Positions 1-64,000 of a stretch of 64,000 nt of DNA are shown here, piece by piece. The first letter of the stretch is position 1, and each line of letters begins with the position of its first letter. The position numbers were made by a program, and so were the translations under genes. The stretch is taken from the NCBI RefSeq assembly GCF_000284515.1, contig NC_017668.1, positions 1,426,001-1,490,000 of the forward strand, given 5' to 3'. Source of the DNA: Halobacillus halophilus DSM 2266 (lineage in GTDB: Bacteria; Bacillota; Bacilli; Bacillales; Halobacillaceae). Under the pieces are notes generated by a model. That model had not been told where the DNA came from. It worked only from the letters and a program-made list of their open reading frames with translations, and did no database searches.

Positions 1-1744
1 ACATGTGGTCCAGTTCTTTTCCTGTAACAGCAAGATCCTCTTTCTCCATTAAGCCGATTTCTCGTCCAATCGCTTGAGCGGTTGTTTTGTGATCGCCGGT
101 AATCATAATGGGGCGAATACCTGCTTGTTTGGCTTGGGCAATAGAATCATAGACCTCTTCCCGTGGAGGGTCCATCATTGCCGTTAAACCGACCAATACG
201 AAGTCCTTCTCATCGTCATGAGTAATGTCTTCTGTTCCGTCTGGTAAAGGTTTGTAACCGAGTGCTAATACCCGGAGGGCCTGCTTTGAAAAATCCTCAT
301 TTGCTTTTCTGAAACGATCGATCATATCCTCTGTTAGAGTCTGTTCTTCTCCATCTACTAACACGTAGCTTGCGCGGTCGAACATCACATCAGGACCACC
401 CTTCGAAAGCATCAGGGTATTTTCATCCATCTGATGAACCGTGGACATCAACTTGCGCTCAGAATCAAATGGTAATTCTGCTATACGTGGATAAAGGTCT
501 TGTATTTGTTCATACCCCGCTGTATGCTCGTTAGCGAATTGAATGAGCGCAATCTCTGTCGGATCTCCTACTTCTTGCTTATCCTGATTGATATACGAGT
601 CATTACAAAGGGTGCCGATTTGAACAAGCAGTTGTTCTGCTTTATCCCAATTCGCATCGTCTTCTGGTAAGCTCTCCCTTGGATGTAACGGTAAGAAGTA
701 ATCGGTGACCGTCATTTTATTTTGCGTTAAGGTTCCGGTCTTGTCTGTACATATAATACTCGTCGAACCTAATGTCTCTACCGCAGGAAGTTTGCGGATG
801 ATAGCATGTTGTTTTGCCATTTTATTTGTTCCAACAGAAAGGACGATCGTCACGATGGATTGGAGCGCTTCAGGAATCGCAGCAACTGCAATGGCCACTG
901 AGAACATAAGAGCATTGATCAAGGCTGTTGTGGTATCTGTTTCGCCATCACCAAACCAAATACGGGCTGCTTGAACAGCAAAAATGAGCACACAAAGAAT
1001 GAGAATCCCGATGCCAAGCCTCTTACTAAAGACATTTAAGTTACGTTGCAATGGTGTCTCTTTTTGTTCTGCCGAAGAGAGCATGTCAGCTATTTTACCA
1101 ACCTCTGTTTCTTCGCCTGTCCCTGTGACGACAAACGTACCACGACCGTATACAACGAGGGAACTGCTAAATACCATATTACGCTGGTCACCAAGTGTTA
1201 CTTCTTCTTCAATGACTTCTGGCGATTTCTCTACCGCTTCTGACTCGCCCGTTAACATCCCTTCATTCGCTTTTAACGAGCCGCTTTCTAATACACGTCC
1301 GTCCGCAGGAACGTAATCGCCGGCTTCCAGATACACTAGATCTCCCATCACAAGCTCCCTGGCCTCTATCGTTTGCTTCACCCCATCCCGCATCACGTTT
1401 GCCTCAGGAGCTGACAAATCCCTTAAAGATTCAAGGGAGCTTTCTGCTTTCCTCGTTTGCACGACACTAATGACCGAGTTAATAAGCAATACCAGGAAAA
1501 TAATCAGCGATTCTACGATCTCACCAATGATGATTTGCACACCGGCTGCTGCCAGTAGGACGACAACCATTGGATCTTTGAACGTCTCGATAAAGAGTTT
1601 CCAGGTAGGCACTCTTTCTTTGTTTTCCAGTTCATTATAACCATCACGCTGCAGCCTTGTTTGCACTTCGTCACTGGTTAAGCCTTCCTTTGTGGAATTG
1701 GTTTCTCTTAGTATGTCTGAAGTGCTTTGTTGATAATACTCCAT
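1..1744 (-). CDS. Cation-translocating P-type ATPase (Ca2+-type, P2A-like), 3' end outside window
   Basis: The reading frame opens at an ATG at 1744 (MEYYQQS...) behind an AGGAGG motif and stays open to the window edge, giving at least 581 residues of a protein usually near 900. In order: an N-terminal cation ATPase domain, two early membrane segments, the actuator motif TGES (MLTGESEAVEK), the membrane motif IPEAL, the phosphorylation motif DKTGTLT and the start of the nucleotide-binding domain. P2A enzymes pump Ca2+ (sometimes Mn2+) out of the cytoplasm using an aspartyl-phosphate intermediate. IPEAL in place of the common IPEGL is typical of a Bacillaceae subgroup as I recall it. The substrate is inferred from family, not shown. 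The gene diverges from the SulP gene downstream. Confidence 0.9.
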   Translation of the reverse strand, partial: MEYYQQSTSDILRETNSTKEGLTSDEVQTRLQRDGYNELENKERVPTWKLFIETFKDPMVVVLLAAAGVQIIIGEIVESLIIFLVLLINSVISVVQTRKAESSLESLRDLSAPEANVMRDGVKQTIEARELVMGDLVYLEAGDYVPADGRVLESGSLKANEGMLTGESEAVEKSPEVIEEEVTLGDQRNMVFSSSLVVYGRGTFVVTGTGEETEVGKIADMLSSAEQKETPLQRNLNVFSKRLGIGILILCVLIFAVQAARIWFGDGETDTTTALINALMFSVAIAVAAIPEALQSIVTIVLSVGTNKMAKQHAIIRKLPAVETLGSTSIICTDKTGTLTQNKMTVTDYFLPLHPRESLPEDDANWDKAEQLLVQIGTLCNDSYINQDKQEVGDPTEIALIQFANEHTAGYEQIQDLYPRIAELPFDSERKLMSTVHQMDENTLMLSKGGPDVMFDRASYVLVDGEEQTLTEDMIDRFRKANEDFSKQALRVLALGYKPLPDGTEDITHDDEKDFVLVGLTAMMDPPREEVYDSIAQAKQAGIRPIMITGDHKTTAQAIGREIGLMEKEDLAVTGKELDHM

Positions 1745-2324
1745 CTCATTCCTCCTCTGCGTTCTTTTCCTATTTGCATCCTTTAAAATAATTAAAAGCT
1801 TATCAACGAGAACATGATTCAAGTCAATAACTTCCAACCGTAACGTTTCGATTTCTATGGTGTATCCCTTTTTAAAAGTGTCTCCTAATTCATTTGTAAT
1901 TAATCCGCCTCGTAGTATGAAAACCTGGATTTTCGAAACGGTCCTCTACTAATGCAAAATAACGGAGAAAGATAGGAACAGTTAATTGACCATCCACCGA
2001 CCTAGAATCGTTGTCACGTCGTGCAATTTCCCCTAATTCTTAGTTGCTTCAAGCTATGATGGTCCGAACGAACGATCACCTCGTTCACATCTACAAGGGT
2101 TGATTATTTCGACGACCATAGGAAAGAAAACCCTTTTCTAAATCCCCAATTTTCTAAGTGGCAGTTGCTCACTCGACCGATCCAGATCTTAGGAGTAATA
2201 TAGTTGCTTTTAATACAGTAATGTTTATAATATACCTATAGGGGTATTTGGGAAATCCTTATGAGGTGCCCTAAAGGAAGAGTATGAGAATACCTTCCGG
2301 GAGATAAGATAGTATAGGAACACC
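1745..2324. other. Intergenic region between divergent ATPase and SulP genes
   Basis: This 580-base stretch holds no convincing gene. It must carry the promoters of both divergent genes. The only clear site is the CsoR/CstR-like palindrome at 2232-2247, listed separately. Confidence 0.5.
2232..2247. promoter_or_regulatory. CsoR/CstR-like operator upstream of the SulP gene
   Basis: The 16-mer ATACCTATAGGGGTAT is an interrupted palindrome (ATACC, six bases, GGTAT). This is the shape of operators bound by CsoR-family repressors, including the persulfide sensor CstR. It lies about 80 bases upstream of the SulP start. CstR-type control of a sulfur-anion transporter would make sense, but no csoR/cstR gene is in the window, so the regulator is inferred. 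Confidence 0.45.
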
Positions 2325-4037
2325 ATGTCTGACATAAGAAATTCCTGTCACAAAAAGGAAACTGAAGAGGATGTGATCATCATGTTCAACAAAAAAAAGT
2401 TTCAAAATCACTGGCTTTTCAACTATGAGAAGCGACATTTGAAAAACGACTTTTCAGCCGGGCTGATTGTGGCAATCATGCTTATTCCTCAGGGAATGGC
2501 CTATTCGATGCTCGCCGGATTACCTCCGGTGATCGGTCTTTACGCTTCCACCATTCCTCTAATCATATACGCGCTGCTGGGCTCTTCTAAGCAACTCGCC
2601 GTTGGGCCGGTTGCAATGGTATCACTCCTGGTACTGTCCGGGGTATCGACAATGGCAGAGCCCGGGTCCGGAGAGTATATTTCCCTTGTTCTCCTGCTAT
2701 CATTGATGGTGGGTGTGATTCAACTCTCGATGGGACTGCTGCGATTAGGATTTGTCGTGAATTTCCTCTCCCATGCGGTCATCAGTGGTTTCACTTCGGC
2801 TGCTGCTTTAATCATCGGTTTGAGTCAGCTGAAGAACCTTATCGGTGTCGATCTTGCAGGTCAAAAGAACATATTCATTATAATGTCAGATGCGGTTACG
2901 AGAATATCAGAAATCAACTGGACGACCTTTGCGATAGGGATCGGGAGCATTCTGCTGCTTGTCATTTTCAAAAAGAAAGCCCCGCAATTCCCAGCTCCGC
3001 TTGTCGTAGTTGTCGCAAGCACGCTTCTCGTCTATTTTTTCAAACTTGAGGAGCGGGGGGTCAGTATTATAAAGGATGTACCGGATGGTCTGCCGGCCCT
3101 GAGTGTTCCAGCATTCAATATGGATTCCGTAATGGCTCTACTTCCGATTGCTCTGACTATTTCGTTCGTGGGCTTCATGGAATCTATCGCAGTAGCAAAA
3201 GCCATTGCATCAAAAGAAAAATACAAAGTGGATTCAAACCAGGAGCTTACAGGCCTTGGTGCGGCTAACATTGTCGGTTCGTTCTTTTCCGCTTCGCCTG
3301 TCACAGGCGGGTTTTCACGTACAGCCGTGAACTATCAGGCAGGGGCTAAATCAGGACTTGCCTCTATTATTACAGCCGTACTCATCATGATAACCCTTCT
3401 TTTCTTTACGGGCTTGTTTTATTACCTGCCGAATGCCGTGCTTGCGGCAATCATCATGGTGGCTGTATTCGGACTCATTAATGTGAAAGAAGCGAAACAC
3501 CTGTTCCGTATTAAGAAATCAGATGGCTGGATTCTCGTTCTTACTTTTGTAGCAACACTCGTGACAGGGATTGAATCAGGGATTCTGATCGGTGCTGGAG
3601 CGGCTCTCTTGTTGTTCATCTGGAACAGCGCCTACCCTCATACAGCCGTGCTTGGCTACGTGCAGGAAGAAGGAGTTTACCGAAACGTAAAACGTTACCC
3701 TGAGGCGCTCGAGCATACGGATACGCTCATCTTTCGAATGGATGCCTCGCTGTACTTTGCCAATTTCGCTTTTATGGAAGAAAAAATCAGGAACATCCTC
3801 GGAGACCGCCCGGAGGTAACGAAAGTCATTCTCGACTTCTCCGGAGTGAACCGGATGGATGGGGTCGCTGTGGACGAACTGGAGAAATTGATCGATGAAT
3901 ACGACGAAGCCGGTGTGCACATACATCTGGCTCAGGTGAAAGGTCCGGTCCGTGATTTGCTGGAACGTGCAAGCTGGGAGGAAAAGTACGGAGAACGCAT
4001 TACACATCCCCAGGTCAAAGAAGCAGTCAGTTATTAA
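2325..4037 (+). CDS. SulP family inorganic anion transporter with STAS domain
   Basis: 570 residues. An N-terminal sulfate-transporter membrane domain carries the family signature LIPQGMAYSMLAGLPP near residues 50-65 and about 10-12 hydrophobic segments to about residue 430. A C-terminal STAS domain follows, with the DFSGVNRMDG motif near 505-515. SulP proteins move sulfate, bicarbonate or related anions; the substrate cannot be told from sequence. An internal ATG at 2382 (MFNKKKF...) fits the usual family N-terminus better, but its AGAGG lies 11 bases away; the 2325 start has AGGA five bases upstream. A CsoR/CstR-like site precedes it and a strong terminator follows. A second, different SulP gene lies at 30.1-31.5 kb. 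Confidence 0.9.
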   Translation: MSDIRNSCHKKETEEDVIIMFNKKKFQNHWLFNYEKRHLKNDFSAGLIVAIMLIPQGMAYSMLAGLPPVIGLYASTIPLIIYALLGSSKQLAVGPVAMVSLLVLSGVSTMAEPGSGEYISLVLLLSLMVGVIQLSMGLLRLGFVVNFLSHAVISGFTSAAALIIGLSQLKNLIGVDLAGQKNIFIIMSDAVTRISEINWTTFAIGIGSILLLVIFKKKAPQFPAPLVVVVASTLLVYFFKLEERGVSIIKDVPDGLPALSVPAFNMDSVMALLPIALTISFVGFMESIAVAKAIASKEKYKVDSNQELTGLGAANIVGSFFSASPVTGGFSRTAVNYQAGAKSGLASIITAVLIMITLLFFTGLFYYLPNAVLAAIIMVAVFGLINVKEAKHLFRIKKSDGWILVLTFVATLVTGIESGILIGAGAALLLFIWNSAYPHTAVLGYVQEEGVYRNVKRYPEALEHTDTLIFRMDASLYFANFAFMEEKIRNILGDRPEVTKVILDFSGVNRMDGVAVDELEKLIDEYDEAGVHIHLAQVKGPVRDLLERASWEEKYGERITHPQVKEAVSY

Positions 4038-4046
4038 GAAGCGGAA

Positions 4047-4084
4047 AGCCCGCCAATTATAAAATGGCGGGCTGGCTTTTTACT
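4047..4084 (+). terminator. Rho-independent terminator after SulP gene
   Basis: Perfect 9-bp stem (AGCCCGCCA / TGGCGGGCT) around a 9-base loop, with a T-rich tail, ten bases past the stop codon. Confidence 0.9.
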
Positions 4085-4353
4085 ATATCAAGAATCAATT
4101 TGTGGAGACTTTTACAATCGTTGCGGGACCGGCTATGGTAATCGTCATCGTTCCGTTTATGTTGTACAAAAATAAGGGGGCTTTTTTACTTTCATTGGTT
4201 TTTACGAGATGTAAGGCGTCTTACAGTTCTGTTTTCATAAAACCTATATAATAGAAGGAAATAAGTCGAGGTTGAAGCTTGGGAGGGGGAAAGTTGCTGT
4301 CCCAGCCCCTATTTTTCTAAAAATGTCTACTAACTGAAGTAAGGAGCTTGATG

Positions 4354-4596
4354 ATGAATGTCTTCTATATTATGGATGGATGCGGCGTATGTGCACAGGC
4401 GATGCACCATTAAAATCAAAAAGAAATCGATTATAAAATAGGCAATATCTTAGAAGAAACCAGCGCCAGGAAAGATTTAAAGGACTTAATCGGTGAAGTA
4501 CACACCCCTGTATTGGTAAATGACAAGGGAATATGGAAGGGACGGGGCTGTTATGTCTTTGCTGATAAACGACGGTTCATGCCTTCATCCGTTTAG
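4354..4596 (+). pseudogene. Glutaredoxin-like small thiol protein, interrupted by a TAA stop
   Basis: An ATG behind AAGGAG opens a frame starting MNVFYIMDGCGVCAQAM, with a CxxC redox motif. A TAA follows after 16 codons (4402-4404). Past it the same frame continues for 64 more codons with the expected features (ETSARKDLKDLIGEV, then TPVLV with the likely cis-proline, then GCYVF) to a TAG at 4594. The paralogue at 23953-24174 reads through the equivalent position with sense codons. The upstream leader (about 4243-4350) is also conserved between the copies. It is therefore a one-stop pseudogene, or a very short peptide if only the first 16 codons are used. Confidence 0.7.
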
Positions 4597-4660
4597 AAGT
4601 AGGGAGAATTTAAAATTCACTGCCTCGATCTCCATAATAAAGGGCAATAAGCTTAATAAC

Positions 4661-4702
4661 TAAAAACCCGGCGGAAAAAGGGATATTCCGCCGGGTTTTT
4701 AG
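4661..4702. terminator. Bidirectional terminator
   Basis: Stem TAAAAACCCGGCGGAA / TTCCGCCGGGTTTTTA, perfect over 16 bp with A and T runs on the two sides. It can end transcription from the left (glutaredoxin-like remnant) and from the minus-strand dehydrogenase at 4799-6133. Confidence 0.85.
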
Positions 4703-4798
4703 TTTCTGAAACTATTTCATGAAGTTATGGTTACTCTGGGAAGAGTCGACTTTGATACCATACTCCTTGGTAATTAAACAGACATGATCCCTTTTTAC

Positions 4799-6133
4799 TT
4801 AGAGATTCCACAAGGTAATGTCCTCTCCAAGCTCATTTTGGGTTAAGGCACCTTTAATATCCATAATGATTCCTTTTCCATCCTTTAATAAACGTTGAAA
4901 AGTACTTACAGGAAGGCTGGTGAAAAATTTATGAGGGACGGCTAAAATCAATACATCAGATTCTTCTAGTTGGTGTAAATCTTTTAACTCATCCTTAAAG
5001 TGGTTATGGTCAACGTGAGGGTCGCACACCTGGACATTTACATCTAAATCCTTTAGTTTTTCTACTATTTCAAGAGCTTTAGAATTTCTTGTGTCTGGAA
5101 GATTCTGTTTGAATGTAACTCCTAGAACGGTAATGGTGAGGTCTTTTAAATTCTTTTTATGAATCGTCATTTGTTCCAACAACGTCTTTACAATATATTC
5201 TGGCATGTAATCGTTTATTTCCCTTGCTGATTCAATAAATTTCGGGGTATATCCGACTGATTTCGATTTATGAATTAAGTAGTAGGGATCGACTCCTATA
5301 CAGTGCCCCCCAACCAGACCTGGATAAAATGGATTGAAATTCCATTTTGTTGAGGCAGCTTTAATGGCTTCATGCGTATTGATTCCCAATTTATTGAATA
5401 TTATTGAAATCTCATTCATAAATGCGATATTAATATCTCTTTGTGTATTCTCTATAATTTTAGAAGCCTCGGCAACTTTAATGGAGGCTGCTTTATACAC
5501 TTCAGCAGTAATCACACGTTGGTAGATCGAATAGATAGTGTCTAATGTTTCTTTATCTTGAGCAGCTACGATTTTATTAATGGTTTGAAATGTATGGTCC
5601 TTATCTCCGGGGTTTATTCTTTCTGGAGAATACCCTACGTGAAAGTCAGATCCTGCTTCTAAACCTGATTCTCGCTCAAGGATCGGGAGACACACTTCCT
5701 CTGTTGCTCCTGGAAAAACGGTCGATTCATATACAACAATTGTCCCTGGGGAAAGGTTTTTCCCCAGAACTGTGGAGGCTTGCTTTAAGTAAGTCAAATC
5801 CGGCTCTTGGTTGACTGAGATTGGCGTTGGGACTGCTACTATTATGAAGTTACAGGCTCCCAGATCTTTTTCGTTCGATGTAAATTTAATACGTGCTTCT
5901 CTTAATTGTTCTTCAGAAATTTCTTTAGTATAGTCATAAAACTGGTTTAAAGAACTAATTCTAGCTTCATTAATATCATATCCAATGACCTTGTATTCTT
6001 TAGAAAATCCTATGGCTACAGGCAGACCTACATAACCGAGTCCTACTACCCCTATAACTTGAGTGGAATCGGCACTATCCATTCTATTTATAGTCATATC
6101 ATTTTTATCTTTCTCATTGCTCTCATATGACAT
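4799..6133 (-). CDS. Nucleotide sugar 6-dehydrogenase (UDP-GlcNAc/ManNAc dehydrogenase type, WbpA-like)
   Basis: 444 residues. A Rossmann NAD site GVVGLGYVGLPVA lies near residues 28-40, and the catalytic-cysteine motif GGHCIGVDPYYL near 274-285. The C-terminal UDP-binding domain includes GVTFKQNLPDTRNSKALEI. These mark the UDP-glucose/UDP-ManNAc dehydrogenase superfamily, in the branch that oxidises C6 of UDP-N-acetylhexosamines. The start has AAGGGA eight bases upstream. It is transcribed divergently from an aminotransferase, oxidoreductase and acetyltransferase operon. Together these match the four activities of WbpA, WbpB, WbpE and WbpD, which make UDP-2,3-diacetamido-2,3-dideoxy-glucuronate. 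UDP-GlcNAc as substrate is inferred from this context. Confidence 0.9.
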   Translation of the reverse strand: MSYESNEKDKNDMTINRMDSADSTQVIGVVGLGYVGLPVAIGFSKEYKVIGYDINEARISSLNQFYDYTKEISEEQLREARIKFTSNEKDLGACNFIIVAVPTPISVNQEPDLTYLKQASTVLGKNLSPGTIVVYESTVFPGATEEVCLPILERESGLEAGSDFHVGYSPERINPGDKDHTFQTINKIVAAQDKETLDTIYSIYQRVITAEVYKAASIKVAEASKIIENTQRDINIAFMNEISIIFNKLGINTHEAIKAASTKWNFNPFYPGLVGGHCIGVDPYYLIHKSKSVGYTPKFIESAREINDYMPEYIVKTLLEQMTIHKKNLKDLTITVLGVTFKQNLPDTRNSKALEIVEKLKDLDVNVQVCDPHVDHNHFKDELKDLHQLEESDVLILAVPHKFFTSLPVSTFQRLLKDGKGIIMDIKGALTQNELGEDITLWNL

Positions 6134-6300
6134 ATTTTAGTTCCCTTCATAAATCCTGATGTACTTTTTTTATATGCCATCCATCCAAAGGGGTTACAAG
6201 AGATCAACCACTGTATGTTCTATAAATAATCGGAACAGTTGGGCGGTTTCAAAATAAATTAATACAGTATGGATGGAATATGGATAAGGGAGTTTTTGCG

Positions 6301-7413
6301 ATGATTCCTTTAATTAGTTTAAAAAAGCAATACGAAGTAATCGAAGCTGAGTTAATGGATGAAATGAGAAAGGTTCTGCGAAGCGGTCAATATATTTTAG
6401 GACCGAAAGTAAAGCAGTTAGAAGAGACCGTTGCGGAAAAATTAGGCGTGGTAAGTGCAGTTGCTGTGGCCAATGGTACAGATGCTTTAATACTTACGCT
6501 TGACGCTTATGACATAGGGGAGGGGGATGAAGTCATCACCACTCCATTCACTTTTTTTTCTACAGCCGAAGCTATTTCAAGAGTAGGTGCAAAACCCGTA
6601 TTTGCAGATGTCGATCCTCAGACATATACGATTTGTCCAAATAAAATTAAAGAAAAAATAACTTCTTCTACGAAAGCGATCATTCCTGTGCATCTGTTTG
6701 GCCAATGTGCCGATATGGATGAAATCAATCGAATAGCTCGTGAGCGTGACCTGCTTGTAATCGAAGACGCCTGTCAGGCATATGGTTCAACGTACAAAGG
6801 GAAACCAGCAGGCAGTCTAGGGGACGCGGGTTGTTTCTCATTTTTTCCGACAAAGAACCTCGGCACCTTAGGAGATGGGGGGATGGTTACTACATCTGAT
6901 ACCCAATTAGCCCAAAAGATTCATTCCTTGAGGGTACATGGCAGCATTCAAAAATACCATCATCAAAACATTGGTTATAACAGTCGTCTGGATGAGCTGC
7001 ATGCGGCCATTTTGCTGGTGGGGTTGCGACATATTGACCAGTGGAATAAACAGAGAATTGCTTTAGGAGAACGCTACCATTATAAGCTTCAAGGAATTAA
7101 ACATATGAAACTGCCAAAGACAGCTGAGAACTGTCTGCATGTCTACCATTTATACTGTATTGAATCTAAAAATCGAAAACAAATCATTGAATACTTGCAA
7201 AAGAAAAACATCCAAACAGGGATTTATTATCCTTGCAGCCTTCACCTTCAGGAGGCATATCATCACTTAGGGTATCAAATGGGAGACTTTCCGATTGCTG
7301 AACGGCTGTCAGAAAGACTTTTCGCGGTACCGTTATATCCTTTTCTCAGTACCGAGGATCAGGATGCAGTCATTACTGCGTTACGTGAAAGTGAGGAATT
7401 ATTACAATGTTAA
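6301..7413 (+). CDS. DegT/DnrJ/EryC1 (WbpE-like) PLP-dependent sugar aminotransferase
   Basis: 370 residues from the ATG at 6301 (MIPLISLKKQY), chosen because AAGGGAG lies eight bases upstream and the family begins here. An in-frame ATG at 6280 would add seven residues with no ribosome site. Motifs: ANGTDALIL (PLP phosphate region), EDACQAYGSTYKG with the aspartate that pairs with the PLP ring, and SFFPTKNLGTLGDGGMV with the Schiff-base lysine. The family transfers an amino group from glutamate to a keto-sugar nucleotide. Its stop overlaps the next gene by 7 bases, so it is co-transcribed with the oxidoreductase and acetyltransferase. Likely role: aminating C3 of the 3-keto UDP-GlcNAc-uronate. 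Confidence 0.9.
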   Translation: MIPLISLKKQYEVIEAELMDEMRKVLRSGQYILGPKVKQLEETVAEKLGVVSAVAVANGTDALILTLDAYDIGEGDEVITTPFTFFSTAEAISRVGAKPVFADVDPQTYTICPNKIKEKITSSTKAIIPVHLFGQCADMDEINRIARERDLLVIEDACQAYGSTYKGKPAGSLGDAGCFSFFPTKNLGTLGDGGMVTTSDTQLAQKIHSLRVHGSIQKYHHQNIGYNSRLDELHAAILLVGLRHIDQWNKQRIALGERYHYKLQGIKHMKLPKTAENCLHVYHLYCIESKNRKQIIEYLQKKNIQTGIYYPCSLHLQEAYHHLGYQMGDFPIAERLSERLFAVPLYPFLSTEDQDAVITALRESEELLQC

Positions 7414-8495
7414 AGGCAGGGATAATTGGGTGCGGTAATATTTCTAAGAAACATTTAAAAACCATATCCAGGCTGGACAGCGTGGAGTTACATGCCGTGA
7501 GTGATGTGCAAAAAAGCAGGATGGAAGAAGCTGCTTCTTTTTATCGAGAAAATATTACTGACAACGCTCCTGTTAAACAGTACCAAGATTACCTGGACCT
7601 GATCCATGACTCTGAAATAGATATTATTATCATCACCGTAATATCAGGTCTACATGCAAAAATAGCCAAACAAGCACTTATAGAAAATAAACATGTGATC
7701 GTTGAAAAACCATTGGCTCTCTCTATTCGGGAGGCTGATGAAATAATAAAATTATCTCATTTAAAGCAAAAGAAAGTACTTGTGTGTCATCAACTAAGGT
7801 ATCGTCCTATCTTCTTGAAATTAAAAGAACTTCTGGAAAAAGGGACTCTTGGAAAGCCATATATGGGTGCGGTGTCTGCTAGAATTAATCGTTCCCAACA
7901 GTATTATGAATCAGCTGCATGGAGAGGAACCTGGGAGCATGATGGCGGAATGCTCATCAACCAGGGCATTCATTTAGTTGATTTACTCGTATGGTTATTA
8001 GGAGATATAGATACAGTTTATGGAGAAGTTGCAAGAAACAATGAGTTAAAGGAAATAGAGGATGTTGCCACAGGTGTTATCCATTTTAATAATAACGCTA
8101 AGGGCACGATTGAAGTGAACACCATTACTAAGCCGGCCACCCAGGGTTATTGCCTTTCTCTGTATTTTGAAAAAGGAACCATCATTCTTGGCGGCGCTGG
8201 ATTTGATAAGCTGGAGCATTGTTTTATAGAAGGTGAAGATCAACTTGTACGTGAATTAAAGGAAGCATGTAAGCAGAAAGATGAACAAATTTTAATGTAC
8301 CAAAATTTCATAGATTCTATCTTAAATCATACCTTATTAGTCGTGGATGCCTCAGAAGGAAAAAGAGCATTGGAAGTTATTTTTGCTTTGTACAAATCAA
8401 ATAATAATAGGCTGCCTGTTAAACTGCCATTGTTAAGTTTTTCTACGAAAGAAATGAAAGCCATCTCTTGTCATAAGGAGAAAATGGATGAGTGA
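7407..8495 (+). CDS. Gfo/Idh/MocA family oxidoreductase (WbpB-like)
   Basis: 362 residues. N-terminal NAD(P) motif [13 protein letters not shown] at residues 4-16, EKPLAL (catalytic Lys-Pro pair) near residue 100, and [21 protein letters not shown] with the family histidine near 180-200. The C-terminal domain is the usual alpha/beta sheet fold. It overlaps the aminotransferase at its start and the acetyltransferase at its end (ATGAGTGA), a tight operon. Between a PLP aminotransferase and a hexapeptide acetyltransferase, the probable job is oxidation of C3 of the UDP-sugar uronate before transamination, as WbpB does. Sugar specificity is inferred. Confidence 0.88.
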
Positions 8496-9180
8496 CCCCA
8501 AAATAAAAGTAGGTAAAAATGTTTCGTTCGGTAAAAATGTTGTAGTGGAAGAGAATGTAAGCATTGGAGACGATGTAGTCATCGGACACAATGTAGTTAT
8601 TAAGAAAGATACTATTATCGGCAATAATGTACACATTAGCGATTTGACATTACTAGGCAGATCGCCAGGAAGTAATAAAAAGATGGCAAGAAAACCTTCC
8701 TCCACTTTACCTCCTTTAGTTATAGAAGAGGATGTGAGGATAGGGAGTAACTGTGTGATTTATAGAGGAGTTTCTATTAGGCAAGGGGTTTTCATCGGCG
8801 ACCTGGCCAGCGTTAGAGAAGAAGTATCTATTGGTAACGGCAGTGTTGTGGGCAGGAACGCGATCATTGAAAATAAAACCACTATAGGTGGAAACGTCGT
8901 TATTCAAACAGGCTCTTATATTACAGCCGATATGATTATAGAAGATGACGTGTTCATCGGGCCATGTATTTCTTCTTCCAATGATAAGTATATGGGGATG
9001 GGGAACTTTCATCATCAAGGTCCAACAATTAAAAGAGGAGCAAAAATAGGCAATAATGCTACCCTACTGCCTGCCATTGTTATAGGGGAGGGTGCAATAG
9101 TTGGAGCAGGAGCAGTCGTTACTAAAGATGTACCTGCTAGAGAGGTAGTCGTAGGTAACCCATCTAGACGAATAAAATAA
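8488..9180 (+). CDS. Left-handed beta-helix N-acetyltransferase (WbpD-like)
   Basis: 230 residues made almost entirely of hexapeptide repeats ([IV]-G-x-x-x-x), for example [15 protein letters not shown] near residues 24-38 and [18 protein letters not shown] near the C-terminus. The HHQG stretch resembles the acceptor-binding region of sugar N-acetyltransferases. Such enzymes are trimeric and use acetyl-CoA. AAGGAG sits upstream and the ATG overlaps the previous stop. It completes the four-step set for a 2,3-diacetamido-uronic acid nucleotide sugar. Acetyl as the acyl group is the family default, not proven. Confidence 0.88.
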
Positions 9181-9238
9181 AGTTAGTGCTAAAGTATTAA
9201 AACATGTAATTTTCACGTTTCGCAGCTTTTATCTTTTT

Positions 9239-9861
9239 GGCTCTGTTAAAGTTGATTGTTGATTATTCATAAGAGGCTTATTGCGCAATAGGGCCGGATT
9301 GTTGAAGACTCAGTTTCGAGATAAAGGGGGGGCCGTTACGAGATGAGGAGGTGGCTGGTGGGGAAATAACTCGCTTTCCTATGGGGGAACGGTGAGCTTC
9401 CTCGCTCGTTTCACTCCCTGCGGGATCTCACCTAGTTCCTTCTCCCATGGGAGTCTCGCCATTTCCCCACCAACCCAGCCAGGGGAGAATAACGAACCCT
9501 TCCAGAAAAGAGAATGCTCTCCTTCTAAATAGGTCCTAAATGCTTCTATGACAAGATTTTTCACATCGTTCTAGCATGAAAATAAACGCTTTATCCTATG
9601 CTTTTTTTCTCACCAAGCAAACGGTGTGTTAAGTGGTTTCGAGTTGCTGTTTCGGCAAGGTCCGGAGGGGGACGATGCAGACTCCTGCGGGATGAACATG
9701 ATCGGTGAGACCCCGCAGAGCTTGCTCGAGGAGGCTAAACACATGCCCGCGGAAAGCGAAATCGTCCCCCGAAGGACCTTTCGCTCAACAAATATCTCGA
9801 AATCAAGTCTTCCAGAAACGGGAGCTTTACTTTTAAATCAACACGGAAGTTTAACAGAGCT
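9239..9861 (+). mobile_element. MITE-like repeat, copy 1 (with 8-bp TSD)
   Basis: A 623-bp non-coding element. It begins GGCTCTGTTAAAGTT and ends with the imperfect inverse of that sequence. It is flanked by perfect 8-bp direct repeats ATCTTTTT (9231-9238 and 9862-9869), a target-site duplication. Inside are two GC-rich palindromic modules, A (about 9362-9467) and B (about 9657-9780), of a type I recall as common in Bacillaceae intergenic regions. Open frames here (9379-9564, 9626-9871, 9735-9920) lack ribosome sites and reflect the repeat. Confidence 0.8.
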
Positions 9862-10118
9862 ATCTTTTTAAGGAAGCTGGTTGAGCTGTATTTCCAGAGG
9901 CGAAAGATGGGGTTCTGCAAAATGTAAAGGTTTGTATGTGGAATAACATTTTTTAAAGATCACTTTCTTTAGTACTTACGGAACGCAAACCTGAATTTGT
10001 ATAACTAATCATATTCGGATTCATTATTATTTGGGTTGTTGGCGTCAATCGTTTAATAAGTCCAATCATGTTTATTTTTTGTGCATAACTTGATGTATTA
10101 GGAATGGGGGGTGATGAT
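9862..10118. other. Upstream region of the short collagen-like gene
   Basis: AT-rich. No gene seen. It contains GCATAACTTG at about 10083, loosely like a sporulation -10 element, but no supported -35. Confidence 0.3.
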
Positions 10119-10673
10119 TTGAAAGTAACTAAATACTGCGGTTTTTGTCCTATTTATCACTCGACATCAAAAAAATGTAAATGTCCTCCTGGCCCAACAG
10201 GTCCGATAGGTCCAATGGGCCCAGAGGGAGATACAGGAGCGACGGGTCCAACTGGTCCAGCCGGAGGAGTGGGCTTCTTTGGTTTTGATCAAATACAAGA
10301 GGCTGCGGTTTTACCAGTTGATGTTGAAACTACGGTTCTTACAGTAGCTGTGACTTCTGATGCGGGCCAATCCGTTAAAATAGATTCGGTAGCAGAAGTT
10401 GATATTATAGTAGGTTTGTCAACTACTTTCCAGTACAATATAGAGTATTCTTTGTATAGGGATGGAGCACTTTTAGCAACTATCACAGAAAATAACGAAG
10501 GAGATAAACCTGGTGGAATTGTACGCCTATTTAGTGATATTCCAAGTTTAACTTGGGTTGATCTACCAGGAGCTGGTATGCACACTTATGAGATTCGGTT
10601 AACTGTAACAGGAACTAACATATTAACAGCCACTGTAAATACAAGGTCGTTAAATGTATTTGCACTGGATTAG
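10119..10673 (+). CDS. Short collagen-like surface protein (exosporium/spore-surface type)
   Basis: 184 residues from the TTG at 10119 (MKVTKYCGFC...), chosen because GGGGGTGAT sits just upstream; an ATG at 10104 overlaps that ribosome site. The N-terminus has four cysteines within about 20 residues, then about 14 Gly-X-Y triplets (PPGPTGPIGPMGPEGDTG). A beta-rich C-terminal domain follows from about residue 55, starting GFFGFDQIQEAAVLPVDVETTV. This is the build of small BclA-like proteins, in which a trimeric globular tip follows a collagen stalk. A truncated copy of its 3' part lies at 15408-15640. Assignment to the spore surface is inferred from family and neighbours. Confidence 0.8.
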   Translation: MKVTKYCGFCPIYHSTSKKCKCPPGPTGPIGPMGPEGDTGATGPTGPAGGVGFFGFDQIQEAAVLPVDVETTVLTVAVTSDAGQSVKIDSVAEVDIIVGLSTTFQYNIEYSLYRDGALLATITENNEGDKPGGIVRLFSDIPSLTWVDLPGAGMHTYEIRLTVTGTNILTATVNTRSLNVFALD

Positions 10674-10678
10674 GGAGT

Positions 10679-10712
10679 AAAGCAACACAGCTTAGGCTGA
10701 GTTGCTTTTTTA
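10679..10712 (+). terminator. Terminator after short collagen-like gene
   Basis: AAGCAAC / GTTGCTT stem extended by CAGC / GCTG around TTAG, then a T run. The duplicated copy at 15645-15678 keeps the same structure with compensating changes. Confidence 0.85.
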
Positions 10713-10773
10713 TAATTAATTTTAAAGTCCTAACTCAATCTCCACGAATGTATAAGCAACTATCAGTGAGAAT

Positions 10774-10782
10774 CATACAATA
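10774..10782 (+). promoter_or_regulatory. Possible sporulation sigma -10 element (CATACAATA)
   Basis: CATACAATA fits CATAnnnTA (SigK) and resembles the SigE -10. The duplicated upstream region has CATAAAATA at 15740-15748. No convincing -35 was found at the right spacing, so this rests on the -10 and on the genes being spore-surface type. Confidence 0.3.
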
Positions 10783-10822
10783 CTATGGTACTCGTTAAAA
10801 AGTACCTAAGTAATGAGTATAA

Positions 10823-13993
<3,171 letters not shown>

Positions 13994-14092
13994 TCATTGG
14001 GTGTGGTCTTTCGTGGATCACACCTATTTCGTTAATAACATTGTTAAATTGATAATTATTCATTAATTCTTTAAAAGGAAGGAGGGAGATAG

Positions 14093-15289
14093 ATGACAAT
14101 CATTGAAAATATAGGGCCTAATGTCAGTTCACAATTTAATGAGTTAAAGGTGGCGCAACGAACACCTGTTATTGAGTTGAAGTCTGTATATGGATTATCA
14201 GACCTCCGCGATATTGTGGAAACGACAGGCAGTGGAACAGTTACGAATACCACCGTCGAATATCAACTGAGTGTAACTACCGGGGCAAGTGACTCTGCTA
14301 CTCTAGATAGTGCAGAAAGAGGTCGTTATATGCCAGGTTATGCTGGTCAAGCGGGGATAGGGGTGCGTATCCCTGAACCAGCGGCAACTGATCAAGTGTT
14401 TCGCTGGGGACTATTTGATGACGAAAACGGTGCCTTTTACGGGCAAAACGTAACGGATGGAATATTCCTCGCTATTAGGAGAGCAGGAACTGATCTAATT
14501 ATTCCGCAAACTTCATGGAATGTTGATCCTCTGGATGGATCTGGACCAAGTGGGGTAACTCTTGATTTATCGTTAGGAAATATATTTCAAATTAACTTTA
14601 CTTGGTATGGGTATGGAGTTATTGAATTTAATGTCGTGATTCAAAACCCTGTGAACCTATCTCAAGAAGTTATCACTGTTCACCGATATCGCCCGGATAA
14701 CGAAACAAGTTTTACAGATCCAAATTTACCTTTACGAGCCCAAATAGTAAATAGTGGGGTCACCGCTGCAAAAAATATTTTTGTGGGAGGAAGACAATAT
14801 AGCATCATTGGAAAATTTGACCCTGCCTTTCGGATCACATCTGAAAGACGAACAGTGTCTGTGAATACAACAGGGATACCGGTGATTTCTTTTCAAAGAA
14901 AAGCAGTTTTCCCTGCTGGTTCAGCAAGACCTAATTCAGTAAGCGTTACTTTAGAAGGGGTCGATATCGTCACGAGTGAAGATGTTTATTTTCAGGTAAT
15001 AGTTGGAGGAACATTGAATACAGCATTTGTTAATTTTCCGACTGCCACGACGGATATTCCGTTAAATGAAACGGCTTTAATGGTTAATAGTACGGCAACT
15101 ACAATTGCAGGGGGAGAAGTAGTTTTTCAAGGTGTAGCTGCCAGTGATAGGGGGTCGAATAGGGATTTAGCTAACGCGAACCTTTTAGATTTTGAGTTAC
15201 CCGATGATCAAATCGTATCGCTAGTAATAGGATCATTTGGAGTAAGTGCTTCTGTTTCAGCGGTATTTAGAGTCACAGAAGAGTGGTAA
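14093..15289 (+). CDS. Stand-alone paralogue of the collagen-like protein's C-terminal domain
   Basis: 398 residues behind GGAAGGAGGG. It aligns end to end with residues about 645-1040 of the upstream collagen-like protein: [54 protein letters not shown] and a shared C-terminal FRVTEEW. It has no collagen stalk, N-terminal sandwich or signal peptide. It lies about 100 bases downstream of its paralogue with no clear terminator between, so co-transcription is likely. It may co-assemble with the collagen-tip domain or coat the same surface. Function unknown. Confidence 0.8.
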   Translation: MTIIENIGPNVSSQFNELKVAQRTPVIELKSVYGLSDLRDIVETTGSGTVTNTTVEYQLSVTTGASDSATLDSAERGRYMPGYAGQAGIGVRIPEPAATDQVFRWGLFDDENGAFYGQNVTDGIFLAIRRAGTDLIIPQTSWNVDPLDGSGPSGVTLDLSLGNIFQINFTWYGYGVIEFNVVIQNPVNLSQEVITVHRYRPDNETSFTDPNLPLRAQIVNSGVTAAKNIFVGGRQYSIIGKFDPAFRITSERRTVSVNTTGIPVISFQRKAVFPAGSARPNSVSVTLEGVDIVTSEDVYFQVIVGGTLNTAFVNFPTATTDIPLNETALMVNSTATTIAGGEVVFQGVAASDRGSNRDLANANLLDFELPDDQIVSLVIGSFGVSASVSAVFRVTEEW

Positions 15290-15319
15290 TCAATGTGAAT
15301 TAATTATCGAAATTTAGAT

Positions 15320-15350
15320 AAAAAACTTCCATAACAATGGAAGTTTTTTA
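15320..15350 (+). terminator. Terminator after the stand-alone domain gene
   Basis: AAAAAACTTCCAT / ATGGAAGTTTTTT, a perfect 13-bp stem with a four-base loop and T tail. Confidence 0.9.
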
Positions 15351-15407
15351 TGAGGTATCAGTAGTTATTCCTGAAAGTAATAGGAATTTAATTTGATAGC
15401 TTCAATA

Positions 15408-15640
15408 TTGGGCTTTTTTGGATTTGATCAAATGCAAGATGCTGCGGTTTTACCTATTGATGTTGAAACTACGGTTCTTACAGTAACGTTCGCTTATTTA
15501 GTGATATTCCAAGTTTAACTTGGATTGATCTGCCGGGAGCTGGGATGGACACTTACGAAATTCGATTAACTGTAACAGGTACTAACATATTAACAACCCC
15601 TGTAAATACAAGGTCGATAAATGTAGTTGCATTGGATTAG
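15408..15640 (+). pseudogene. Truncated copy of the short collagen-like gene
   Basis: Begins GGGCTTTTTTGGATTTGATC, matching 10271 onward in the short collagen-like gene. It keeps the end (…TVTGTNI…VALD, then TAG) but lacks the start codon, Cys/collagen region and about 165 bases of the middle. The junction is at about 15486, where ACAGTAACG jumps to TTCGCTTATTTAGTG. The following terminator and the next gene's leader are also duplicated. It is the left edge of a segmental duplication. Confidence 0.8.
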
Positions 15641-15644
15641 GGAG

Positions 15645-15678
15645 AAAAGCAACACAGCGCATGCTGCGTTGCTTTTTA
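15645..15678 (+). terminator. Terminator copied with the duplicated segment
   Basis: AAGCAAC / GTTGCTT stem with inner CAGC / GCTG and a T run, paralogous to 10679-10712. Confidence 0.8.
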
Positions 15679-15788
15679 TTATTAACTTTAAAGTCCTAAC
15701 CTAATCTCCACGAATGTATAAGCAATTATCAGTGAGAATCATAAAATACTATGGTACTCGTTAAAAAGGACCTAAGTACTGAGTATAA

Positions 15789-18161
<2,373 letters not shown>

Positions 18162-18171
18162 TCATTAAATT

Positions 18172-18206
18172 TAAAGATTAGCCATTTTACTTTATGGCTA
18201 ATCTTC
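18172..18206 (+). terminator. Terminator after BclA-type gene
   Basis: AAGATTAGCCAT / ATGGCTAATCTT stem directly after the stop, with only a weak T-rich tail. Confidence 0.6.
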
Positions 18207-18384
18207 TATATTATTCGAAGATGAATATTGTAAGGTGAATAATTAACGCTTACTTATTAAAGCCGCAAAAGACCAAAAAATGAAACGTTTATGTTAAATA
18301 AAAAGGTCTATGTGCAGTTTTTGTTACATACAAATGTTAGGTGATTAAGGTGATTAAACTTCAAAATTCAAAGGGGGAGATGGG

Positions 18385-19500
18385 ATGATTACGGTCAGTC
18401 TTTGCATGATGGTGAAAAACGAAGAAGAGGTTTTAGCTCGATGTCTGGACTCTGTGAAGGACCTGGTGGATGAAATCAACATCGTGGACACTGGATCTGA
18501 TGATCGTACCGTTGAGATCGCCAAAGAATATACGGATCGTGTTTTTTTCTTTGAATGGACGGGGAGATTTACCGATGCAAGGAATGAATCCTTTAGGCAT
18601 GCGACCAAGGATTATATTTTCTACCTGGATGCTGATGATGTCATATTGGATGAGGATCGTGAGAAGTTCAAACGGTTAAAGGAAGGGCTTGATCCTGCAG
18701 TCGACTCGGTATCCATGTATTACAATGCAGGGACTGATGAATTCGGTAATGTCACGCTTAAGTATCGGAGGAACCGCTTAGTCAAAAGAAGTAAGAATTT
18801 CCAGTGGGGCGGGGATGTCCACAACTACTTGAATGTTTATGGACACATTATTAATTCCGATGTTGCAATTACTCACAAAAAAATTCAACACGCTGTTGGC
18901 AGAAACCTTTCTATTTATAAGGAGAAGATCGAAAGAGGAGATGTGTTCAGTCCTCGAGATTACTTTTATTATGGAAACGAGTTAAGAGAAAACGGTCATC
19001 ATGAAAAGGCTATCGAAAGTTATACGAAAAACATTGAACATAAGGAAGGTTGGATTGAAGATAAAGTCTATGCCTGCATCAACCGTGCAGACTGTTATCG
19101 ATTTATAGAAGAGACAGAAAAAGAACTAGCCTCTTTATTTGAATCGTTACGTTTTTCTAAAACACCCCGACCAGAAATGTGCAGCAGAGTGGGCTACAAT
19201 TTTCAAAGAAAAAAAGAATATAAGTTTGCAATTTATTGGTATGAATTAGCGACAACTATTGAAGACGATTCTGATAAATGGAGTTTTACTTATCCTGCTT
19301 ATTCCACTTGGTATCCTCACTTACAATTATGCGTTTGTTATTATAACCTATCTAATTTCGAAAAATCATACGAACATAATGAATTAGCTAGAAGCTTTCG
19401 GCCACAAGATGAAAGAGTACTTTTCAATAAGGAGTTACTCGAGAAGAAATTAGGATTGAATCAAACAGCAGAGCAGCCACAGGATGAATCTTCGTCATAA
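18385..19500 (+). CDS. Glycosyltransferase family 2 with C-terminal TPR-like repeats
   Basis: 371 residues behind AAAGGGGGAGATGGG. The N-terminal GT-A domain opens ITVSLCMMVKNEEEVLARCL, then DEINIVDTGSDDRT and the metal-binding DADD motif (FYLDADDVI) near residue 76. From about residue 180 come helical, tetratricopeptide-like repeats (YFYYGNELRENGHHEKAIESY...). This GT2-TPR build occurs in enzymes that glycosylate peptides and surface proteins. It lies just after the collagen-like genes and before a second glycosyltransferase, so the collagen threonines are the obvious candidate acceptors. Acceptor and donor are not proven. Confidence 0.85.
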   Translation: MITVSLCMMVKNEEEVLARCLDSVKDLVDEINIVDTGSDDRTVEIAKEYTDRVFFFEWTGRFTDARNESFRHATKDYIFYLDADDVILDEDREKFKRLKEGLDPAVDSVSMYYNAGTDEFGNVTLKYRRNRLVKRSKNFQWGGDVHNYLNVYGHIINSDVAITHKKIQHAVGRNLSIYKEKIERGDVFSPRDYFYYGNELRENGHHEKAIESYTKNIEHKEGWIEDKVYACINRADCYRFIEETEKELASLFESLRFSKTPRPEMCSRVGYNFQRKKEYKFAIYWYELATTIEDDSDKWSFTYPAYSTWYPHLQLCVCYYNLSNFEKSYEHNELARSFRPQDERVLFNKELLEKKLGLNQTAEQPQDESSS

Positions 19501-19592
19501 TAGAGGGACATCTCGTATTTTTGGATCGAAATATTTCCCATAGAATAATTGTTTTAATTATCTATATCACTGAATGGGTGTGAATAGAGCGG

Positions 19593-21194
19593 ATGGGTAA
19601 TAAACCTAAAGTTTTTATCTTCGTTAAGCCTGGGGTTGATACTTTTGTGAAGGATGTGGCAGCTTCCTTATCGGACAGATATAGTGTGAAAACAATTTAC
19701 GTGAGCACTAACATGAATGATATAGATGTTTATATGAAAGAAGCTGACCTGTGCTGGTTTGAATGGTGTGATGAACTGTTGGTTTATGGAAGTAAAACAG
19801 CTTTAGCCAAACACAAAAAGATAATATGTCGAATCCATAGTTACGAAGTTTTTACGAGTTACTTGAAGAGAGTGAACTGGAAAGCCGTTGATAAGGTTGT
19901 ATTTGTATCGGATCATATAAGAGAATACGCATTATCAGAAACCCCTGGCCTTAATAAAGGCCAAACCACGGTGATTCCAAATGGTATCAAAATAAATGAT
20001 CTGGATTTTAAAGAAAGAACTAAAGGCTTTAACATTGCCTATGTAGGTTATTTGAACTTTAAAAAAGGTCCAATGCTTTTACTTCACGCCTTCCACGCTA
20101 TTTATGAAAAGGATAGTAACTTTAAACTATTTATTGCAGGCAGCTTTCAAGAACCAAGATATAAACTTTATTTTAATCAGATGATAGAAAAATTAGGGCT
20201 TCAAGAGAATGTTATCGTTGAAGGTTGGCAGTCAGATATCAATCACTGGTTAGAAGACAAACATTACCTTCTTAGTTCAAGCTTACTTGAGAGTCAGCAT
20301 TTATCTGTAATGGAGGCCATGGCTAAAGGGATTAAGCCTTTAGTTCATAACTTTGTGGGCGCTGGAACCATCTATCCTGAAGAATATATCTGGAGTACAC
20401 TTGATGATTTGACAAGTATGATTGAAAAAGGAAGTTATAACTCTTTGCATTACAGGAGATTTGTGGAAAGCAATTACGAGTTTACCTCTCAAATTACCAA
20501 AGTCCACGACTTGTTAGAAACGATAATTGCTCAAAAGAATATTTACACCATTTATCGTAACGGAAAACAAACCCAGTTTTTACTTCCCAACACTAAAGAT
20601 CATATTCAAAGAATTATCGCTAACCATCAAGTTTTTTATGAAGAAGCTATGTTAATGGATATAAAAAACAGAGTGCCGGAAGATAGCGTTGTAATTGACG
20701 TAGGAGCCTATATAGGAAATCATTCAACGTTTTTTGCCCAGCATTGCGAAGCCAGGGTTTTCTCTATAGAACCCAATCGTGAGGCGTTTGATTTATTAGA
20801 AAAGAATGTTCAATTAAACGGATTGGAGAATAAAACCACTTTACTCAACCATGGGGTCGGAAAAGAACTAGGGAAAGGATCGATCGTAGGCGGTTCAGAA
20901 GATAATATGGGGATGAGTCAATTAAAAGGTGATGTGGAAGGTGATGTAGTGATTGAAACGATCGATCATTTATTCAGTGAGTTGAACAGAGTGGATGTAA
21001 TAAAAATTGATGTGGAAGGGATGGAGATGGATGTGTTGCAAGGGGCAGTGAACACATTAAAAAAACACAAACCTCTCCTATATATTGAAACCACAACCGA
21101 TGATAAGCTGCAACTTGTATATAGTTTTTTGAAAAAATTCAACTATAAATCACTCAAACAATTCAACGCTACTCCAACAACTTTATTTGTGTAA
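19593..21194 (+). CDS. Fusion of GT4-type glycosyltransferase and FkbM-family methyltransferase
   Basis: 533 residues. Residues 1 to about 325 are a GT-B glycosyltransferase: VIPNGIKI, then FNIAYVGYLNFKKGPMLLLHAF, and a C-terminal LLESQHLSVMEAMAKGIKP with the family ExxxxxxxEAMA pattern. Residues about 355-533 are an FkbM-type SAM methyltransferase with the SAM site VVIDVGAYIGNHSTFF and the second motif IDVEGMEMDVLQGA. The product probably adds a sugar and O-methylates it or the growing chain. O-methylated sugars such as anthrose and methyl-rhamnose are known on Bacillus collagen glycoproteins. The ribosome site is weak (GAGCGG). It is last in the putative glycosylation locus. Confidence 0.88.
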   Translation: MGNKPKVFIFVKPGVDTFVKDVAASLSDRYSVKTIYVSTNMNDIDVYMKEADLCWFEWCDELLVYGSKTALAKHKKIICRIHSYEVFTSYLKRVNWKAVDKVVFVSDHIREYALSETPGLNKGQTTVIPNGIKINDLDFKERTKGFNIAYVGYLNFKKGPMLLLHAFHAIYEKDSNFKLFIAGSFQEPRYKLYFNQMIEKLGLQENVIVEGWQSDINHWLEDKHYLLSSSLLESQHLSVMEAMAKGIKPLVHNFVGAGTIYPEEYIWSTLDDLTSMIEKGSYNSLHYRRFVESNYEFTSQITKVHDLLETIIAQKNIYTIYRNGKQTQFLLPNTKDHIQRIIANHQVFYEEAMLMDIKNRVPEDSVVIDVGAYIGNHSTFFAQHCEARVFSIEPNREAFDLLEKNVQLNGLENKTTLLNHGVGKELGKGSIVGGSEDNMGMSQLKGDVEGDVVIETIDHLFSELNRVDVIKIDVEGMEMDVLQGAVNTLKKHKPLLYIETTTDDKLQLVYSFLKKFNYKSLKQFNATPTTLFV

Positions 21195-21622
21195 CCATTT
21201 TTCGAAGTGTATATTTGTCCTCTAAGAGTTTACTAGAACGCCCGGCACCCTTTCATATCAGGACTTTAATATTAATTTGACAGGATTGTTTAAAACCTAT
21301 TTTAAAGTAACGAGCACCTTAAGAGTTTATTTAACTTTTGAGGGCTTTAATTTTATGGTGGTAAAATTTCATTTAATTTTTCAGAAAGTGGAAGCCCCTC
21401 CGTGATCACTTAGGCGTTCATACCTCACATTTATAGGTGTTTTCTTTACTAAGAGTACGGACGGCATGGGGTGATAAGCAGAAGAAACTAGTCCATTACA
21501 CATCACTCTCATTCTTAGTAGAGTAAAAAAAGGTCAATCCGGATATTTGGATTGACCTTTTCGATTTTTGGATATTCATGAAAGAATGGATGATTGAACA
21601 CTATGAGAAAGCACGCTCTATC
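21195..21622. other. Intergenic region between convergent genes
   Basis: No gene seen. It contains the bidirectional terminator at 21525-21564. Confidence 0.5.
21525..21564. terminator. Bidirectional terminator
   Basis: AAAAGGTCAATCC / GGATTGACCTTTT stem, perfect over 13 bp with A and T runs on opposite sides. It serves the glycosyltransferase gene on the left and the minus-strand ABC genes on the right. Confidence 0.9.
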
Positions 21623-22723
21623 TCATTCCCATTTAAATGTTCGGCTGGCAATGGTAAAAGCGACAGCTAACCATGCCACCAAAGTAAGCCAGTGGGGCCA
21701 TAAGCCAAGAAAAGGTGTACCTACATTCATCGTTTCGCGAAGGGCGGTACTTAAATGAGAAATCGGAAGAACATGGACGAATGGCTGAAGATATTCCGGC
21801 ATGGAGTTGATGGAGAAAAATACGCCGCCCAGGAATAGCATCGGGAACGAAGCAAAGGCTGCAATCGGGCCTGCACTTTCCGGGTTTTTAGCAAGACCAG
21901 CGATAATAAAGCCTATAGCCATAAACGCGAGTGTTCCTAATACGACGAACGTGAGCAGGGCAAGCCACGAGCCATTAACTTGAACGTTAAAAAGTAAACT
22001 TGCCACCACGAGCACAAGTATGGCCTGTAAGCCATTTAAAAGCACCCGGGCCGTAATTTGTGCAGCAATAAACGTAGAAGCTTTAAGACGAGTCCCTTGC
22101 ATACGCCGCAAAATTCCACGCTCTCTCCATGCGGATATTTGTCCGGCTACGCCGTTCATATTGTTATTCATAATCATCATCGCGACGATCCCGGGAACGA
22201 GAAAATCAATGTAACCAATATCAAGCGCCCGTACTCCTTTAGGCTGGACGGCTACGACCGGCGAGTAGTCTTCAATATTTTTACTCACCTGGTCTACGGC
22301 AGAAGTGACGACGGTTAACCCGAGCTGGGAAGCTGATGCGTTGGTTTCGTTGTAATAAACGGGAAGGTCCAGTGCCTTGCTTTTTTCAGCATGGGTTTGT
22401 AAATGTTTGCCGTAACCTTTAGGTATTTCCATAACGACTTGATAATCATCTGTTTTCAGCTCATCTAATGCTTCGTCCACACTGTTACTTTGATCTAGCT
22501 GGATGGCCTCATTTTTCTGAAAATTGGAGAGAAGAGCCTTGGATGCGGATGATTCGTCATGGTCGATGACGGCAATAGAAATACTCGTGCCACCACTATT
22601 TCCAAGAAAAGAGCCGAGGGCCAGCATCAGAATAATGGGAAAGAGGAGCGTGAAGAAAAGCACCTGGCGATTTCGTGCGAAAATCCTTAATTGCGCTAAG
22701 GTTAACTGCCAATAAGCCTTCAT
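21623..22723 (-). CDS. ABC-2 type transporter permease
   Basis: 366 residues. One N-terminal membrane segment (residues about 20-42) is followed by an extracellular domain of about 150 residues and five to six C-terminal segments. That is the layout of ABC-2 exporters of the YhaP/NatB/DrrB type. The start overlaps the ATPase gene by four bases (ATGA), so the two form one transporter. Substrate unknown; such pairs often export drugs, sodium or lipids. Confidence 0.85.
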   Translation of the reverse strand: MKAYWQLTLAQLRIFARNRQVLFFTLLFPIILMLALGSFLGNSGGTSISIAVIDHDESSASKALLSNFQKNEAIQLDQSNSVDEALDELKTDDYQVVMEIPKGYGKHLQTHAEKSKALDLPVYYNETNASASQLGLTVVTSAVDQVSKNIEDYSPVVAVQPKGVRALDIGYIDFLVPGIVAMMIMNNNMNGVAGQISAWRERGILRRMQGTRLKASTFIAAQITARVLLNGLQAILVLVVASLLFNVQVNGSWLALLTFVVLGTLAFMAIGFIIAGLAKNPESAGPIAAFASFPMLFLGGVFFSINSMPEYLQPFVHVLPISHLSTALRETMNVGTPFLGLWPHWLTLVAWLAVAFTIASRTFKWE

Positions 22724-23640
22724 TCTCTTAAACTCCTTCCGGTCATATGTATAAAGACATCCTCGAGTGTTGCTGTTCTCGTCTGTAAATCCTGGAGTTT
22801 AAGGTTTTTCTCCTGGGAATGTTGAATTAAACCGATCAGTGTCACTTGAAGATCATCGGTGTAAACGACATACCATTCCTGCCTGCGAGTGACTTGAGTG
22901 ACTCGTTGTAAATGGTGAATAAATGTATCGTCTTCATCAGCGTGCAATGTAAATTCGATTGCGCTGTCTGATTGCAGCTCTTTTACCAATCTTGATGGAG
23001 TATCTAAGGCGATCAAATTCCCTTGATCCATTATACCAATGCGATCACACAATACGTGAGCTTCATCCATGTAATGGGTGGAAAGAACGATGGTTTTTCC
23101 TTTTGCCTTTAGACTTTCAATGATATCCCAAAGTGTTCTCCTCGCTTGAGGATCTAATCCAGTCGTTGGTTCATCAAGAAAGATAATGGCAGGGTCATGA
23201 ATAATGGCTAAGGCAATGGCAAGACGCTGCTTTTGTCCTCCCGATAATGCTTTAATTCGATCCTTTTTCTTTTCGGTTAAAAGCATTTCATCAATTAATT
23301 CAGGAATTGAGACATGATTTGGGTAGAAGCTTGCGTACATTTGCATGATTTCATGAACCGTTAACAATTCAAACAGCGAAGTGGATTGCAGCTGAATACC
23401 AATAACCTCTTTCACTTTATTGATTTGTTTGCGAATATCGAAACCTGATAGGGTAGCCGTTCCACTGTCTGGCTTACGGAGCCCAACAAGCATTTCAATC
23501 GTGGTTGTTTTCCCAGCTCCATTAGGTCCTAGAAGACCAAACACTTCACCGGCACCGACGTTGAATTCAACGCCATTGACTGCTGTCATATTCCCGTATT
23601 TTTTTACTAGTTTTTCAACATGGATCATTGTTTTTGACAT
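22720..23640 (-). CDS. ABC transporter ATP-binding protein (drug/export type)
   Basis: 306 residues from the ATG at 23640 (MSKTMIHVEKLVKKYGN), with GGAG eight bases upstream. An in-frame TTG 24 bases earlier has no ribosome site. Walker A GPNGAGKTTTIEM, signature LSGGQKQRLAIALA, Walker B AIIFLDEPTTGLDP and the H-loop STHYMDEA are all present. The C-terminal 80 residues are the regulatory extension typical of CcmA/DrrA-like exporters. It is coupled to the permease gene. Confidence 0.9.
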   Translation of the reverse strand: MSKTMIHVEKLVKKYGNMTAVNGVEFNVGAGEVFGLLGPNGAGKTTTIEMLVGLRKPDSGTATLSGFDIRKQINKVKEVIGIQLQSTSLFELLTVHEIMQMYASFYPNHVSIPELIDEMLLTEKKKDRIKALSGGQKQRLAIALAIIHDPAIIFLDEPTTGLDPQARRTLWDIIESLKAKGKTIVLSTHYMDEAHVLCDRIGIMDQGNLIALDTPSRLVKELQSDSAIEFTLHADEDDTFIHHLQRVTQVTRRQEWYVVYTDDLQVTLIGLIQHSQEKNLKLQDLQTRTATLEDVFIHMTGRSLRE

Positions 23641-23952
23641 CACTTCAACTCCATTCACTTTCAATATACCATGAATTTAATAACCTAATTACTATTCTCA
23701 TTGATGTTTTTAAATGCCTGATTCATTGATGGTTTAAGTTGAGCCCTCGGCTCTAATTCTTTGTTTCATTGTAAATGAGGGCTGGGAAAAGGGGTGCTGC
23801 AAAATTACGCCAATGTAAGAGTACATACAAGCGAGTTTGAAGAATGTTAAAACCTAGATAGTAGAAGAAAATAAGTCTAGGTTGAAGCTTGGAGGGGCGC
23901 TGGCCAAGCCCCTATCAAAAAAAGTCTACTAACTGAACTAAGGAGCTTGATT
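23641..23952. other. Leader of the second glutaredoxin-like gene
   Basis: From about 23850 the sequence is closely similar to 4243-4350: AAGTCTAGGTTGAAGCTTGG, a GGGG...CCCC hairpin, then GTCTACTAACTGAACTAAGGAGC. It is a conserved leader shared with the broken paralogue. No gene is seen in the rest. Confidence 0.5.
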
Positions 23953-24174
23953 ATGAATGTCCTCTATATTATGGATAGATGCAGTGTATGTGCGCAGGCG
24001 ATGAATCATTTATATTTAAAAGAAATCGATTATAAGATAGTCAATATCTTAAAAGAGACCAGCGCCAGGAAAGATTTCAAGGATTTAATCGGAGAAGTAT
24101 ACACCCCTTCATTGGTGAATGAAAAGGAAATATGGAAGGGGTGGGTACAGACACAGTCAAAAGCACACGTGTGA
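23953..24174 (+). CDS. Glutaredoxin-like thiol protein
   Basis: 73 residues from the ATG at 23953, seven bases after AAGGAG; an upstream in-frame TTG is less likely. Starts MNVLYIMDRCSVCAQAMNH with a CxxC motif after a first beta strand, then ETSARKDFKDLIGEVYTPSLV with the family's Thr-Pro pair. Compared with the copy at 4354, the C-terminus diverges after IWKG and lacks GCYVFADKRRF, so the last strand and helix are altered and activity may be reduced. It precedes the HAD gene by 78 bases. Confidence 0.65.
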   Translation: MNVLYIMDRCSVCAQAMNHLYLKEIDYKIVNILKETSARKDFKDLIGEVYTPSLVNEKEIWKGWVQTQSKAHV

Positions 24175-24252
24175 ATTGGAGTATACCTTTTAGGTTTCCA
24201 TTTCCTCCTGCAGGGAAATCTCTAAAGGGATAATAGTTTAGGAGGGTTTTAT

Positions 24253-24909
24253 ATGATTAAAGCATTGGTATTCGATGCTTATGGTACATTGTTTGATGTT
24301 CATTCCGTGGGAAAAGAATGTAATGAAATTTTTCCGAATAAAGGAGACGAAATCAGCCAGTCGTGGAGAAAAAAACAGCTGGAGTATTTCTTTCTAAGAC
24401 AACTGATGGAACGTTATAAGCCTTTTGACGAGATTACGAAGGATGCTTTGAATTATGCCTGTAAAGAAAACGGGGTTGAGTTATCTGAAGAAAATGAAGA
24501 GCGCCTGATGAACGCTTATTTAGAACTGGAGCTTTTTGAAGAGGTGGAAAGTGTGCTGAAAGAGCTTTCTGAGAAAAAGCTTGTGGTGTTCTCGAATGGT
24601 TCGGTCAATATGATTGAGCCACTGGTCGAGCAATCCTCAATCAATGAGTATATTGATGAAGTGATCAGTGCCGATGAGATTAAGCAGTACAAACCTACGC
24701 CGGCTGCTTATAACCATGCTTTAGAGAGACTGGATGTAAAAAGGGAAGAAGTTCTGTTCATGTCTTCCAATCCATGGGACATTACAGGCGCAAAAAGCTT
24801 TGGATTTAATACGGCCTGGATCAATCGTAAAGAGCTTGTAGCTGAAGAGCTGAATATACAGCCTGACAGTGTCTATAGTGATTTAAGTGGAATTCGCGAG
24901 TGGAAGTAG
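24253..24909 (+). CDS. HAD superfamily hydrolase, haloacid dehalogenase type II
   Basis: 218 residues behind TTAGGAGGG. Motif I DAYGTLFD (nucleophile Asp8), motif II VFSNGS, motif III lysine in YKPTPAAY, and motif IV SSNPWDITGAKSFG with an Asp are all in order with an alpha-helical cap between. This matches L-2-haloacid dehalogenases and related phosphatases; the substrate is uncertain. A decayed copy of its 3' half lies at 28917-29060. Confidence 0.88.
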   Translation: MIKALVFDAYGTLFDVHSVGKECNEIFPNKGDEISQSWRKKQLEYFFLRQLMERYKPFDEITKDALNYACKENGVELSEENEERLMNAYLELELFEEVESVLKELSEKKLVVFSNGSVNMIEPLVEQSSINEYIDEVISADEIKQYKPTPAAYNHALERLDVKREEVLFMSSNPWDITGAKSFGFNTAWINRKELVAEELNIQPDSVYSDLSGIREWK

Positions 24910-24916
24910 AGAAATG

Positions 24917-24945
24917 GAAAAGGGCCCGTATCTGGGCCCTTTTTG
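24917..24945. terminator. Terminator between HAD and Crp genes
   Basis: AAAAGGGCCC / GGGCCCTTTT with a six-base loop and T run. It can act on the plus strand and, with its A run, on the convergent crp-like gene. Confidence 0.9.
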
Positions 24946-24977
24946 TATGAGGTATTTTATGTAGGAAAACGGCGAGT

Positions 24978-25658
24978 TTAGGAAAGGTTTAAGAACTCTT
25001 GAGTCTTATCCGCGTCTATCGCCAGGAAACGGACTTTCCGGATGAACCCGTCTTTTTTCAATTCGCTCATGATGGCGCTCGTCGTTTCTCTTGTCGTCCC
25101 AATCATGTTAGCGAGATCCTGATGGGTCAGTTTCATTTCAATGGTCTGCCAGTTTTGTTTGCGGCGACCGGTTTTTTGACTGAGCATTAATAACAGGTAC
25201 AACAATCGATGCTTCACGTCGCTTAAGGCAATTTTTTCGCTCAGACTGTAAAAGTCTTTCAATCGTGAGGAGAGAATATCAATCAGTTTTAGAGCGACAT
25301 GCGGGTTCTTTTTGATAAATTCTTCATAGTCCCTGTGGCTGAGTGTACATATATACGTATCGGTCATAGCTTCCGCATAGGTCTGATCGTCGGTCAAACT
25401 GACGGTGGACGTTTCACCGAATATGTTTCCATCCACGAGAATATCGAGCGTGAACTGCTTACCTTCTTCATTCATACGGTACAGGCGGACCTGTCCTTTT
25501 TTTAATAAAAATAAGGCATTCATGGTGTTTTCAGGGGAGACAATCGTCGTACCTTTTTTCACGGGACTCATCTCACTCATCTGATCGATCCTCATGAGCT
25601 CTTCCTGGGAGAGTTCTTCAAACAAACTGATTTGGGAGAGTAAGGTAAGCTTATCCAT
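24978..25658 (-). CDS. Crp/Fnr family transcriptional regulator
   Basis: 226 residues. An N-terminal cyclic-nucleotide-binding fold (residues about 10-125) includes GNIFGETS near 79-86. A dimer helix follows (ALKLIDILSSRLKDFYSLSEKIAL), then a C-terminal winged helix with the recognition segment LTHQDLANMIGTTRETTSAIMSELKKDG. No N-terminal Cys cluster is seen, so it is not an FNR-type iron-sulfur sensor. The ligand is unknown. A copy of its 3' end sits in the decayed segment near 29150. Confidence 0.9.
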   Translation of the reverse strand: MDKLTLLSQISLFEELSQEELMRIDQMSEMSPVKKGTTIVSPENTMNALFLLKKGQVRLYRMNEEGKQFTLDILVDGNIFGETSTVSLTDDQTYAEAMTDTYICTLSHRDYEEFIKKNPHVALKLIDILSSRLKDFYSLSEKIALSDVKHRLLYLLLMLSQKTGRRKQNWQTIEMKLTHQDLANMIGTTRETTSAIMSELKKDGFIRKVRFLAIDADKTQEFLNLS

Positions 25659-26207
25659 TTCTTCACCTCGTTCGGTTGATAAGTTGCTATAAAAAATTTT
25701 TGATGAAAAGTGTGGGTATAAAACTCAATCCTTCATGAGCTGAAGAAAGCTGACTACTTTACTTGAATATAGTAGCGGTCCGCCAATTTGACAATAGAAT
25801 AATGTTAGATACCCATGCGAGAAAAAATAGTTATTTGAAGGGGAAACCCCATTTCAAGATAATTTAAAGATTTTGAAACAAAACCTCTCGTCCAAACGTA
25901 TAGATGGTTGAATAGTTTTAAACCTTTATATACCAAATTTTTCATGAGTTGCTGTTAATAGGATAGGGTACATAAAAGAGGACTATTGCGTTATGTTTAT
26001 TTATAAATTAATCTATATAGATAATTATAATTGATTAGGTGTAAATTGGAACAAGGAGCTCCTGATTAGTTAGGATAGTTAAGAAATACGAGAAAAGCCA
26101 TAGCCTATGTGTACAAAACCATAGGAATCTTAATCGATCCAATTAAATGCATCAAGGAAGAACTGTAATGATTACTATCACAAGAATCAATTGATGGAGG
26201 CTTATAA
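25659..26207. other. Intergenic region upstream of ltaS-like gene
   Basis: AT-rich 549 bases between divergent genes. It must hold both promoters. No gene or clear operator recognised. Confidence 0.4.
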
Positions 26208-28094
26208 ATGTTTCAAAAATGGAAAGGAAACGATGCTTCTTCTAAAAAGAAGCTGATTTATGCTGTTGTTTTCGCTATGTTTTGGCTGAAGATGACGTTT
26301 ATTCAAGGTGGGGTTTTCACTTTAGGTTTAGAAAATATAAATCAAGCAGCTATCCTGGCCTTTAATCCCTTGAGCAGTATTTTTCTTCTCTTTGGATTAG
26401 GAATCTTACTGGCCGGCCGTAAAGGACTGCTTGGGGCCTACATTCTTGGCTCCGTCTTACTTTATCTCAATGTTTTGTTTTATCGTGAGTACAATGATTT
26501 CATTACGATTCCAATGTTAGGTCAATTAGCAAATTTGGCAGGTCTTGGAGGAAGTATTACGAATATCCTCTCGGCCACAGATATTTTCCTGTTTGTGGAC
26601 GTATTTGTTGCGATCTTTCTATTATTCTATCTGAACCCTTCTCGTATTCAAAGTTTTCTACCGAAACGCAAGGAAGGTCTTGTGCTGGCTATTATTGCCG
26701 TGCCGTTATTTTTAATTAACCTGGGCTGGGCACAGACAGAGCGTCCAGAGCTTTTAAAACGGGCCTTTGACCGTAATTTGTTAGTAAAAAATATTGGGGT
26801 GCTTGATTTTCACATCTACGATAGTGTGTTGCAGGGACAAACGGAGATGAAAAAAACGTTCGCGGATAGTAACGAATTAGTACCTGCCTTAAACTATATA
26901 AATGAGAAAGATGTGGATCCAAATAGTGAAATGACAGGAGTCGCTGAAGGGAAAAATGTGATCCTTTTATCCCTGGAAAGCACCCAGACATTTGTTGTGG
27001 ACCGAGAATTAAACGGAAAAGAACTCACCCCTTATTTTAACGATCTCAAAGAAGAAGGTGCTTACTTTAGTAACTTCTATCATCAGGTTAAACAGGGGCG
27101 CACGTCAGATTCCGAGTTTTTGCTGGACAATTCATTGTATGGCCTGAATCGTGGAGCGGCCTTCTTTACTCATGCGGGTAACGAATACGAAGCTACCCCT
27201 GAAGTGTTAGGGGAAGAGGGCTATACGTCTGTGAATATGCATGCCAATGATCAAACATTTTGGAACCGGAATGTCATGTATGACTCTCTTGGCTATGATG
27301 AGTATTATTCAAAAGAAGATTATGACGTTACAGAAGATAAATCCTACGGCTGGGGTTATCTTGATGAATACTTCTTTAGTGACTCCTTAGATAAAATGGA
27401 AGAGTTAGAGCAGCCGTTCTATAGCAAGATGATTACTCTGACCAACCATTATCCATTTACCCTTCCGGAAGATAAGAAATTGATTGAAGAAGGGAATACT
27501 TCAAGTGGTACGCTGAACCGTTATTTCCAAACGATCCGCTATCAGGACGAAGCTTTAAAACAGTTTGTTGAGGATTTCAAGCGTTCAGATCTTTATGACG
27601 ATACCGTGCTTATCATTTATGGTGACCATTTCGGGATATCAGAGAATCACCAGGAGGCCATGGGAGAATATCTGGGCAAAGATATTAATGACTATGAACA
27701 ATTTCAGCTTCAGCGTGTGCCTCTTCTCATCCTTGGAGAAGGAATAGAACCAAAAGAACATGAGACTGTTGGGGGCCAGATTGATTTACGTCCGACGATC
27801 ATGAATCTTTTAGGGGTGGACGATGACAACCCGGTCCAATTCGGTCATGATTTGTTTAGTAAAGATCGGAATGGGATGACCATTACACGAGATGGTAATT
27901 TTGCTAACGAGGATTATGTAGGTGTGAATGAAACCTGTTTTGATAGAGAAACGGGAGAGAAAGTAGTAGGTGAGGCTTGTGCTGAAGGCTTCAAACAAGC
28001 GCAAGAAGAACTGGAGATCTCAGACTCTATCGTTTACGGAGATTTGCTGCGGTATCTTGATGAAACAGAAATGATTAAGCAAGAGCGGAAATAA
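26208..28094 (+). CDS. ltaS: Lipoteichoic acid synthase-like sulfatase (LtaS family)
   Basis: 628 residues behind GATGGAGG. Five N-terminal membrane segments (to about residue 180) anchor an extracellular sulfatase-fold domain. Metal and catalytic motifs: LLSLEST near residue 250 with the metal-binding Glu, QGRTSDSEF with the catalytic threonine at 299 (Thr300 in S. aureus LtaS), the conserved stretch NMHANDQTFWNRNVMY, and YGDHFG near 475 with Asp-His metal ligands. LtaS polymerises glycerol phosphate from phosphatidylglycerol onto a glycolipid. Bacilli often have several paralogues, so this may be a primase-like or stress-specific member. Confidence 0.9.
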   Translation: MFQKWKGNDASSKKKLIYAVVFAMFWLKMTFIQGGVFTLGLENINQAAILAFNPLSSIFLLFGLGILLAGRKGLLGAYILGSVLLYLNVLFYREYNDFITIPMLGQLANLAGLGGSITNILSATDIFLFVDVFVAIFLLFYLNPSRIQSFLPKRKEGLVLAIIAVPLFLINLGWAQTERPELLKRAFDRNLLVKNIGVLDFHIYDSVLQGQTEMKKTFADSNELVPALNYINEKDVDPNSEMTGVAEGKNVILLSLESTQTFVVDRELNGKELTPYFNDLKEEGAYFSNFYHQVKQGRTSDSEFLLDNSLYGLNRGAAFFTHAGNEYEATPEVLGEEGYTSVNMHANDQTFWNRNVMYDSLGYDEYYSKEDYDVTEDKSYGWGYLDEYFFSDSLDKMEELEQPFYSKMITLTNHYPFTLPEDKKLIEEGNTSSGTLNRYFQTIRYQDEALKQFVEDFKRSDLYDDTVLIIYGDHFGISENHQEAMGEYLGKDINDYEQFQLQRVPLLILGEGIEPKEHETVGGQIDLRPTIMNLLGVDDDNPVQFGHDLFSKDRNGMTITRDGNFANEDYVGVNETCFDRETGEKVVGEACAEGFKQAQEELEISDSIVYGDLLRYLDETEMIKQERK

Positions 28095-28104
28095 TTAGCT
28101 GGAT

Positions 28105-28148
28105 AAAAAGCTTGCAGATCACCTTAGGGTTTTCTGCAAGCTTTTTTT
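28105..28148 (+). terminator. Terminator after ltaS-like gene
   Basis: AAAAAGCTTGCAGA / TCTGCAAGCTTTTT, a perfect 14-bp stem with T run. MITE copy 2 starts within a few bases of its tail. Confidence 0.9.
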
Positions 28149-28152
28149 ATTA

Positions 28153-28887
28153 GGCTCTGTTTAAGTTTATTGTTGATTATTCATAAAAGGCTTATTACAC
28201 AATAGGGCCGGATTGTGGAAGACTCAGTTTCGAGATAATCTGGGCTGTTTCCAAAAATTTGATGAGGATGGCTGCGGAAACAACTCGTCTTGTTCCATCA
28301 CCCAGACACTCGAGACATAAGCCGATCATCAACGGATTGAAAAACCGCAATCCTTTTGATGATCGGCTTATGCTGGTCGTGTCTTTCGGGGTGATGCCAC
28401 ATTTGAACACTTTCCTGCGGGGGAACTGGCAAGCCTCCTCGCTCGTTTCACTCCCTGTGGGGTCTCGCCTAGCTCCTTCTCCCGCGGGAGTCTCGTCGTT
28501 TCCTTCGCCACCCTATGATTGAAGAGTGGACGGACCCTTCTATAGGCGATGGAGAGGTGCTTGGATCCGCCACAAATGTTTCTATAGCGGGAATTTTCCA
28601 CACGTGTACGCTTGTTTTTAATAGTTAATCTCCATCATAAACCGGTGCGTTTCGAATAAGATTTAGAGCTCCATATATCGCAAGGTCCGGAGGGGGACGA
28701 TGTAGACTCCTGTGGGATGAACATGATCGGTAAGATCCCGCAGGGCTGAAGCCCGAGGAAGCTTACCACATGCCCACGGAAAGCGAAATCGTCCCCCTCC
28801 GGACCTAATTCTCTCAAAAGTCTCGAAACTGAGTCTTCAAGTAATGGGAGCTTTACTTTTAAATCAACACAGAAGTTTAACAGAGCC
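28153..28887 (+). mobile_element. MITE-like repeat, copy 2 (with 8-bp TSD)
   Basis: A 735-bp element with ends GGCTCTGTT... and ...AACAGAGCC. It is flanked by perfect 8-bp repeats TTTTATTA (28145-28152 and 28888-28895). It has the same order of modules A (about 28410-28505) and B (about 28680-28805) as copies 1 and 3, plus extra internal sequence. Open frames within it have no ribosome sites. Confidence 0.82.
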
Positions 28888-28916
28888 TTTTATTAAGGAA
28901 AGGCAGCGAAAGACGG

Positions 28917-29060
28917 GATGTAAAAATAGAAGAAGTAGTGTCCATATCTTCCAAACCAAGGGATGTTACGGTGTTGGATTTAGTATCGGAAGGAGGTAGA
29001 TATATAGACTGATCGTGTATATAATGATTTAACCGCAATTAGCGGGTGGAACTAGAAAAT
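28917..29060 (+). pseudogene. Decayed 3' fragment of the HAD hydrolase gene
   Basis: GATGTAAAAATAGAAGAAGT, ATATCTTCCAAACCAAGGGA and TATAATGATTTAA align in order with the 3' part of the HAD gene (24733-24909), with indels and stops. The alignment continues through a paralogous terminator (29064-29090) and a piece of the Crp-like gene's 3' end (GGTTTAAGAACTCTTGA at about 29150). It is a remnant of a duplicated HAD-terminator-crp block. Confidence 0.65.
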
Positions 29061-29063
29061 AAG

Positions 29064-29090
29064 AAAAGGGCCCGGTGAGGGGCCCTTTTG
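29064..29090. terminator. Terminator in the decayed HAD/Crp segment
   Basis: AAAAGGGCCC / GGGCCCTTTT stem, paralogous to 24917-24945. Confidence 0.75.
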
Positions 29091-29198
29091 TGGATGGATG
29101 TCAGAAAGCGAACTGAATCGCCAGCTTACTCAGGGAATAAGGGTGGAAAGGTTTAAGAACTCTTGATTCTTACCACAGCTTAGTATTTGGAAGGTTTC

Positions 29199-29396
29199 TT
29201 AATAGAGATTCCCTTCTTTTTTAGCTTTCATAACCTTAATCGTCATGATCAATATACCAATGGGGCAGCCAATTGTAAAAGCAATTGATACAATGAATGG
29301 AAAATTGTTTAGAGTTTCATTATTTAGTCGATAGATGCCGACGAACGTAAAAAGAGCGCAAAAGAAAATACCAACTAACGTTTTAATTATACTCAT
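29199..29396 (-). CDS. Small two-helix membrane protein, unknown function
   Basis: 65 residues: MSIIKTLVGIFFCALFTFVG, a short loop (YRLNNETLNNFP), a second hydrophobic span (FIVSIAFTIGCPIGILIMTI) and a basic tail (KVMKAKKEGNLY). GGTGAG sits about six bases upstream. No family recognised. It is flanked by the decayed HAD/Crp segment and an open gap before the UspA gene. Confidence 0.55.
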   Translation of the reverse strand: MSIIKTLVGIFFCALFTFVGIYRLNNETLNNFPFIVSIAFTIGCPIGILIMTIKVMKAKKEGNLY

Positions 29397-29595
29397 TAAA
29401 TCTCACCGCTTTTTGTTTTAATTAATTATAACAGCTTGAGTTTCATTATATTAAATGATAAATGAATACACTCAGTTTTGCTTAATTATTTGTGATTCAT
29501 AGTTCGTATTGTTAAAATTATGTCGCAGAGTTCCTGGAAATTGGTTTTCTGCTCAATCCCTGTTAAGCCATTCGAAGTATTTTCTTCGTTTGCAA

Positions 29596-29632
29596 AAGCG
29601 TGCAGCTCATTAATGAACTGCACGCTTTTTTT
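29596..29632 (-). terminator. Terminator of the SulP-UspA operon
   Basis: GCGTGCAG / CTGCACGC stem with flanking A and T runs, overlapping the UspA stop codon. Confidence 0.85.
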
Positions 29633-30054
29633 TACTTAACGACGATTACTGGAGACTGAACATATTTCACGAGTTTATGACTGACACTTCCCAGGATCAA
29701 CGTCTGCCATTTATTACGCCCGCGGCTTCCAATAACCACGCAATCATAATCTTCCTGGTTGGCATATTCAATCATTTCTTCAGCGGGATCTCCATGTAAC
29801 ATCAGAAACTTGGTGGAAACACCGGCTGACTCTACATATTTGATGACGTCCAGGAACTTTTCTTTCCGTTTCTTAGTAGCTGTATGAGAATCCCCATAGT
29901 TCAATACGTCCTGTTTAGATGTTTCACCATCAACCACATATACAAGGTCGATGTGCACCTCTTCCTTATGCGGGGAAACCATTTTTAGTGTCTGATCGAT
30001 TGCGCGACGGGAATGATCAGAACCATCCGTCGCGAGTAAAATATTTTTAAACAT
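29632..30054 (-). CDS. Universal stress protein (UspA family)
   Basis: 140 residues. Starts MFKNILLATDGSDHSRRAI and ends with GSRGRNKWQTLILGSVSHKLVKYVQSPVIVVK. The ATP-binding G-2x-G-9x-G-S/T pattern appears as GSRGRNK...LGSVS. It lies 22 bases after a SulP transporter gene on the same strand, so the two are probably co-transcribed. UspA-SulP pairs are a recurring arrangement, and a stress or bicarbonate role is plausible but unproven. A divergent paralogue lies at 31759-32175. Confidence 0.9.
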   Translation of the reverse strand: MFKNILLATDGSDHSRRAIDQTLKMVSPHKEEVHIDLVYVVDGETSKQDVLNYGDSHTATKKRKEKFLDVIKYVESAGVSTKFLMLHGDPAEEMIEYANQEDYDCVVIGSRGRNKWQTLILGSVSHKLVKYVQSPVIVVK

Positions 30055-30076
30055 ACATCATGCTCCTATTCATAAT

Positions 30077-31537
30077 TTAGTGACCGGATCCTTTGGAGAC
30101 GCCTCCAAGTCGAGCCAATAGTCTGGAGCTCTCCCCGTTCAAGCCGATGAATTTAACTTTAATGCCGTTTTGTTCAAACTTCGATTCGATACTGTCGAGA
30201 GCACCGATGGCTGAGTCATCCCATAGATGAGAGTCGTTAAGATCGATAACGACTTCTTCGACATGATCTTTGAAATCGATCGAATTAAGAAAGTCTGTAA
30301 CCGACGCAAAGAATAACTGACCTTGCACATAATAGATGCGTTTTTTCCCTTCATTTGCGTACAAGGTTAATACATTTACTTTGGAAATCTTAACCGCAAA
30401 GAAAATCATACTGAGTACAACGCCGGCAAGAACGCCGTAGGCTAAGTTGTGCGTGATGACGACAGTTAGCACCGTTACAATCATGACAGCCGCATCAGAA
30501 CGTGGTACTCTGTGAATATTCCGGACGGAGCCCCAGTCAAACGTACCAATAGAAACCATAATCATGACACCTGCGAGTGCGGCCATTGGAATCTGAACAA
30601 CAACTCCACCCAGAACGATAATCATAAACATGAGAACGACACCTGCCACCAGCGAAGATAACCGTCCATTCCCGCCGGATTTCACGTTAATGACGGACTG
30701 ACCAATCATCGCACAACCAGCCATGCCGCCAAAGAATCCCGTCACGATGTTTGCGAATCCTTGACCGCGGCTTTCTTTGTTTTTATCACTTTCGGTATCG
30801 GTCATATCATCAACGATGGAAGCCGTAAGAAGGGACTCTAGTAGTCCGACAATCGTTAACGCTAAAGCATAAGGGAAGATAATCATCAGGGTTTCAAAAT
30901 TCAGCGGCATATCGGGCAAAGCGAACATAGGAAGGGTTTGTGTTAATTCTCCCATGTCCCCAACCGTTCTGACACCGATGTTCATCCATATTGCAATGGC
31001 GGATACGACCACAATGGCGACCAATGTGGAAGGGATGGTTTTAGTAACCAGTGGAAATAGATAAATGATAGCTAAAGTTAACCCAACTAATGCATAAATC
31101 ACCCAGGGTTCATTCTCAAAGTGCTGCAATTGGGAAGTGAAAATTAAAATCCCTAAAGCATTCACGAATCCTACCATAACGGAGCGGGGAATGAACCGCA
31201 TGAATCTAGCTAACTTAAAGACTCCAAACAATACCTGTAAGATCCCCGTCAGGATCGTTGTGGCGAGCAAGTATTCAATCCCGTGCTGAGCAACTAAGGT
31301 AATCATGACTAAAGCCATGGCACCTGTGGCCCCAGAGATCATTCCCGGGCGTCCACCCATAAAAGCAATCACAACGGATATACAAAAGGATGCGTACAAC
31401 CCGACCATTGGGTCTACACCTGCAATAATCGAGAAAGCGATGGCTTCAGGAATCAAGGCTAATGCCACAACGACTCCTGATAATACATCACCCTTTATGT
31501 TTCCGAGCCAATTTTCTTTAATTGATAAAGTTGACAT
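30077..31537 (-). CDS. SulP family anion transporter (YbaR/BicA-like group)
   Basis: 486 residues. Signature [27 protein letters not shown] near residues 25-50, then [16 protein letters not shown], and about 10 membrane segments. The final 100 residues are a STAS-like domain ([23 protein letters not shown]). It is shorter and of a different subgroup from the SulP at 2325. Related proteins have been linked to sulfate or Na+/bicarbonate uptake; the substrate is not shown. Downstream UspA is on the same strand. Confidence 0.88.
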
Positions 31538-31758
31538 ACATACCCTCTTTCTATTATTTTTTTAGACCGCTGAGTCTCACAGCAGCCAGATTTATAAGAT
31601 GATTTAATTTAGCGGTTTGGGTTAGGTTTCAATACCGTTCTTTTATAACTGACTATAATAGACTATAATAAAGAAAAATGTTTTGCAATAGGTTTCCTTT
31701 AGTTAAGCGTTATCATTAACATAGATTTAATAATGGATAGCAGAAGAGGAGCGATTCA

Positions 31759-32175
31759 ATGTTTTCTCATATACTTATAGCTTCGGATGGATCGAATCAT
31801 GCGGTGAGGGCTGCTGAACATGCGCTGCAGTTAGCTCAGCTATCGGAAGACTCACAGATTACGATTCTGTATGCGATTAGCGGCTCGACTTCTAAAAGTG
31901 ATGTCCTGAGTGAGAATATGGCCGACCTGTCCACGGTTAGGAAAGGGCGTCTATTTTCTACAGAAGGGGTATTTATAAAAGCGGGAATCAATTATGATGT
32001 GAAAGTATTAAAAGGTGATCCAGGACCTGCCATTGTCCGCCATGTAAATGAAAACCATTATGATGTAGTTGTAATCGGCAGCAGGGGACTGAATACGTTT
32101 CAGGAAATGGTGCTGGGAAGTGTGAGTCATAAAGTGGCGAAGAGGGTACAATGTCCGGTGTTGATTATTAAGTAG
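31759..32175 (+). CDS. Universal stress protein (UspA family)
   Basis: 138 residues behind AGAGGAGCG. Starts MFSHILIASDGSNHAVRAAEHAL. ATP-binding pattern GSRGLNTFQEMVLGSVSHKV and the usual C-terminal VQCPVLIIK strand. It diverges from the SulP-UspA operon and is paralogous to its UspA. The intergenic region has a direct repeat GACTATAAT (two copies near 31650-31668) that could be two -10 elements. MITE copy 3 begins at the last base of its stop codon. Confidence 0.9.
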   Translation: MFSHILIASDGSNHAVRAAEHALQLAQLSEDSQITILYAISGSTSKSDVLSENMADLSTVRKGRLFSTEGVFIKAGINYDVKVLKGDPGPAIVRHVNENHYDVVVIGSRGLNTFQEMVLGSVSHKVAKRVQCPVLIIK

Positions 32176-32784
32176 GCACTGTGAAAGTGTATGGTTGATT
32201 TACCATAAGAGGCTTATTACGCAAAAGTGCCGGTTTGCGTAAGACTCGAATTCGAGATATCTTTGGTCCGTTGCTAATATAGAAAGGGGCTGGCTACGGA
32301 AACAACTCGCTTTCCTGCGGGGGAACTGGCAAGCATCCTCGCTCGTTTCACTCCCTACGGGGTCTCGCCTAGCTCCTTCTCCCGCGGGAGTCTCGTCGTT
32401 TCCTTCGCCACCCTATGATGGAAGAGTGAACGGACCTTTCAATAGAAGAATTCATCATCCTGAATCAGCCTTTAATGCTTCTATAGCAGGGATTATCCCA
32501 CGTACGCGCTCATTGTTATAGGTTTATACCCACCGTAAACCAGGGCGTTCCAAACATGATTTCGAGCTCCCTATTTCGCAAGGTCCGGAGGGGGACGATG
32601 TAGACTCCTGCGGGATGAACATGATCGGTGAGACCCCGGAAGGCGAAGCCTGAGGAGGCTCAGCACATGCCCGTGGAAAGCGAAATCGTCCCCTGCAGGA
32701 CCATCCTCATACCAATATCTCGAAACTGAGTCTTCCAGTATCGGGAGCTTATCTTTAAAATCAATACTGAAGTTTAGTAAAGTC
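32175..32784 (+). mobile_element. MITE-like repeat, copy 3 (7/8 TSD)
   Basis: A 610-bp element starting GGCACTGTGAAAGT and ending AGTAAAGTC, a degenerate form of the family ends. Flanks are ATTAAGTA (32167-32174) and GTTAAGTA (32785-32792), a 7/8 target-site duplication. Modules A and B are in the same order as in copies 1 and 2. The left end sits against the UspA stop codon. Confidence 0.78.
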
Positions 32785-32883
32785 GTTAAGTAAGAAAGAA
32801 ATTGGTAATATATTTGAGTTACAAGGGCAGAAGGTATAAACTTGTAGATAGAAAATACAAACGTAATAAAGGAAGGTCTGTCC

Positions 32884-33072
32884 ATGGACAATGAACAAGA
32901 AATCATGACGGTTTCTCAAGTTGCTGAATATCTACAAATTAGTGAAGTGACCACATACAAATTAGTACAGGAAGGACGTATCCCGGGCTTTAAGATCGGG
33001 CGTCACTGGCGGGTGAGAAAAGAAGATTTAAGAGAACATATCAGGAAACTTCAGCATGGTGAGCATTTATAA
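32884..33072 (+). CDS. Excisionase-family helix-turn-helix DNA-binding protein
   Basis: 62 residues behind GGAAGG. The whole protein is a HTH_17 domain: MTVSQVAEYLQISEVTTYKL, then EGRIPGFKIGRHWRVRKEDL, the winged part typical of excisionase/MerR-like proteins. No integrase or recombination site is nearby, so it is more likely a small regulator than a true excisionase. A strong terminator follows. Confidence 0.85.
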   Translation: MDNEQEIMTVSQVAEYLQISEVTTYKLVQEGRIPGFKIGRHWRVRKEDLREHIRKLQHGEHL

Positions 33073-33077
33073 TAAGT

Positions 33078-33120
33078 GCACGAAAAAAAACCCTCTATTA
33101 TTTAGAGGGTTTTTTCGTGC
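33078..33120. terminator. Terminator after HTH gene
   Basis: A long stem GCACGAAAAAA...CCCTCTA / TAGAGGG...TTTTTTCGTGC with a five-base loop. Confidence 0.9.
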
Positions 33121-33217
33121 GCTTTGTTTTGAATTTCTATAATTTTTCTAACAAATAGTGAGGAAGAAAACGATATAATGAAGATAGAAGTCAGAAGGAG
33201 GAAGAAGGTGAAAGCTA

Positions 33218-33889
33218 ATGAGCCGGGGAAGTTATGCATCAAGAATTTTGTTATTTGTGGTCTTGATCTTGACGATGGTTTATTTCATTCATTTCAGGTG
33301 GCATATCACTCCGAATGATATCCAGCAAATGATTACGGCTTTTGGCTGGCTGTCACCTTTTATCTTTATAGCAGCTTATATGGCTGCTCCTTTTATGATG
33401 TTTCCTGCGCCGGTATTGTCGATGAGTGCCGGTTTAGCTTATGGGTTTTGGCCGGGAACTTTGTATATATGGCTGGGAGCGGGCGGGGCAGCAGCTACGG
33501 GTTACTTGATCGGACGTTTTTTCGGGGAAGCGGTATTTCAATTCCATCAATATTCCTGGTCTGCTAGAGCGGAAGAAAGAATGAACAGACAAGGGTTTTG
33601 GTTTGTGCTGCTGTTACGGCTTTTCCCTCTCATGGGCTTTAGTATGCTGAGCTACCTGTCAGGTATGACGAAGGTACGTTTCTCTACCTATCTTTCTGCA
33701 ACGTGGATTGGAATTCTGCCTGGTGTATTTGTTTATGGGACGCTTGGCGCAAGCTTAATGGCAGGAGATCCGCTCATTATCGGGGCGGCCGTCCTGTTGC
33801 TTGTGCTCCTTTTGAGTCTATCATTCTTCTTTAGACATAAAGTGAAAAATTGGCTTGATTTAGAGGAGAATAAAGAGAAAAAAGGGTGA
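33218..33889 (+). CDS. TVP38/TMEM64 family membrane protein
   Basis: 223 residues with about five membrane segments. Features of the SNARE-associated (DedA-like) VTT domain: MFPAPVLSMSAGLAYGFWPG, then GAGGAAATGYLIGRFFGE, and LLLRLFPLMGFSMLSYLSGMT. The AAGGTG ribosome site is seven bases from the ATG. The family is thought to act in lipid or undecaprenyl-phosphate scrambling or proton-coupled transport. The exact role is unknown. Confidence 0.85.
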   Translation: MSRGSYASRILLFVVLILTMVYFIHFRWHITPNDIQQMITAFGWLSPFIFIAAYMAAPFMMFPAPVLSMSAGLAYGFWPGTLYIWLGAGGAAATGYLIGRFFGEAVFQFHQYSWSARAEERMNRQGFWFVLLLRLFPLMGFSMLSYLSGMTKVRFSTYLSATWIGILPGVFVYGTLGASLMAGDPLIIGAAVLLLVLLLSLSFFFRHKVKNWLDLEENKEKKG

Positions 33890-33931
33890 ATGGATGAGAA
33901 ATACGCCTGCATTCGAGGGAATGTTCAGTAT

Positions 33932-33980
33932 AAAAGATAGGAAGCTCCATTTTAGCTAGATATGGAGCTTCCTATCTTTT
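33932..33980. terminator. Bidirectional terminator
   Basis: AAAAGATAGGAAGCTCCAT / ATGGAGCTTCCTATCTTTT, a perfect 19-bp stem between convergent genes. Confidence 0.92.
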
Positions 33981-34016
33981 TATTTCTAGATTTCTGTTCC
34001 GTAAAGAATATCATTC

Positions 34017-34970
34017 TCAGTTTCTCAAAATAATAAAAACAAGATAAACGATATACATCGTCAGAAGGATGAAACCCTCTCTTTTTCCAATCTTATAATG
34101 AGTCCTCGAGAATAAGAGCAGCAACAAGCTCAAGGCAATCATAATCAGCACGTCGGTAAATATCTTTCCGTTCACAGGTAAAGGCGTAACGACAGCTGAA
34201 GCCCCAAGAACAAATAAGATGTTGAAAACATTACTCCCTACCACATTCCCTAAAGCAATTCCGCTTTCTTTCTTCAAGGCAGCCGAAATGGAGGTCACCA
34301 GTTCAGGAAGCGATGTGCCGATCGCAATGATGGTTAATCCTACTAATGTTTTACTCATTCCAAGATCTAAGGCGATGGCTGTGCCGCTGTCGACTACCAG
34401 GTCCCCTCCAAAAATAATCGCTGCTAATCCGGCTAACGTTAAACCAATATTTTTCCCCCACTTAATATTTGAAGGAATGGGGTCCTCTTTTGAATCTTTT
34501 CGACTTTTCAGGCCTACTTCAATCACATAGTACATGAAAATAGATAAAAACAATAAAAAGATGATGCCGTCACTGCGTGTGAGCAGGTTATCACTTAGTC
34601 CCTGTAGCTTTATGTCACTGATCAGGACGAGCAACGCTCCGCTGGCAAGCAATGTAAACGGAATTTCTTTTTTGGTTGTTTCACTTTCTACCATTAATGG
34701 ATAGAGGAAGGCTGCAATTCCTACCACTAACGTGATGTTAAAGATATTACTTCCTACCACGTTCCCCAGCGAAACTTCAGCATTTCCCTGTAAAGCGGCA
34801 AGGATACTGACGGTTGCTTCAGGAGAGCTTGTGCCTAAAGCTACAATCGTTAACCCGATTAAGATAGGTGGAACACGGAGCAGCCTGGCAATATTGGAAG
34901 ATCCATCAACAAATAAATCGGCTCCTTTAATTAATAACCCGAAGCCAATAAGTAAAAATATGTAAGCCAT
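34017..34970 (-). CDS. Sodium/calcium exchanger family protein (CaCA, YrbG-like)
   Basis: 317 residues, about ten membrane segments in two inverted halves. The alpha repeats are clear: GTSSPEATVSILAALQG with GNVVGSNIFNI in the first half, GTSLPELVTSISAALK with GNVVGSNVFNI in the second. The acidic residues in GTSxPE coordinate the ion. It moves Ca2+ or Na+ against the other. The direction is not predictable, though a salt-adapted host would benefit. Confidence 0.92.
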   Translation of the reverse strand: MAYIFLLIGFGLLIKGADLFVDGSSNIARLLRVPPILIGLTIVALGTSSPEATVSILAALQGNAEVSLGNVVGSNIFNITLVVGIAAFLYPLMVESETTKKEIPFTLLASGALLVLISDIKLQGLSDNLLTRSDGIIFLLFLSIFMYYVIEVGLKSRKDSKEDPIPSNIKWGKNIGLTLAGLAAIIFGGDLVVDSGTAIALDLGMSKTLVGLTIIAIGTSLPELVTSISAALKKESGIALGNVVGSNVFNILFVLGASAVVTPLPVNGKIFTDVLIMIALSLLLLLFSRTHYKIGKREGFILLTMYIVYLVFIILRN

Positions 34971-35628
34971 AGATGCTCTTCAGACTCCTTTTTATTGTTT
35001 CTAGTTTAACCATAACTTGTTTCGTTAGAGTTGAAAAGTATAGAGATACGCTTTTTAAGCTAGTTAGTACGTTCTCGTTCTAGGAAAGAAGGGAGAAGTT
35101 ATCTTAGGATTACTGATGCCCCCCAGGCGTGGGGACTGGTTACAGTCTGTGGTATTCAAGTTCCATATAAGGTAGTTATTCCTGTTCCTGTAACTTTCAG
35201 AATATTCAAGATTTTACCCTTTTCTCTCTCGAACTGACATTTTTATTCATTATTTTTAAGTCTAACGCGGCGCCGAACATGTGATTTATGTATCCATACA
35301 CTTTAGCCTACTCGATATTTATTCACGTGCATATCTTAATAAGAGCTTTGAATAAGGCAGAATTACAAAGGCTTGACTGTTTAATAAACCATAACCTGAA
35401 TTTAAAACAATCTATGTATCCCTATATTTACACCGAAGTAAGAGTTAGCTCAAACGCGGGTAGAAGTAAAATGGGGAGTATGGAAGGGCTTAACTTAGTT
35501 ATTTAATGACATGATATTAGGAGTGAGCGTGTGTCTCCCGAGAAACCATACAACTAAAAATACCTGTAGAAGAAACTAAATGTTTTCCCCAACGATCACC
35601 ATAGATCGTAAGAAAGGAGAAGACCATA
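34971..35628. other. Intergenic region before the S-Ena-like cluster
   Basis: 658 bases. A 72-codon frame at 35288-35506 lacks a ribosome site and recognisable features. Nothing else is supported. Confidence 0.4.
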
Positions 35629-36510
35629 GTGGATAAAAACAACTGCAGTTTACATTGTGTAAATGTAGAAAAAGTATATGATTGGCTTATTGTTCCTTTG
35701 CAATTTACTACTTGTATAGAAATACCTAAAATCAAAAAAAGAGTCACTGACGAAATTTGCGGTAATTTTGCGATAGCCTCCACTGAACAGACTTGCCCTC
35801 TTTGGGAATCCACTCTTCCCTCGCCCTCAGCAGGTACTGTTTCCCTATCGTTGGCAAGTGGCAGTTTAAATGATTTAGAGGTTCTTATTAATGGAAGAAC
35901 GATTGAAACAGGTAACAAGGAACAGTTTACCCAAACTTTCTCAACTTTGAACAGTCTGGCGTTAATAAATACTAATCCTCTAGTCACGGTAAGAGGAACT
36001 TATTGTCTCACTCTTCATTATTTTCTTTCTAGAAATTTAATAGAAGATTTACGGAATTGTCAGGAAGGAAATTGTTATTTATCTAATGAATGTGGGAGAC
36101 CGATCTCGATTAAGGTACTAGACTGCAAAGAAATAGGTGAGCGAAAAAATACGGAAATTATCCTCCCTAATGGACAACAGACTATATTGCAAAAAGTCAA
36201 TCTATGTAAGGAAGGTTGTGTCGGCTTGACTTATGATAAAGGTCGGCAACTGTGTGTGTTTCCTTTTAATAAAATGGAGCAACTTTTGCTTTGTGCGCCT
36301 GAAGGGACTACCCTCCAATGCGAAGTCACGGATTTCTGTTGCAGAATCAGCTCTATCAAAAATTTGAATAATTGCTGGCGCTTAGAAATTTCGATAGAAA
36401 TATGCCAAAACATAAAGGTCACCGCAGATACAACATTGGGAATTCAAGCACGTGAATGTTCTCCTCGTGGACTACTTTCCACGGGTAATTGCTTAAGCGC
36501 AAATCCATAA
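35629..36510 (+). CDS. S-Ena-like endospore appendage/coat protein with extra C-terminal domain
   Basis: 293 residues, Cys-rich, behind AAAGGAGAA; the start codon is GTG (read MDKNNCSLHC). Residues 10-30 hold VEKVYDWLIV, a motif common in Bacillus spore coat proteins. Residues about 38-135 match the S-type endospore appendage core (DUF3992): VTDEICGNF, a GTVSLSL strand and GTYCLTLHYFL at the end. Residues about 150-293 form a second Cys-rich domain (ILPNGQQTILQKV, LLCAPEGTTLQCEVTDF, ISIEICQNIKVTADT) paralogous to the N-terminus of the protein at 51033. S-Ena subunits cross-link by disulfides into robust spore fibres. This larger protein may be an anchor or cap (inference). Confidence 0.7.
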   Translation: MDKNNCSLHCVNVEKVYDWLIVPLQFTTCIEIPKIKKRVTDEICGNFAIASTEQTCPLWESTLPSPSAGTVSLSLASGSLNDLEVLINGRTIETGNKEQFTQTFSTLNSLALINTNPLVTVRGTYCLTLHYFLSRNLIEDLRNCQEGNCYLSNECGRPISIKVLDCKEIGERKNTEIILPNGQQTILQKVNLCKEGCVGLTYDKGRQLCVFPFNKMEQLLLCAPEGTTLQCEVTDFCCRISSIKNLNNCWRLEISIEICQNIKVTADTTLGIQARECSPRGLLSTGNCLSANP

Positions 36511-36555
36511 TTAGGGGGGAGGCTGTAATTAAAAGAGTACCTCTCCCTTATCAAC

Positions 36556-37074
36556 TTAAGAAAAATTTTGAACACTTGCGACTTTACATAAAGAGAGGGC
36601 AATAAAGGCGTTGTTATCTCGTAATTTTACAATTCCTTCTCCTGTTTCTAAAATTTGTGTATTTGATAAATTATTAAACGCTTGCCCGAGAGCATCTACA
36701 TCTGCTGTCGTAATTCCATCGAAAAGTTCTCGTAAAGGTCTCTCGCAGCAATCGCACTCTCCTTCGTTCGAAAGAGGAGGTGGTAATAAGAGAACGTTCT
36801 GTACTTGAGCGTTCTGAACACCAACGACCAAGCAAATAGGTAGAGCAATCGTGTTCGCACCTTGCCGGATGGTGATAATATAATCATTAACGTCTAATAT
36901 GGTAGCGCTTGGATATGTGCCTGAACTCGTATCTGTCGTCCCTATACGCACCACTCGACCTATAAGCTGCTCTAACACATATTGCATAGGGTCCACGCAG
37001 CAGTCACATAAACCTGAACCTGAACCATTTGAACCTGGACAGCACCCACAATCTCCACAATCACACATTCCCAA
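36556..37074 (-). CDS. Cys-rich spore-coat-like protein with internal duplication
   Basis: 172 residues behind a ribosome site in GAAGGAGGAA. The N-terminus is very Cys-rich (MGMCDCGDCGCCPGS...). Two related halves follow: CCVDPMQYVLEQLIGRVV to IALPICLVVGVQN (about residues 25-93), and CCERPLRELFDGI to IALSLCKVASVQN (about 108-169). The CDCC and CC clusters suggest disulfide cross-linking in the spore coat or appendage. It is on the strand of the two S-Ena-like genes and directly downstream of one. Family not recognised with certainty. Confidence 0.65.
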   Translation of the reverse strand: MGMCDCGDCGCCPGSNGSGSGLCDCCVDPMQYVLEQLIGRVVRIGTTDTSSGTYPSATILDVNDYIITIRQGANTIALPICLVVGVQNAQVQNVLLLPPPLSNEGECDCCERPLRELFDGITTADVDALGQAFNNLSNTQILETGEGIVKLRDNNAFIALSLCKVASVQNFS

Positions 37075-37136
37075 GTTCCTCCTTCTTTCTATATTATTAA
37101 ACTGAAATAAACAGTTCGGATTTTGATTAAACGTTA

Positions 37137-37541
37137 TTATACTCCTGGTGGTTCAAGTACATCATAATGTAGGTCTATACAATATTTTCCTCTACATATT
37201 GCCTCGGTGTTTTGCTCTGAACGACAAAGAATATCCACACTCACTGCATTCAACACGGTAATAGAGCGTGTGTTTTGACGTGGCACTCTAAAAATTTCAG
37301 GCGGACCAAATCGCTTGGAGACGCGCACTTCTAACAAGTTGTCACACCCTTGGTCGTAATAAGCACTTACGGTAGCTGCCGACTGAGCACCGGCATTAAA
37401 AAAATCCGGGTCTAATCGCCACACTCTAATTAGGTCTGTATCCGTTGAATTACAAGGAATCGCAAAATTTCCACAAAAATTATCCGTGACAATATCGCCA
37501 ATCACGGTTTGGTCCGGACAACAAGCACTACAATTTCCCAT
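37137..37541 (-). CDS. S-Ena-type endospore appendage protein (DUF3992-like)
   Basis: 134 residues behind AAAAGGAGGTGAATGAG. N-terminal connector MGNCSACCPDQ with three cysteines, then VIGDIVTDNFCGNFAIPC. A beta-jellyroll-like core holds AATVSAYYDQGCDNLLEV and PRQNTRSITVLNAVSVDI. It ends with GKYCIDLHYDVLEPPG. In S-Ena fibres the N-terminal cysteines pair with cysteines in neighbouring subunits. The paralogue at 38646-39050 is the same length and clearly related. The two are separated by MITE copy 4. Identity with the S-Ena family is from recalled motifs. Confidence 0.75.
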   Translation of the reverse strand: MGNCSACCPDQTVIGDIVTDNFCGNFAIPCNSTDTDLIRVWRLDPDFFNAGAQSAATVSAYYDQGCDNLLEVRVSKRFGPPEIFRVPRQNTRSITVLNAVSVDILCRSEQNTEAICRGKYCIDLHYDVLEPPGV

Positions 37542-37645
37542 TTCTCATTCACCTCCTTTTCTATACTATTAGATGCAAGAAACATAGAGATTGCTTGGAC
37601 TAATATAAGAGAAAGTGATAGTAAATCATCTCTTTTTTATAAAAG

Positions 37646-38488
37646 GGCTCTGGAAAACTTCTGTATGACTTTAATGTTAAGCTCCCAATGGTGTAAGATC
37701 GGTTTGCTTCACTTTGTTTGGATGAATGGGGTCTTGGAAATGAATCGCTTTCCGTGTTCTGCAAGATACAGGGTCATTGGACGTTGCCATACGATGTGGC
37801 GTTATTAGACGAACCTTCTCAGCGGAAAGCTTCCTCAGGCTACGCTTTCCGGGATCTTACCGATCATGTTCATACCACAGGTTTCTCGCCATTTCCTAGC
37901 CCTCTTTATCAAATTTTATGAAACGAAACCTTCCGAGCATGAGCATATAGGAATTGCCAAAAAACAGTCTTTAACATAAGTGTTTGAGCGATTTCGATTC
38001 GTTTATCAAGATTAGATTGAGCTGGTCCGAAGAATCTGGTGTGGCAAAGGGCGGAAGGGAACGGTGAGACTTCAAAGTTAAAAGCGGAAGCATCTTGTTC
38101 ACAGGCGTATGTACTGGACTGAGCTCACGTAGATAAAGAAAACACGAAGAGCGTAGCGATTCGATGTTGCCTTATCGTACAGAAGCAAGGGGAGTCTCAC
38201 TAGCCCCTTGGTGCTAGAACTAAATAGCTCTCTTTGCTGTTTATATCCTGATTTAGCTTAGGACTAATAAGAGTGTAATAGTGGGGGGGAATTGACAGTT
38301 GATGCCCCGGAAGGCGCCAGCCTGAGGAGACGCAGCGCATGCACGCGGAAAGTGGGCGATGCAGCTGGCTTAGTCGTTCACTGAAGCCCCTTTTTCAACA
38401 TAATATTTCGAAACGGAGGCTTACAGTATCCAGCCCTATTGTGTAATAAGCCTCTTATCAGAAATCAACAATAAACTTTAACAAAGCC
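37646..38488 (-). mobile_element. MITE-like repeat, copy 4 (inverted, larger)
   Basis: An 843-bp element in the opposite orientation to copies 1-3. The left edge GGCTCTGGAAAACTT matches the family's right end reversed. The right edge, ending AACTTTAACAAAGCC, is the reverse of the family's left end, including the CCCTATTGTGTAATAAGCC block. Flanks TATAAAAG and CATAACAA match at only five of eight positions, so the site is older. It contains additional internal sequence absent from other copies. It lies between two S-Ena-like genes. Confidence 0.72.
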
Positions 38489-38569
38489 CATAACAAAGAA
38501 GTTTCTTTATAATAAAGAAAAAATCTGGGCGGTATGTATGAAACAACTGTCAGGCGTACAAAATGCGAA

Positions 38570-38615
38570 AAAAAGCGAGAAATCAGGGTTTTCAAATCTG
38601 ATTTCTCGGTTTTTT
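38570..38615. terminator. Bidirectional terminator
   Basis: CGAGAAATCAG / CTGATTTCTCG with A and T runs. It ends transcription of the minus-strand S-Ena-like gene at 38646-39050. Confidence 0.85.
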
Positions 38616-38645
38616 CATTCAAGTAGATTTTGCCCCATCATCTTT

Positions 38646-39050
38646 TTAAATCCCTGGTGGTTCTAATACATCATAATGAAGATCCACACAATATTTTCCT
38701 CGACAGACCGTAGTGTCAGGTCCTTCTGAAGTGCAAAAAATATCGATAGCTATTATATCCAATACAGTTATGGATCGTGTATTTTGACGAGGTATCACCA
38801 TATCTATAGTACTCAGGTCTCTTTTTGTCGCTGTCATCGTTATTAAATTGTCACATCCAACGTCATAGTAAACACTAACGGTGGCTGCACTCTGGGCTCC
38901 AGCATTAAATAAATCTGGATCTAGACTCCAAATTCTGTTTATGTCAGGATCTTCCTCATTGCACGATAAAACAAAGTTTCCACAAAAATTATCTGTGACA
39001 ATATCGCCAATAACGGATTGATCCGGACAACAAGCACTACAATTTCCCAT
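38646..39050 (-). CDS. S-Ena-type endospore appendage protein (DUF3992-like), paralogue
   Basis: 134 residues behind AAGAGGTGAAGGAATAA. It shares MGNCSACCPDQ, then GDIVTDNFCGNF, AATVSVYYDVGCDNLI, PRQNTRSITVL and GKYCVDLHYDVLEPPG with the protein at 37137, and differs mostly in the middle (MTATKRDLSTIDM). It is probably the founding or duplicate copy. Pairs of similar subunits are what build S-type appendages (Ena1A and Ena1B in B. cereus). It has its own terminator, so it may be transcribed separately. Confidence 0.75.
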   Translation of the reverse strand: MGNCSACCPDQSVIGDIVTDNFCGNFVLSCNEEDPDINRIWSLDPDLFNAGAQSAATVSVYYDVGCDNLITMTATKRDLSTIDMVIPRQNTRSITVLDIIAIDIFCTSEGPDTTVCRGKYCVDLHYDVLEPPGI

Positions 39051-39586
39051 TTATTCCTTCACCTCTTCTTAACGTAATAGTATAGTAAATGCAAAAATAA
39101 AGGATTTGTATAGGGGTTTTTACTATATAAACAAGTTTTTCTTGAAAATAATAGAATGCGTATTTATACAAAGCTTAAATGTTGAAAAGAGGAAATTAGT
39201 TATGATTTAAAACTAAATTTGTATTGATTTGTTCGACTGGATTCTGACTGCATTCTATTCATACATTTAGGTGTCCATTTAATCCAAAGTTAGCTCATTA
39301 TTGGAATTATTGAGCATAAGGATATATTTTTATTCCTGCTTAATCGCTTAGCCATATGAAGGCTTACTTTAAAAAGTGCCTTCTTGAGTAAAACCCTATC
39401 TGCTCAATCGCTTTTCCGAGGCTTATACACGGGATCAAGGTCAGTTCAATAACAGCACATGGCGTGACGGGCTTAATTGAAGATTCATTAAACAACTTAG
39501 GGATGTACTCGCATTTTGTTCATGAATATTCGTCTTATAAAAATGTGAAAAGAAAGGTTGGCAAGGAGAAGTGAGTTGTGTAGAAT
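39051..39586. other. Intergenic region upstream of the nucleosidase gene
   Basis: AT-rich, no gene seen. The PurR-like inverted repeat sits at its right edge. Confidence 0.4.
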
Positions 39587-39633
39587 AAAAAACGTACGTT
39601 TTCATAAATAAATTACATAATGTTCGTTTTTTT
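39587..39633. promoter_or_regulatory. PurR-like inverted double PurBox
   Basis: AAAAAACGTACGTT (39587-39600) faces AATGTTCGTTTTTTT (39619-39633). The reversed right arm contains CGAAC and fits the B. subtilis PurBox (AWWWCCGAACWWT) at 12 of 13 positions. The left arm is weaker (CGTAC). The spacing between the two cores, 24 bases, suits PurR's paired boxes. It lies just upstream of a purine nucleosidase gene. Confidence 0.45.
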
Positions 39634-39656
39634 ATTTAATCGGGAGGAGAGATAGA

Positions 39657-40466
39657 ATGAATTTTAAACAAAGTGTCATTCGTTTAACCGGGGTCGTGCT
39701 TTTCGTTTTCTTGCTGGCGGGATGTGGAGAACAGCCCGAGAGTGCAGGAGCAGTTGACAAAGAAGAAGAAAAAGTAATCGGAATCATAGGTCCAATGGAA
39801 GTGGAAATTGACATTCTTCATTCTCATATGGAAGTGGAAGAAACAACGGAAAAAGGTAAATTAACCTTTTATGAAGGCAAATTAGAAGGCCAGCCGATTG
39901 TCCTTGTGAAGTCCGGAATAGGGAAAGTGAATGCAGCGTCGGCAGCTCAAATGCTTATCAGTGAGTTTGATGCGGATGTATTGATTAACTCAGGCGTAGC
40001 TGGAGGAATCCACCCTGATCTAGGTCTTGGAGACATCGTTATTTCTACAAAGACGGTGCATCATGACATGGACGAAACGGCTAAAGATTTCAAGCCGGGG
40101 CAAATTCCATACATGGACACCAGGTATTTTGAAGCAGATCAGGAATTGATACAACTGGCTGAAGAAGGCGCAAAGGATCTTCCTGATTATGTAGATGTAT
40201 TCAAAGGACCGATTGCGACAGGAGACCAATTTATTGCAAGCAAAGAAAAAACGGAATGGATTTATGAAACCTTTGATGCGTATGTCGTGGAGATGGAAGG
40301 AGCGGCTGTTGGACAGGTTGCCTACTTAAATAAAATCCCGTACGTCGTCATTCGTTCAGCTTCGGATGATGCAGGAGAAGAAGCGGCTGGAATTCAGGAA
40401 AACTTTGTGGAAGAAGCCGCTCAGAACTCCAGTCATGTGATAGAAGAAATGTTAAAAGGTATTTAG
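39657..40466 (+). CDS. Lipoprotein 5'-methylthioadenosine/S-adenosylhomocysteine nucleosidase (MTAN-like)
   Basis: 269 residues behind GGGAGGAGAG. The N-terminus is a lipoprotein signal with lipobox LLAGC (Cys22), so the mature protein should be tethered outside the membrane. Residues 40-269 are a MTAN fold: IGIIGPMEVEID, KSGIGKVNAA, INSGVAGG, GDIVIS, the substrate-binding VVEMEGAAVGQVA and the catalytic aspartate in IRSASDDAG. MTAN splits adenine from MTA or SAH and is normally cytoplasmic, so an exported form is unusual. A PurR-like operator precedes it. It may release adenine from extracellular nucleosides for salvage (inference). Confidence 0.88.
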   Translation: MNFKQSVIRLTGVVLFVFLLAGCGEQPESAGAVDKEEEKVIGIIGPMEVEIDILHSHMEVEETTEKGKLTFYEGKLEGQPIVLVKSGIGKVNAASAAQMLISEFDADVLINSGVAGGIHPDLGLGDIVISTKTVHHDMDETAKDFKPGQIPYMDTRYFEADQELIQLAEEGAKDLPDYVDVFKGPIATGDQFIASKEKTEWIYETFDAYVVEMEGAAVGQVAYLNKIPYVVIRSASDDAGEEAAGIQENFVEEAAQNSSHVIEEMLKGI

Positions 40467-40473
40467 AAGTGGA

Positions 40474-40511
40474 AAGAGGCTAACCTTATGTCAAAGGTTA
40501 GCCTCTTCTTG
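40474..40511 (+). terminator. Terminator after MTAN gene
   Basis: AAGAGGCTAACCTT / AAGGTTAGCCTCTT, a perfect 14-bp stem. Confidence 0.9.
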
Positions 40512-40599
40512 GGAATGTGAAATGAACAGTAACATGAATGTTGGTGAAAAAAGTTATGATTTTATGTAGAAGTTTGTTTTAAATTGTTCTACAATGGAA

Positions 40600-40710
40600 A
40601 AACAGGTTAGGTTTTCCAATACTAAATAAACCGTCACGGCCTGTACCCGGCTCTGAGAGTGGGGGATCAATCTTTGTTTCCCTCACTTTCCCAGAGTGAG
40701 GGTTTTTTAT
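40600..40710 (+). ncRNA. Candidate structured RNA with terminator/antiterminator-like alternatives
   Basis: A GC-richer patch (ACCGTCACGGCCTGTACCCG, then CTCTGAGAGTGGGGGA at 40651-40666) is followed by a perfect terminator (CCCTCACT / AGTGAGGG with T run, 40680-40710). The 40651 strand can also pair with TCCCTCACT...CAGAG (40679-40696), which would break the terminator stem. That is the layout of an attenuator or riboswitch. No plus-strand gene follows, so it may be a free small RNA. Not matched to a known class. Confidence 0.35.
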
Positions 40711-40859
40711 TTAGAAATATTTTCCAATTTATTCAGTAAGTAATCCAGTTGTTGAGAAATAATCAAAATATCTCGAAAGACGGCTTCATTCATATAAGCT
40801 GCATACATTCGTACTCTTGTTTCTTCAATTTGATTTTCCAAATGTTTTTTATCTGACAT
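40707..40859 (-). CDS. Spo0E-like aspartyl phosphatase (sporulation regulator)
   Basis: 50 residues from the ATG at 40859 (MSDKKHLENQIEETRVRMY), with GGAGGTGG upstream; a longer frame to 40898 is unlikely. The family helix-hairpin signature is present: IEETRVRMY, a short loop, then IISQQLDYLLNKL, with the SQxLDxLL motif that removes phosphate from Spo0A~P. It acts to delay sporulation. The stop lies within the T run of the plus-strand terminator. Confidence 0.8.
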   Translation of the reverse strand: MSDKKHLENQIEETRVRMYAAYMNEAVFRDILIISQQLDYLLNKLENISK

Positions 40860-41014
40860 TATCCACCTCCAATTTTTACATAGACAAAGATTATCCAATA
40901 TCCAGTTTTCTGTTTCATGAGGCGCTATTTATGGTATTAAGAATATGTAGTACCTCTGAATTCAGGAAACATTTCTTCCATTCGATCTCCCATTAGCTAA
41001 AGGGTGTCATTCGG

Positions 41015-41052
41015 TTTAAAAACGTGTCAAAGTGCAGGCTCTGACACGTTAA
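41015..41052 (-). terminator. Terminator of the small zinc-ribbon gene
   Basis: AACGTGTCA / TGACACGTT stem, followed on the minus strand by a T run. Confidence 0.65.
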
Positions 41053-41096
41053 CTTATGTGTACCACATATTCTCTTTTAATAGGAGTGTGAAAATA

Positions 41097-41276
41097 TCAC
41101 TCATGGATTTGTGTTAAACGAGTGTGGTTTTCTCCGCACCTGGTGCATTGAGTCCATAAAGTGTATACAATTTTTTCAGAGAACTCTTTAGGCGATACCT
41201 TAATAATTATTTGTTCATGATGATAGCAGTTCTTGCAGTAACTTTTTATTAAGGAACCCACTTCATATGGTTTCAA
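41097..41276 (-). CDS. Small zinc-ribbon-like protein
   Basis: 59 residues starting at a TTG (41276) behind GAGAGGAGGAAA. The frame reads MKPYEVGSLIKSYCKNCYHH, then KVSPKEFSEKIVYTLWTQCTRCGENHTRL. Two CxxC knuckles (CKNC, CTRC) spaced about 27 residues apart make a four-Cys zinc ribbon. No family recognised. It is likely a small nucleic-acid- or protein-binding factor. Confidence 0.55.
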   Translation of the reverse strand: MKPYEVGSLIKSYCKNCYHHEQIIIKVSPKEFSEKIVYTLWTQCTRCGENHTRLTQIHE

Positions 41277-41415
41277 ATTTTTCCTCCTCTCTAAGGTGAG
41301 AGAGGCAACAGTAGGAAGTTAATATTAGTATATTATAAAAATAATTTCAAGTTCTAATAAGTGCCTCTACCAAGTTATGAATTGAAGTAGAAGTTAATGA
41401 GGTGAATTCATTACT

Positions 41416-41551
41416 TTGGAAAAAGTAATTGAACAATTCACGCAGAGTGAACCATGGGAAGAAGATATATTTGTACTGGGAGGGATTTTATGTAAGAGCA
41501 GCAACCCAAGAAGACTTGATTGCTGTAGAGGGCAGTTGGAAGCAAAAATGA
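41416..41551 (+). pseudogene. Possible small frameshifted gene
   Basis: From the TTG at 41416 the frame reads MEKVIEQFTQSEPWEEDIFVLG; a GAGGTG site lies about ten bases upstream. At about 41481 the coding sense moves to another frame, GFYVRAATQEDLIAVEGSWKQK, with a stop at 41549. The joined product would be about 44 residues, plausible but unrecognised. A sequencing indel is an alternative. Confidence 0.3.
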
Positions 41552-41568
41552 CCATTACCTTTGTTCTT

Positions 41569-41820
41569 TTAGGTTGTTTCTAATACAGGGGAACTTGCCA
41601 GAAGCTTAACGCGAACACTTTGCCTTGTTTCAATGAAGACTAAATAAGGTTCTGCCTCGTACGGGAAATATTGTACTAATTCAGGCTTTATATTAAGAAC
41701 TTCTAAGAGTTCCTGTTCATTCTTAAACGTAGCTAAGGGTAGAGTAGTCATTTCCCCGCTGCACTTGGTAAATAAGATCGTATGATAATGCTTACTTTTA
41801 AGGAAAAAAATTAAATCCAT
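41569..41820 (-). CDS. Hypothetical protein, unknown function
   Basis: 83 residues from the ATG at 41820 (MDLIFFLKSKHYHTILFTK), with AAGGAGA six bases upstream; an in-frame start at 41841 is less likely. The predicted fold is mixed alpha/beta (MTTLPLATFKNEQELLEVL, YLVFIETRQSVRVKLLASS). No family or motif recognised. Confidence 0.55.
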   Translation of the reverse strand: MDLIFFLKSKHYHTILFTKCSGEMTTLPLATFKNEQELLEVLNIKPELVQYFPYEAEPYLVFIETRQSVRVKLLASSPVLETT

Positions 41821-41987
41821 TATAACTCTCCTTGAGGCCAATATTATATTACTTTAACATAATAAATAGTCAAAAAATCAGGTTTTAAAGGATTGGAATT
41901 AATTACTACCATTACATGCCGGGATTACGACGAACGAAAGACAGAGCTAAATTTAAACTCTGTCCTTTGCCCTGTATAGAAATTTTA

Positions 41988-42161
41988 TTAACGCTTTTCT
42001 TCTTTCTGACATTCTTTGTGGATTTCTAACTTTCTCTTCTCTAACTCCAGTTTCTTATCTTCTAACTCTAATTTCTTCTTCTTTAAGTCAATTTGGAGTA
42101 CAAAATATAAAAAAATGAAAGTCAGAGCAACAATTACGGAAATAAAGAAAAATAGGTTCAA
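41988..42161 (-). CDS. Small membrane protein with charged coiled-coil tail
   Basis: 57 residues from a TTG at 42161 behind CAGGAGGAGATAAA; an ATG at 42230 lacks such a site. One hydrophobic span (LFFFISVIVALTFIFLYFVL) is followed by a highly charged heptad-like helix (LKKKKLELEDKKLELEKRKL). Function unknown; it may be a membrane-anchored scaffold. Confidence 0.5.
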   Translation of the reverse strand: MNLFFFISVIVALTFIFLYFVLQIDLKKKKLELEDKKLELEKRKLEIHKECQKEEKR

Positions 42162-42407
42162 ATTTATCTCCTCCTGGATAACATAAAATTTAGATGGCCT
42201 CTTCATCCAATCGTTTAATAGGGGGTACAAATAAGTAATACTATCACGTTCATTTCACTTTAGCGAATCTGATCTGCAAGGTTTTACTCCTTAATTAATC
42301 ATCATTTCACAATATCTTAGCCTCACCTCCAACCATCATTCCTGTACCTGTTACATACTGATATAATAGAAGAACCAATACCATTTCCAATAAGGGAGCT
42401 GACGAAC

Positions 42408-43006
42408 ATGAAAGATGTTCTGATCCAGTATATGAAACGGTTCTCCGATCTCAGCGAGTCCGAATTAAAAAAACTGACTGAGAATGTTCTGGTGGCTGCT
42501 TTTAAGAAAGGAACGATCTCCTCTTACATCAGGGAGACATTCCCGACAAATGCTATTTTGTTTTACAAGGGTGTGTCCGGCAGTATGCTGTAGATGAAAA
42601 TGGAAATGAGAATACGTACAATTTCTTTACCGAAGAACAAAGTGTGACGATTTTTAATCAGCACACGACTGATCAAACGTCTCCCTATTCACTCGGCTGT
42701 TTGGAAGACTGTACGCTTGTTGTAGGTGATTTAGCTACGGAGCAGGAAAGTTACGACATGCATCCGGTACTAGAGACCATGACTCGCAAAATGATGGAAG
42801 AAGATATGGGAACGATGAGGGATGATTTCTCAGCTTTCATCTCTTCGACCCCAGAAGAGCGGTATTATGGTTTGATGGAAAAAAGACCAGATTTAGTGGA
42901 CCGTGTTCCCCAGTACCAGTTGGCAAGCTACTTGGGAATCAAGCCGGAATCTTTAAGCCGTATAAAGAAACGGGCAGCAGCGAATCATCTGAGGATTGTG
43001 GAGTAG
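42408..43006 (+). pseudogene. Crp/Fnr family regulator, frameshifted
   Basis: The first frame starts MKDVLIQYMKRFSDLSESEL and runs to KKGTI. The coding sense then continues in another frame as LLHQGDIPDKCYFVLQGCVRQY, through AVDENGNENTYNFF, to a C-terminal helix-turn-helix (VPQYQLASYLGIKPESLSRI) ending at 43006. Removing two bases (a TC in ATCTCCTC, about 42517) restores a protein of about 198 residues. The HTH and cNMP-binding beta roll are intact. Either the gene is inactivated or the sequence has an indel. Its 3' end overlaps that of the convergent DUF4386 gene. Confidence 0.75.
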
Positions 43007-43710
43007 GATTCGTCGTCCAAAGTCAAATTTCTCCCTTTCAACAATAACCATATACCAAAACCTAATTCTCCAATGAACATGGGGATCATAAGAATTAATT
43101 CCAGTATCCCTGTAAAACGTTCCATTTGTGGGATAAAACCGTACATGAAATGAATGAACGAGTAGCTGATTCCCGCTAAAACGAGTAAAATGCTGATGAC
43201 TTTTGGTATTTTTCTTGTACCCAAGGCGATCAGGCCGACTGCGATAAGATGAAGACCGAATATCATTAATCCAAATGACCAGATGGCTTCAAATGCTGTG
43301 ATGGAAGCCATGACGTGGTGTGCTAAATCTGCCGCAGAGGTTTGAACTATGCCATTGGCTATAACAAGATGGGAAACCGCAATGGCTAGAACGGCTGTGT
43401 AAAGTAAACGAAGCCAGCCGGCCAGTAAGGCATAACCAGGCTGAAACGGCTTTAAGAACACATAGAATCCCCATGATACGATTAAATCCGTGATGATAAT
43501 GATCAGCCAACCAAGCACCTCAAGTCGAAACAGGAATGGAGATGCTAGGATATTTTTTAATGTAGCGGCCGCATCTCCATCTATGACTAATGAACTGTGA
43601 AAATACCCGTGAGCAATGAATGCAGCCAATGTCATGACAAGTAAGGCGACACCTGAAAAGAAAGCTCCTTTCTGCTGCATGTTCTGATTCATTGTTCTCC
43701 TTGATTTCAT
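42985..43710 (-). CDS. DUF4386 family membrane protein
   Basis: 241 residues with about six membrane segments. The ATG at 43710 follows AGGAGG by seven bases; a second start at 43692 also has AAGGAGA. Motifs typical of DUF4386: LVIANGIVQTSAADLAHHVM, then FEAIWSFGLMIFGLHLIAVG, and ISYSFIHFMYGF near the C-terminus. Members are often next to Crp/Fnr-type or other regulators, as here. Function unknown. Confidence 0.82.
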   Translation of the reverse strand: MKSRRTMNQNMQQKGAFFSGVALLVMTLAAFIAHGYFHSSLVIDGDAAATLKNILASPFLFRLEVLGWLIIIITDLIVSWGFYVFLKPFQPGYALLAGWLRLLYTAVLAIAVSHLVIANGIVQTSAADLAHHVMASITAFEAIWSFGLMIFGLHLIAVGLIALGTRKIPKVISILLVLAGISYSFIHFMYGFIPQMERFTGILELILMIPMFIGELGFGIWLLLKGRNLTLDDESYSTILR

Positions 43711-43887
43711 ATAAGGACCTCCTCGAATTTGCTTTCATACCTATTGTATTTTGCCTGAGGAAGAATTTCCTTGACTTAAATCAAGGAATTGGTGTTTTTA
43801 AAATTTTTGGCAAGTGAATTTCAAAAAGTGCACGGAAAATACTTGGACTTGTAACTTGAAGGGTACTGTATAGAACAAGTACGTCAT

Positions 43888-43947
43888 AAAAAAGAAACTC
43901 TAAACTTCCTTCCAAGGACAAGGAGGAGTTTAGAGTTTCTTTTTTTA
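43888..43947. terminator. Bidirectional terminator downstream of ppdK
   Basis: AAAAAAGAAACTCTAAACTTCC and its inverse around 43922-43947, with A and T runs on each side. Confidence 0.88.
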
Positions 43948-43980
43948 TTAGTGAGAGCATTCATTAAATATTACTTCTTT

Positions 43981-46656
43981 TTAACTGTATTGAGGTACTT
44001 TCTTAGAATTAATTTGTTCATGACGAATGGTGGCCTGGGCTGCTGCAAGCCTTGCAGAAGGAACACGGAAAGGGGAGCAGCTTACGTAATCCATGCCTAA
44101 ATCAAAGCAGAACTGGATCGATTCCTTTTCACCACCATGCTCGCCGCAAATGCCTGTTTTTAGGGTGGACTTTGTTTTACGCCCCAGTTTCACACCACTT
44201 TCCACAAGCTTTCCTACGCCTTCCTGATCTAATGAAACAAATGGATTTCTTTTTAGCACATCACGATCTACATAATGCTGGAGGAACTTGCCCTCGGCAT
44301 CGTCTCGGCTGAATCCAAACGTGGTCTGCGTTAAATCGTTGGTTCCAAAAGAGAAGAAGTCTGCCTCTTCGGCAATTTGATCGGCTGTTAGCGCTGCACG
44401 CGGTGTTTCAATCATGGTTCCAATCAAGTAGTCGAATGTCTTTCCTGTTTCTCCCTGAATTTGGTCCCCAATCGTAGTTACCAGCTGGCGCATTTTCTTA
44501 AGTTCATTCACATGGCTGACCAAAGGAATCATGATTTCGGATGTAACGTTTATTCCTTTGTCCATCACGTTAGCCATTGCGTTAAAAATGGCTTTGACCT
44601 GCATTTCGTAAATTTCAGGGTGTATCATACCTAAGCGGCAGCCCCGATGTCCTAACATCGGATTCGATTCTTCCAATAACCGTACTTTCCGTAACAGGTT
44701 TTGTTTTTCTTCTAGCTCGGATGAATGAGGATCGGTCAGTTGCAGTTTTGTCACCTCAACGAGCAGTTCTTCTTTGTCCGGCAAAAACTCATGGAGGGGT
44801 GGATCCAATAAGCGAACGGTGATTGGATGTCCTTGCATCGTTTCAAATATTTGTTCAAAATCCTGTTGCTGCATAGGCAGGAGTTTGTCCAGAGATTCCT
44901 TACGTTCAGCGGTCGTTTCAGAAAGAATCATGCTTTGTACCGTAGGGATGCGTGAGGCGTCCATAAACATATGCTCTGTACGACAAAGCCCAATGCCTCC
45001 TGCTCCAAATTCCAGGGCTTTCTCAGCATCGACTGGATTATCAGCGTTTGCTCTGACGCCCATTTTTGCTTCTTCGTCCGACCAGCGAAGCAGGAGCTGG
45101 AATTCATCTGAAAGCTCTGGTTCGATCATTGGAATTTCGCCCAGGAAGATTTCTCCTGTTGAACCATCGATCGTAATCGTATCCCCGTGATTCACCGTCG
45201 TAGACCCTGCGATAAACTGTTTGGATTCTAAGTGAATCTTTATAGAGTCGCAGCCGCATATACATGCTTTTCCCATCCCTCTAGCTACAACAGCGGCATG
45301 ACTGGTCATTCCACCGCGACTCGTAACGGTAGCCTGGGCAGCCACGATTCCGTGGATATCATCAGGTGTAGTCTCAGGTCGGACAAGGATAACCTTCTTT
45401 CCATCCCTGGATAGTTCTTCAGCTTCATCCGCATCAAAGACAACTTGGCCGGTGGCAGCGCCAGGGGAAGCGGGTAAGCCTGCTGCGAGTTGCTCTCGTT
45501 TATGTTCAGGGTCGATCCGGTGGTGAAGCAGCTGATCAAGTTGATCTGGATCCACACGCAGAAGGGCTTCCCGTTGATCCATGATCTTTTCTTTTACCAT
45601 TTCCACAGCGGTTCGAATGGCTGCCTGGGCTGTTCGTTTCCCTGTCCGTGTCTGGAGGATAAACAGATTTCCACCTTCAACGGTAAATTCAATATCCTGC
45701 ATATCCTTATAATGGTTTTCTAACAGCTGACAAGTCTCGACTAATTGTTGGTAGACATCTGGCATATCCTCCTGAAGACTGGCAATCGGCTGAGGGGTAC
45801 GGATCCCTGCCACCACGTCTTCTCCCTGAGCATTGATTAAGTATTCTCCATAAAGCTTAGACTCGCCGGTGGATGGGTTACGGGTAAAAGCCACTCCTGT
45901 ACCCGAATCATCTCCCATATTGCCAAACACCATGCTCTGGATATTGACGGCTGTACCAAGATGGCCAGGGATATGGTGCAGACGGCGATATAAAACAGCC
46001 CGCTGATTATTCCATGAATCAAACACGGCATTAATGGTAAGGAAGAGTTGTTCTTTTGGATCCTCAGGGAATTTTCGTTTAACTTGCTTAAGTACAATTG
46101 ATTTGAATGCTGCAATCACCTGTATCCAATCTTCAGCGGTTAGCTCGGTATCGGAATGGTAGCCCTTTTCTTCACGGAAATCTTCTAATCGTTGTTCGAA
46201 AAAGTAGTTATCTACATCAAGGACCACATTACTGAACATTTGGATAAACCTGCGATAGGAGTCATAAGCAAATCGAGGATTGTTTGTAAGCTCTGCCATT
46301 CCTTCTACTGTGTCGTCATTCATTCCAAGGTTCAAAACGGTATCCATCATGCCCGGCATGGAATGGACGGCACCTGAGCGAACAGAAACGAGGAGCGGAT
46401 TGGCTGGATCGCCTAATCGTTTGTCTGTTTTAGTTTCAAGAGTGTGAAGGGCTTCTAATACTTGGGACTCGACCTCTTTTGAAATGACCTGGCCTGCATC
46501 ATAATAGGCATTACAGGCTGCGGTTGTAATGGTGAAGCCATAAGGAACGGGTAAACCAATACGGGTCATTTCAGCTAAATTCGCGCCTTTTCCACCCAGA
46601 AGTTCTTTCTTTCCTTTTTCGGATTGATCAAATAGGAATACAAATTGGTTATTCAT
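43981..46656 (-). CDS. ppdK: Pyruvate, phosphate dikinase
   Basis: 891 residues, full family length. The N-terminal ATP-grasp domain has LLGGKGANLAEMTRIGLPVP and VRSGAVHSMPGMMDTVLNLG. The central phospho-histidine domain has RGGMTSHAAVVARGMG with the catalytic His. The C-terminal PEP/pyruvate barrel has GRKTKSTLKTGICGEHGG. The enzyme interconverts pyruvate, ATP and phosphate with PEP, AMP and PPi. It overlaps by four bases with the upstream gene for its regulatory kinase/phosphorylase, the usual arrangement in Bacilli. It would let the cell make PEP for gluconeogenesis or, reversed, ATP from PPi. Confidence 0.95.
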   Translation of the reverse strand: MNNQFVFLFDQSEKGKKELLGGKGANLAEMTRIGLPVPYGFTITTAACNAYYDAGQVISKEVESQVLEALHTLETKTDKRLGDPANPLLVSVRSGAVHSMPGMMDTVLNLGMNDDTVEGMAELTNNPRFAYDSYRRFIQMFSNVVLDVDNYFFEQRLEDFREEKGYHSDTELTAEDWIQVIAAFKSIVLKQVKRKFPEDPKEQLFLTINAVFDSWNNQRAVLYRRLHHIPGHLGTAVNIQSMVFGNMGDDSGTGVAFTRNPSTGESKLYGEYLINAQGEDVVAGIRTPQPIASLQEDMPDVYQQLVETCQLLENHYKDMQDIEFTVEGGNLFILQTRTGKRTAQAAIRTAVEMVKEKIMDQREALLRVDPDQLDQLLHHRIDPEHKREQLAAGLPASPGAATGQVVFDADEAEELSRDGKKVILVRPETTPDDIHGIVAAQATVTSRGGMTSHAAVVARGMGKACICGCDSIKIHLESKQFIAGSTTVNHGDTITIDGSTGEIFLGEIPMIEPELSDEFQLLLRWSDEEAKMGVRANADNPVDAEKALEFGAGGIGLCRTEHMFMDASRIPTVQSMILSETTAERKESLDKLLPMQQQDFEQIFETMQGHPITVRLLDPPLHEFLPDKEELLVEVTKLQLTDPHSSELEEKQNLLRKVRLLEESNPMLGHRGCRLGMIHPEIYEMQVKAIFNAMANVMDKGINVTSEIMIPLVSHVNELKKMRQLVTTIGDQIQGETGKTFDYLIGTMIETPRAALTADQIAEEADFFSFGTNDLTQTTFGFSRDDAEGKFLQHYVDRDVLKRNPFVSLDQEGVGKLVESGVKLGRKTKSTLKTGICGEHGGEKESIQFCFDLGMDYVSCSPFRVPSARLAAAQATIRHEQINSKKVPQYS

Positions 46657-47474
46657 TGTGCAAAGCTCCCCCTTTTATTAAACATGGCTAATATAATATC
46701 AGCTGTCTCTTCTATAGCTTTATTAGACACATCAATGATCGGACAGCCGATTTTTTTCATGATATTTTGCGCACAATCCAGTTCTTCAAAGATACGCTCT
46801 AATGAGGCATAGTTTGCAGCGTTGGTTAAACCCAGACTTTTCAATCGTTCTCTGCGGATGTCATTTAACTTTTCTGGTGAGATGATGAGTCCAACGCACT
46901 TTTTTCTTGGAATTTGAAAAAGTTCTTGAGGAGGTGGGAGCTCTGGGATGAGAGGTACATTCGCTACTTTAAACTGTTTATTGGCTAGATACATAGAGAG
47001 TGGAGTTTTAGATGTTCGAGATACTCCAATGAGAACAATATCGGCTTGTTTTAAGCCACGTACTTCCTGCCCGTCATCATATTTCACAGCAAATTCAATG
47101 GCTTCCACTCTTTTAAAATAGTTCTCATCCAATTTTCTCATTTGCCCGGGTTGTAGACTGGGCTGCATATCGAATGTTTGAGCAAACGCATCCATCAGAG
47201 GATGCATTAAATCAACAGCCATAATTCCTTCTTCTAAAGCTCTGTGGTCAAGATATTCTTTTAAATCCTGAAGGGCAATGGTGTAAGCGATAATGGAAGG
47301 ACTATACTTCGCATTCGTAATGACATTGTTTATATCCTGGATGTCCTCGACATAGGAAAAGTGCTTTATTTCGACTTCTTTTCCAAAAAATTGACTGGCG
47401 ACAGCTTTGACCATTAGTTCAGCTGTTTCCCCGATCGAATCTGATACGACAAAGACCGTTTCTTTTTTATTCAC
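46653..47474 (-). CDS. yqfL: PPDK regulatory protein (bifunctional kinase/pyrophosphorylase, DUF299)
   Basis: 273 residues from a GTG at 47474 (MNKKETVFVVSDSIGET), with AAGGAGA six bases upstream; the longer frame to 47570 lacks such a site. Phosphate-binding loop GVSRTSKTPLSMYLA lies near residues 150-165. The family phosphorylates an active-site threonine of PPDK using ADP and removes it with Pi, switching the enzyme by energy state. It is translationally coupled to ppdK. Confidence 0.92.
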   Translation of the reverse strand: MNKKETVFVVSDSIGETAELMVKAVASQFFGKEVEIKHFSYVEDIQDINNVITNAKYSPSIIAYTIALQDLKEYLDHRALEEGIMAVDLMHPLMDAFAQTFDMQPSLQPGQMRKLDENYFKRVEAIEFAVKYDDGQEVRGLKQADIVLIGVSRTSKTPLSMYLANKQFKVANVPLIPELPPPQELFQIPRKKCVGLIISPEKLNDIRRERLKSLGLTNAANYASLERIFEELDCAQNIMKKIGCPIIDVSNKAIEETADIILAMFNKRGSFAQ

Positions 47475-48113
47475 TATCCATCTCCTTATTCTTAACGTAA
47501 TAGAATCAGCCGTAAGAAACGGCATGAGTAAGTATAGAACCCTTCCTTTGTGGAAGTGTTCATTAATCATTATGTCATACTATTTATCAATTAAAATGGT
47601 AATGTGACATACTATTTGTATGAATAGTATCGTATCACTGTTTGTGATTGGTTTCAATAGAAAGATAGCTAATTGTTTGAAAGTATTTTTCTGCAGATTG
47701 TAGAGGCGAAGTTAGTTAAGAGGAACTATAGGTGAATAGGGACCCTGACCCGCTGAAGCTTTAACACAGTCGGGGCAGGACATCGTAACCCTGAGGTATC
47801 CAGTCGCACTAAATAGATGGAGGAGGAGATTCATGTGGATGGAGGTAGTACTGCAATCCAGTTTCTCTTATAGTTCATTTATGAAGTGAAATGTGTTTAA
47901 ATAGCATTACCAATAAAATCCTCCAATTATTAATAAATCTGCTATATTTTTGGGGGCGTTTTTTATTTTTATAACCCCAGGGCAAGAAAGTAATAAGCTT
48001 TTCAGTCATACGTCCCTCCTGAGATTGGTATCTATACATCCATCATGAGGGCTTAAATGTGCCTATTAACAAAAGATAACTAGAGTGATCCATAAACAAG
48101 GAGGGCAAATATA
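47475..48113. other. Intergenic region between PPDK regulator and PFK-like gene
   Basis: About 640 bases between divergent genes. A very short frame (47833-47889, MWMEVVLQSSFSYSSFMK) has a strong GGAGGAGGAGATTC site and could be a leader peptide or remnant. Nothing else recognised. Confidence 0.35.
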
Positions 48114-49064
48114 ATGAAGAAAATCGGTGTATTAACGAGTGGAGAAGATGCTCCAGGCATGAATGCTGCCATCCGTGCAGTCGTAAGATCAGGTACTTAT
48201 CATGGCATGGAAATGGTGGGAGTAAAGCATGGATCGTATGGTGTGATTCATGAACTATTCGAGGAAATAAATGAAAAGTCGGTCGGCTCGATCATGCAAC
48301 GGGGAGGAACCATCCTGCAGTCGTCTATAAGCGAAGAAATTTATACAGAGGAAGGTCTGCAGAGAGGAATAGGGAACTTGAAAAATGAAAATATAGAAGC
48401 GCTTGTTATTATTGGCGGTAGAGAGGCTCTAAAAACCGCCCAGGCCTTCAGTAAGTTCGATTTCCCCTGTGTGGTCATACCTGCCACCATTGAAAGTAAT
48501 ATTCCAGGGGTGGATTACACGATAGGTTTCCATACAGCCCTCAACAACATTATCCATTACATAGATCGAATTCGGGACACCGCATCGTCTCACGAGAAAA
48601 CCTCCATTGTTGAAGTAGCGGGGGAGGATGCGGGAAATATAGCGTATTATGCTGGACTGGCCGGCGGCGCTGAGAAAATATTAATTCCAGGCTGGAAAGA
48701 GGATGCAGATTATATTATTCAACAGATCAAGGCTGGAGATGAGAAAAGATACAGCATTATTGTGATTGCGGAAGGGAGTATAAATGGGGAGGATTTCAAA
48801 CGCCAATTGAAAGAGCAAGCAGGAGTGGAGTCGCGTTTGATCGCTTTAGGCGATACCCAGCGCGGGGGCGCGCCCACAGGAATCGATCGAATTTTAGCCA
48901 GCCGGCTGGGAGTGTTTGCAATTGAATCACTGCTGAATCATGAATCAAGTAAAATGGTTGGAATTTACCACAATGAACTGGTGAGTTATGATTTAGATGA
49001 GCTTCCTTCTCATAAGGCTGATATGGGCGAAAGTATGTATCAGTTGTTTAAAAAACTATCCTGA
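48114..49064 (+). CDS. Phosphofructokinase-like protein lacking key ATP-site residues
   Basis: 316 residues behind AAGGAGGGC, full PfkA length and fold. It keeps parts of the fructose-6-phosphate site (EVAG, GDTQRGGAP and DRILASR). It departs from active enzymes where ATP and catalysis are set: GEDAPGMN for GGDAPGMN, GGTILQSSIS where PFK has an SAR arginine, IIGGREALK for GGDGS (loss of the Mg2+ Asp), and PATIESNIPG for PGTIDNDI (Asp127 to Glu, Asp129 to Asn). The effector-site HxR is HEK. Conventional PFK activity is therefore doubtful. It lies beside ppdK and its regulator. A regulatory, sugar-phosphate-binding or altered-donor role is possible. Confidence 0.82.
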   Translation: MKKIGVLTSGEDAPGMNAAIRAVVRSGTYHGMEMVGVKHGSYGVIHELFEEINEKSVGSIMQRGGTILQSSISEEIYTEEGLQRGIGNLKNENIEALVIIGGREALKTAQAFSKFDFPCVVIPATIESNIPGVDYTIGFHTALNNIIHYIDRIRDTASSHEKTSIVEVAGEDAGNIAYYAGLAGGAEKILIPGWKEDADYIIQQIKAGDEKRYSIIVIAEGSINGEDFKRQLKEQAGVESRLIALGDTQRGGAPTGIDRILASRLGVFAIESLLNHESSKMVGIYHNELVSYDLDELPSHKADMGESMYQLFKKLS

Positions 49065-49255
49065 TATGAATTAAGCTAAAAAAGGGTTGGTATACCATAA
49101 AAAGCCAAAAATCTTCCTTAAGATCGCAAACTTAAGGAAGACTTTGTGTTTGGTCTATAAATGTGGGCCTGATCCTTTACCTAAGGAACAGGCCCATACT
49201 TTTAAAGATTATTCCCTAATGATTATGGCAAAGCAATTAATTAGATGCTCGCCCT

Positions 49256-50008
49256 TCAGTTAAAGAAATTTTCCATTTCGAAATACTGTAATAATGGAAC
49301 TGTTCTTCCTGCTCGATCCCAATTGTTGTATTCGCTGAAAATCCAATCCAAATCGTTATTAGCTCGAACTTCTACTAAGAACTCTACAATAAGATAGCTT
49401 CGCCAATAATCAAACATTCTATGAGTCAGGCTACTACTTTGAGGAAAATTGCTTTCCAGTTCGTCTAAAGAATGCTGCCCATATTTATCCTTGAAAATTT
49501 CCACTAATTCTACCTCAATATTCGTTAATTCTTTAAATTCAGCGTTATCTAATAAGTGTTTTCTCGAGAGATAATTACACATTCCTTCTTCAAACCAGGT
49601 ATTTAATTTACGATCACCATCGAACTCCTCAACGAAGAGGTTTGCATGGTGGGTCAATTCCTGTGCCAATATAGTGAACAAACAATCATCAGAACAATGA
49701 GCAAAAAAGTCCTCTACTTCTGAAATATTCAGCCCTTCTACTTGTTCTGCCAATAACCTTCTCCATGCCGATAGGTCAGGAGAAATGTAGATCACATCAC
49801 CCTCTGTATAGGCTGGGACCGGGACCTCAGAAAAAAAGGTCGTCGCTAAATTTTCACTGGTCCAGACTATTCCTTTTGGCAAAGTATTTAAAGCGTATTT
49901 TTCTTCCAATACCTGTTGATAAGTTTTTAATTTTTCAGTAAACTTTTCAATGGTATCTTGATGTTTCATATATTCTTCCTGCGATTCAAAAGCATATATT
50001 TGTTTCAT
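49256..50008 (-). CDS. Metalloprotease-like protein with QELTHH motif
   Basis: 250 residues from the ATG at 50008 (MKQIYAFESQEEYMKH), with AAAGGAGAA upstream. A central AQELTHHANLFVEEF is followed by FEEGMCNYLSRK about 20 residues on. This spacing and the E-E-G-x-x-x-Y pattern recall gluzincin peptidases (HExxH + E). The first His is Gln here, so normal zinc binding is uncertain; the second half QELTHH could still offer His. No signal peptide, so it acts in the cytoplasm. Family not recognised beyond this. Confidence 0.6.
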   Translation of the reverse strand: MKQIYAFESQEEYMKHQDTIEKFTEKLKTYQQVLEEKYALNTLPKGIVWTSENLATTFFSEVPVPAYTEGDVIYISPDLSAWRRLLAEQVEGLNISEVEDFFAHCSDDCLFTILAQELTHHANLFVEEFDGDRKLNTWFEEGMCNYLSRKHLLDNAEFKELTNIEVELVEIFKDKYGQHSLDELESNFPQSSSLTHRMFDYWRSYLIVEFLVEVRANNDLDWIFSEYNNWDRAGRTVPLLQYFEMENFFN

Positions 50009-50089
50009 TTGAAATTCTCCTTTACTTCCATCACCCCGCACGCGTACAACATTTATTACGACAGCCTAGAAATCCTTTTATTTTTTGCC

Positions 50090-50127
50090 ACCAAAAAAGG
50101 CGCTTCAGTACTCCTGAAAGCGCCTAG
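50090..50127 (-). terminator. Terminator-like hairpin
   Basis: AGGCGCTT / AAGCGCCT stem with a T run on the minus strand. No well supported minus-strand gene precedes it. Confidence 0.6.
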
Positions 50128-50400
50128 CCTTATCTAAACGGTTAGCCCAGTTCATGAGCTCCCACTAAAATTACGTGCCACTAATGAATTTTTATCCATT
50201 TTCATCATTCTTCGACCAAATCTGTCTAAAGAATGACTATAAATACATTCTAACATGCTATAGCATTAATTCCCAATTAATCCCTTTATTTACTATTTCA
50301 AACATAAAATAGAGCACCTCAGTAGATATCCAGATACATAGATGTTACATTGAATGAATCTTCTCAAAAGAAGATAATTCGTAAGTAAAGGGGTGTTCCC
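50128..50400. other. Intergenic region upstream of the small Cys peptide
   Basis: No gene seen; it presumably holds the promoter of the peptide gene at 50401. Confidence 0.35.
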
Positions 50401-50550
50401 ATGATCGAGTGGATTTTATCCAAGATTACTAAAAAGAATAATCCTATCCCAAATAGAACAACGATTCATGCTTTACCTCCAAAGAGTGATAAAAATAAAA
50501 CGGAGCAAGAAGATGGTTATGTGAAGGACTGCGATTTAGGGTGGTGCTAA
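50401..50550 (+). CDS. Orphan 49-residue peptide with C-terminal Cys-x-Leu-Gly-Trp-Cys
   Basis: ATG behind AAAGGGGTG (six-base spacing), followed directly by a strong terminator, so this is a self-contained unit. Sequence features: MIEWILSKITKKNNPIPNRT, a central ALPPKSDKNKTEQEDGY, and the tail KDCDLGWC. The two C-terminal cysteines four residues apart, with Gly-Trp between, could form a small disulfide or thioether loop. No modification enzyme or transporter is adjacent. It could be a signalling peptide, a coat component or a short-chain regulator. Confidence 0.55.
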   Translation: MIEWILSKITKKNNPIPNRTTIHALPPKSDKNKTEQEDGYVKDCDLGWC

Positions 50551-50565
50551 GCACATAATTTATAC

Positions 50566-50606
50566 AAAAAGCCAATATGCCCACAAGGGCATATTGGCTT
50601 TTTGTA
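50566..50606 (+). terminator. Terminator after the orphan peptide
   Basis: AAAAAGCCAATATGCCC / GGGCATATTGGCTTTTT, a perfect 17-bp stem with a four-base loop. Confidence 0.93.
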
Positions 50607-51032
50607 TGTTCGTAAACATAAGAACATCATATTCATATTCCATTCAGGAAGAATGGAAGAATCGGTTTTTACAGCTGCTTCGGGCTCAGCGTAACCTGCT
50701 AGAGTGACGTTGAAGTTAGAAGGCGCATACTTTCTCAGTGGCCGGGTAATTTTCCAGCGTATCCATGTCCCTCTCTTCTTTTCGAATTAAGAACCGTTGG
50801 TGGATAAGCAAGCTCTTCCCTCTTTATAAACTGGATAGGATATAGACCACTTGGTAAAATCAAGCGTCTAATTTTCTGCATTACTGGGTTTTTCGTAACT
50901 TGTATCATCACAAACTCATACAATAATTTATACGTCATAAAGACTTTACCGGGCGTGGCCTACTATTATGATTTATTGAAGTGAGCTGCTTTCAAAGAAG
51001 TAGTTAGATTATAGAAAGGAGTAGGGGAAGTT
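50607..51032. other. Intergenic region upstream of the large coat-like gene
   Basis: A 67-codon minus-strand frame (50735-50938) has no convincing ribosome site or features. Nothing else supported. Confidence 0.35.
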
Positions 51033-53086
51033 GTGAATCCGGATTTATGTGAATTACTAGCAAATGATGGGTTTTTACGTTGCTATTTAACCGATACTGC
51101 AGGAAGCCCTGTTGATGAAATTAGTTGTGAAGAACAAGGGAATCGGGAAGATATTTCTGTTCAATTGCCTGATGGAGAACAAGTCATTCTTCAAAAGGTA
51201 ACGATACGTAAACAAGGATATGTTGTCGTTGAAGTGGAGGATGAAGATACTTTGTGTGTGTCTGAACCCATCCCGTTTTGCTTTTTTGAATATGTGATAC
51301 TGTGCGCACCTGCAGGTACAGAAGTGGTTTGCAGCGTGACGGAGTTCGATTGTCAAGCATGTGTGAATTGTCTTGACGGAGCTTTTGAATCTTTGGATAT
51401 AAACTTCTTGATCTGCCAAAGCATTCAAACCGTCGCGGATGTGTTGGTGGAACACGAGGTTGGTTTTTGCTTGCCGAGGGATGTGATCGTTCCTGATCGT
51501 TGTTCTTTTACGATGCCAAATCAGTGCCCAGTTATTTTCCCTGGTCAAATGATAGACTTAGAGGTTAATTCAAAAGATACGTTGGAAAATGAATGTAGCA
51601 CTTCTACAGTTTCACCAACTCTAGCGCAGGTTCAAGAGGTGGCTTGTCTATCGGTGATGAGAGTATATGATTGGATCGTCCAACAAAGCGATTTTAAAAA
51701 GACCATTCCTGCTGGGGACGTGGAATTTAGCTGTTCTCCGTGTGACATCCATCTGTTTGTTCCGGCAGATATTCTTTGTGATCGATTCCTTAGTGGTAAG
51801 GTGATCTGTGGTGATATCGACCCTGTAGAAGGAGCAGAAGTTACCTTCCGTGCTGAACCAGCAATTGTAGATTTCACGCCTGACTCTGTTTTTACAGATG
51901 AGTTCGGTAATTTTGAAGTAGAGGCTATTGTCCCAGCCGTAACAGAACCAACAGATGTCGTGATTACAGCTGAAACTACAGTAAATGGTCAAATGGTTTC
52001 TACCTCTTTGCCAACCATTGTTCAATGCTTGGCTGACCCCTGTATCATCGAGTTGTTTTCAACAGAACAAATCTTTTGCGATGGTTTTGTGGACGGCAGG
52101 GTCCGCTGTGATGGAAGAGTTATCGAAGGTGCTGTGGTGACGTTAGAGAGTAGTGATCCTGCGGTTACTTTTGATCCAAATCCTGTTTTAACCGGTTCAC
52201 ATGGCAACTATTTCGCGGGTGTAACGGTGGCTGATGAAACACCGCCTACTCTTATTACCATTACCGCTTCCACTACTGTAGAAGGTCAAATGATTTCAGC
52301 TTCCGTAGAAATTCTCGTGGAGTGTGATAGCCCATGCCCTTAATTATTAATGTGCCTCAATTGATTACTTGTAATGCAGTTATTACCGGTAATATTACAT
52401 GTGGTGAAGGCAATCCTATTGAAGGAGCGGAGATATTCTTTAGTGATTTCCCAGAGGATGTTGTATTTTATGACCCTAACCCAGCCATTTCAGATATTAA
52501 TGGAGACTTTTCTACAACCGTAACGGTTCTTCCAGGAACTCCGCTTGTATCTATTGATGTGAGTGCTATCACAGAAGTGGAAGGAAACATTATTGAAACC
52601 AATGTAGGGACACAGGCGGAGTGTCCAACTGTTGAATGTCCGTGTAAATTCAGGATCGGCATTCAAGGAAACCGAGCGCAGGCAACTGTAGAAGTTTTGA
52701 ATCAAGGAGCAGCATCGAGCTTCAGTGGTACGATTAATGTGACAGCGGTCCAATGCTTTACAGCCAGTACTAACTGTAATCCAGCTGTGGATAACTTTAA
52801 TGTAACGTTTGGTTCTGGAGGAACGACCATTAATTTTATTCAAGGACGAAGAATTGAAATCGACTGCATTAACGATACCTTTGCCAGAGTGCGAGGAACG
52901 GCTTTAGGAACTGGGAATTTGTTTCAAGGTTTGTTTGAAGTAGCGATTGAGGTGACCGTTGGAGCAGGTAATATAGGAACGTGGACGATTCTAGCAAATG
53001 ACAACATGGGACATACGTTTTCAACAACGTTCACTGCTCGAATGAGTCCGATCACGTCGATTGGGGAATGCGGCTTACAGTTTTAA
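51033..53086 (+). pseudogene. Large Cys-rich coat-like protein with Ig-like repeats, split by a likely frameshift
   Basis: Two overlapping frames (51033-52343 and 52334-53086). The first starts at GTG behind GAAAGGAG. Residues 1-150 match the C-terminal domain of the S-Ena-like protein at 35629 (QLPDGEQVILQKV, ILCAPAGTEVVCSVTEF, FLICQSIQTVADV). VMRVYDWIVQ follows near 205-215, then Ig-like/carboxypeptidase-regulatory repeats starting SPCDIHLFVPADILCD and ADPCIIELFSTEQIFC. The third repeat, DSPCP then LIINVPQLITCNAVITGNI, spans the break: TAA at 52341-52343 ends frame one and ATG at 52334 opens frame two. One missing base would join them (684 residues). Genuine overlap with translational coupling is the alternative. 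A beta-rich C-terminal domain follows. Confidence 0.7.
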
Positions 53087-53214
53087 AAACATCAATTTTT
53101 CTACTAGTGAAGAGAAGGTTTAGGCGTCTTTTCTAGAAAAGAAGCGGAGCGCATTGTTCAAAAGGCATAGGAGGAAGTAAGGTTTATCAAGCGGCTATTA
53201 GCTAAAAGATGAAA

Positions 53215-53248
53215 AAGGTCACAGCGGTAACAGGCTGTGACCTTTTTT
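53215..53248 (+). terminator. Terminator after the coat-like gene
   Basis: AAGGTCACAG / CTGTGACCTT stem with T run. Confidence 0.88.
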
Positions 53249-53403
53249 GCAGTCTAAACGGCGAACTCTAAGTCTTCATACCCATAAGGTTCACCGGGAA
53301 CTTCAGTTAGTATTATTTCATATTACTTAGGTAGAAGGAAGTTCCCTACCATTATATTCTACTTACTTTAGAATACCTTTAATTTCTATCTATGCTTATA
53401 AAG

Positions 53404-53440
53404 AGTAATGATTACTATTTACAAATCGTAATCATTACGA
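53404..53440. promoter_or_regulatory. Zur boxes upstream of the zinc lipoprotein
   Basis: TCGTAATCATTACGA (53426-53440) matches the B. subtilis Zur consensus TCGTAATnATTACGA exactly. Ten bases upstream, AGTAATGATTACT (53404-53416) is a second box with the same GTAATnATTAC core. Zn-bound Zur would repress the adcA-like gene 39 bases downstream. Confidence 0.85.
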
Positions 53441-53478
53441 TAGAATAACCGTGTGATTAAAGAAGGAGGGAAATTCTA

Positions 53479-55068
53479 ATGAAACATATATTACGTACAT
53501 CCATGCTCGTTATACTTATTATCATTCTAGCTGCGTGTGCAAATGATGAGGCGACCAGCAATGAAGAAGGCAACAAAGACGAAGGTGCAGACGAGGAACT
53601 AAAGATTTTTACAACTGTTTATCCGCTGCAGTATTTTACTAAGCAAATTGCAGGAGATCAAGCTTCGGTGGAATCCATACTGCCGCCTGGATCGGATCCG
53701 CATACATATGAACCCACGACTAAAGAGATGGTGGAAATTGCGGAGGCGGATGCATTTATTTATAACGGCGCAGGGTTAGAACCTTACGCCAAGCAAATCT
53801 CAGATTCTATTAAGTCTGAAGATATAAAAATCCTGGAAGCTGCGAAGGGAATCGACTTAGAAGCACACGTTCATAACCATGAAGAAGAGGGAAACGAAGA
53901 AGGTGCTCATGAGGGACATAACCATGGGGATCAAGACCCGCACGTCTGGCTCGACCCGATCAGCTCTGTTCAATTAGCTGAACACATTAAGGAAACGCTT
54001 GTGGAGCTAAACCCTGAGCAAGAAGAAGCCTTTACTAAAAACTTTGAGGAACTCAAAGGGGAGCTTGAAATCTTAGATCAGGAGTTTCATAGCCAGCTAG
54101 AAGATTTACCTCAGAATAAATTTATTGTTTCGCATGCCGCTTATGGATATTGGGAGCAGGCTTATGGGATTGAACAGATTGCCGTGTCAGGTCTGAGCCC
54201 TACAAACGAGCCGTCACAAAAAGAACTGGAAAATATTATCGAAAAGGCTGAGAAGCATAACTTGAATCATGTATTTTTCGAACAGAATGTAACACCGAAA
54301 GTCGCCGAAGTTGTCAGGAAAGAAATTGGAGCTGAAACCTTACGTCTTCACAACGTAGCTGTATTAACCGAGGAAGACATTAAAAATGAAGAGACTTATT
54401 TGAGTCTCATGAAGCACAATTTAGAACAATTAACTAAAGCATTATCTAATTCCAAATCAGGCGATTCTTCTGAAAGCGAAGAGCAGAGCGACAGCGACCA
54501 TGGTCATAGTCACGGGGGTGATGAAGAAGCTCAGAAAATCTATGATGGTTATTTTGAAGACAGTCAAGTGAAGGACCGTCCGCTATCGGATTGGGAAGGA
54601 GACTGGCAGTCCGTTTATCCTTACCACGAGGATGGAACACTGGATGAAGTGTACACTCATAATGCGGAAGATTCCGAGGACATGACTGCAGAAGAGTATA
54701 AAGAATACTACGAGAAAGGCTACAAGACGGATGTAGACCGAATTGTCATTGATGGAGCTACCGTCACCTTTTATAAAGATGGTGAAGAAAAATTCGGCGA
54801 ATACACGTCTGATGGATATGAAATTTTGGCGTATGAAGTAGGAAACAGAGGGGTAAGGTACATCTTTAAGCTTAAAGAAGAGAAGGAAGGACTTCCTCAG
54901 TATATTCAATTTAGCGATCATAGTATCGATCCGACAGATGCTGATCATTATCACCTGTATTGGGGCGATGACCGCGAAGCTTTATTAGATGAAGTTACTC
55001 ACTGGCCTACCTACTATCCGTCCGATAGGAGTGGCGATGAAATTGTTCATGCCATGATGCAGCATTAA
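53479..55068 (+). CDS. adcA: Zinc-binding lipoprotein, AdcA type (ZnuA-like domain plus C-terminal ZinT domain)
   Basis: 529 residues behind AAGAAGGAGGG. Lipobox LAACA with Cys20. The N-terminal cluster A-I solute-binding domain (residues about 40-325) has SDPHTYEPT, a His-rich loop (HVHNHEEEGNEEG, then EGHNHGDQDPHVWLDP) and SHAAYGYW. The C-terminal ZinT/YodA domain starts near residue 360 (YFEDSQVKDRPLSDWEGDW) and ends with HYHLYWGD. A second His loop, DHGHSHGG, links the two. It captures zinc for an ABC importer. No permease or ATPase is adjacent, so these are encoded elsewhere. Confidence 0.93.
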   Translation: MKHILRTSMLVILIIILAACANDEATSNEEGNKDEGADEELKIFTTVYPLQYFTKQIAGDQASVESILPPGSDPHTYEPTTKEMVEIAEADAFIYNGAGLEPYAKQISDSIKSEDIKILEAAKGIDLEAHVHNHEEEGNEEGAHEGHNHGDQDPHVWLDPISSVQLAEHIKETLVELNPEQEEAFTKNFEELKGELEILDQEFHSQLEDLPQNKFIVSHAAYGYWEQAYGIEQIAVSGLSPTNEPSQKELENIIEKAEKHNLNHVFFEQNVTPKVAEVVRKEIGAETLRLHNVAVLTEEDIKNEETYLSLMKHNLEQLTKALSNSKSGDSSESEEQSDSDHGHSHGGDEEAQKIYDGYFEDSQVKDRPLSDWEGDWQSVYPYHEDGTLDEVYTHNAEDSEDMTAEEYKEYYEKGYKTDVDRIVIDGATVTFYKDGEEKFGEYTSDGYEILAYEVGNRGVRYIFKLKEEKEGLPQYIQFSDHSIDPTDADHYHLYWGDDREALLDEVTHWPTYYPSDRSGDEIVHAMMQH

Positions 55069-55105
55069 TAGTAGGGATGCCCTTTGGAAGCATCCCATAA
55101 TAGGT

Positions 55106-55142
55106 AGCTGAAGACCAGCGCCATGGTCTTCAGCTTCTTTTA
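55106..55142 (+). terminator. Terminator after adcA
   Basis: AGCTGAAGACCA / TGGTCTTCAGCT stem with T-rich tail. Confidence 0.88.
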
Positions 55143-55263
55143 GTTTGCTGGCTGGACTGCGCGCATGACGCCTTTATGGTAAAATCATTCTTTAAGGGTA
55201 CCTTAGGCGTCTCCAGGAGAACCGCTTAGGTACAACAAGGAATTAGGATCTGGAGGTTTTTAC

Positions 55264-55767
55264 ATGGATAATAACGACATCGTTATAAGATTAAGATACG
55301 CGCTTGATATAAAGGATCAGGATATGGCAGAGATCTTTAGGCTGGGCGGCGAGAATCTCACTACCGAAGAAGTCGGTAAGGTGCTCACCAAATTAGAGGA
55401 TATCGATGAGGAAGAAGAAAATGAAGATTACATTAAATGTACGAACAGTATGCTGGAATCGTTCTTGAATGGACTAATCACGTTCAAACGAGGGCCTCAG
55501 GAACCGAAACCCGGACAACCCAATAAGCCCGACCGTTCGATTAAGAATCAGTCCAGTGTGAATAACGTCATGCTGAAAAAAGTGAAAATAGCGCTCAAAT
55601 TAACGGCCGAGGATATTATCGACATTCTGGATGAAGTGAATGTGAAAATTACGAAAGGGGAAGTCAGTGCATTGCTTCGAAAAGAAGGGCACAAGAATTA
55701 TCGTCAGTTTGGTGATCAGTATGCGCGGAATTTCCTGCAGGGATTGACGATTAGGTACAGAGGTTAA
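55264..55767 (+). CDS. DUF1456 family protein (YehS-like)
   Basis: 167 residues behind TCTGGAGG. Two repeats of the DUF1456 unit: NNDIVIRLRYALDIKDQDMAEIFRLGG at the N-terminus and NNVMLKKVKIALKLTAEDIIDILDEV in the second half. A helical, cytoplasmic protein of unknown function. It has its own terminator. Confidence 0.88.
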   Translation: MDNNDIVIRLRYALDIKDQDMAEIFRLGGENLTTEEVGKVLTKLEDIDEEEENEDYIKCTNSMLESFLNGLITFKRGPQEPKPGQPNKPDRSIKNQSSVNNVMLKKVKIALKLTAEDIIDILDEVNVKITKGEVSALLRKEGHKNYRQFGDQYARNFLQGLTIRYRG

Positions 55768-55792
55768 TCTTAAGAATTAAATTATCGTTGAA

Positions 55793-55843
55793 GCAAATGG
55801 TACAGTTCTCTGTTTAATGGAGACCGTGCCATTTGCTTTTTTT
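55793..55843 (+). terminator. Terminator after DUF1456 gene
   Basis: GCAAATGGTAC / GTGCCATTTGC imperfect stem with T run. Confidence 0.82.
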
Positions 55844-56009
55844 AGGAGTTGTTATGTATTCCTGATGTATTTTTTTATATAAGTTCTCATCTTTTTCTAG
55901 GTTGATTTCACTAAATTGTTAATGAAACAACCTACTAAATCCTTCGATCGTCTGGTATAACTATAAGTAATGGAATGAAACATATCCCAGTACTATTGGA
56001 GGAGATAAA

Positions 56010-56615
56010 ATGAAATTTAAATCTATACTTTTTCTTCTGCTTATGATGGTCATCCCATTTCAAGTGGAAGCTCATACTCATTTAGAAAGCTCAGAACCTG
56101 AAGCAGGGGAGGAAATCTCTGCTGAAAACCCAACGATTACGCTAACGTTTGATTCAGCTGTCCAAGAGCCGAATGTTATCAGAGTGACGGACGAGACAGG
56201 GGCGGAAACAACAATTGAAAATATTGCTCATTCTCCGGAAAATGTCATTGAAATCACGCTTCCTGAAGAAATAACCGGAGGAGAATTGGACTTATTTTAC
56301 AGCATTGTTGGCGCAGACGGACATGTGATGGAAGACGAACTTCCTTTTACTTATGAAGGTACGGAAGAAGCTGAGGCTACAGAAGACACGGAAGAAACTG
56401 CCCAATCTGAAAAAGAAGCCGAAGAGCAAGCTGAAGAACAAGCGGCAGCGGAAGATACAGAGTCTGAGTCGCAGGAATCCCAGACACAGGAAACAGAAGA
56501 AACTCAAAGTGAATCTGCGGAAGATTCTCAGTCCTCTTCGCTTATGCCTGTGCTGATTGTTGTGTTGATTGGTGTCGCTGTGGCTGGATTTTTAATAGTT
56601 AGGAAGAAAGGATGA
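56010..56615 (+). CDS. copC: CopC-domain copper-binding protein with C-terminal anchor
   Basis: 201 residues behind TTGGAGGAG. A signal peptide ends after VEA; the mature protein starts at His (HTHLESSEPEAGEE), the usual N-terminal copper ligand. The CopC beta domain (to about residue 118) ends ADGHVMEDELPFTYEG with a second His ligand. A very acidic linker (Glu/Thr/Ser/Gln) and a membrane anchor (LMPVLIVVLIGVAVAGFLIV) follow. It overlaps the copD gene by four bases. Copper binding at the membrane surface is likely. Confidence 0.88.
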   Translation: MKFKSILFLLLMMVIPFQVEAHTHLESSEPEAGEEISAENPTITLTFDSAVQEPNVIRVTDETGAETTIENIAHSPENVIEITLPEEITGGELDLFYSIVGADGHVMEDELPFTYEGTEEAEATEDTEETAQSEKEAEEQAEEQAAAEDTESESQESQTQETEETQSESAEDSQSSSLMPVLIVVLIGVAVAGFLIVRKKG

Positions 56616-57700
56616 TTTACGCGTTAACGAACGGAGGGTTGTATGTATGCTTCTCTATTCTATTAGGGACGAACATACTGGCTCTTCTTTCTCCTGCCCA
56701 TAAAGTGGAGATTGCGATCAGAAGACATATCTTAACCCTCCTGGCAGTACTTATCCCTGTCATTACTATTATCCCTGTCCTGGAACTTACGATGACGCTG
56801 GATGGGTACAGAGACACAGGGATCTTATCAAGTTTTATCCATGTGCTGACGGAATTAGACTCAGGACGAGTGTGGGGAATTCTTCTACTTCTCGTTCTTT
56901 TCTATATTGGTATAAACCTATTTTCGACACAGAGTAAGGGAACTTACCTCGTAGGAATATTTTTAATTGTGTCTATGATATTCGTTCATTGTACGTCCGG
57001 GCATGGGGCTAATATCGAGGGGTACAAAGGCACTTTATATCACACGTTTCACATGCTTGCGGTTTGCGCCTGGGCTGGCATTTTATTAGTGGTCAGCTGG
57101 TTTTCCTCAAATGATGAGAATTGGCGACCGTTTGTTCATTGGTTTACGCGCTTTGCAGTAGTCAGCGTATTGATTCTTACGATAACAGGGATTATCATGA
57201 GCTTTCTTTTTACCGAGAGTATCGTATCTTCCTGGACTCTCCCTTATGGGCAAGCGCTTTTGATCAAACATCTGTTATTCTTTGCTATGCTCACCTTTGC
57301 CTTTATGAATGGATTTCTAATCAAAAAGAAAGTGGAAAATACTCCTTCTTTTTCTCCCCGAAAATGGTGGAGAGCTGAAAGTTTTCTGATTCTGTCTATT
57401 TTCAGTGTGACGGGATTTATGACTGAGCAGGAGACCCCTCAAAATATTGCTCAATCATTAAGCAGGCAAGAACCATCTTTGCTGTTTCAGACGTTTACTT
57501 CTGTAGATGTCAGCCATGAGCTAATGCTTTCTCCTAATCTGATGAGTGCTCTTTTTGCATTCTTTTCATTGGTTTTCATAGCTATGACTATTTATTCTTT
57601 TATAAAAAGAGAATCAACGATGGCCGCATTATTCATGGTTGCCATGGCCGTGTTTAGTTTGTACGTCAGCCTCATGAACAGTGTGGCGCACATCGTATAA
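56612..57700 (+). CDS. copD: CopD family copper resistance membrane protein
   Basis: 362 residues with about eight membrane segments. It overlaps copC (ATGA). Typical CopD features: HCTSGHGANIEG, YHTFHMLAVCAWAGILLVVSW with membrane histidines, and RFAVVSVLILTITGIIMSF. In B. subtilis CopC and CopD domains are fused in YcnJ; here they are separate genes in one operon. It likely takes part in copper uptake or trafficking. Confidence 0.85.
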   Translation: MIYALTNGGLYVCFSILLGTNILALLSPAHKVEIAIRRHILTLLAVLIPVITIIPVLELTMTLDGYRDTGILSSFIHVLTELDSGRVWGILLLLVLFYIGINLFSTQSKGTYLVGIFLIVSMIFVHCTSGHGANIEGYKGTLYHTFHMLAVCAWAGILLVVSWFSSNDENWRPFVHWFTRFAVVSVLILTITGIIMSFLFTESIVSSWTLPYGQALLIKHLLFFAMLTFAFMNGFLIKKKVENTPSFSPRKWWRAESFLILSIFSVTGFMTEQETPQNIAQSLSRQEPSLLFQTFTSVDVSHELMLSPNLMSALFAFFSLVFIAMTIYSFIKRESTMAALFMVAMAVFSLYVSLMNSVAHIV

Positions 57701-57752
57701 TTTTGGGTACTATGAAAATAAATACTTCTCGTTAGTGAAACCATTCACTTAT

Positions 57753-58367
57753 GGCATGTTGTGAATTTTTTATAAAAAGACTTATTAAGCTAAAGGGACG
57801 TTTACTTTAAGACTCAGTGTCGAGATATTGGTTATAAGGATGGTCCTTCGTGGGACGATTCCGCTTTCCGCGGGCATGTGCTGAGCTTCCTCGGGCTTAA
57901 CAGCCCGCGGGATCTCACCGATCATGTTCCTCCCGCAGGAGTCTACATCGTCCCCCTCCGGACCTGGCCGAATCAGAAACTCGGAACCTAATTAAGATAT
58001 CTACTGACGAGCAGAAAAGAGCGTGGAAATATGCGACTATTTTTATGCTATAAACATGTGGAATAGCCTGTCATGGGAGCATTTAAGACCAGTTAAGAAC
58101 GAGAGCATTCTCTCTTCTGGGAGGGTCCGTTATTCTCCCGTAGCTGGTTTGGTGGGGAAATGGCGAGACTCCCATGGGAGAAGGGACTAGGTGAGATCCC
58201 GCAGGGAGTGAAACGAATGAGGAAGCTCACCGTTCCCCCATAGGAAAGCGAGTTATTTCCCCACCAGCCCTCTTCCACATAGAGTGACGGATCCCATTTA
58301 TCTAGAAACTGAGTCTTGCAGTATCGGGAGCTTATCTTTACTATCAGCATAGAACTTTAAGAAAGCA
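57753..58367 (+). mobile_element. MITE-like repeat, copy 5 (inner modules inverted)
   Basis: A 615-bp element with degenerate ends (GGCATGTTGTGAA..., ...ACTTTAAGAAAGCA). The outer blocks match the family in normal order (CTTATTAAG...GACTCAGTGTCGAGATA left; ACTGAGTCTTGCAGTATCGGGAG right). The two GC-rich inner modules are reversed: B inverted at about 57848-57963, then A inverted at about 58105-58265. No target-site duplication is visible. It separates copD from the terminator at 58366. Confidence 0.72.
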
Positions 58368-58417
58368 AAGAAGGGATGAAGATCCTGCACGTGATCTTCG
58401 TCCCTTCTTTGTTTTGT
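58366..58417. terminator. Terminator, probably of the copCD operon
   Basis: CAAAGAAGGGATGAAGATC / GATCTTCGTCCCTTCTTTG, a 19-bp stem with one G-T pair and a T-rich tail. MITE copy 5 sits between it and copD. Confidence 0.88.
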
Positions 58418-58493
58418 TAGAGGCTTTTCAAAATCATACTAAAGCAATCGAAGCTGCATATAGTTATACAGTGAAAAGAAGGGGGAGAACGAT

Positions 58494-59370
58494 ATGAATG
58501 ATCAGGCGCTGATCAAATATCTCCGTGAAATGGACACGTGGGCGAATCATATAGCGAAAGCGGATGCTTCCCGTAAAATTTATGAGGATCCATCTTTCCA
58601 GGAAGAAATAAATGAATTACTGTCTAACATTAAGGAATGGAACAGGGATGCTTCATCCTTTAATTTGGATAATGCTCACGAATTGAATGAGCTTGCTGAA
58701 AAGATCCAGAAACGTCTCGGCAGTCATGAGCGGCAGGGGAATGCTGTCCCGATCGGAGGCCATCAATTACCGCCTCTTCCGTATGGTTACGCAGCCCTTG
58801 AGCCGTATATCGATCGACGGATGATGCAGCTGCATCATGATAAACATCATAAGAGCTATGTGGACGGTTTAAATAAAGCGGAGATTGAGATGCAGAAGGC
58901 TAGAAAAAATAATAATTACGATTTAATTAAGCACTGGGAACGTGAAGCAGCATTTAACGGAGCGGGACATTATTTGCACACGATCTTCTGGGAAATTATG
59001 AGTCCAGAGGGCGGCGGAAAAGCGGGAGGAGATCTTTTAAAGGAAATCGAAAGCAGCTTCGGCAGTTTTCAGAAGTTCAAAGAACACTTCTCTGCAGCTG
59101 CAAAAAAAGTAGAGGGCTCGGGCTGGACCATTCTGGTGTGGGCTCCCCGTTCTCACCGGCTTGAAATATTGCAGGCGGAAAAGCACCAAAACTTAAGTCA
59201 GTGGGATGTGATTCCCTTGCTTCCGCTCGACGTGTGGGAGCATGCGTACTACCTGCAATACGAAAATGATCGAGGGGAAATACGTGGACAATTGGTGGAA
59301 CGTAGTGAACTGGGAGGCTGTTCAGGATCGTTATAAGAAAGCGAGACAAGTGAAATGGAAGAAGTTTTGA
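58494..59370 (+). pseudogene. sodF: Fe/Mn superoxide dismutase with N-terminal extension, frameshifted near the 3' end
   Basis: An uninterrupted frame runs to 59336 (280 residues). The first 85 residues are a helical extension as in B. subtilis SodF. The SOD domain has PYGYAALEPYIDRRMMQLHHDKHH with metal ligand His, then YLHTIFWE and DVWEHAYYLQY with the last ligands. After DRG (residue 261) the conserved end is lost. In another frame the proper C-terminus reads KYVDNWWNVVNWEAVQDRY and stops at 59370. The cause is one extra base in GGGGAAA at 59274-59280. Active-site residues lie before the shift, so partial function is possible; a sequencing indel is also possible. Confidence 0.85.
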
Positions 59371-59395
59371 TATAAACAAATCCATACATGCGTTA

Positions 59396-59450
59396 AAATA
59401 TTCAAGGTTACAGGCAGAAACTCAACCTGGAACCTTGAATATTTGTTTAC
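59396..59450. terminator. Terminator after the SOD gene
   Basis: AAATATTCAAGGTT / AACCTTGAATATTT stem with a long loop, just downstream of the restored SOD stop. Confidence 0.8.
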
Positions 59451-60344
59451 CGCAAGTAAGGACCATCTACGACTCCATCATTGAGCGCAGGTTTTTCCAA
59501 ATCCAGCTATTCCTCCAGATTGCGAAGTCCATGCAACTCCAGGATGCTAAAGAAATTGTAAAAGGAATAATGGATATATGTGAAAATGTGTGCTGTGATA
59601 TTTGTGCTCATTTTGGTATCTCGATTAAAACTTAGAGGGGGAGTGGAGGGGTATTTGTCGAGGATCATCTAAAACTACTTTACAGGTGTTGCTGGAATCT
59701 CCGACTGTTATAGGTGTTTTTAATGAAATTGGAAAAGCTTCCGGTTCGCAGAGGGTATCCTATCGTTTATTGTTTCTCGCACGAACTATATAAATTAATA
59801 TCGGAGAGCGATTCATATATGATCCATATATAACGCCTTAACTTTCTTGTTATTTAATCAGTACCATTATTTTATTATGCCTATTTATCTTTCTGAAGTA
59901 GGAGAGAAAAAAACCTCTACTCCCGGCAATGGATTCTAACAATCTGGTTTCTTGGAACATGGCATTTGATAAATGTCCATCAAAAATATTGTAAAGTAAT
60001 AAAAAATACAAATCGACTAATTCGGTGTTGTTAAGTTTTTCATAAGAAGTATTAGCATTAGTCAGAAATTATCCTCCTCGAATTTGAATCAAGTATAATG
60101 GGCTGTTACCTACGTATGGAATGGTTAAACAAGAGATTTTTAGATGAAACTAAATAGGGAGAAGGATTATTTCATATTATTACAGGATTAAGGACCAATT
60201 TAAATATTATAGAGGAATAAAAGCCTGTGATATGGAGGATGAATGAGCGAGGTTGAATAAAATAAAGAGCGTTTCTATAAATTCATCTTAATAAATATTA
60301 CAAACTAATTTCATAATCTGGTAAATATTAATTATAAGAATATT
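59451..60344. other. Long AT-rich intergenic region
   Basis: About 890 bases. A 66-codon frame at 59435-59635 begins inside the terminator and has no ribosome site. No other gene or repeat was recognised. Confidence 0.4.
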
Positions 60345-60390
60345 CCACCTCAGGTCATCCAGGTTATGGATGACCTGAGGTGGAAGTTTA
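60345..60390 (-). terminator. Terminator downstream of the NagZ-NamZ gene
   Basis: CCACCTCAGGTCATCC / GGATGACCTGAGGTGG, a perfect 16-bp stem with A/T-rich flanks. Confidence 0.85.
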
Positions 60391-60410
60391 TTCCTTATTC
60401 TTGTATTTCT

Positions 60411-63400
60411 TTATTTATAGAGGAGGTATTGTTCTCGGATGTTTTTGAAGCCTTTCAATTCTTTCTCCCAAATCTTCTGCATGCTTGAAACCGATTGGCC
60501 ATTTTCAATTCCTTCACGGACCCAGCCGTTACCGATCAGATAGTCAAAGAATGAAATGCCAGAGCTGTTTTCTTCACGGAACTGGAAGTCCGCCGGATAC
60601 ATATCATGAATGGTTTTCACGAGGTGAACACCTGTAACGACAGGGTTGAACTTTTCGCGATCCATTACGTGCAGCTGAACTCCGTGCGTTAATTCACCAG
60701 CATGCTTCGAGAATGCCGGAGTAAACGAAGCTGCTCGGAATCTTACGCCAGGCAAGTCCAGTTTATTCATCGCCGCTGCCAGTTCTGTACTGTTAATGAA
60801 AGGGGCGCCAATCAATTCAAACGGACGGGTGGTTCCGCGTCCTTCTGAGACATTTGTCCCTTCAATCAGGGCAGCTCCTGGATAAACATAGGCTGTATCA
60901 ACGGTCGGCATGTTAGGGGATGGAGCGACAAATGACATATCTGTGTCATTATAGTCCATACTGCGGTCATACCCGTCCATTTCAACGACCGTCAAATCAG
61001 CCCCAATATCATATTCATTATTGAAAAGTTTAGCAAGCTCACCGACGGTCATTCCGTGGCGCAAAGGAATCGGATAGTTCCCGACAAAGGACTTGTAGTC
61101 TGTATCCAGTACAGGCCCCTCGACTTTTTCCCCGCCGATAGGATTGGGACGGTCCAATACGATAAACGGAATATCGTTCTCCTGAGCTGCTTCCATGGCA
61201 TATGCCATCGTGTAAATATACGTATAGAAGCGTGTACCTACATCCTGAATATCAAACATTAACACATCAATGTCCTCAAGCATTTCAGGGGTCGGTTTAC
61301 GAGTTTTACCATAGAGGCTGTAAACAGGTAAGCCTGTTTGTTCATCCGTATAGAAGTCTACATACTCACCAGCCTGTGCACTTCCTCGCACCCCGTGTTC
61401 AGGACCATACAGAGCAGTCAAATCAACATCCTTATCGTTGTAAAGCAGATCGACAATGCTGTTCAACTCCTGATCGACACCTGTCGGATTTGTAATTAAG
61501 CCTACCTTTTTACCTTCAATCAGTGCTTTTTCTTCATCTAAAAGTTCTTCCACGCCAAGTTGGAAAGATCCATCGTGTTCTTCTTCATTTTCTTCCTCAT
61601 CTTCATTTTCGTCTTCATCACCATGATCTCCATAGCTTAAGCCCGTACCAAATGGGAATAAGGTACCGCCATCTTGATCTGGAATGGCAACTGGTAACTC
61701 TCCGGATGGATCGTTTTCACCAAATAGGGTCTCCGCAGTGGCTTCAATACTCGCCGCTCTGAATCCGTATTGGGCGATAAAGGCGTCCACTTCCGGATAA
61801 GCCATGATGTCATATGGGTTACGGATGCCGATACCGATCACATCGCCATCGGTCGTGTTCATAACGTCGTGCATAAGCTGCATTTGCGGATGATCATCCG
61901 CGCGTGTAGATACATTGTATGTGTAGGTTCCTACAATAACTTTATCTGCTTCTTCCACCAGCTCTTTTTGCTCGTCTGTCAATGAACCCGAGCTGCTTTT
62001 AATAAGGGTGGTGTTCTCATGGTGCTGTTTCACCTGATCGGCTAATTCTTCACTGAATGAATTTCCGATAACCACTAGTTCTTTATCTTCGTCCAATTCA
62101 AGAGGGAGGACGTTGTCGTTTTTGACTAAAGTGGTAGAACGTTCAGCCGCTTTTTCTTCCACTTGCTTATGGGTTTCACTTCCCACAACTTGTTTGGCCT
62201 TTTCAATTTTCTCATCTACAGGTGTTGGGTTCTCTGACTTGATAATGCCGCGATTTAATTTTAACGTCAAAATGCGCTCCACAGATTTGTTGATGGTGTC
62301 CATCTCAATCTCTCCGGAATCAATAGCGTCATAAATGCCATTCGCCACTTTTTCCAGACCGACAGGCATCAGTACGATATCTGTACCAGCATTAATGGAA
62401 CGGATAACCGCATCGACAGGGCCAAAGTGATCCTGTATGGCGTTCATGTTTAGAGCGTCTGTAATAACTACCCCTTCAAATCCCATTTCCTTGCGCATCA
62501 GACCGGTCAGGACTTTTTCGGATAAGGTGGCAGGTAAAGCAATTTCCGTGCCGTCTTTTTTCGATGTCACTTTCGTGTCATCAATCTTCGGGAAGGTGAC
62601 ATGAGCTGTCATTACAGCGTCAATCCCCGCATCCATTGCTTTTTGGAAAGGATACAGTTCTACTTCTTTCAAGCGTTCCTTATCATGTGGAACTTCCGGC
62701 AGTCCCAGGTGGGAATCGACAGCTGTATCTCCGTGCCCCGGGAAGTGCTTAGCAGTTGCGGCCACACCCGTTTCCTGCAGACCTTTCGTGTAAGCTACGC
62801 CCATTTGAGCCGTAAGCTCAGGGTTTCCACTGAAAGATCGTACACCAATGACCGGATTATCAGGATTGTTGTTCACATCTACCACAGGAGCAAGGTTCAT
62901 ATTAATACCTAGAGAAGACAACTCCTCACCAATTGCTTGTCCAACATTTTGAGTGATTTCCTCAGAACGTGTGGCACCTAAGGCCATGTTTCCGGGAAAG
63001 TCCGTACCTGATTGTAATCTTGTTACGATCCCGCCTTCCTGGTCAATCGTCATAAGTAAACCGTATTTTTCAGCGGCCGCCTGATAATCGGATACAAGTT
63101 CCGCGGTCTGTTCTGTCGTCACGACATTCTCACGAAACAATATGACTCCGCCAAGGTGATACTTTTTCACTTGCTCTTCAATTTCCGGCAGCATTTTCGT
63201 TACATTTTCTCCGTCCCATTTTCTAAAGTCCGGCATCAGCATCTGGCCGACTTTTTCTTCCATCGTCATATTTTCAAGTGCGTGAGATACAAGGTTGTAA
63301 CGATCGCCTTTTTCTTTAATAAGGTTCTTACTTATATAGGCATCTCCATTATCACGCTTTGGTTTGGCGTGCGCCGCAATCCGATCCGTATGATCCCCGT

Positions 63401-63728
63401 TCGTAACCGAGATCCACGCTCGTCCCGGCTTGCCGGTAAAGGTAATCGTTCCATCCTGATTGACTTTTGCTACTTTCGGGTTTTTCGAAGACCACTTCAG
63501 TCCTTCGTTCACCTTTTTGAAATAACCGTCCTCGTAGACATGTAAAGCGCTAAGGTCAAAGCTGTCCCCTTCTACATTTACATCCGACTGCGGAACATTT
63601 TGAAGGATGATCAAATCAGACTTGTTTCCCTCATCTGATGCCGTCGCCTTTGAATTTGCAAACATCGACGGAAGCAGCATACAAATGGTCAGCGTCACAA
63701 TGAACATCCATTTTCCCATTTTTCTCAT
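60411..63728 (-). CDS. Secreted fusion of GH3 beta-N-acetylglucosaminidase (NagZ) and DUF1343 exo-muramidase (NamZ)
   Basis: 1105 residues behind AAGGAGGAATGATGA. A signal peptide ends near ANSKA. An Ig-like domain lies at about residues 50-120 (LKWSSKNPKVAKVNQDGTI). The GH3 domain (about 145-690) has the NagZ dyad in KHFPGHGDTAVDSH (Asp338, His340) and the nucleophile Asp424 in VVITDALNMN. An acidic linker (about 700-720) leads to the DUF1343/GH171 domain with YGPEHGVRG (Glu777), LDRPNPIGGEKVEG and EGRGTTRPFE. In B. subtilis NamZ and NagZ are separate neighbouring genes that alternately remove MurNAc and GlcNAc from glycan ends; here one protein holds both. A cre box lies upstream. Confidence 0.93.
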   Translation of the reverse strand: MRKMGKWMFIVTLTICMLLPSMFANSKATASDEGNKSDLIILQNVPQSDVNVEGDSFDLSALHVYEDGYFKKVNEGLKWSSKNPKVAKVNQDGTITFTGKPGRAWISVTNGDHTDRIAAHAKPKRDNGDAYISKNLIKEKGDRYNLVSHALENMTMEEKVGQMLMPDFRKWDGENVTKMLPEIEEQVKKYHLGGVILFRENVVTTEQTAELVSDYQAAAEKYGLLMTIDQEGGIVTRLQSGTDFPGNMALGATRSEEITQNVGQAIGEELSSLGINMNLAPVVDVNNNPDNPVIGVRSFSGNPELTAQMGVAYTKGLQETGVAATAKHFPGHGDTAVDSHLGLPEVPHDKERLKEVELYPFQKAMDAGIDAVMTAHVTFPKIDDTKVTSKKDGTEIALPATLSEKVLTGLMRKEMGFEGVVITDALNMNAIQDHFGPVDAVIRSINAGTDIVLMPVGLEKVANGIYDAIDSGEIEMDTINKSVERILTLKLNRGIIKSENPTPVDEKIEKAKQVVGSETHKQVEEKAAERSTTLVKNDNVLPLELDEDKELVVIGNSFSEELADQVKQHHENTTLIKSSSGSLTDEQKELVEEADKVIVGTYTYNVSTRADDHPQMQLMHDVMNTTDGDVIGIGIRNPYDIMAYPEVDAFIAQYGFRAASIEATAETLFGENDPSGELPVAIPDQDGGTLFPFGTGLSYGDHGDEDENEDEEENEEEHDGSFQLGVEELLDEEKALIEGKKVGLITNPTGVDQELNSIVDLLYNDKDVDLTALYGPEHGVRGSAQAGEYVDFYTDEQTGLPVYSLYGKTRKPTPEMLEDIDVLMFDIQDVGTRFYTYIYTMAYAMEAAQENDIPFIVLDRPNPIGGEKVEGPVLDTDYKSFVGNYPIPLRHGMTVGELAKLFNNEYDIGADLTVVEMDGYDRSMDYNDTDMSFVAPSPNMPTVDTAYVYPGAALIEGTNVSEGRGTTRPFELIGAPFINSTELAAAMNKLDLPGVRFRAASFTPAFSKHAGELTHGVQLHVMDREKFNPVVTGVHLVKTIHDMYPADFQFREENSSGISFFDYLIGNGWVREGIENGQSVSSMQKIWEKELKGFKNIREQYLLYK

Positions 63729-64000
63729 TCATCATTCCTCCTTAAATTTATCTATTTGAAAAAGGTGGACCGCTATGTAAAAGATCCAGCTTTTGCAAAA
63801 CATCAGAGATTATGTACGAGATCATAGGTGATAGGTGTGTTGAAAAGAAGACTAAAGAGAGGATAATTTTTGAAAGCGTTTTCAATATGTAACAAAAGCG
63901 TACCGTATATATTATATAGTCGTCTATACCACTTTTGGCCCTGTCTGCCTCTATTGGTCTATTTTTCCATACCTAAATTCCTGCGACATAGGGACCGTTT
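63729..64000. other. Upstream region of the NagZ-NamZ gene
   Basis: AT-rich, no gene. Contains the cre box at 63871-63884. Confidence 0.5.
63871..63884. promoter_or_regulatory. Catabolite-responsive element (CcpA site)
   Basis: TGAAAGCGTTTTCA fits the cre consensus TGWNANCGNTNWCA at every defined position. It lies about 145 bases upstream of the NagZ-NamZ start. Glucose-dependent repression of cell-wall sugar recovery would be expected. Confidence 0.75.

Follow-up and report, generated by a model that had tools for sequence, protein, structure and literature searches.

A small insertable gene set of Halobacillus halophilus that probably builds Ena-type spore hairs, with a coat-protein fusion as their likely root

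The step by which S-type endospore appendages, the best-studied spore hairs, take root in the coat is not yet understood. In the B. cereus group these fibres (S-ENA) are tethered by Ena1C rings, and the coat receptor is called unidentified (PMC12921279). A gene cluster of Halobacillus halophilus DSM 2266, located in a 64,000-nucleotide stretch of contig NC_017668.1 (the window), names a candidate receptor, because one Ena cap is fused to a coat domain. This small, insertable gene set of a salt-loving spore-former probably builds tough protein hairs on the spores, and they are likely rooted by one hair subunit that is merged into a protein of the spore coat. The fusion protein is a possible answer to the question of the Ena1C coat receptor.

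The cluster comprises four genes. P0001, the proposed fibre anchor (35629..36510, plus strand, 293 aa), has a GTG start behind an AAGGAG box. On the minus strand lie P0002, a Cys-rich two-repeat protein (36556..37074, 172 aa, TTG start), and the putative Ena fibre subunits 1 and 2, P0003 (37137..37541) and P0004 (38646..39050), with 134 aa each. The sequence-only reading had placed four genes here and assigned three of them to the Ena family, which was confirmed by a profile search with PF13157 (Enas): the scores were 56.1 bits for P0001 (E 4.6e-15), 66.5 for P0003 (E 2.5e-18) and 69.8 for P0004 (E 2.5e-19), at a curated cut-off of 22. These are the three matches in all of the genome, and none of 14 control genomes contained a match. 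The three assignments are far beyond chance. A PDB search with the single cluster protein sequences gave no match; profiles were needed to reach solved relatives. Between the P0003 and P0004 genes an interspersed composite repeat was found (37560..38640), which has 83 matches in the own genome including itself and is not counted among the working parts of the fibre system. An inverted repeat with a T-run (38569..38615; 18-nt arms, 94% complementary) just beyond the 3' end of the P0004 gene is likely a terminator. An Rfam scan of positions 30000-45000 yielded nothing at gathering scores.

The V-x-D-x-x-C strand and the GxYCxxLHY ending described earlier for three proteins are indeed common to P0001, P0003 and P0004, in the form V-T-D-x-[FI]-C-G-N-F and G-[KT]-Y-C-x-x-L-H-Y. 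Only P0003 and P0004, however, have the N-terminal Cys motif (MGNCSACCPD). The two are paralogues, but not the near-duplicates described earlier. Since they share 67% protein identity (90/134 residues) and 277/405 nucleotides, their duplication is not recent. The codons differ by 44 replacement and 35 silent changes and both frames are open. Residues C7, C8, C23 and C121 of P0003 align with C10, C11, C24 and C109 of Ena1B, and the same positions are found in P0004; Cys10, 11 and 109 of Ena1B and Cys142 of Ena1C are named in PMC12921279. The AlphaFold (AF2) model of P0003 has a mean pLDDT of 83.6 and eight strands as in the Ena jellyroll. Its five best Foldseek rows are Ena chains (E 4.0e-8 to 5.3e-6; next 7.1e-4), with Ena1C, Ena2A, Ena1B and Ena3A on top, and its Z-scores against Ena entries are 12.8 to 11.5 (next row 9.1). 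The predicted jellyroll fold was thus recovered, as the best PDB folds for the models of both P0003 and P0001 are four Ena entries (Z 10.8-12.8; next rows 9.1 and 8.4).

The extra domain that had been noticed in P0001 belongs to an outer-coat family. The protein consists of an N-terminal C-V-N-V-E-K-V-Y-D-W motif, the Ena domain (residues 31-131) and a BMQ_0737 core (residues 147-289), and it reaches 117.3 bits (E 1e-33) against NF052457, the family of BMQ_0737 morphogenetic spore coat proteins, with a curated cut-off of 71. Its C10 is part of the N-terminal C-[IV]-x-x-x-K-V-Y-D-W motif of this family and not of a connector. The insertion of Ena into the BMQ_0737 layout is seen in an alignment of seven fusions and 22 plain proteins: P0001 shares motif and core with the plain proteins, but carries an Ena domain of ~100 residues between them, ahead of which no connector is present. 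P0001 is an Ena domain inserted into an outer spore-coat protein of the BMQ_0737 family. Ten other fusions were scanned, and all passed the PF13157 cut-off and nine that of NF052457. In the AF2 model of P0001 (mean pLDDT 87.7, pTM 0.63), residues 36-133 superimpose on 8pdz with a Z-score of 12.6 and an rmsd of 1.9 over 95. The fold of the BMQ_0737 core is barely probed by these comparisons, because matches to the Ena part take up the lists; the profile of the alignment found no solved relative. In B. megaterium, a BMQ_0737-GFP fusion was located in the outermost spore layers (PMC4656864), so that the position of the family is known for one species.

C126 of P0001 aligns with C109 of Ena1B and C142 of Ena1C, so that the luminal cysteine of the Ena1C anchor is likewise found here. 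This cysteine is kept in 6 of the 22 fusion Ena domains examined and absent in 16; a disulfide to the anchor can therefore not hold for the fusions at large. P0001 also resembles Ena1C in the profile search, which was not accepted as proof of an anchor, since the fibre-subunit profile matches Ena1C best as well. Ena1C, which forms a nonameric ring, has a proline- and Cys-rich linker, whereas P0001 has the BMQ_0737 coat domain. A related solution is known from L-ENA (Ena3A, PDB 8pdz), whose anchor ExsL is a CotZ domain joined to DUF3992 (PMC12921279). The likeness lies in an anchor derived from an Ena domain fused to a spore-layer domain, but ExsL is composed of an N-terminal CotZ and a C-terminal Ena domain, whereas Ena lies inside the BMQ_0737 protein here. 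No CotZ row was obtained for P0001 at E <=1, hence it is not of the ExsL type. Other genomes do encode CotZ-Ena fusions (L158, L165 and L164); in the own genome all three CotZ matches lie elsewhere and no ExsL-type protein was found. With only three PF13157 matches in all and the CotZ matches at other places, the genome shows no other candidate anchor. In contrast to L-ENA, no bclA-like gene was seen among the ORFs of the island that carries the cluster. The F-Anchor (DUF4183) of F-ENA similarly fuses a fibre-like domain to a spore-layer part (PMC11952670), but it belongs to a different family, and none of the four cluster proteins has a DUF4183 match at E <=1.

Within the order, at least 18 of 299 genomes carry the fusion architecture (profile search, matches listed to E about 2e-19; rows counted from profile position <=9 to >=284 of 306, G127 with 6-158 left out), three of which (G000, G011, G044) had contributed part of the query rows. 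Another Ena gene is present in 17 of the 18 listed fusion genomes, where 3.4 would be expected by chance if relatedness is not corrected for, and within 3 kb of the fusion in 16; G158 is the one without another PF13157 gene. PF13157 itself occurs in 57 of the 299 genomes and in 32 of 116 genera, so that Ena genes reach well past the B. cereus group. Homologues of the ena1/ena2 cluster in other taxa were not known to a 2021 review (PMC8619143), and ENAs are described as widespread in Bacillus and Clostridium in 2026 (PMC12921279). No description of an Ena-BMQ_0737 fusion or of Ena in Halobacillus was found in the open-licence PMC literature. A tree of BMQ cores (21 fusions and a random draw of 50 from 121 plain cores) nearly holds the fusions together: it requires two changes, and one fusion, L042, sits among the plain cores on a long branch. 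In the Ena-domain tree, built from few columns, the fusions do not stand together and at least five changes are forced. The fusion may have had one origin.

The whole cluster lies on an island of 4.47 kb (35042..39513), which was delimited by blastn against two sister Halobacillus genomes that have 113 and 111 bp in its place. Window positions 33904-35041 and 39514-40577 correspond to L177 (G019) 88-1228 and 1342-2400 with 92% and 89% identity, and the match to L178 (G001) ends at window position 35040 and resumes at 39523 (L178 bases 1219 and 1331). Neither sister has the island or a PF13157 match elsewhere, so the island genes could be dispensable or silent. A scan upstream of the four genes with the sigma-K consensus gave no convincing match: the level of P0002 and P0004 was also reached by 427 of 3000 random stretches, and the matches of P0001 and P0003 were poorer. 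Related subunit-fusion pairs are located on three small mobilizable Priestia plasmids; a tblastn search with P0003 against 72,556 plasmid records gave no match. The absence of the island from both sisters and the plasmid-borne relatives indicate that the set travels as a cassette, presuming gain as the direction of change. The cassette form points to transfer as a way in which spores can acquire a visible structure.

We consider it rather likely that the cluster specifies both an Ena fibre of the spore surface, stabilised by disulfides, and the root of that fibre. P0003 and P0004 would be jellyroll subunits that pair side by side and polymerise, while their N-terminal connector MGNC..CCPD would tie them lengthwise, its cysteines reaching the luminal GKYC cysteine of the subunits below. 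P0001 would form the base, with an Ena domain that presents a subunit's receiving end, lacks a connector and is held between the Y-D-W motif and the core of the coat protein. By analogy with Ena1C and ExsL, its coat part may become integrated late in sporulation into the outermost layer, be it coat or exosporium. The displayed Ena domains would then form a ring or patch, onto which the first fibre subunits could dock their connectors. The anchor function of P0001, the existence of the fibre and its staggered symmetry are thus what we infer from these data.

The assignment to S-ENA (Ena1A/Ena1B/Ena1C; PDB 7a02, 9i0y, 9t3p) made from the sequence holds in part: the PF13157 jellyroll, the MGNC..CC connector, the four Ena1B cysteine positions and the arrangement of two subunit genes with a third Ena gene running the opposite way are all alike. 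In contrast to S-ENA, the subunits here stand on their own branch and have extra cysteines (C30, C66, C106 and C116 in P0003), invariant in all five rows of the subunit alignment. This supported branch of the Ena-domain tree, which has few columns and no solved Ena proteins among its rows, unites P0003 and P0004 with the subunits of L014, L015 and L043, apart from subunits ending in GEICITPRY (like Ena1B/Ena2A) or SFSLNYKF (like Ena3A), the end motifs serving as guides to likeness. Together with the tied Z-scores of P0003 to S- and L-subunits (11.9, 11.9, 11.5), this leaves a ladder-type, L-ENA-like fibre or a third symmetry doubtful but well worth considering. The connector CC pair and the luminal cysteine as in Ena1B speak for the staggered S-type. 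The fibre-subunit profile weakly favours Ena1B (E 0.0091) over Ena3A (0.48), though it did not report Ena2A at E <=1; the best solved relative that it found is the anchor Ena1C.

Whether P0001 is base or tip had been left undecided; it leans to the base, because its extra domain is that of an outer-coat protein and its Ena domain lacks the connector for a fibre tip. ENA tips do carry display domains, such as a collagen-like tip fibrillum (PMC11952670), and P0001 might accordingly be a tip or lateral component whose BMQ_0737 domain is presented on the fibre instead of lying within the coat. However, connectors are directed towards the spore (PMC12921279), so that a tip protein should have one, BMQ_0737 belongs to the outer-layer coat proteins of B. 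megaterium (PMC4656864), and ExsL, with CotZ as its basal part, is built along similar lines (PMC12921279), which makes this position very improbable. It is only slightly less improbable that no fibre is formed at all, the Ena and BMQ_0737 domains building a flat or ring-like coat element or the genes being silent passengers of a recent insertion. Ena1C itself gives rings and not fibres (PMC12921279), and the island's absence from both sisters and the unrecognisable promoters fit this picture, but two connector-bearing subunit genes whose frames stayed open despite their many differences, and the widespread pairing of subunit and fusion, argue for a fibre. P0001 could tentatively represent a third, self-sufficient class of Ena root, grown from an outer-coat lattice protein and needing no separate receptor. 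The subunit-plus-root pair would then move between species as a plug-in cassette, giving spore-formers with a BMQ_0737-compatible surface a new set of hairs, and the fibre lineage borne by a given root could be exchanged for another.

The Cys-rich neighbour noted earlier is P0002, with 13 Cys among 172 residues, encoded 62 bp downstream of the P0003 gene on the same strand. It matches no Pfam or NCBIfam family (the sole Pfam row, E 0.19, is under that family's cut-off), and it has relatives in 8 of 199 genomes. Two of these fall outside the 57 PF13157 genomes, namely G224 and G212, the latter having three stops in its copy. Both observations would suit an ordinary coat protein that lies near the cluster by chance, an explanation we regard as possible but not as the favoured one. 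Six of the eight genomes, in contrast, contain Ena genes, compared with 57 of 299 overall (kinship not corrected), and a relative directly adjoins the fusion in G000, G044, G154 and G316. In G044, moreover, the start of the P0002 relative, MGGKGCCPDRKFI, resembles that of the adjoining subunit, MGKGCCPDRPIV. P0002 is possibly a cap, tip or lateral component. Most likely it would be an accessory protein, which might tentatively be thought to contact the fibre by way of a similar Cys-Cys-Pro peptide.

Four genes were found at 35629-39050 of the window, where the sequence-only reading had claimed an Ena-like gene cluster. P0001 (293 aa; 35629-36510, forward strand) converges on P0002 (172 aa, Cys-rich; 36556-37074, reverse strand) and P0003 (134 aa; 37137-37541, reverse strand), which run in the same direction with a gap of 62 bp. 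P0004 (134 aa; 38646-39050, reverse strand), with a likely terminator at 38569-38615, is located upstream of P0003. Between the two Ena paralogues P0004 and P0003 lies a composite interspersed repeat of ~1.1 kb (37560-38640), which comprises several sub-blocks and has 83 matches in its own genome, self included. The claimed Ena membership was borne out by PF13157 matches of P0003 (E 2.5e-18), P0004 (2.5e-19) and P0001 (4.6e-15), the only three places found in the genome of 4.17 Mb, and by the AlphaFold models of P0003 and P0001. For the P0003 model (19 alignment rows, mean pLDDT 83.6) the top five Foldseek rows are chains of Ena1C, Ena2A (two), Ena1B and Ena3A, and VIA-align gave Z 12.8, 11.9, 11.9 and 11.5 for four Ena entries (next 9.1). 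The same four are the best matches of residues 26-140 in the P0001 model (29 alignment rows, mean pLDDT 87.7, pTM 0.63), with Z 12.6 to 10.8 (next 8.4). Membership of the cluster is secure at the family level, and its fibres may be S-type.

A second match of P0001 is to NF052457, the family of BMQ_0737 morphogenetic coat proteins (E 1e-33). When P0001 was aligned with 6 further fusions and 22 plain proteins of the BMQ_0737 family, the Ena domain was placed between C-[IV]-N-x-E-K-V-Y-D-W, a motif at the N-terminus, and the BMQ_0737 core. When 10 other fusions were compared with the public models, all passed the PF13157 cut-off and 9 that of NF052457. In one study of B. megaterium, BMQ_0737-GFP was located in the outermost layer of the spore (PMC4656864). 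The BMQ_0737-fused candidate root would be a new form of Ena anchoring, of which no description was found in the open-licence PMC literature searched.

A study on S-ENA describes subunits that are linked lengthwise in the fibre, with the connector of one coupled to Cys109 of another. Connectors are oriented toward the spore, and the first subunits are held by an Ena1C ring (with Cys142) whose coat receptor is given there as unidentified (PMC12921279). C7, C8 (connector), C23 and C121 of P0003 are located at C10, C11, C24 and C109 of Ena1B. Ena1B C24 is a partner in a fibre disulfide. In P0001 the receiving C126 is present and the connector is absent; hence, the protein could receive fibre subunits but not plug into the tip and, since it carries a coat domain, it is the fibre base in this reading. 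The coat domain would insert into the spore coat, a ring of P0001 Ena domains would form, and fibre subunits would dock on these domains, with the Ena subunits forming the fibre. The luminal cysteine, at the place of Ena1B Cys109, is absent in 16 of the 22 fusion Ena domains listed, which argues against a general anchor disulfide; docking on these fusions would necessarily be non-covalent or involve other cysteines.

In other genomes, Ena subunits have a CotZ-Ena protein as their longer partner (L158 and L165 by Pfam, L164 by NCBIfam CotZ_rel), an architecture shared with ExsL. For several further longer partners scanned, the Ena match was the sole Pfam domain. None of the three CotZ places in the own genome overlaps with an Ena match. 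Consequently, P0001 is the only candidate root found there. Fusions occur with different subunit branches, as if root and fibre had been swapped.

Full-length matches to the fusion alignment (at least 19, listed down to E ~2e-19; genomes G000, G011 and G044 contributed query rows) occur in at least 18 of 299 genomes of the order, and PF13157 in 57 of the 299 (32 of 116 genera). Among the 18 fusion genomes listed, 17 (all except G158) contain a further PF13157 gene, where 3.4 would be expected by chance, uncorrected for kinship. This gene is at most 3 kb from the fusion in 16 of them; in G227 an intact one lies ~10 kb away. Carriers include Halobacillus litoralis 22508_20, H. kuroshimensis, Alkalibacillus haloalkaliphilus, Alkalihalobacillus sp. 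BA299, Virgibacillus chiguensis and Gracilibacillus halotolerans. A fusion was present in 6 of 79 loci from a pattern scan, which for the most part picked up plain BMQ_0737 genes. In locus L028 (5720-6446; genome G009), an Ena part (142 aa) and a BMQ core piece (77 aa) are separate ORFs; this is a broken or diverged fusion. At 51033-53086 the window also encodes a permuted BMQ_0737 protein (core, Y-D-W motif, Ig-like repeats), followed with a 10-base overlap by an ORF in another frame that continues similar repeats. The reading frames of relatives are 683 and 697 aa long in some genomes and, as in the window, 442-451 aa in others, and a split gene is possible.

PF13157 occurs in 8 of 22 Halobacillus genomes, and no match was found in the sister genomes G019 and G001. 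There the flanking genes, which we take from their sequences to encode an antiporter and a nucleosidase, are ~0.3 kb apart, and the island (35042-39513 by alignment) is replaced by 113 bp and 111 bp, respectively. The set probably moves as a cassette; loss of the island in the sisters is the less likely alternative. Its genes have a GC content of 38-43%, similar to the 42% of the window. Other Halobacillus fusions have different surroundings, beside a signal-peptidase-like gene in loci L014 and L015. Three mobilizable Priestia megaterium plasmids of type MOBQ (L183-L185; 8.9-15.7 kb) carry a fusion and other Ena genes, annotated no further than 'S-Ena type endospore appendage'. Two of them share an identical fusion protein, which left two distinct ones for testing. 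PF13157 is passed by both; for NF052457, L183 passes and L184 scores 48 versus a cut-off of 71. The neighbours on these plasmids are plasmid, mobilisation, transposase and hypothetical genes.

P0002 contains a pair of repeats, each headed by CxCC. Of 199 genomes, 8 have a relative, and 6 of these 8 also have PF13157. Relatives adjoin the fusion in G000, G044, G154 and G316, and another lies beside Ena genes in Halobacillus genome G006 (L180). The N-terminus of the G044 relative is similar to the connector of the Ena subunit at the same locus. This hints weakly at P0002 as a fibre accessory, for instance a cap, which would meet the fibre via such a connector-like peptide. L173 (4085-4990; G102:C42) encodes, near two P0002-family genes, a protein of 301 aa in which three stretches are Ena-like.

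In two Halobacillus species a choice-of-anchor L protein (L014 638-1378, NF038133 E 5.5e-19; L015 2449-3189) lies between Ena subunit and fusion and may serve the fibre as an adhesin. In G011, a collagen-like protein headed by BclA_C (E 1.8e-50) is encoded between fusion and Ena subunit (L026 7793-8470) and is a candidate tip fibrillum for this fibre type. The window itself contains collagen-like genes at 10104-18161: a 774-aa protein has a C-terminal BclA_C match (17790-18104; 40.5 bits, cut-off 38), and a 398-aa ORF (14093-15289) is similar to the C-terminal part of a 1040-aa protein (10871-13993). Glycosyltransferase-type genes follow downstream (18385-21194).
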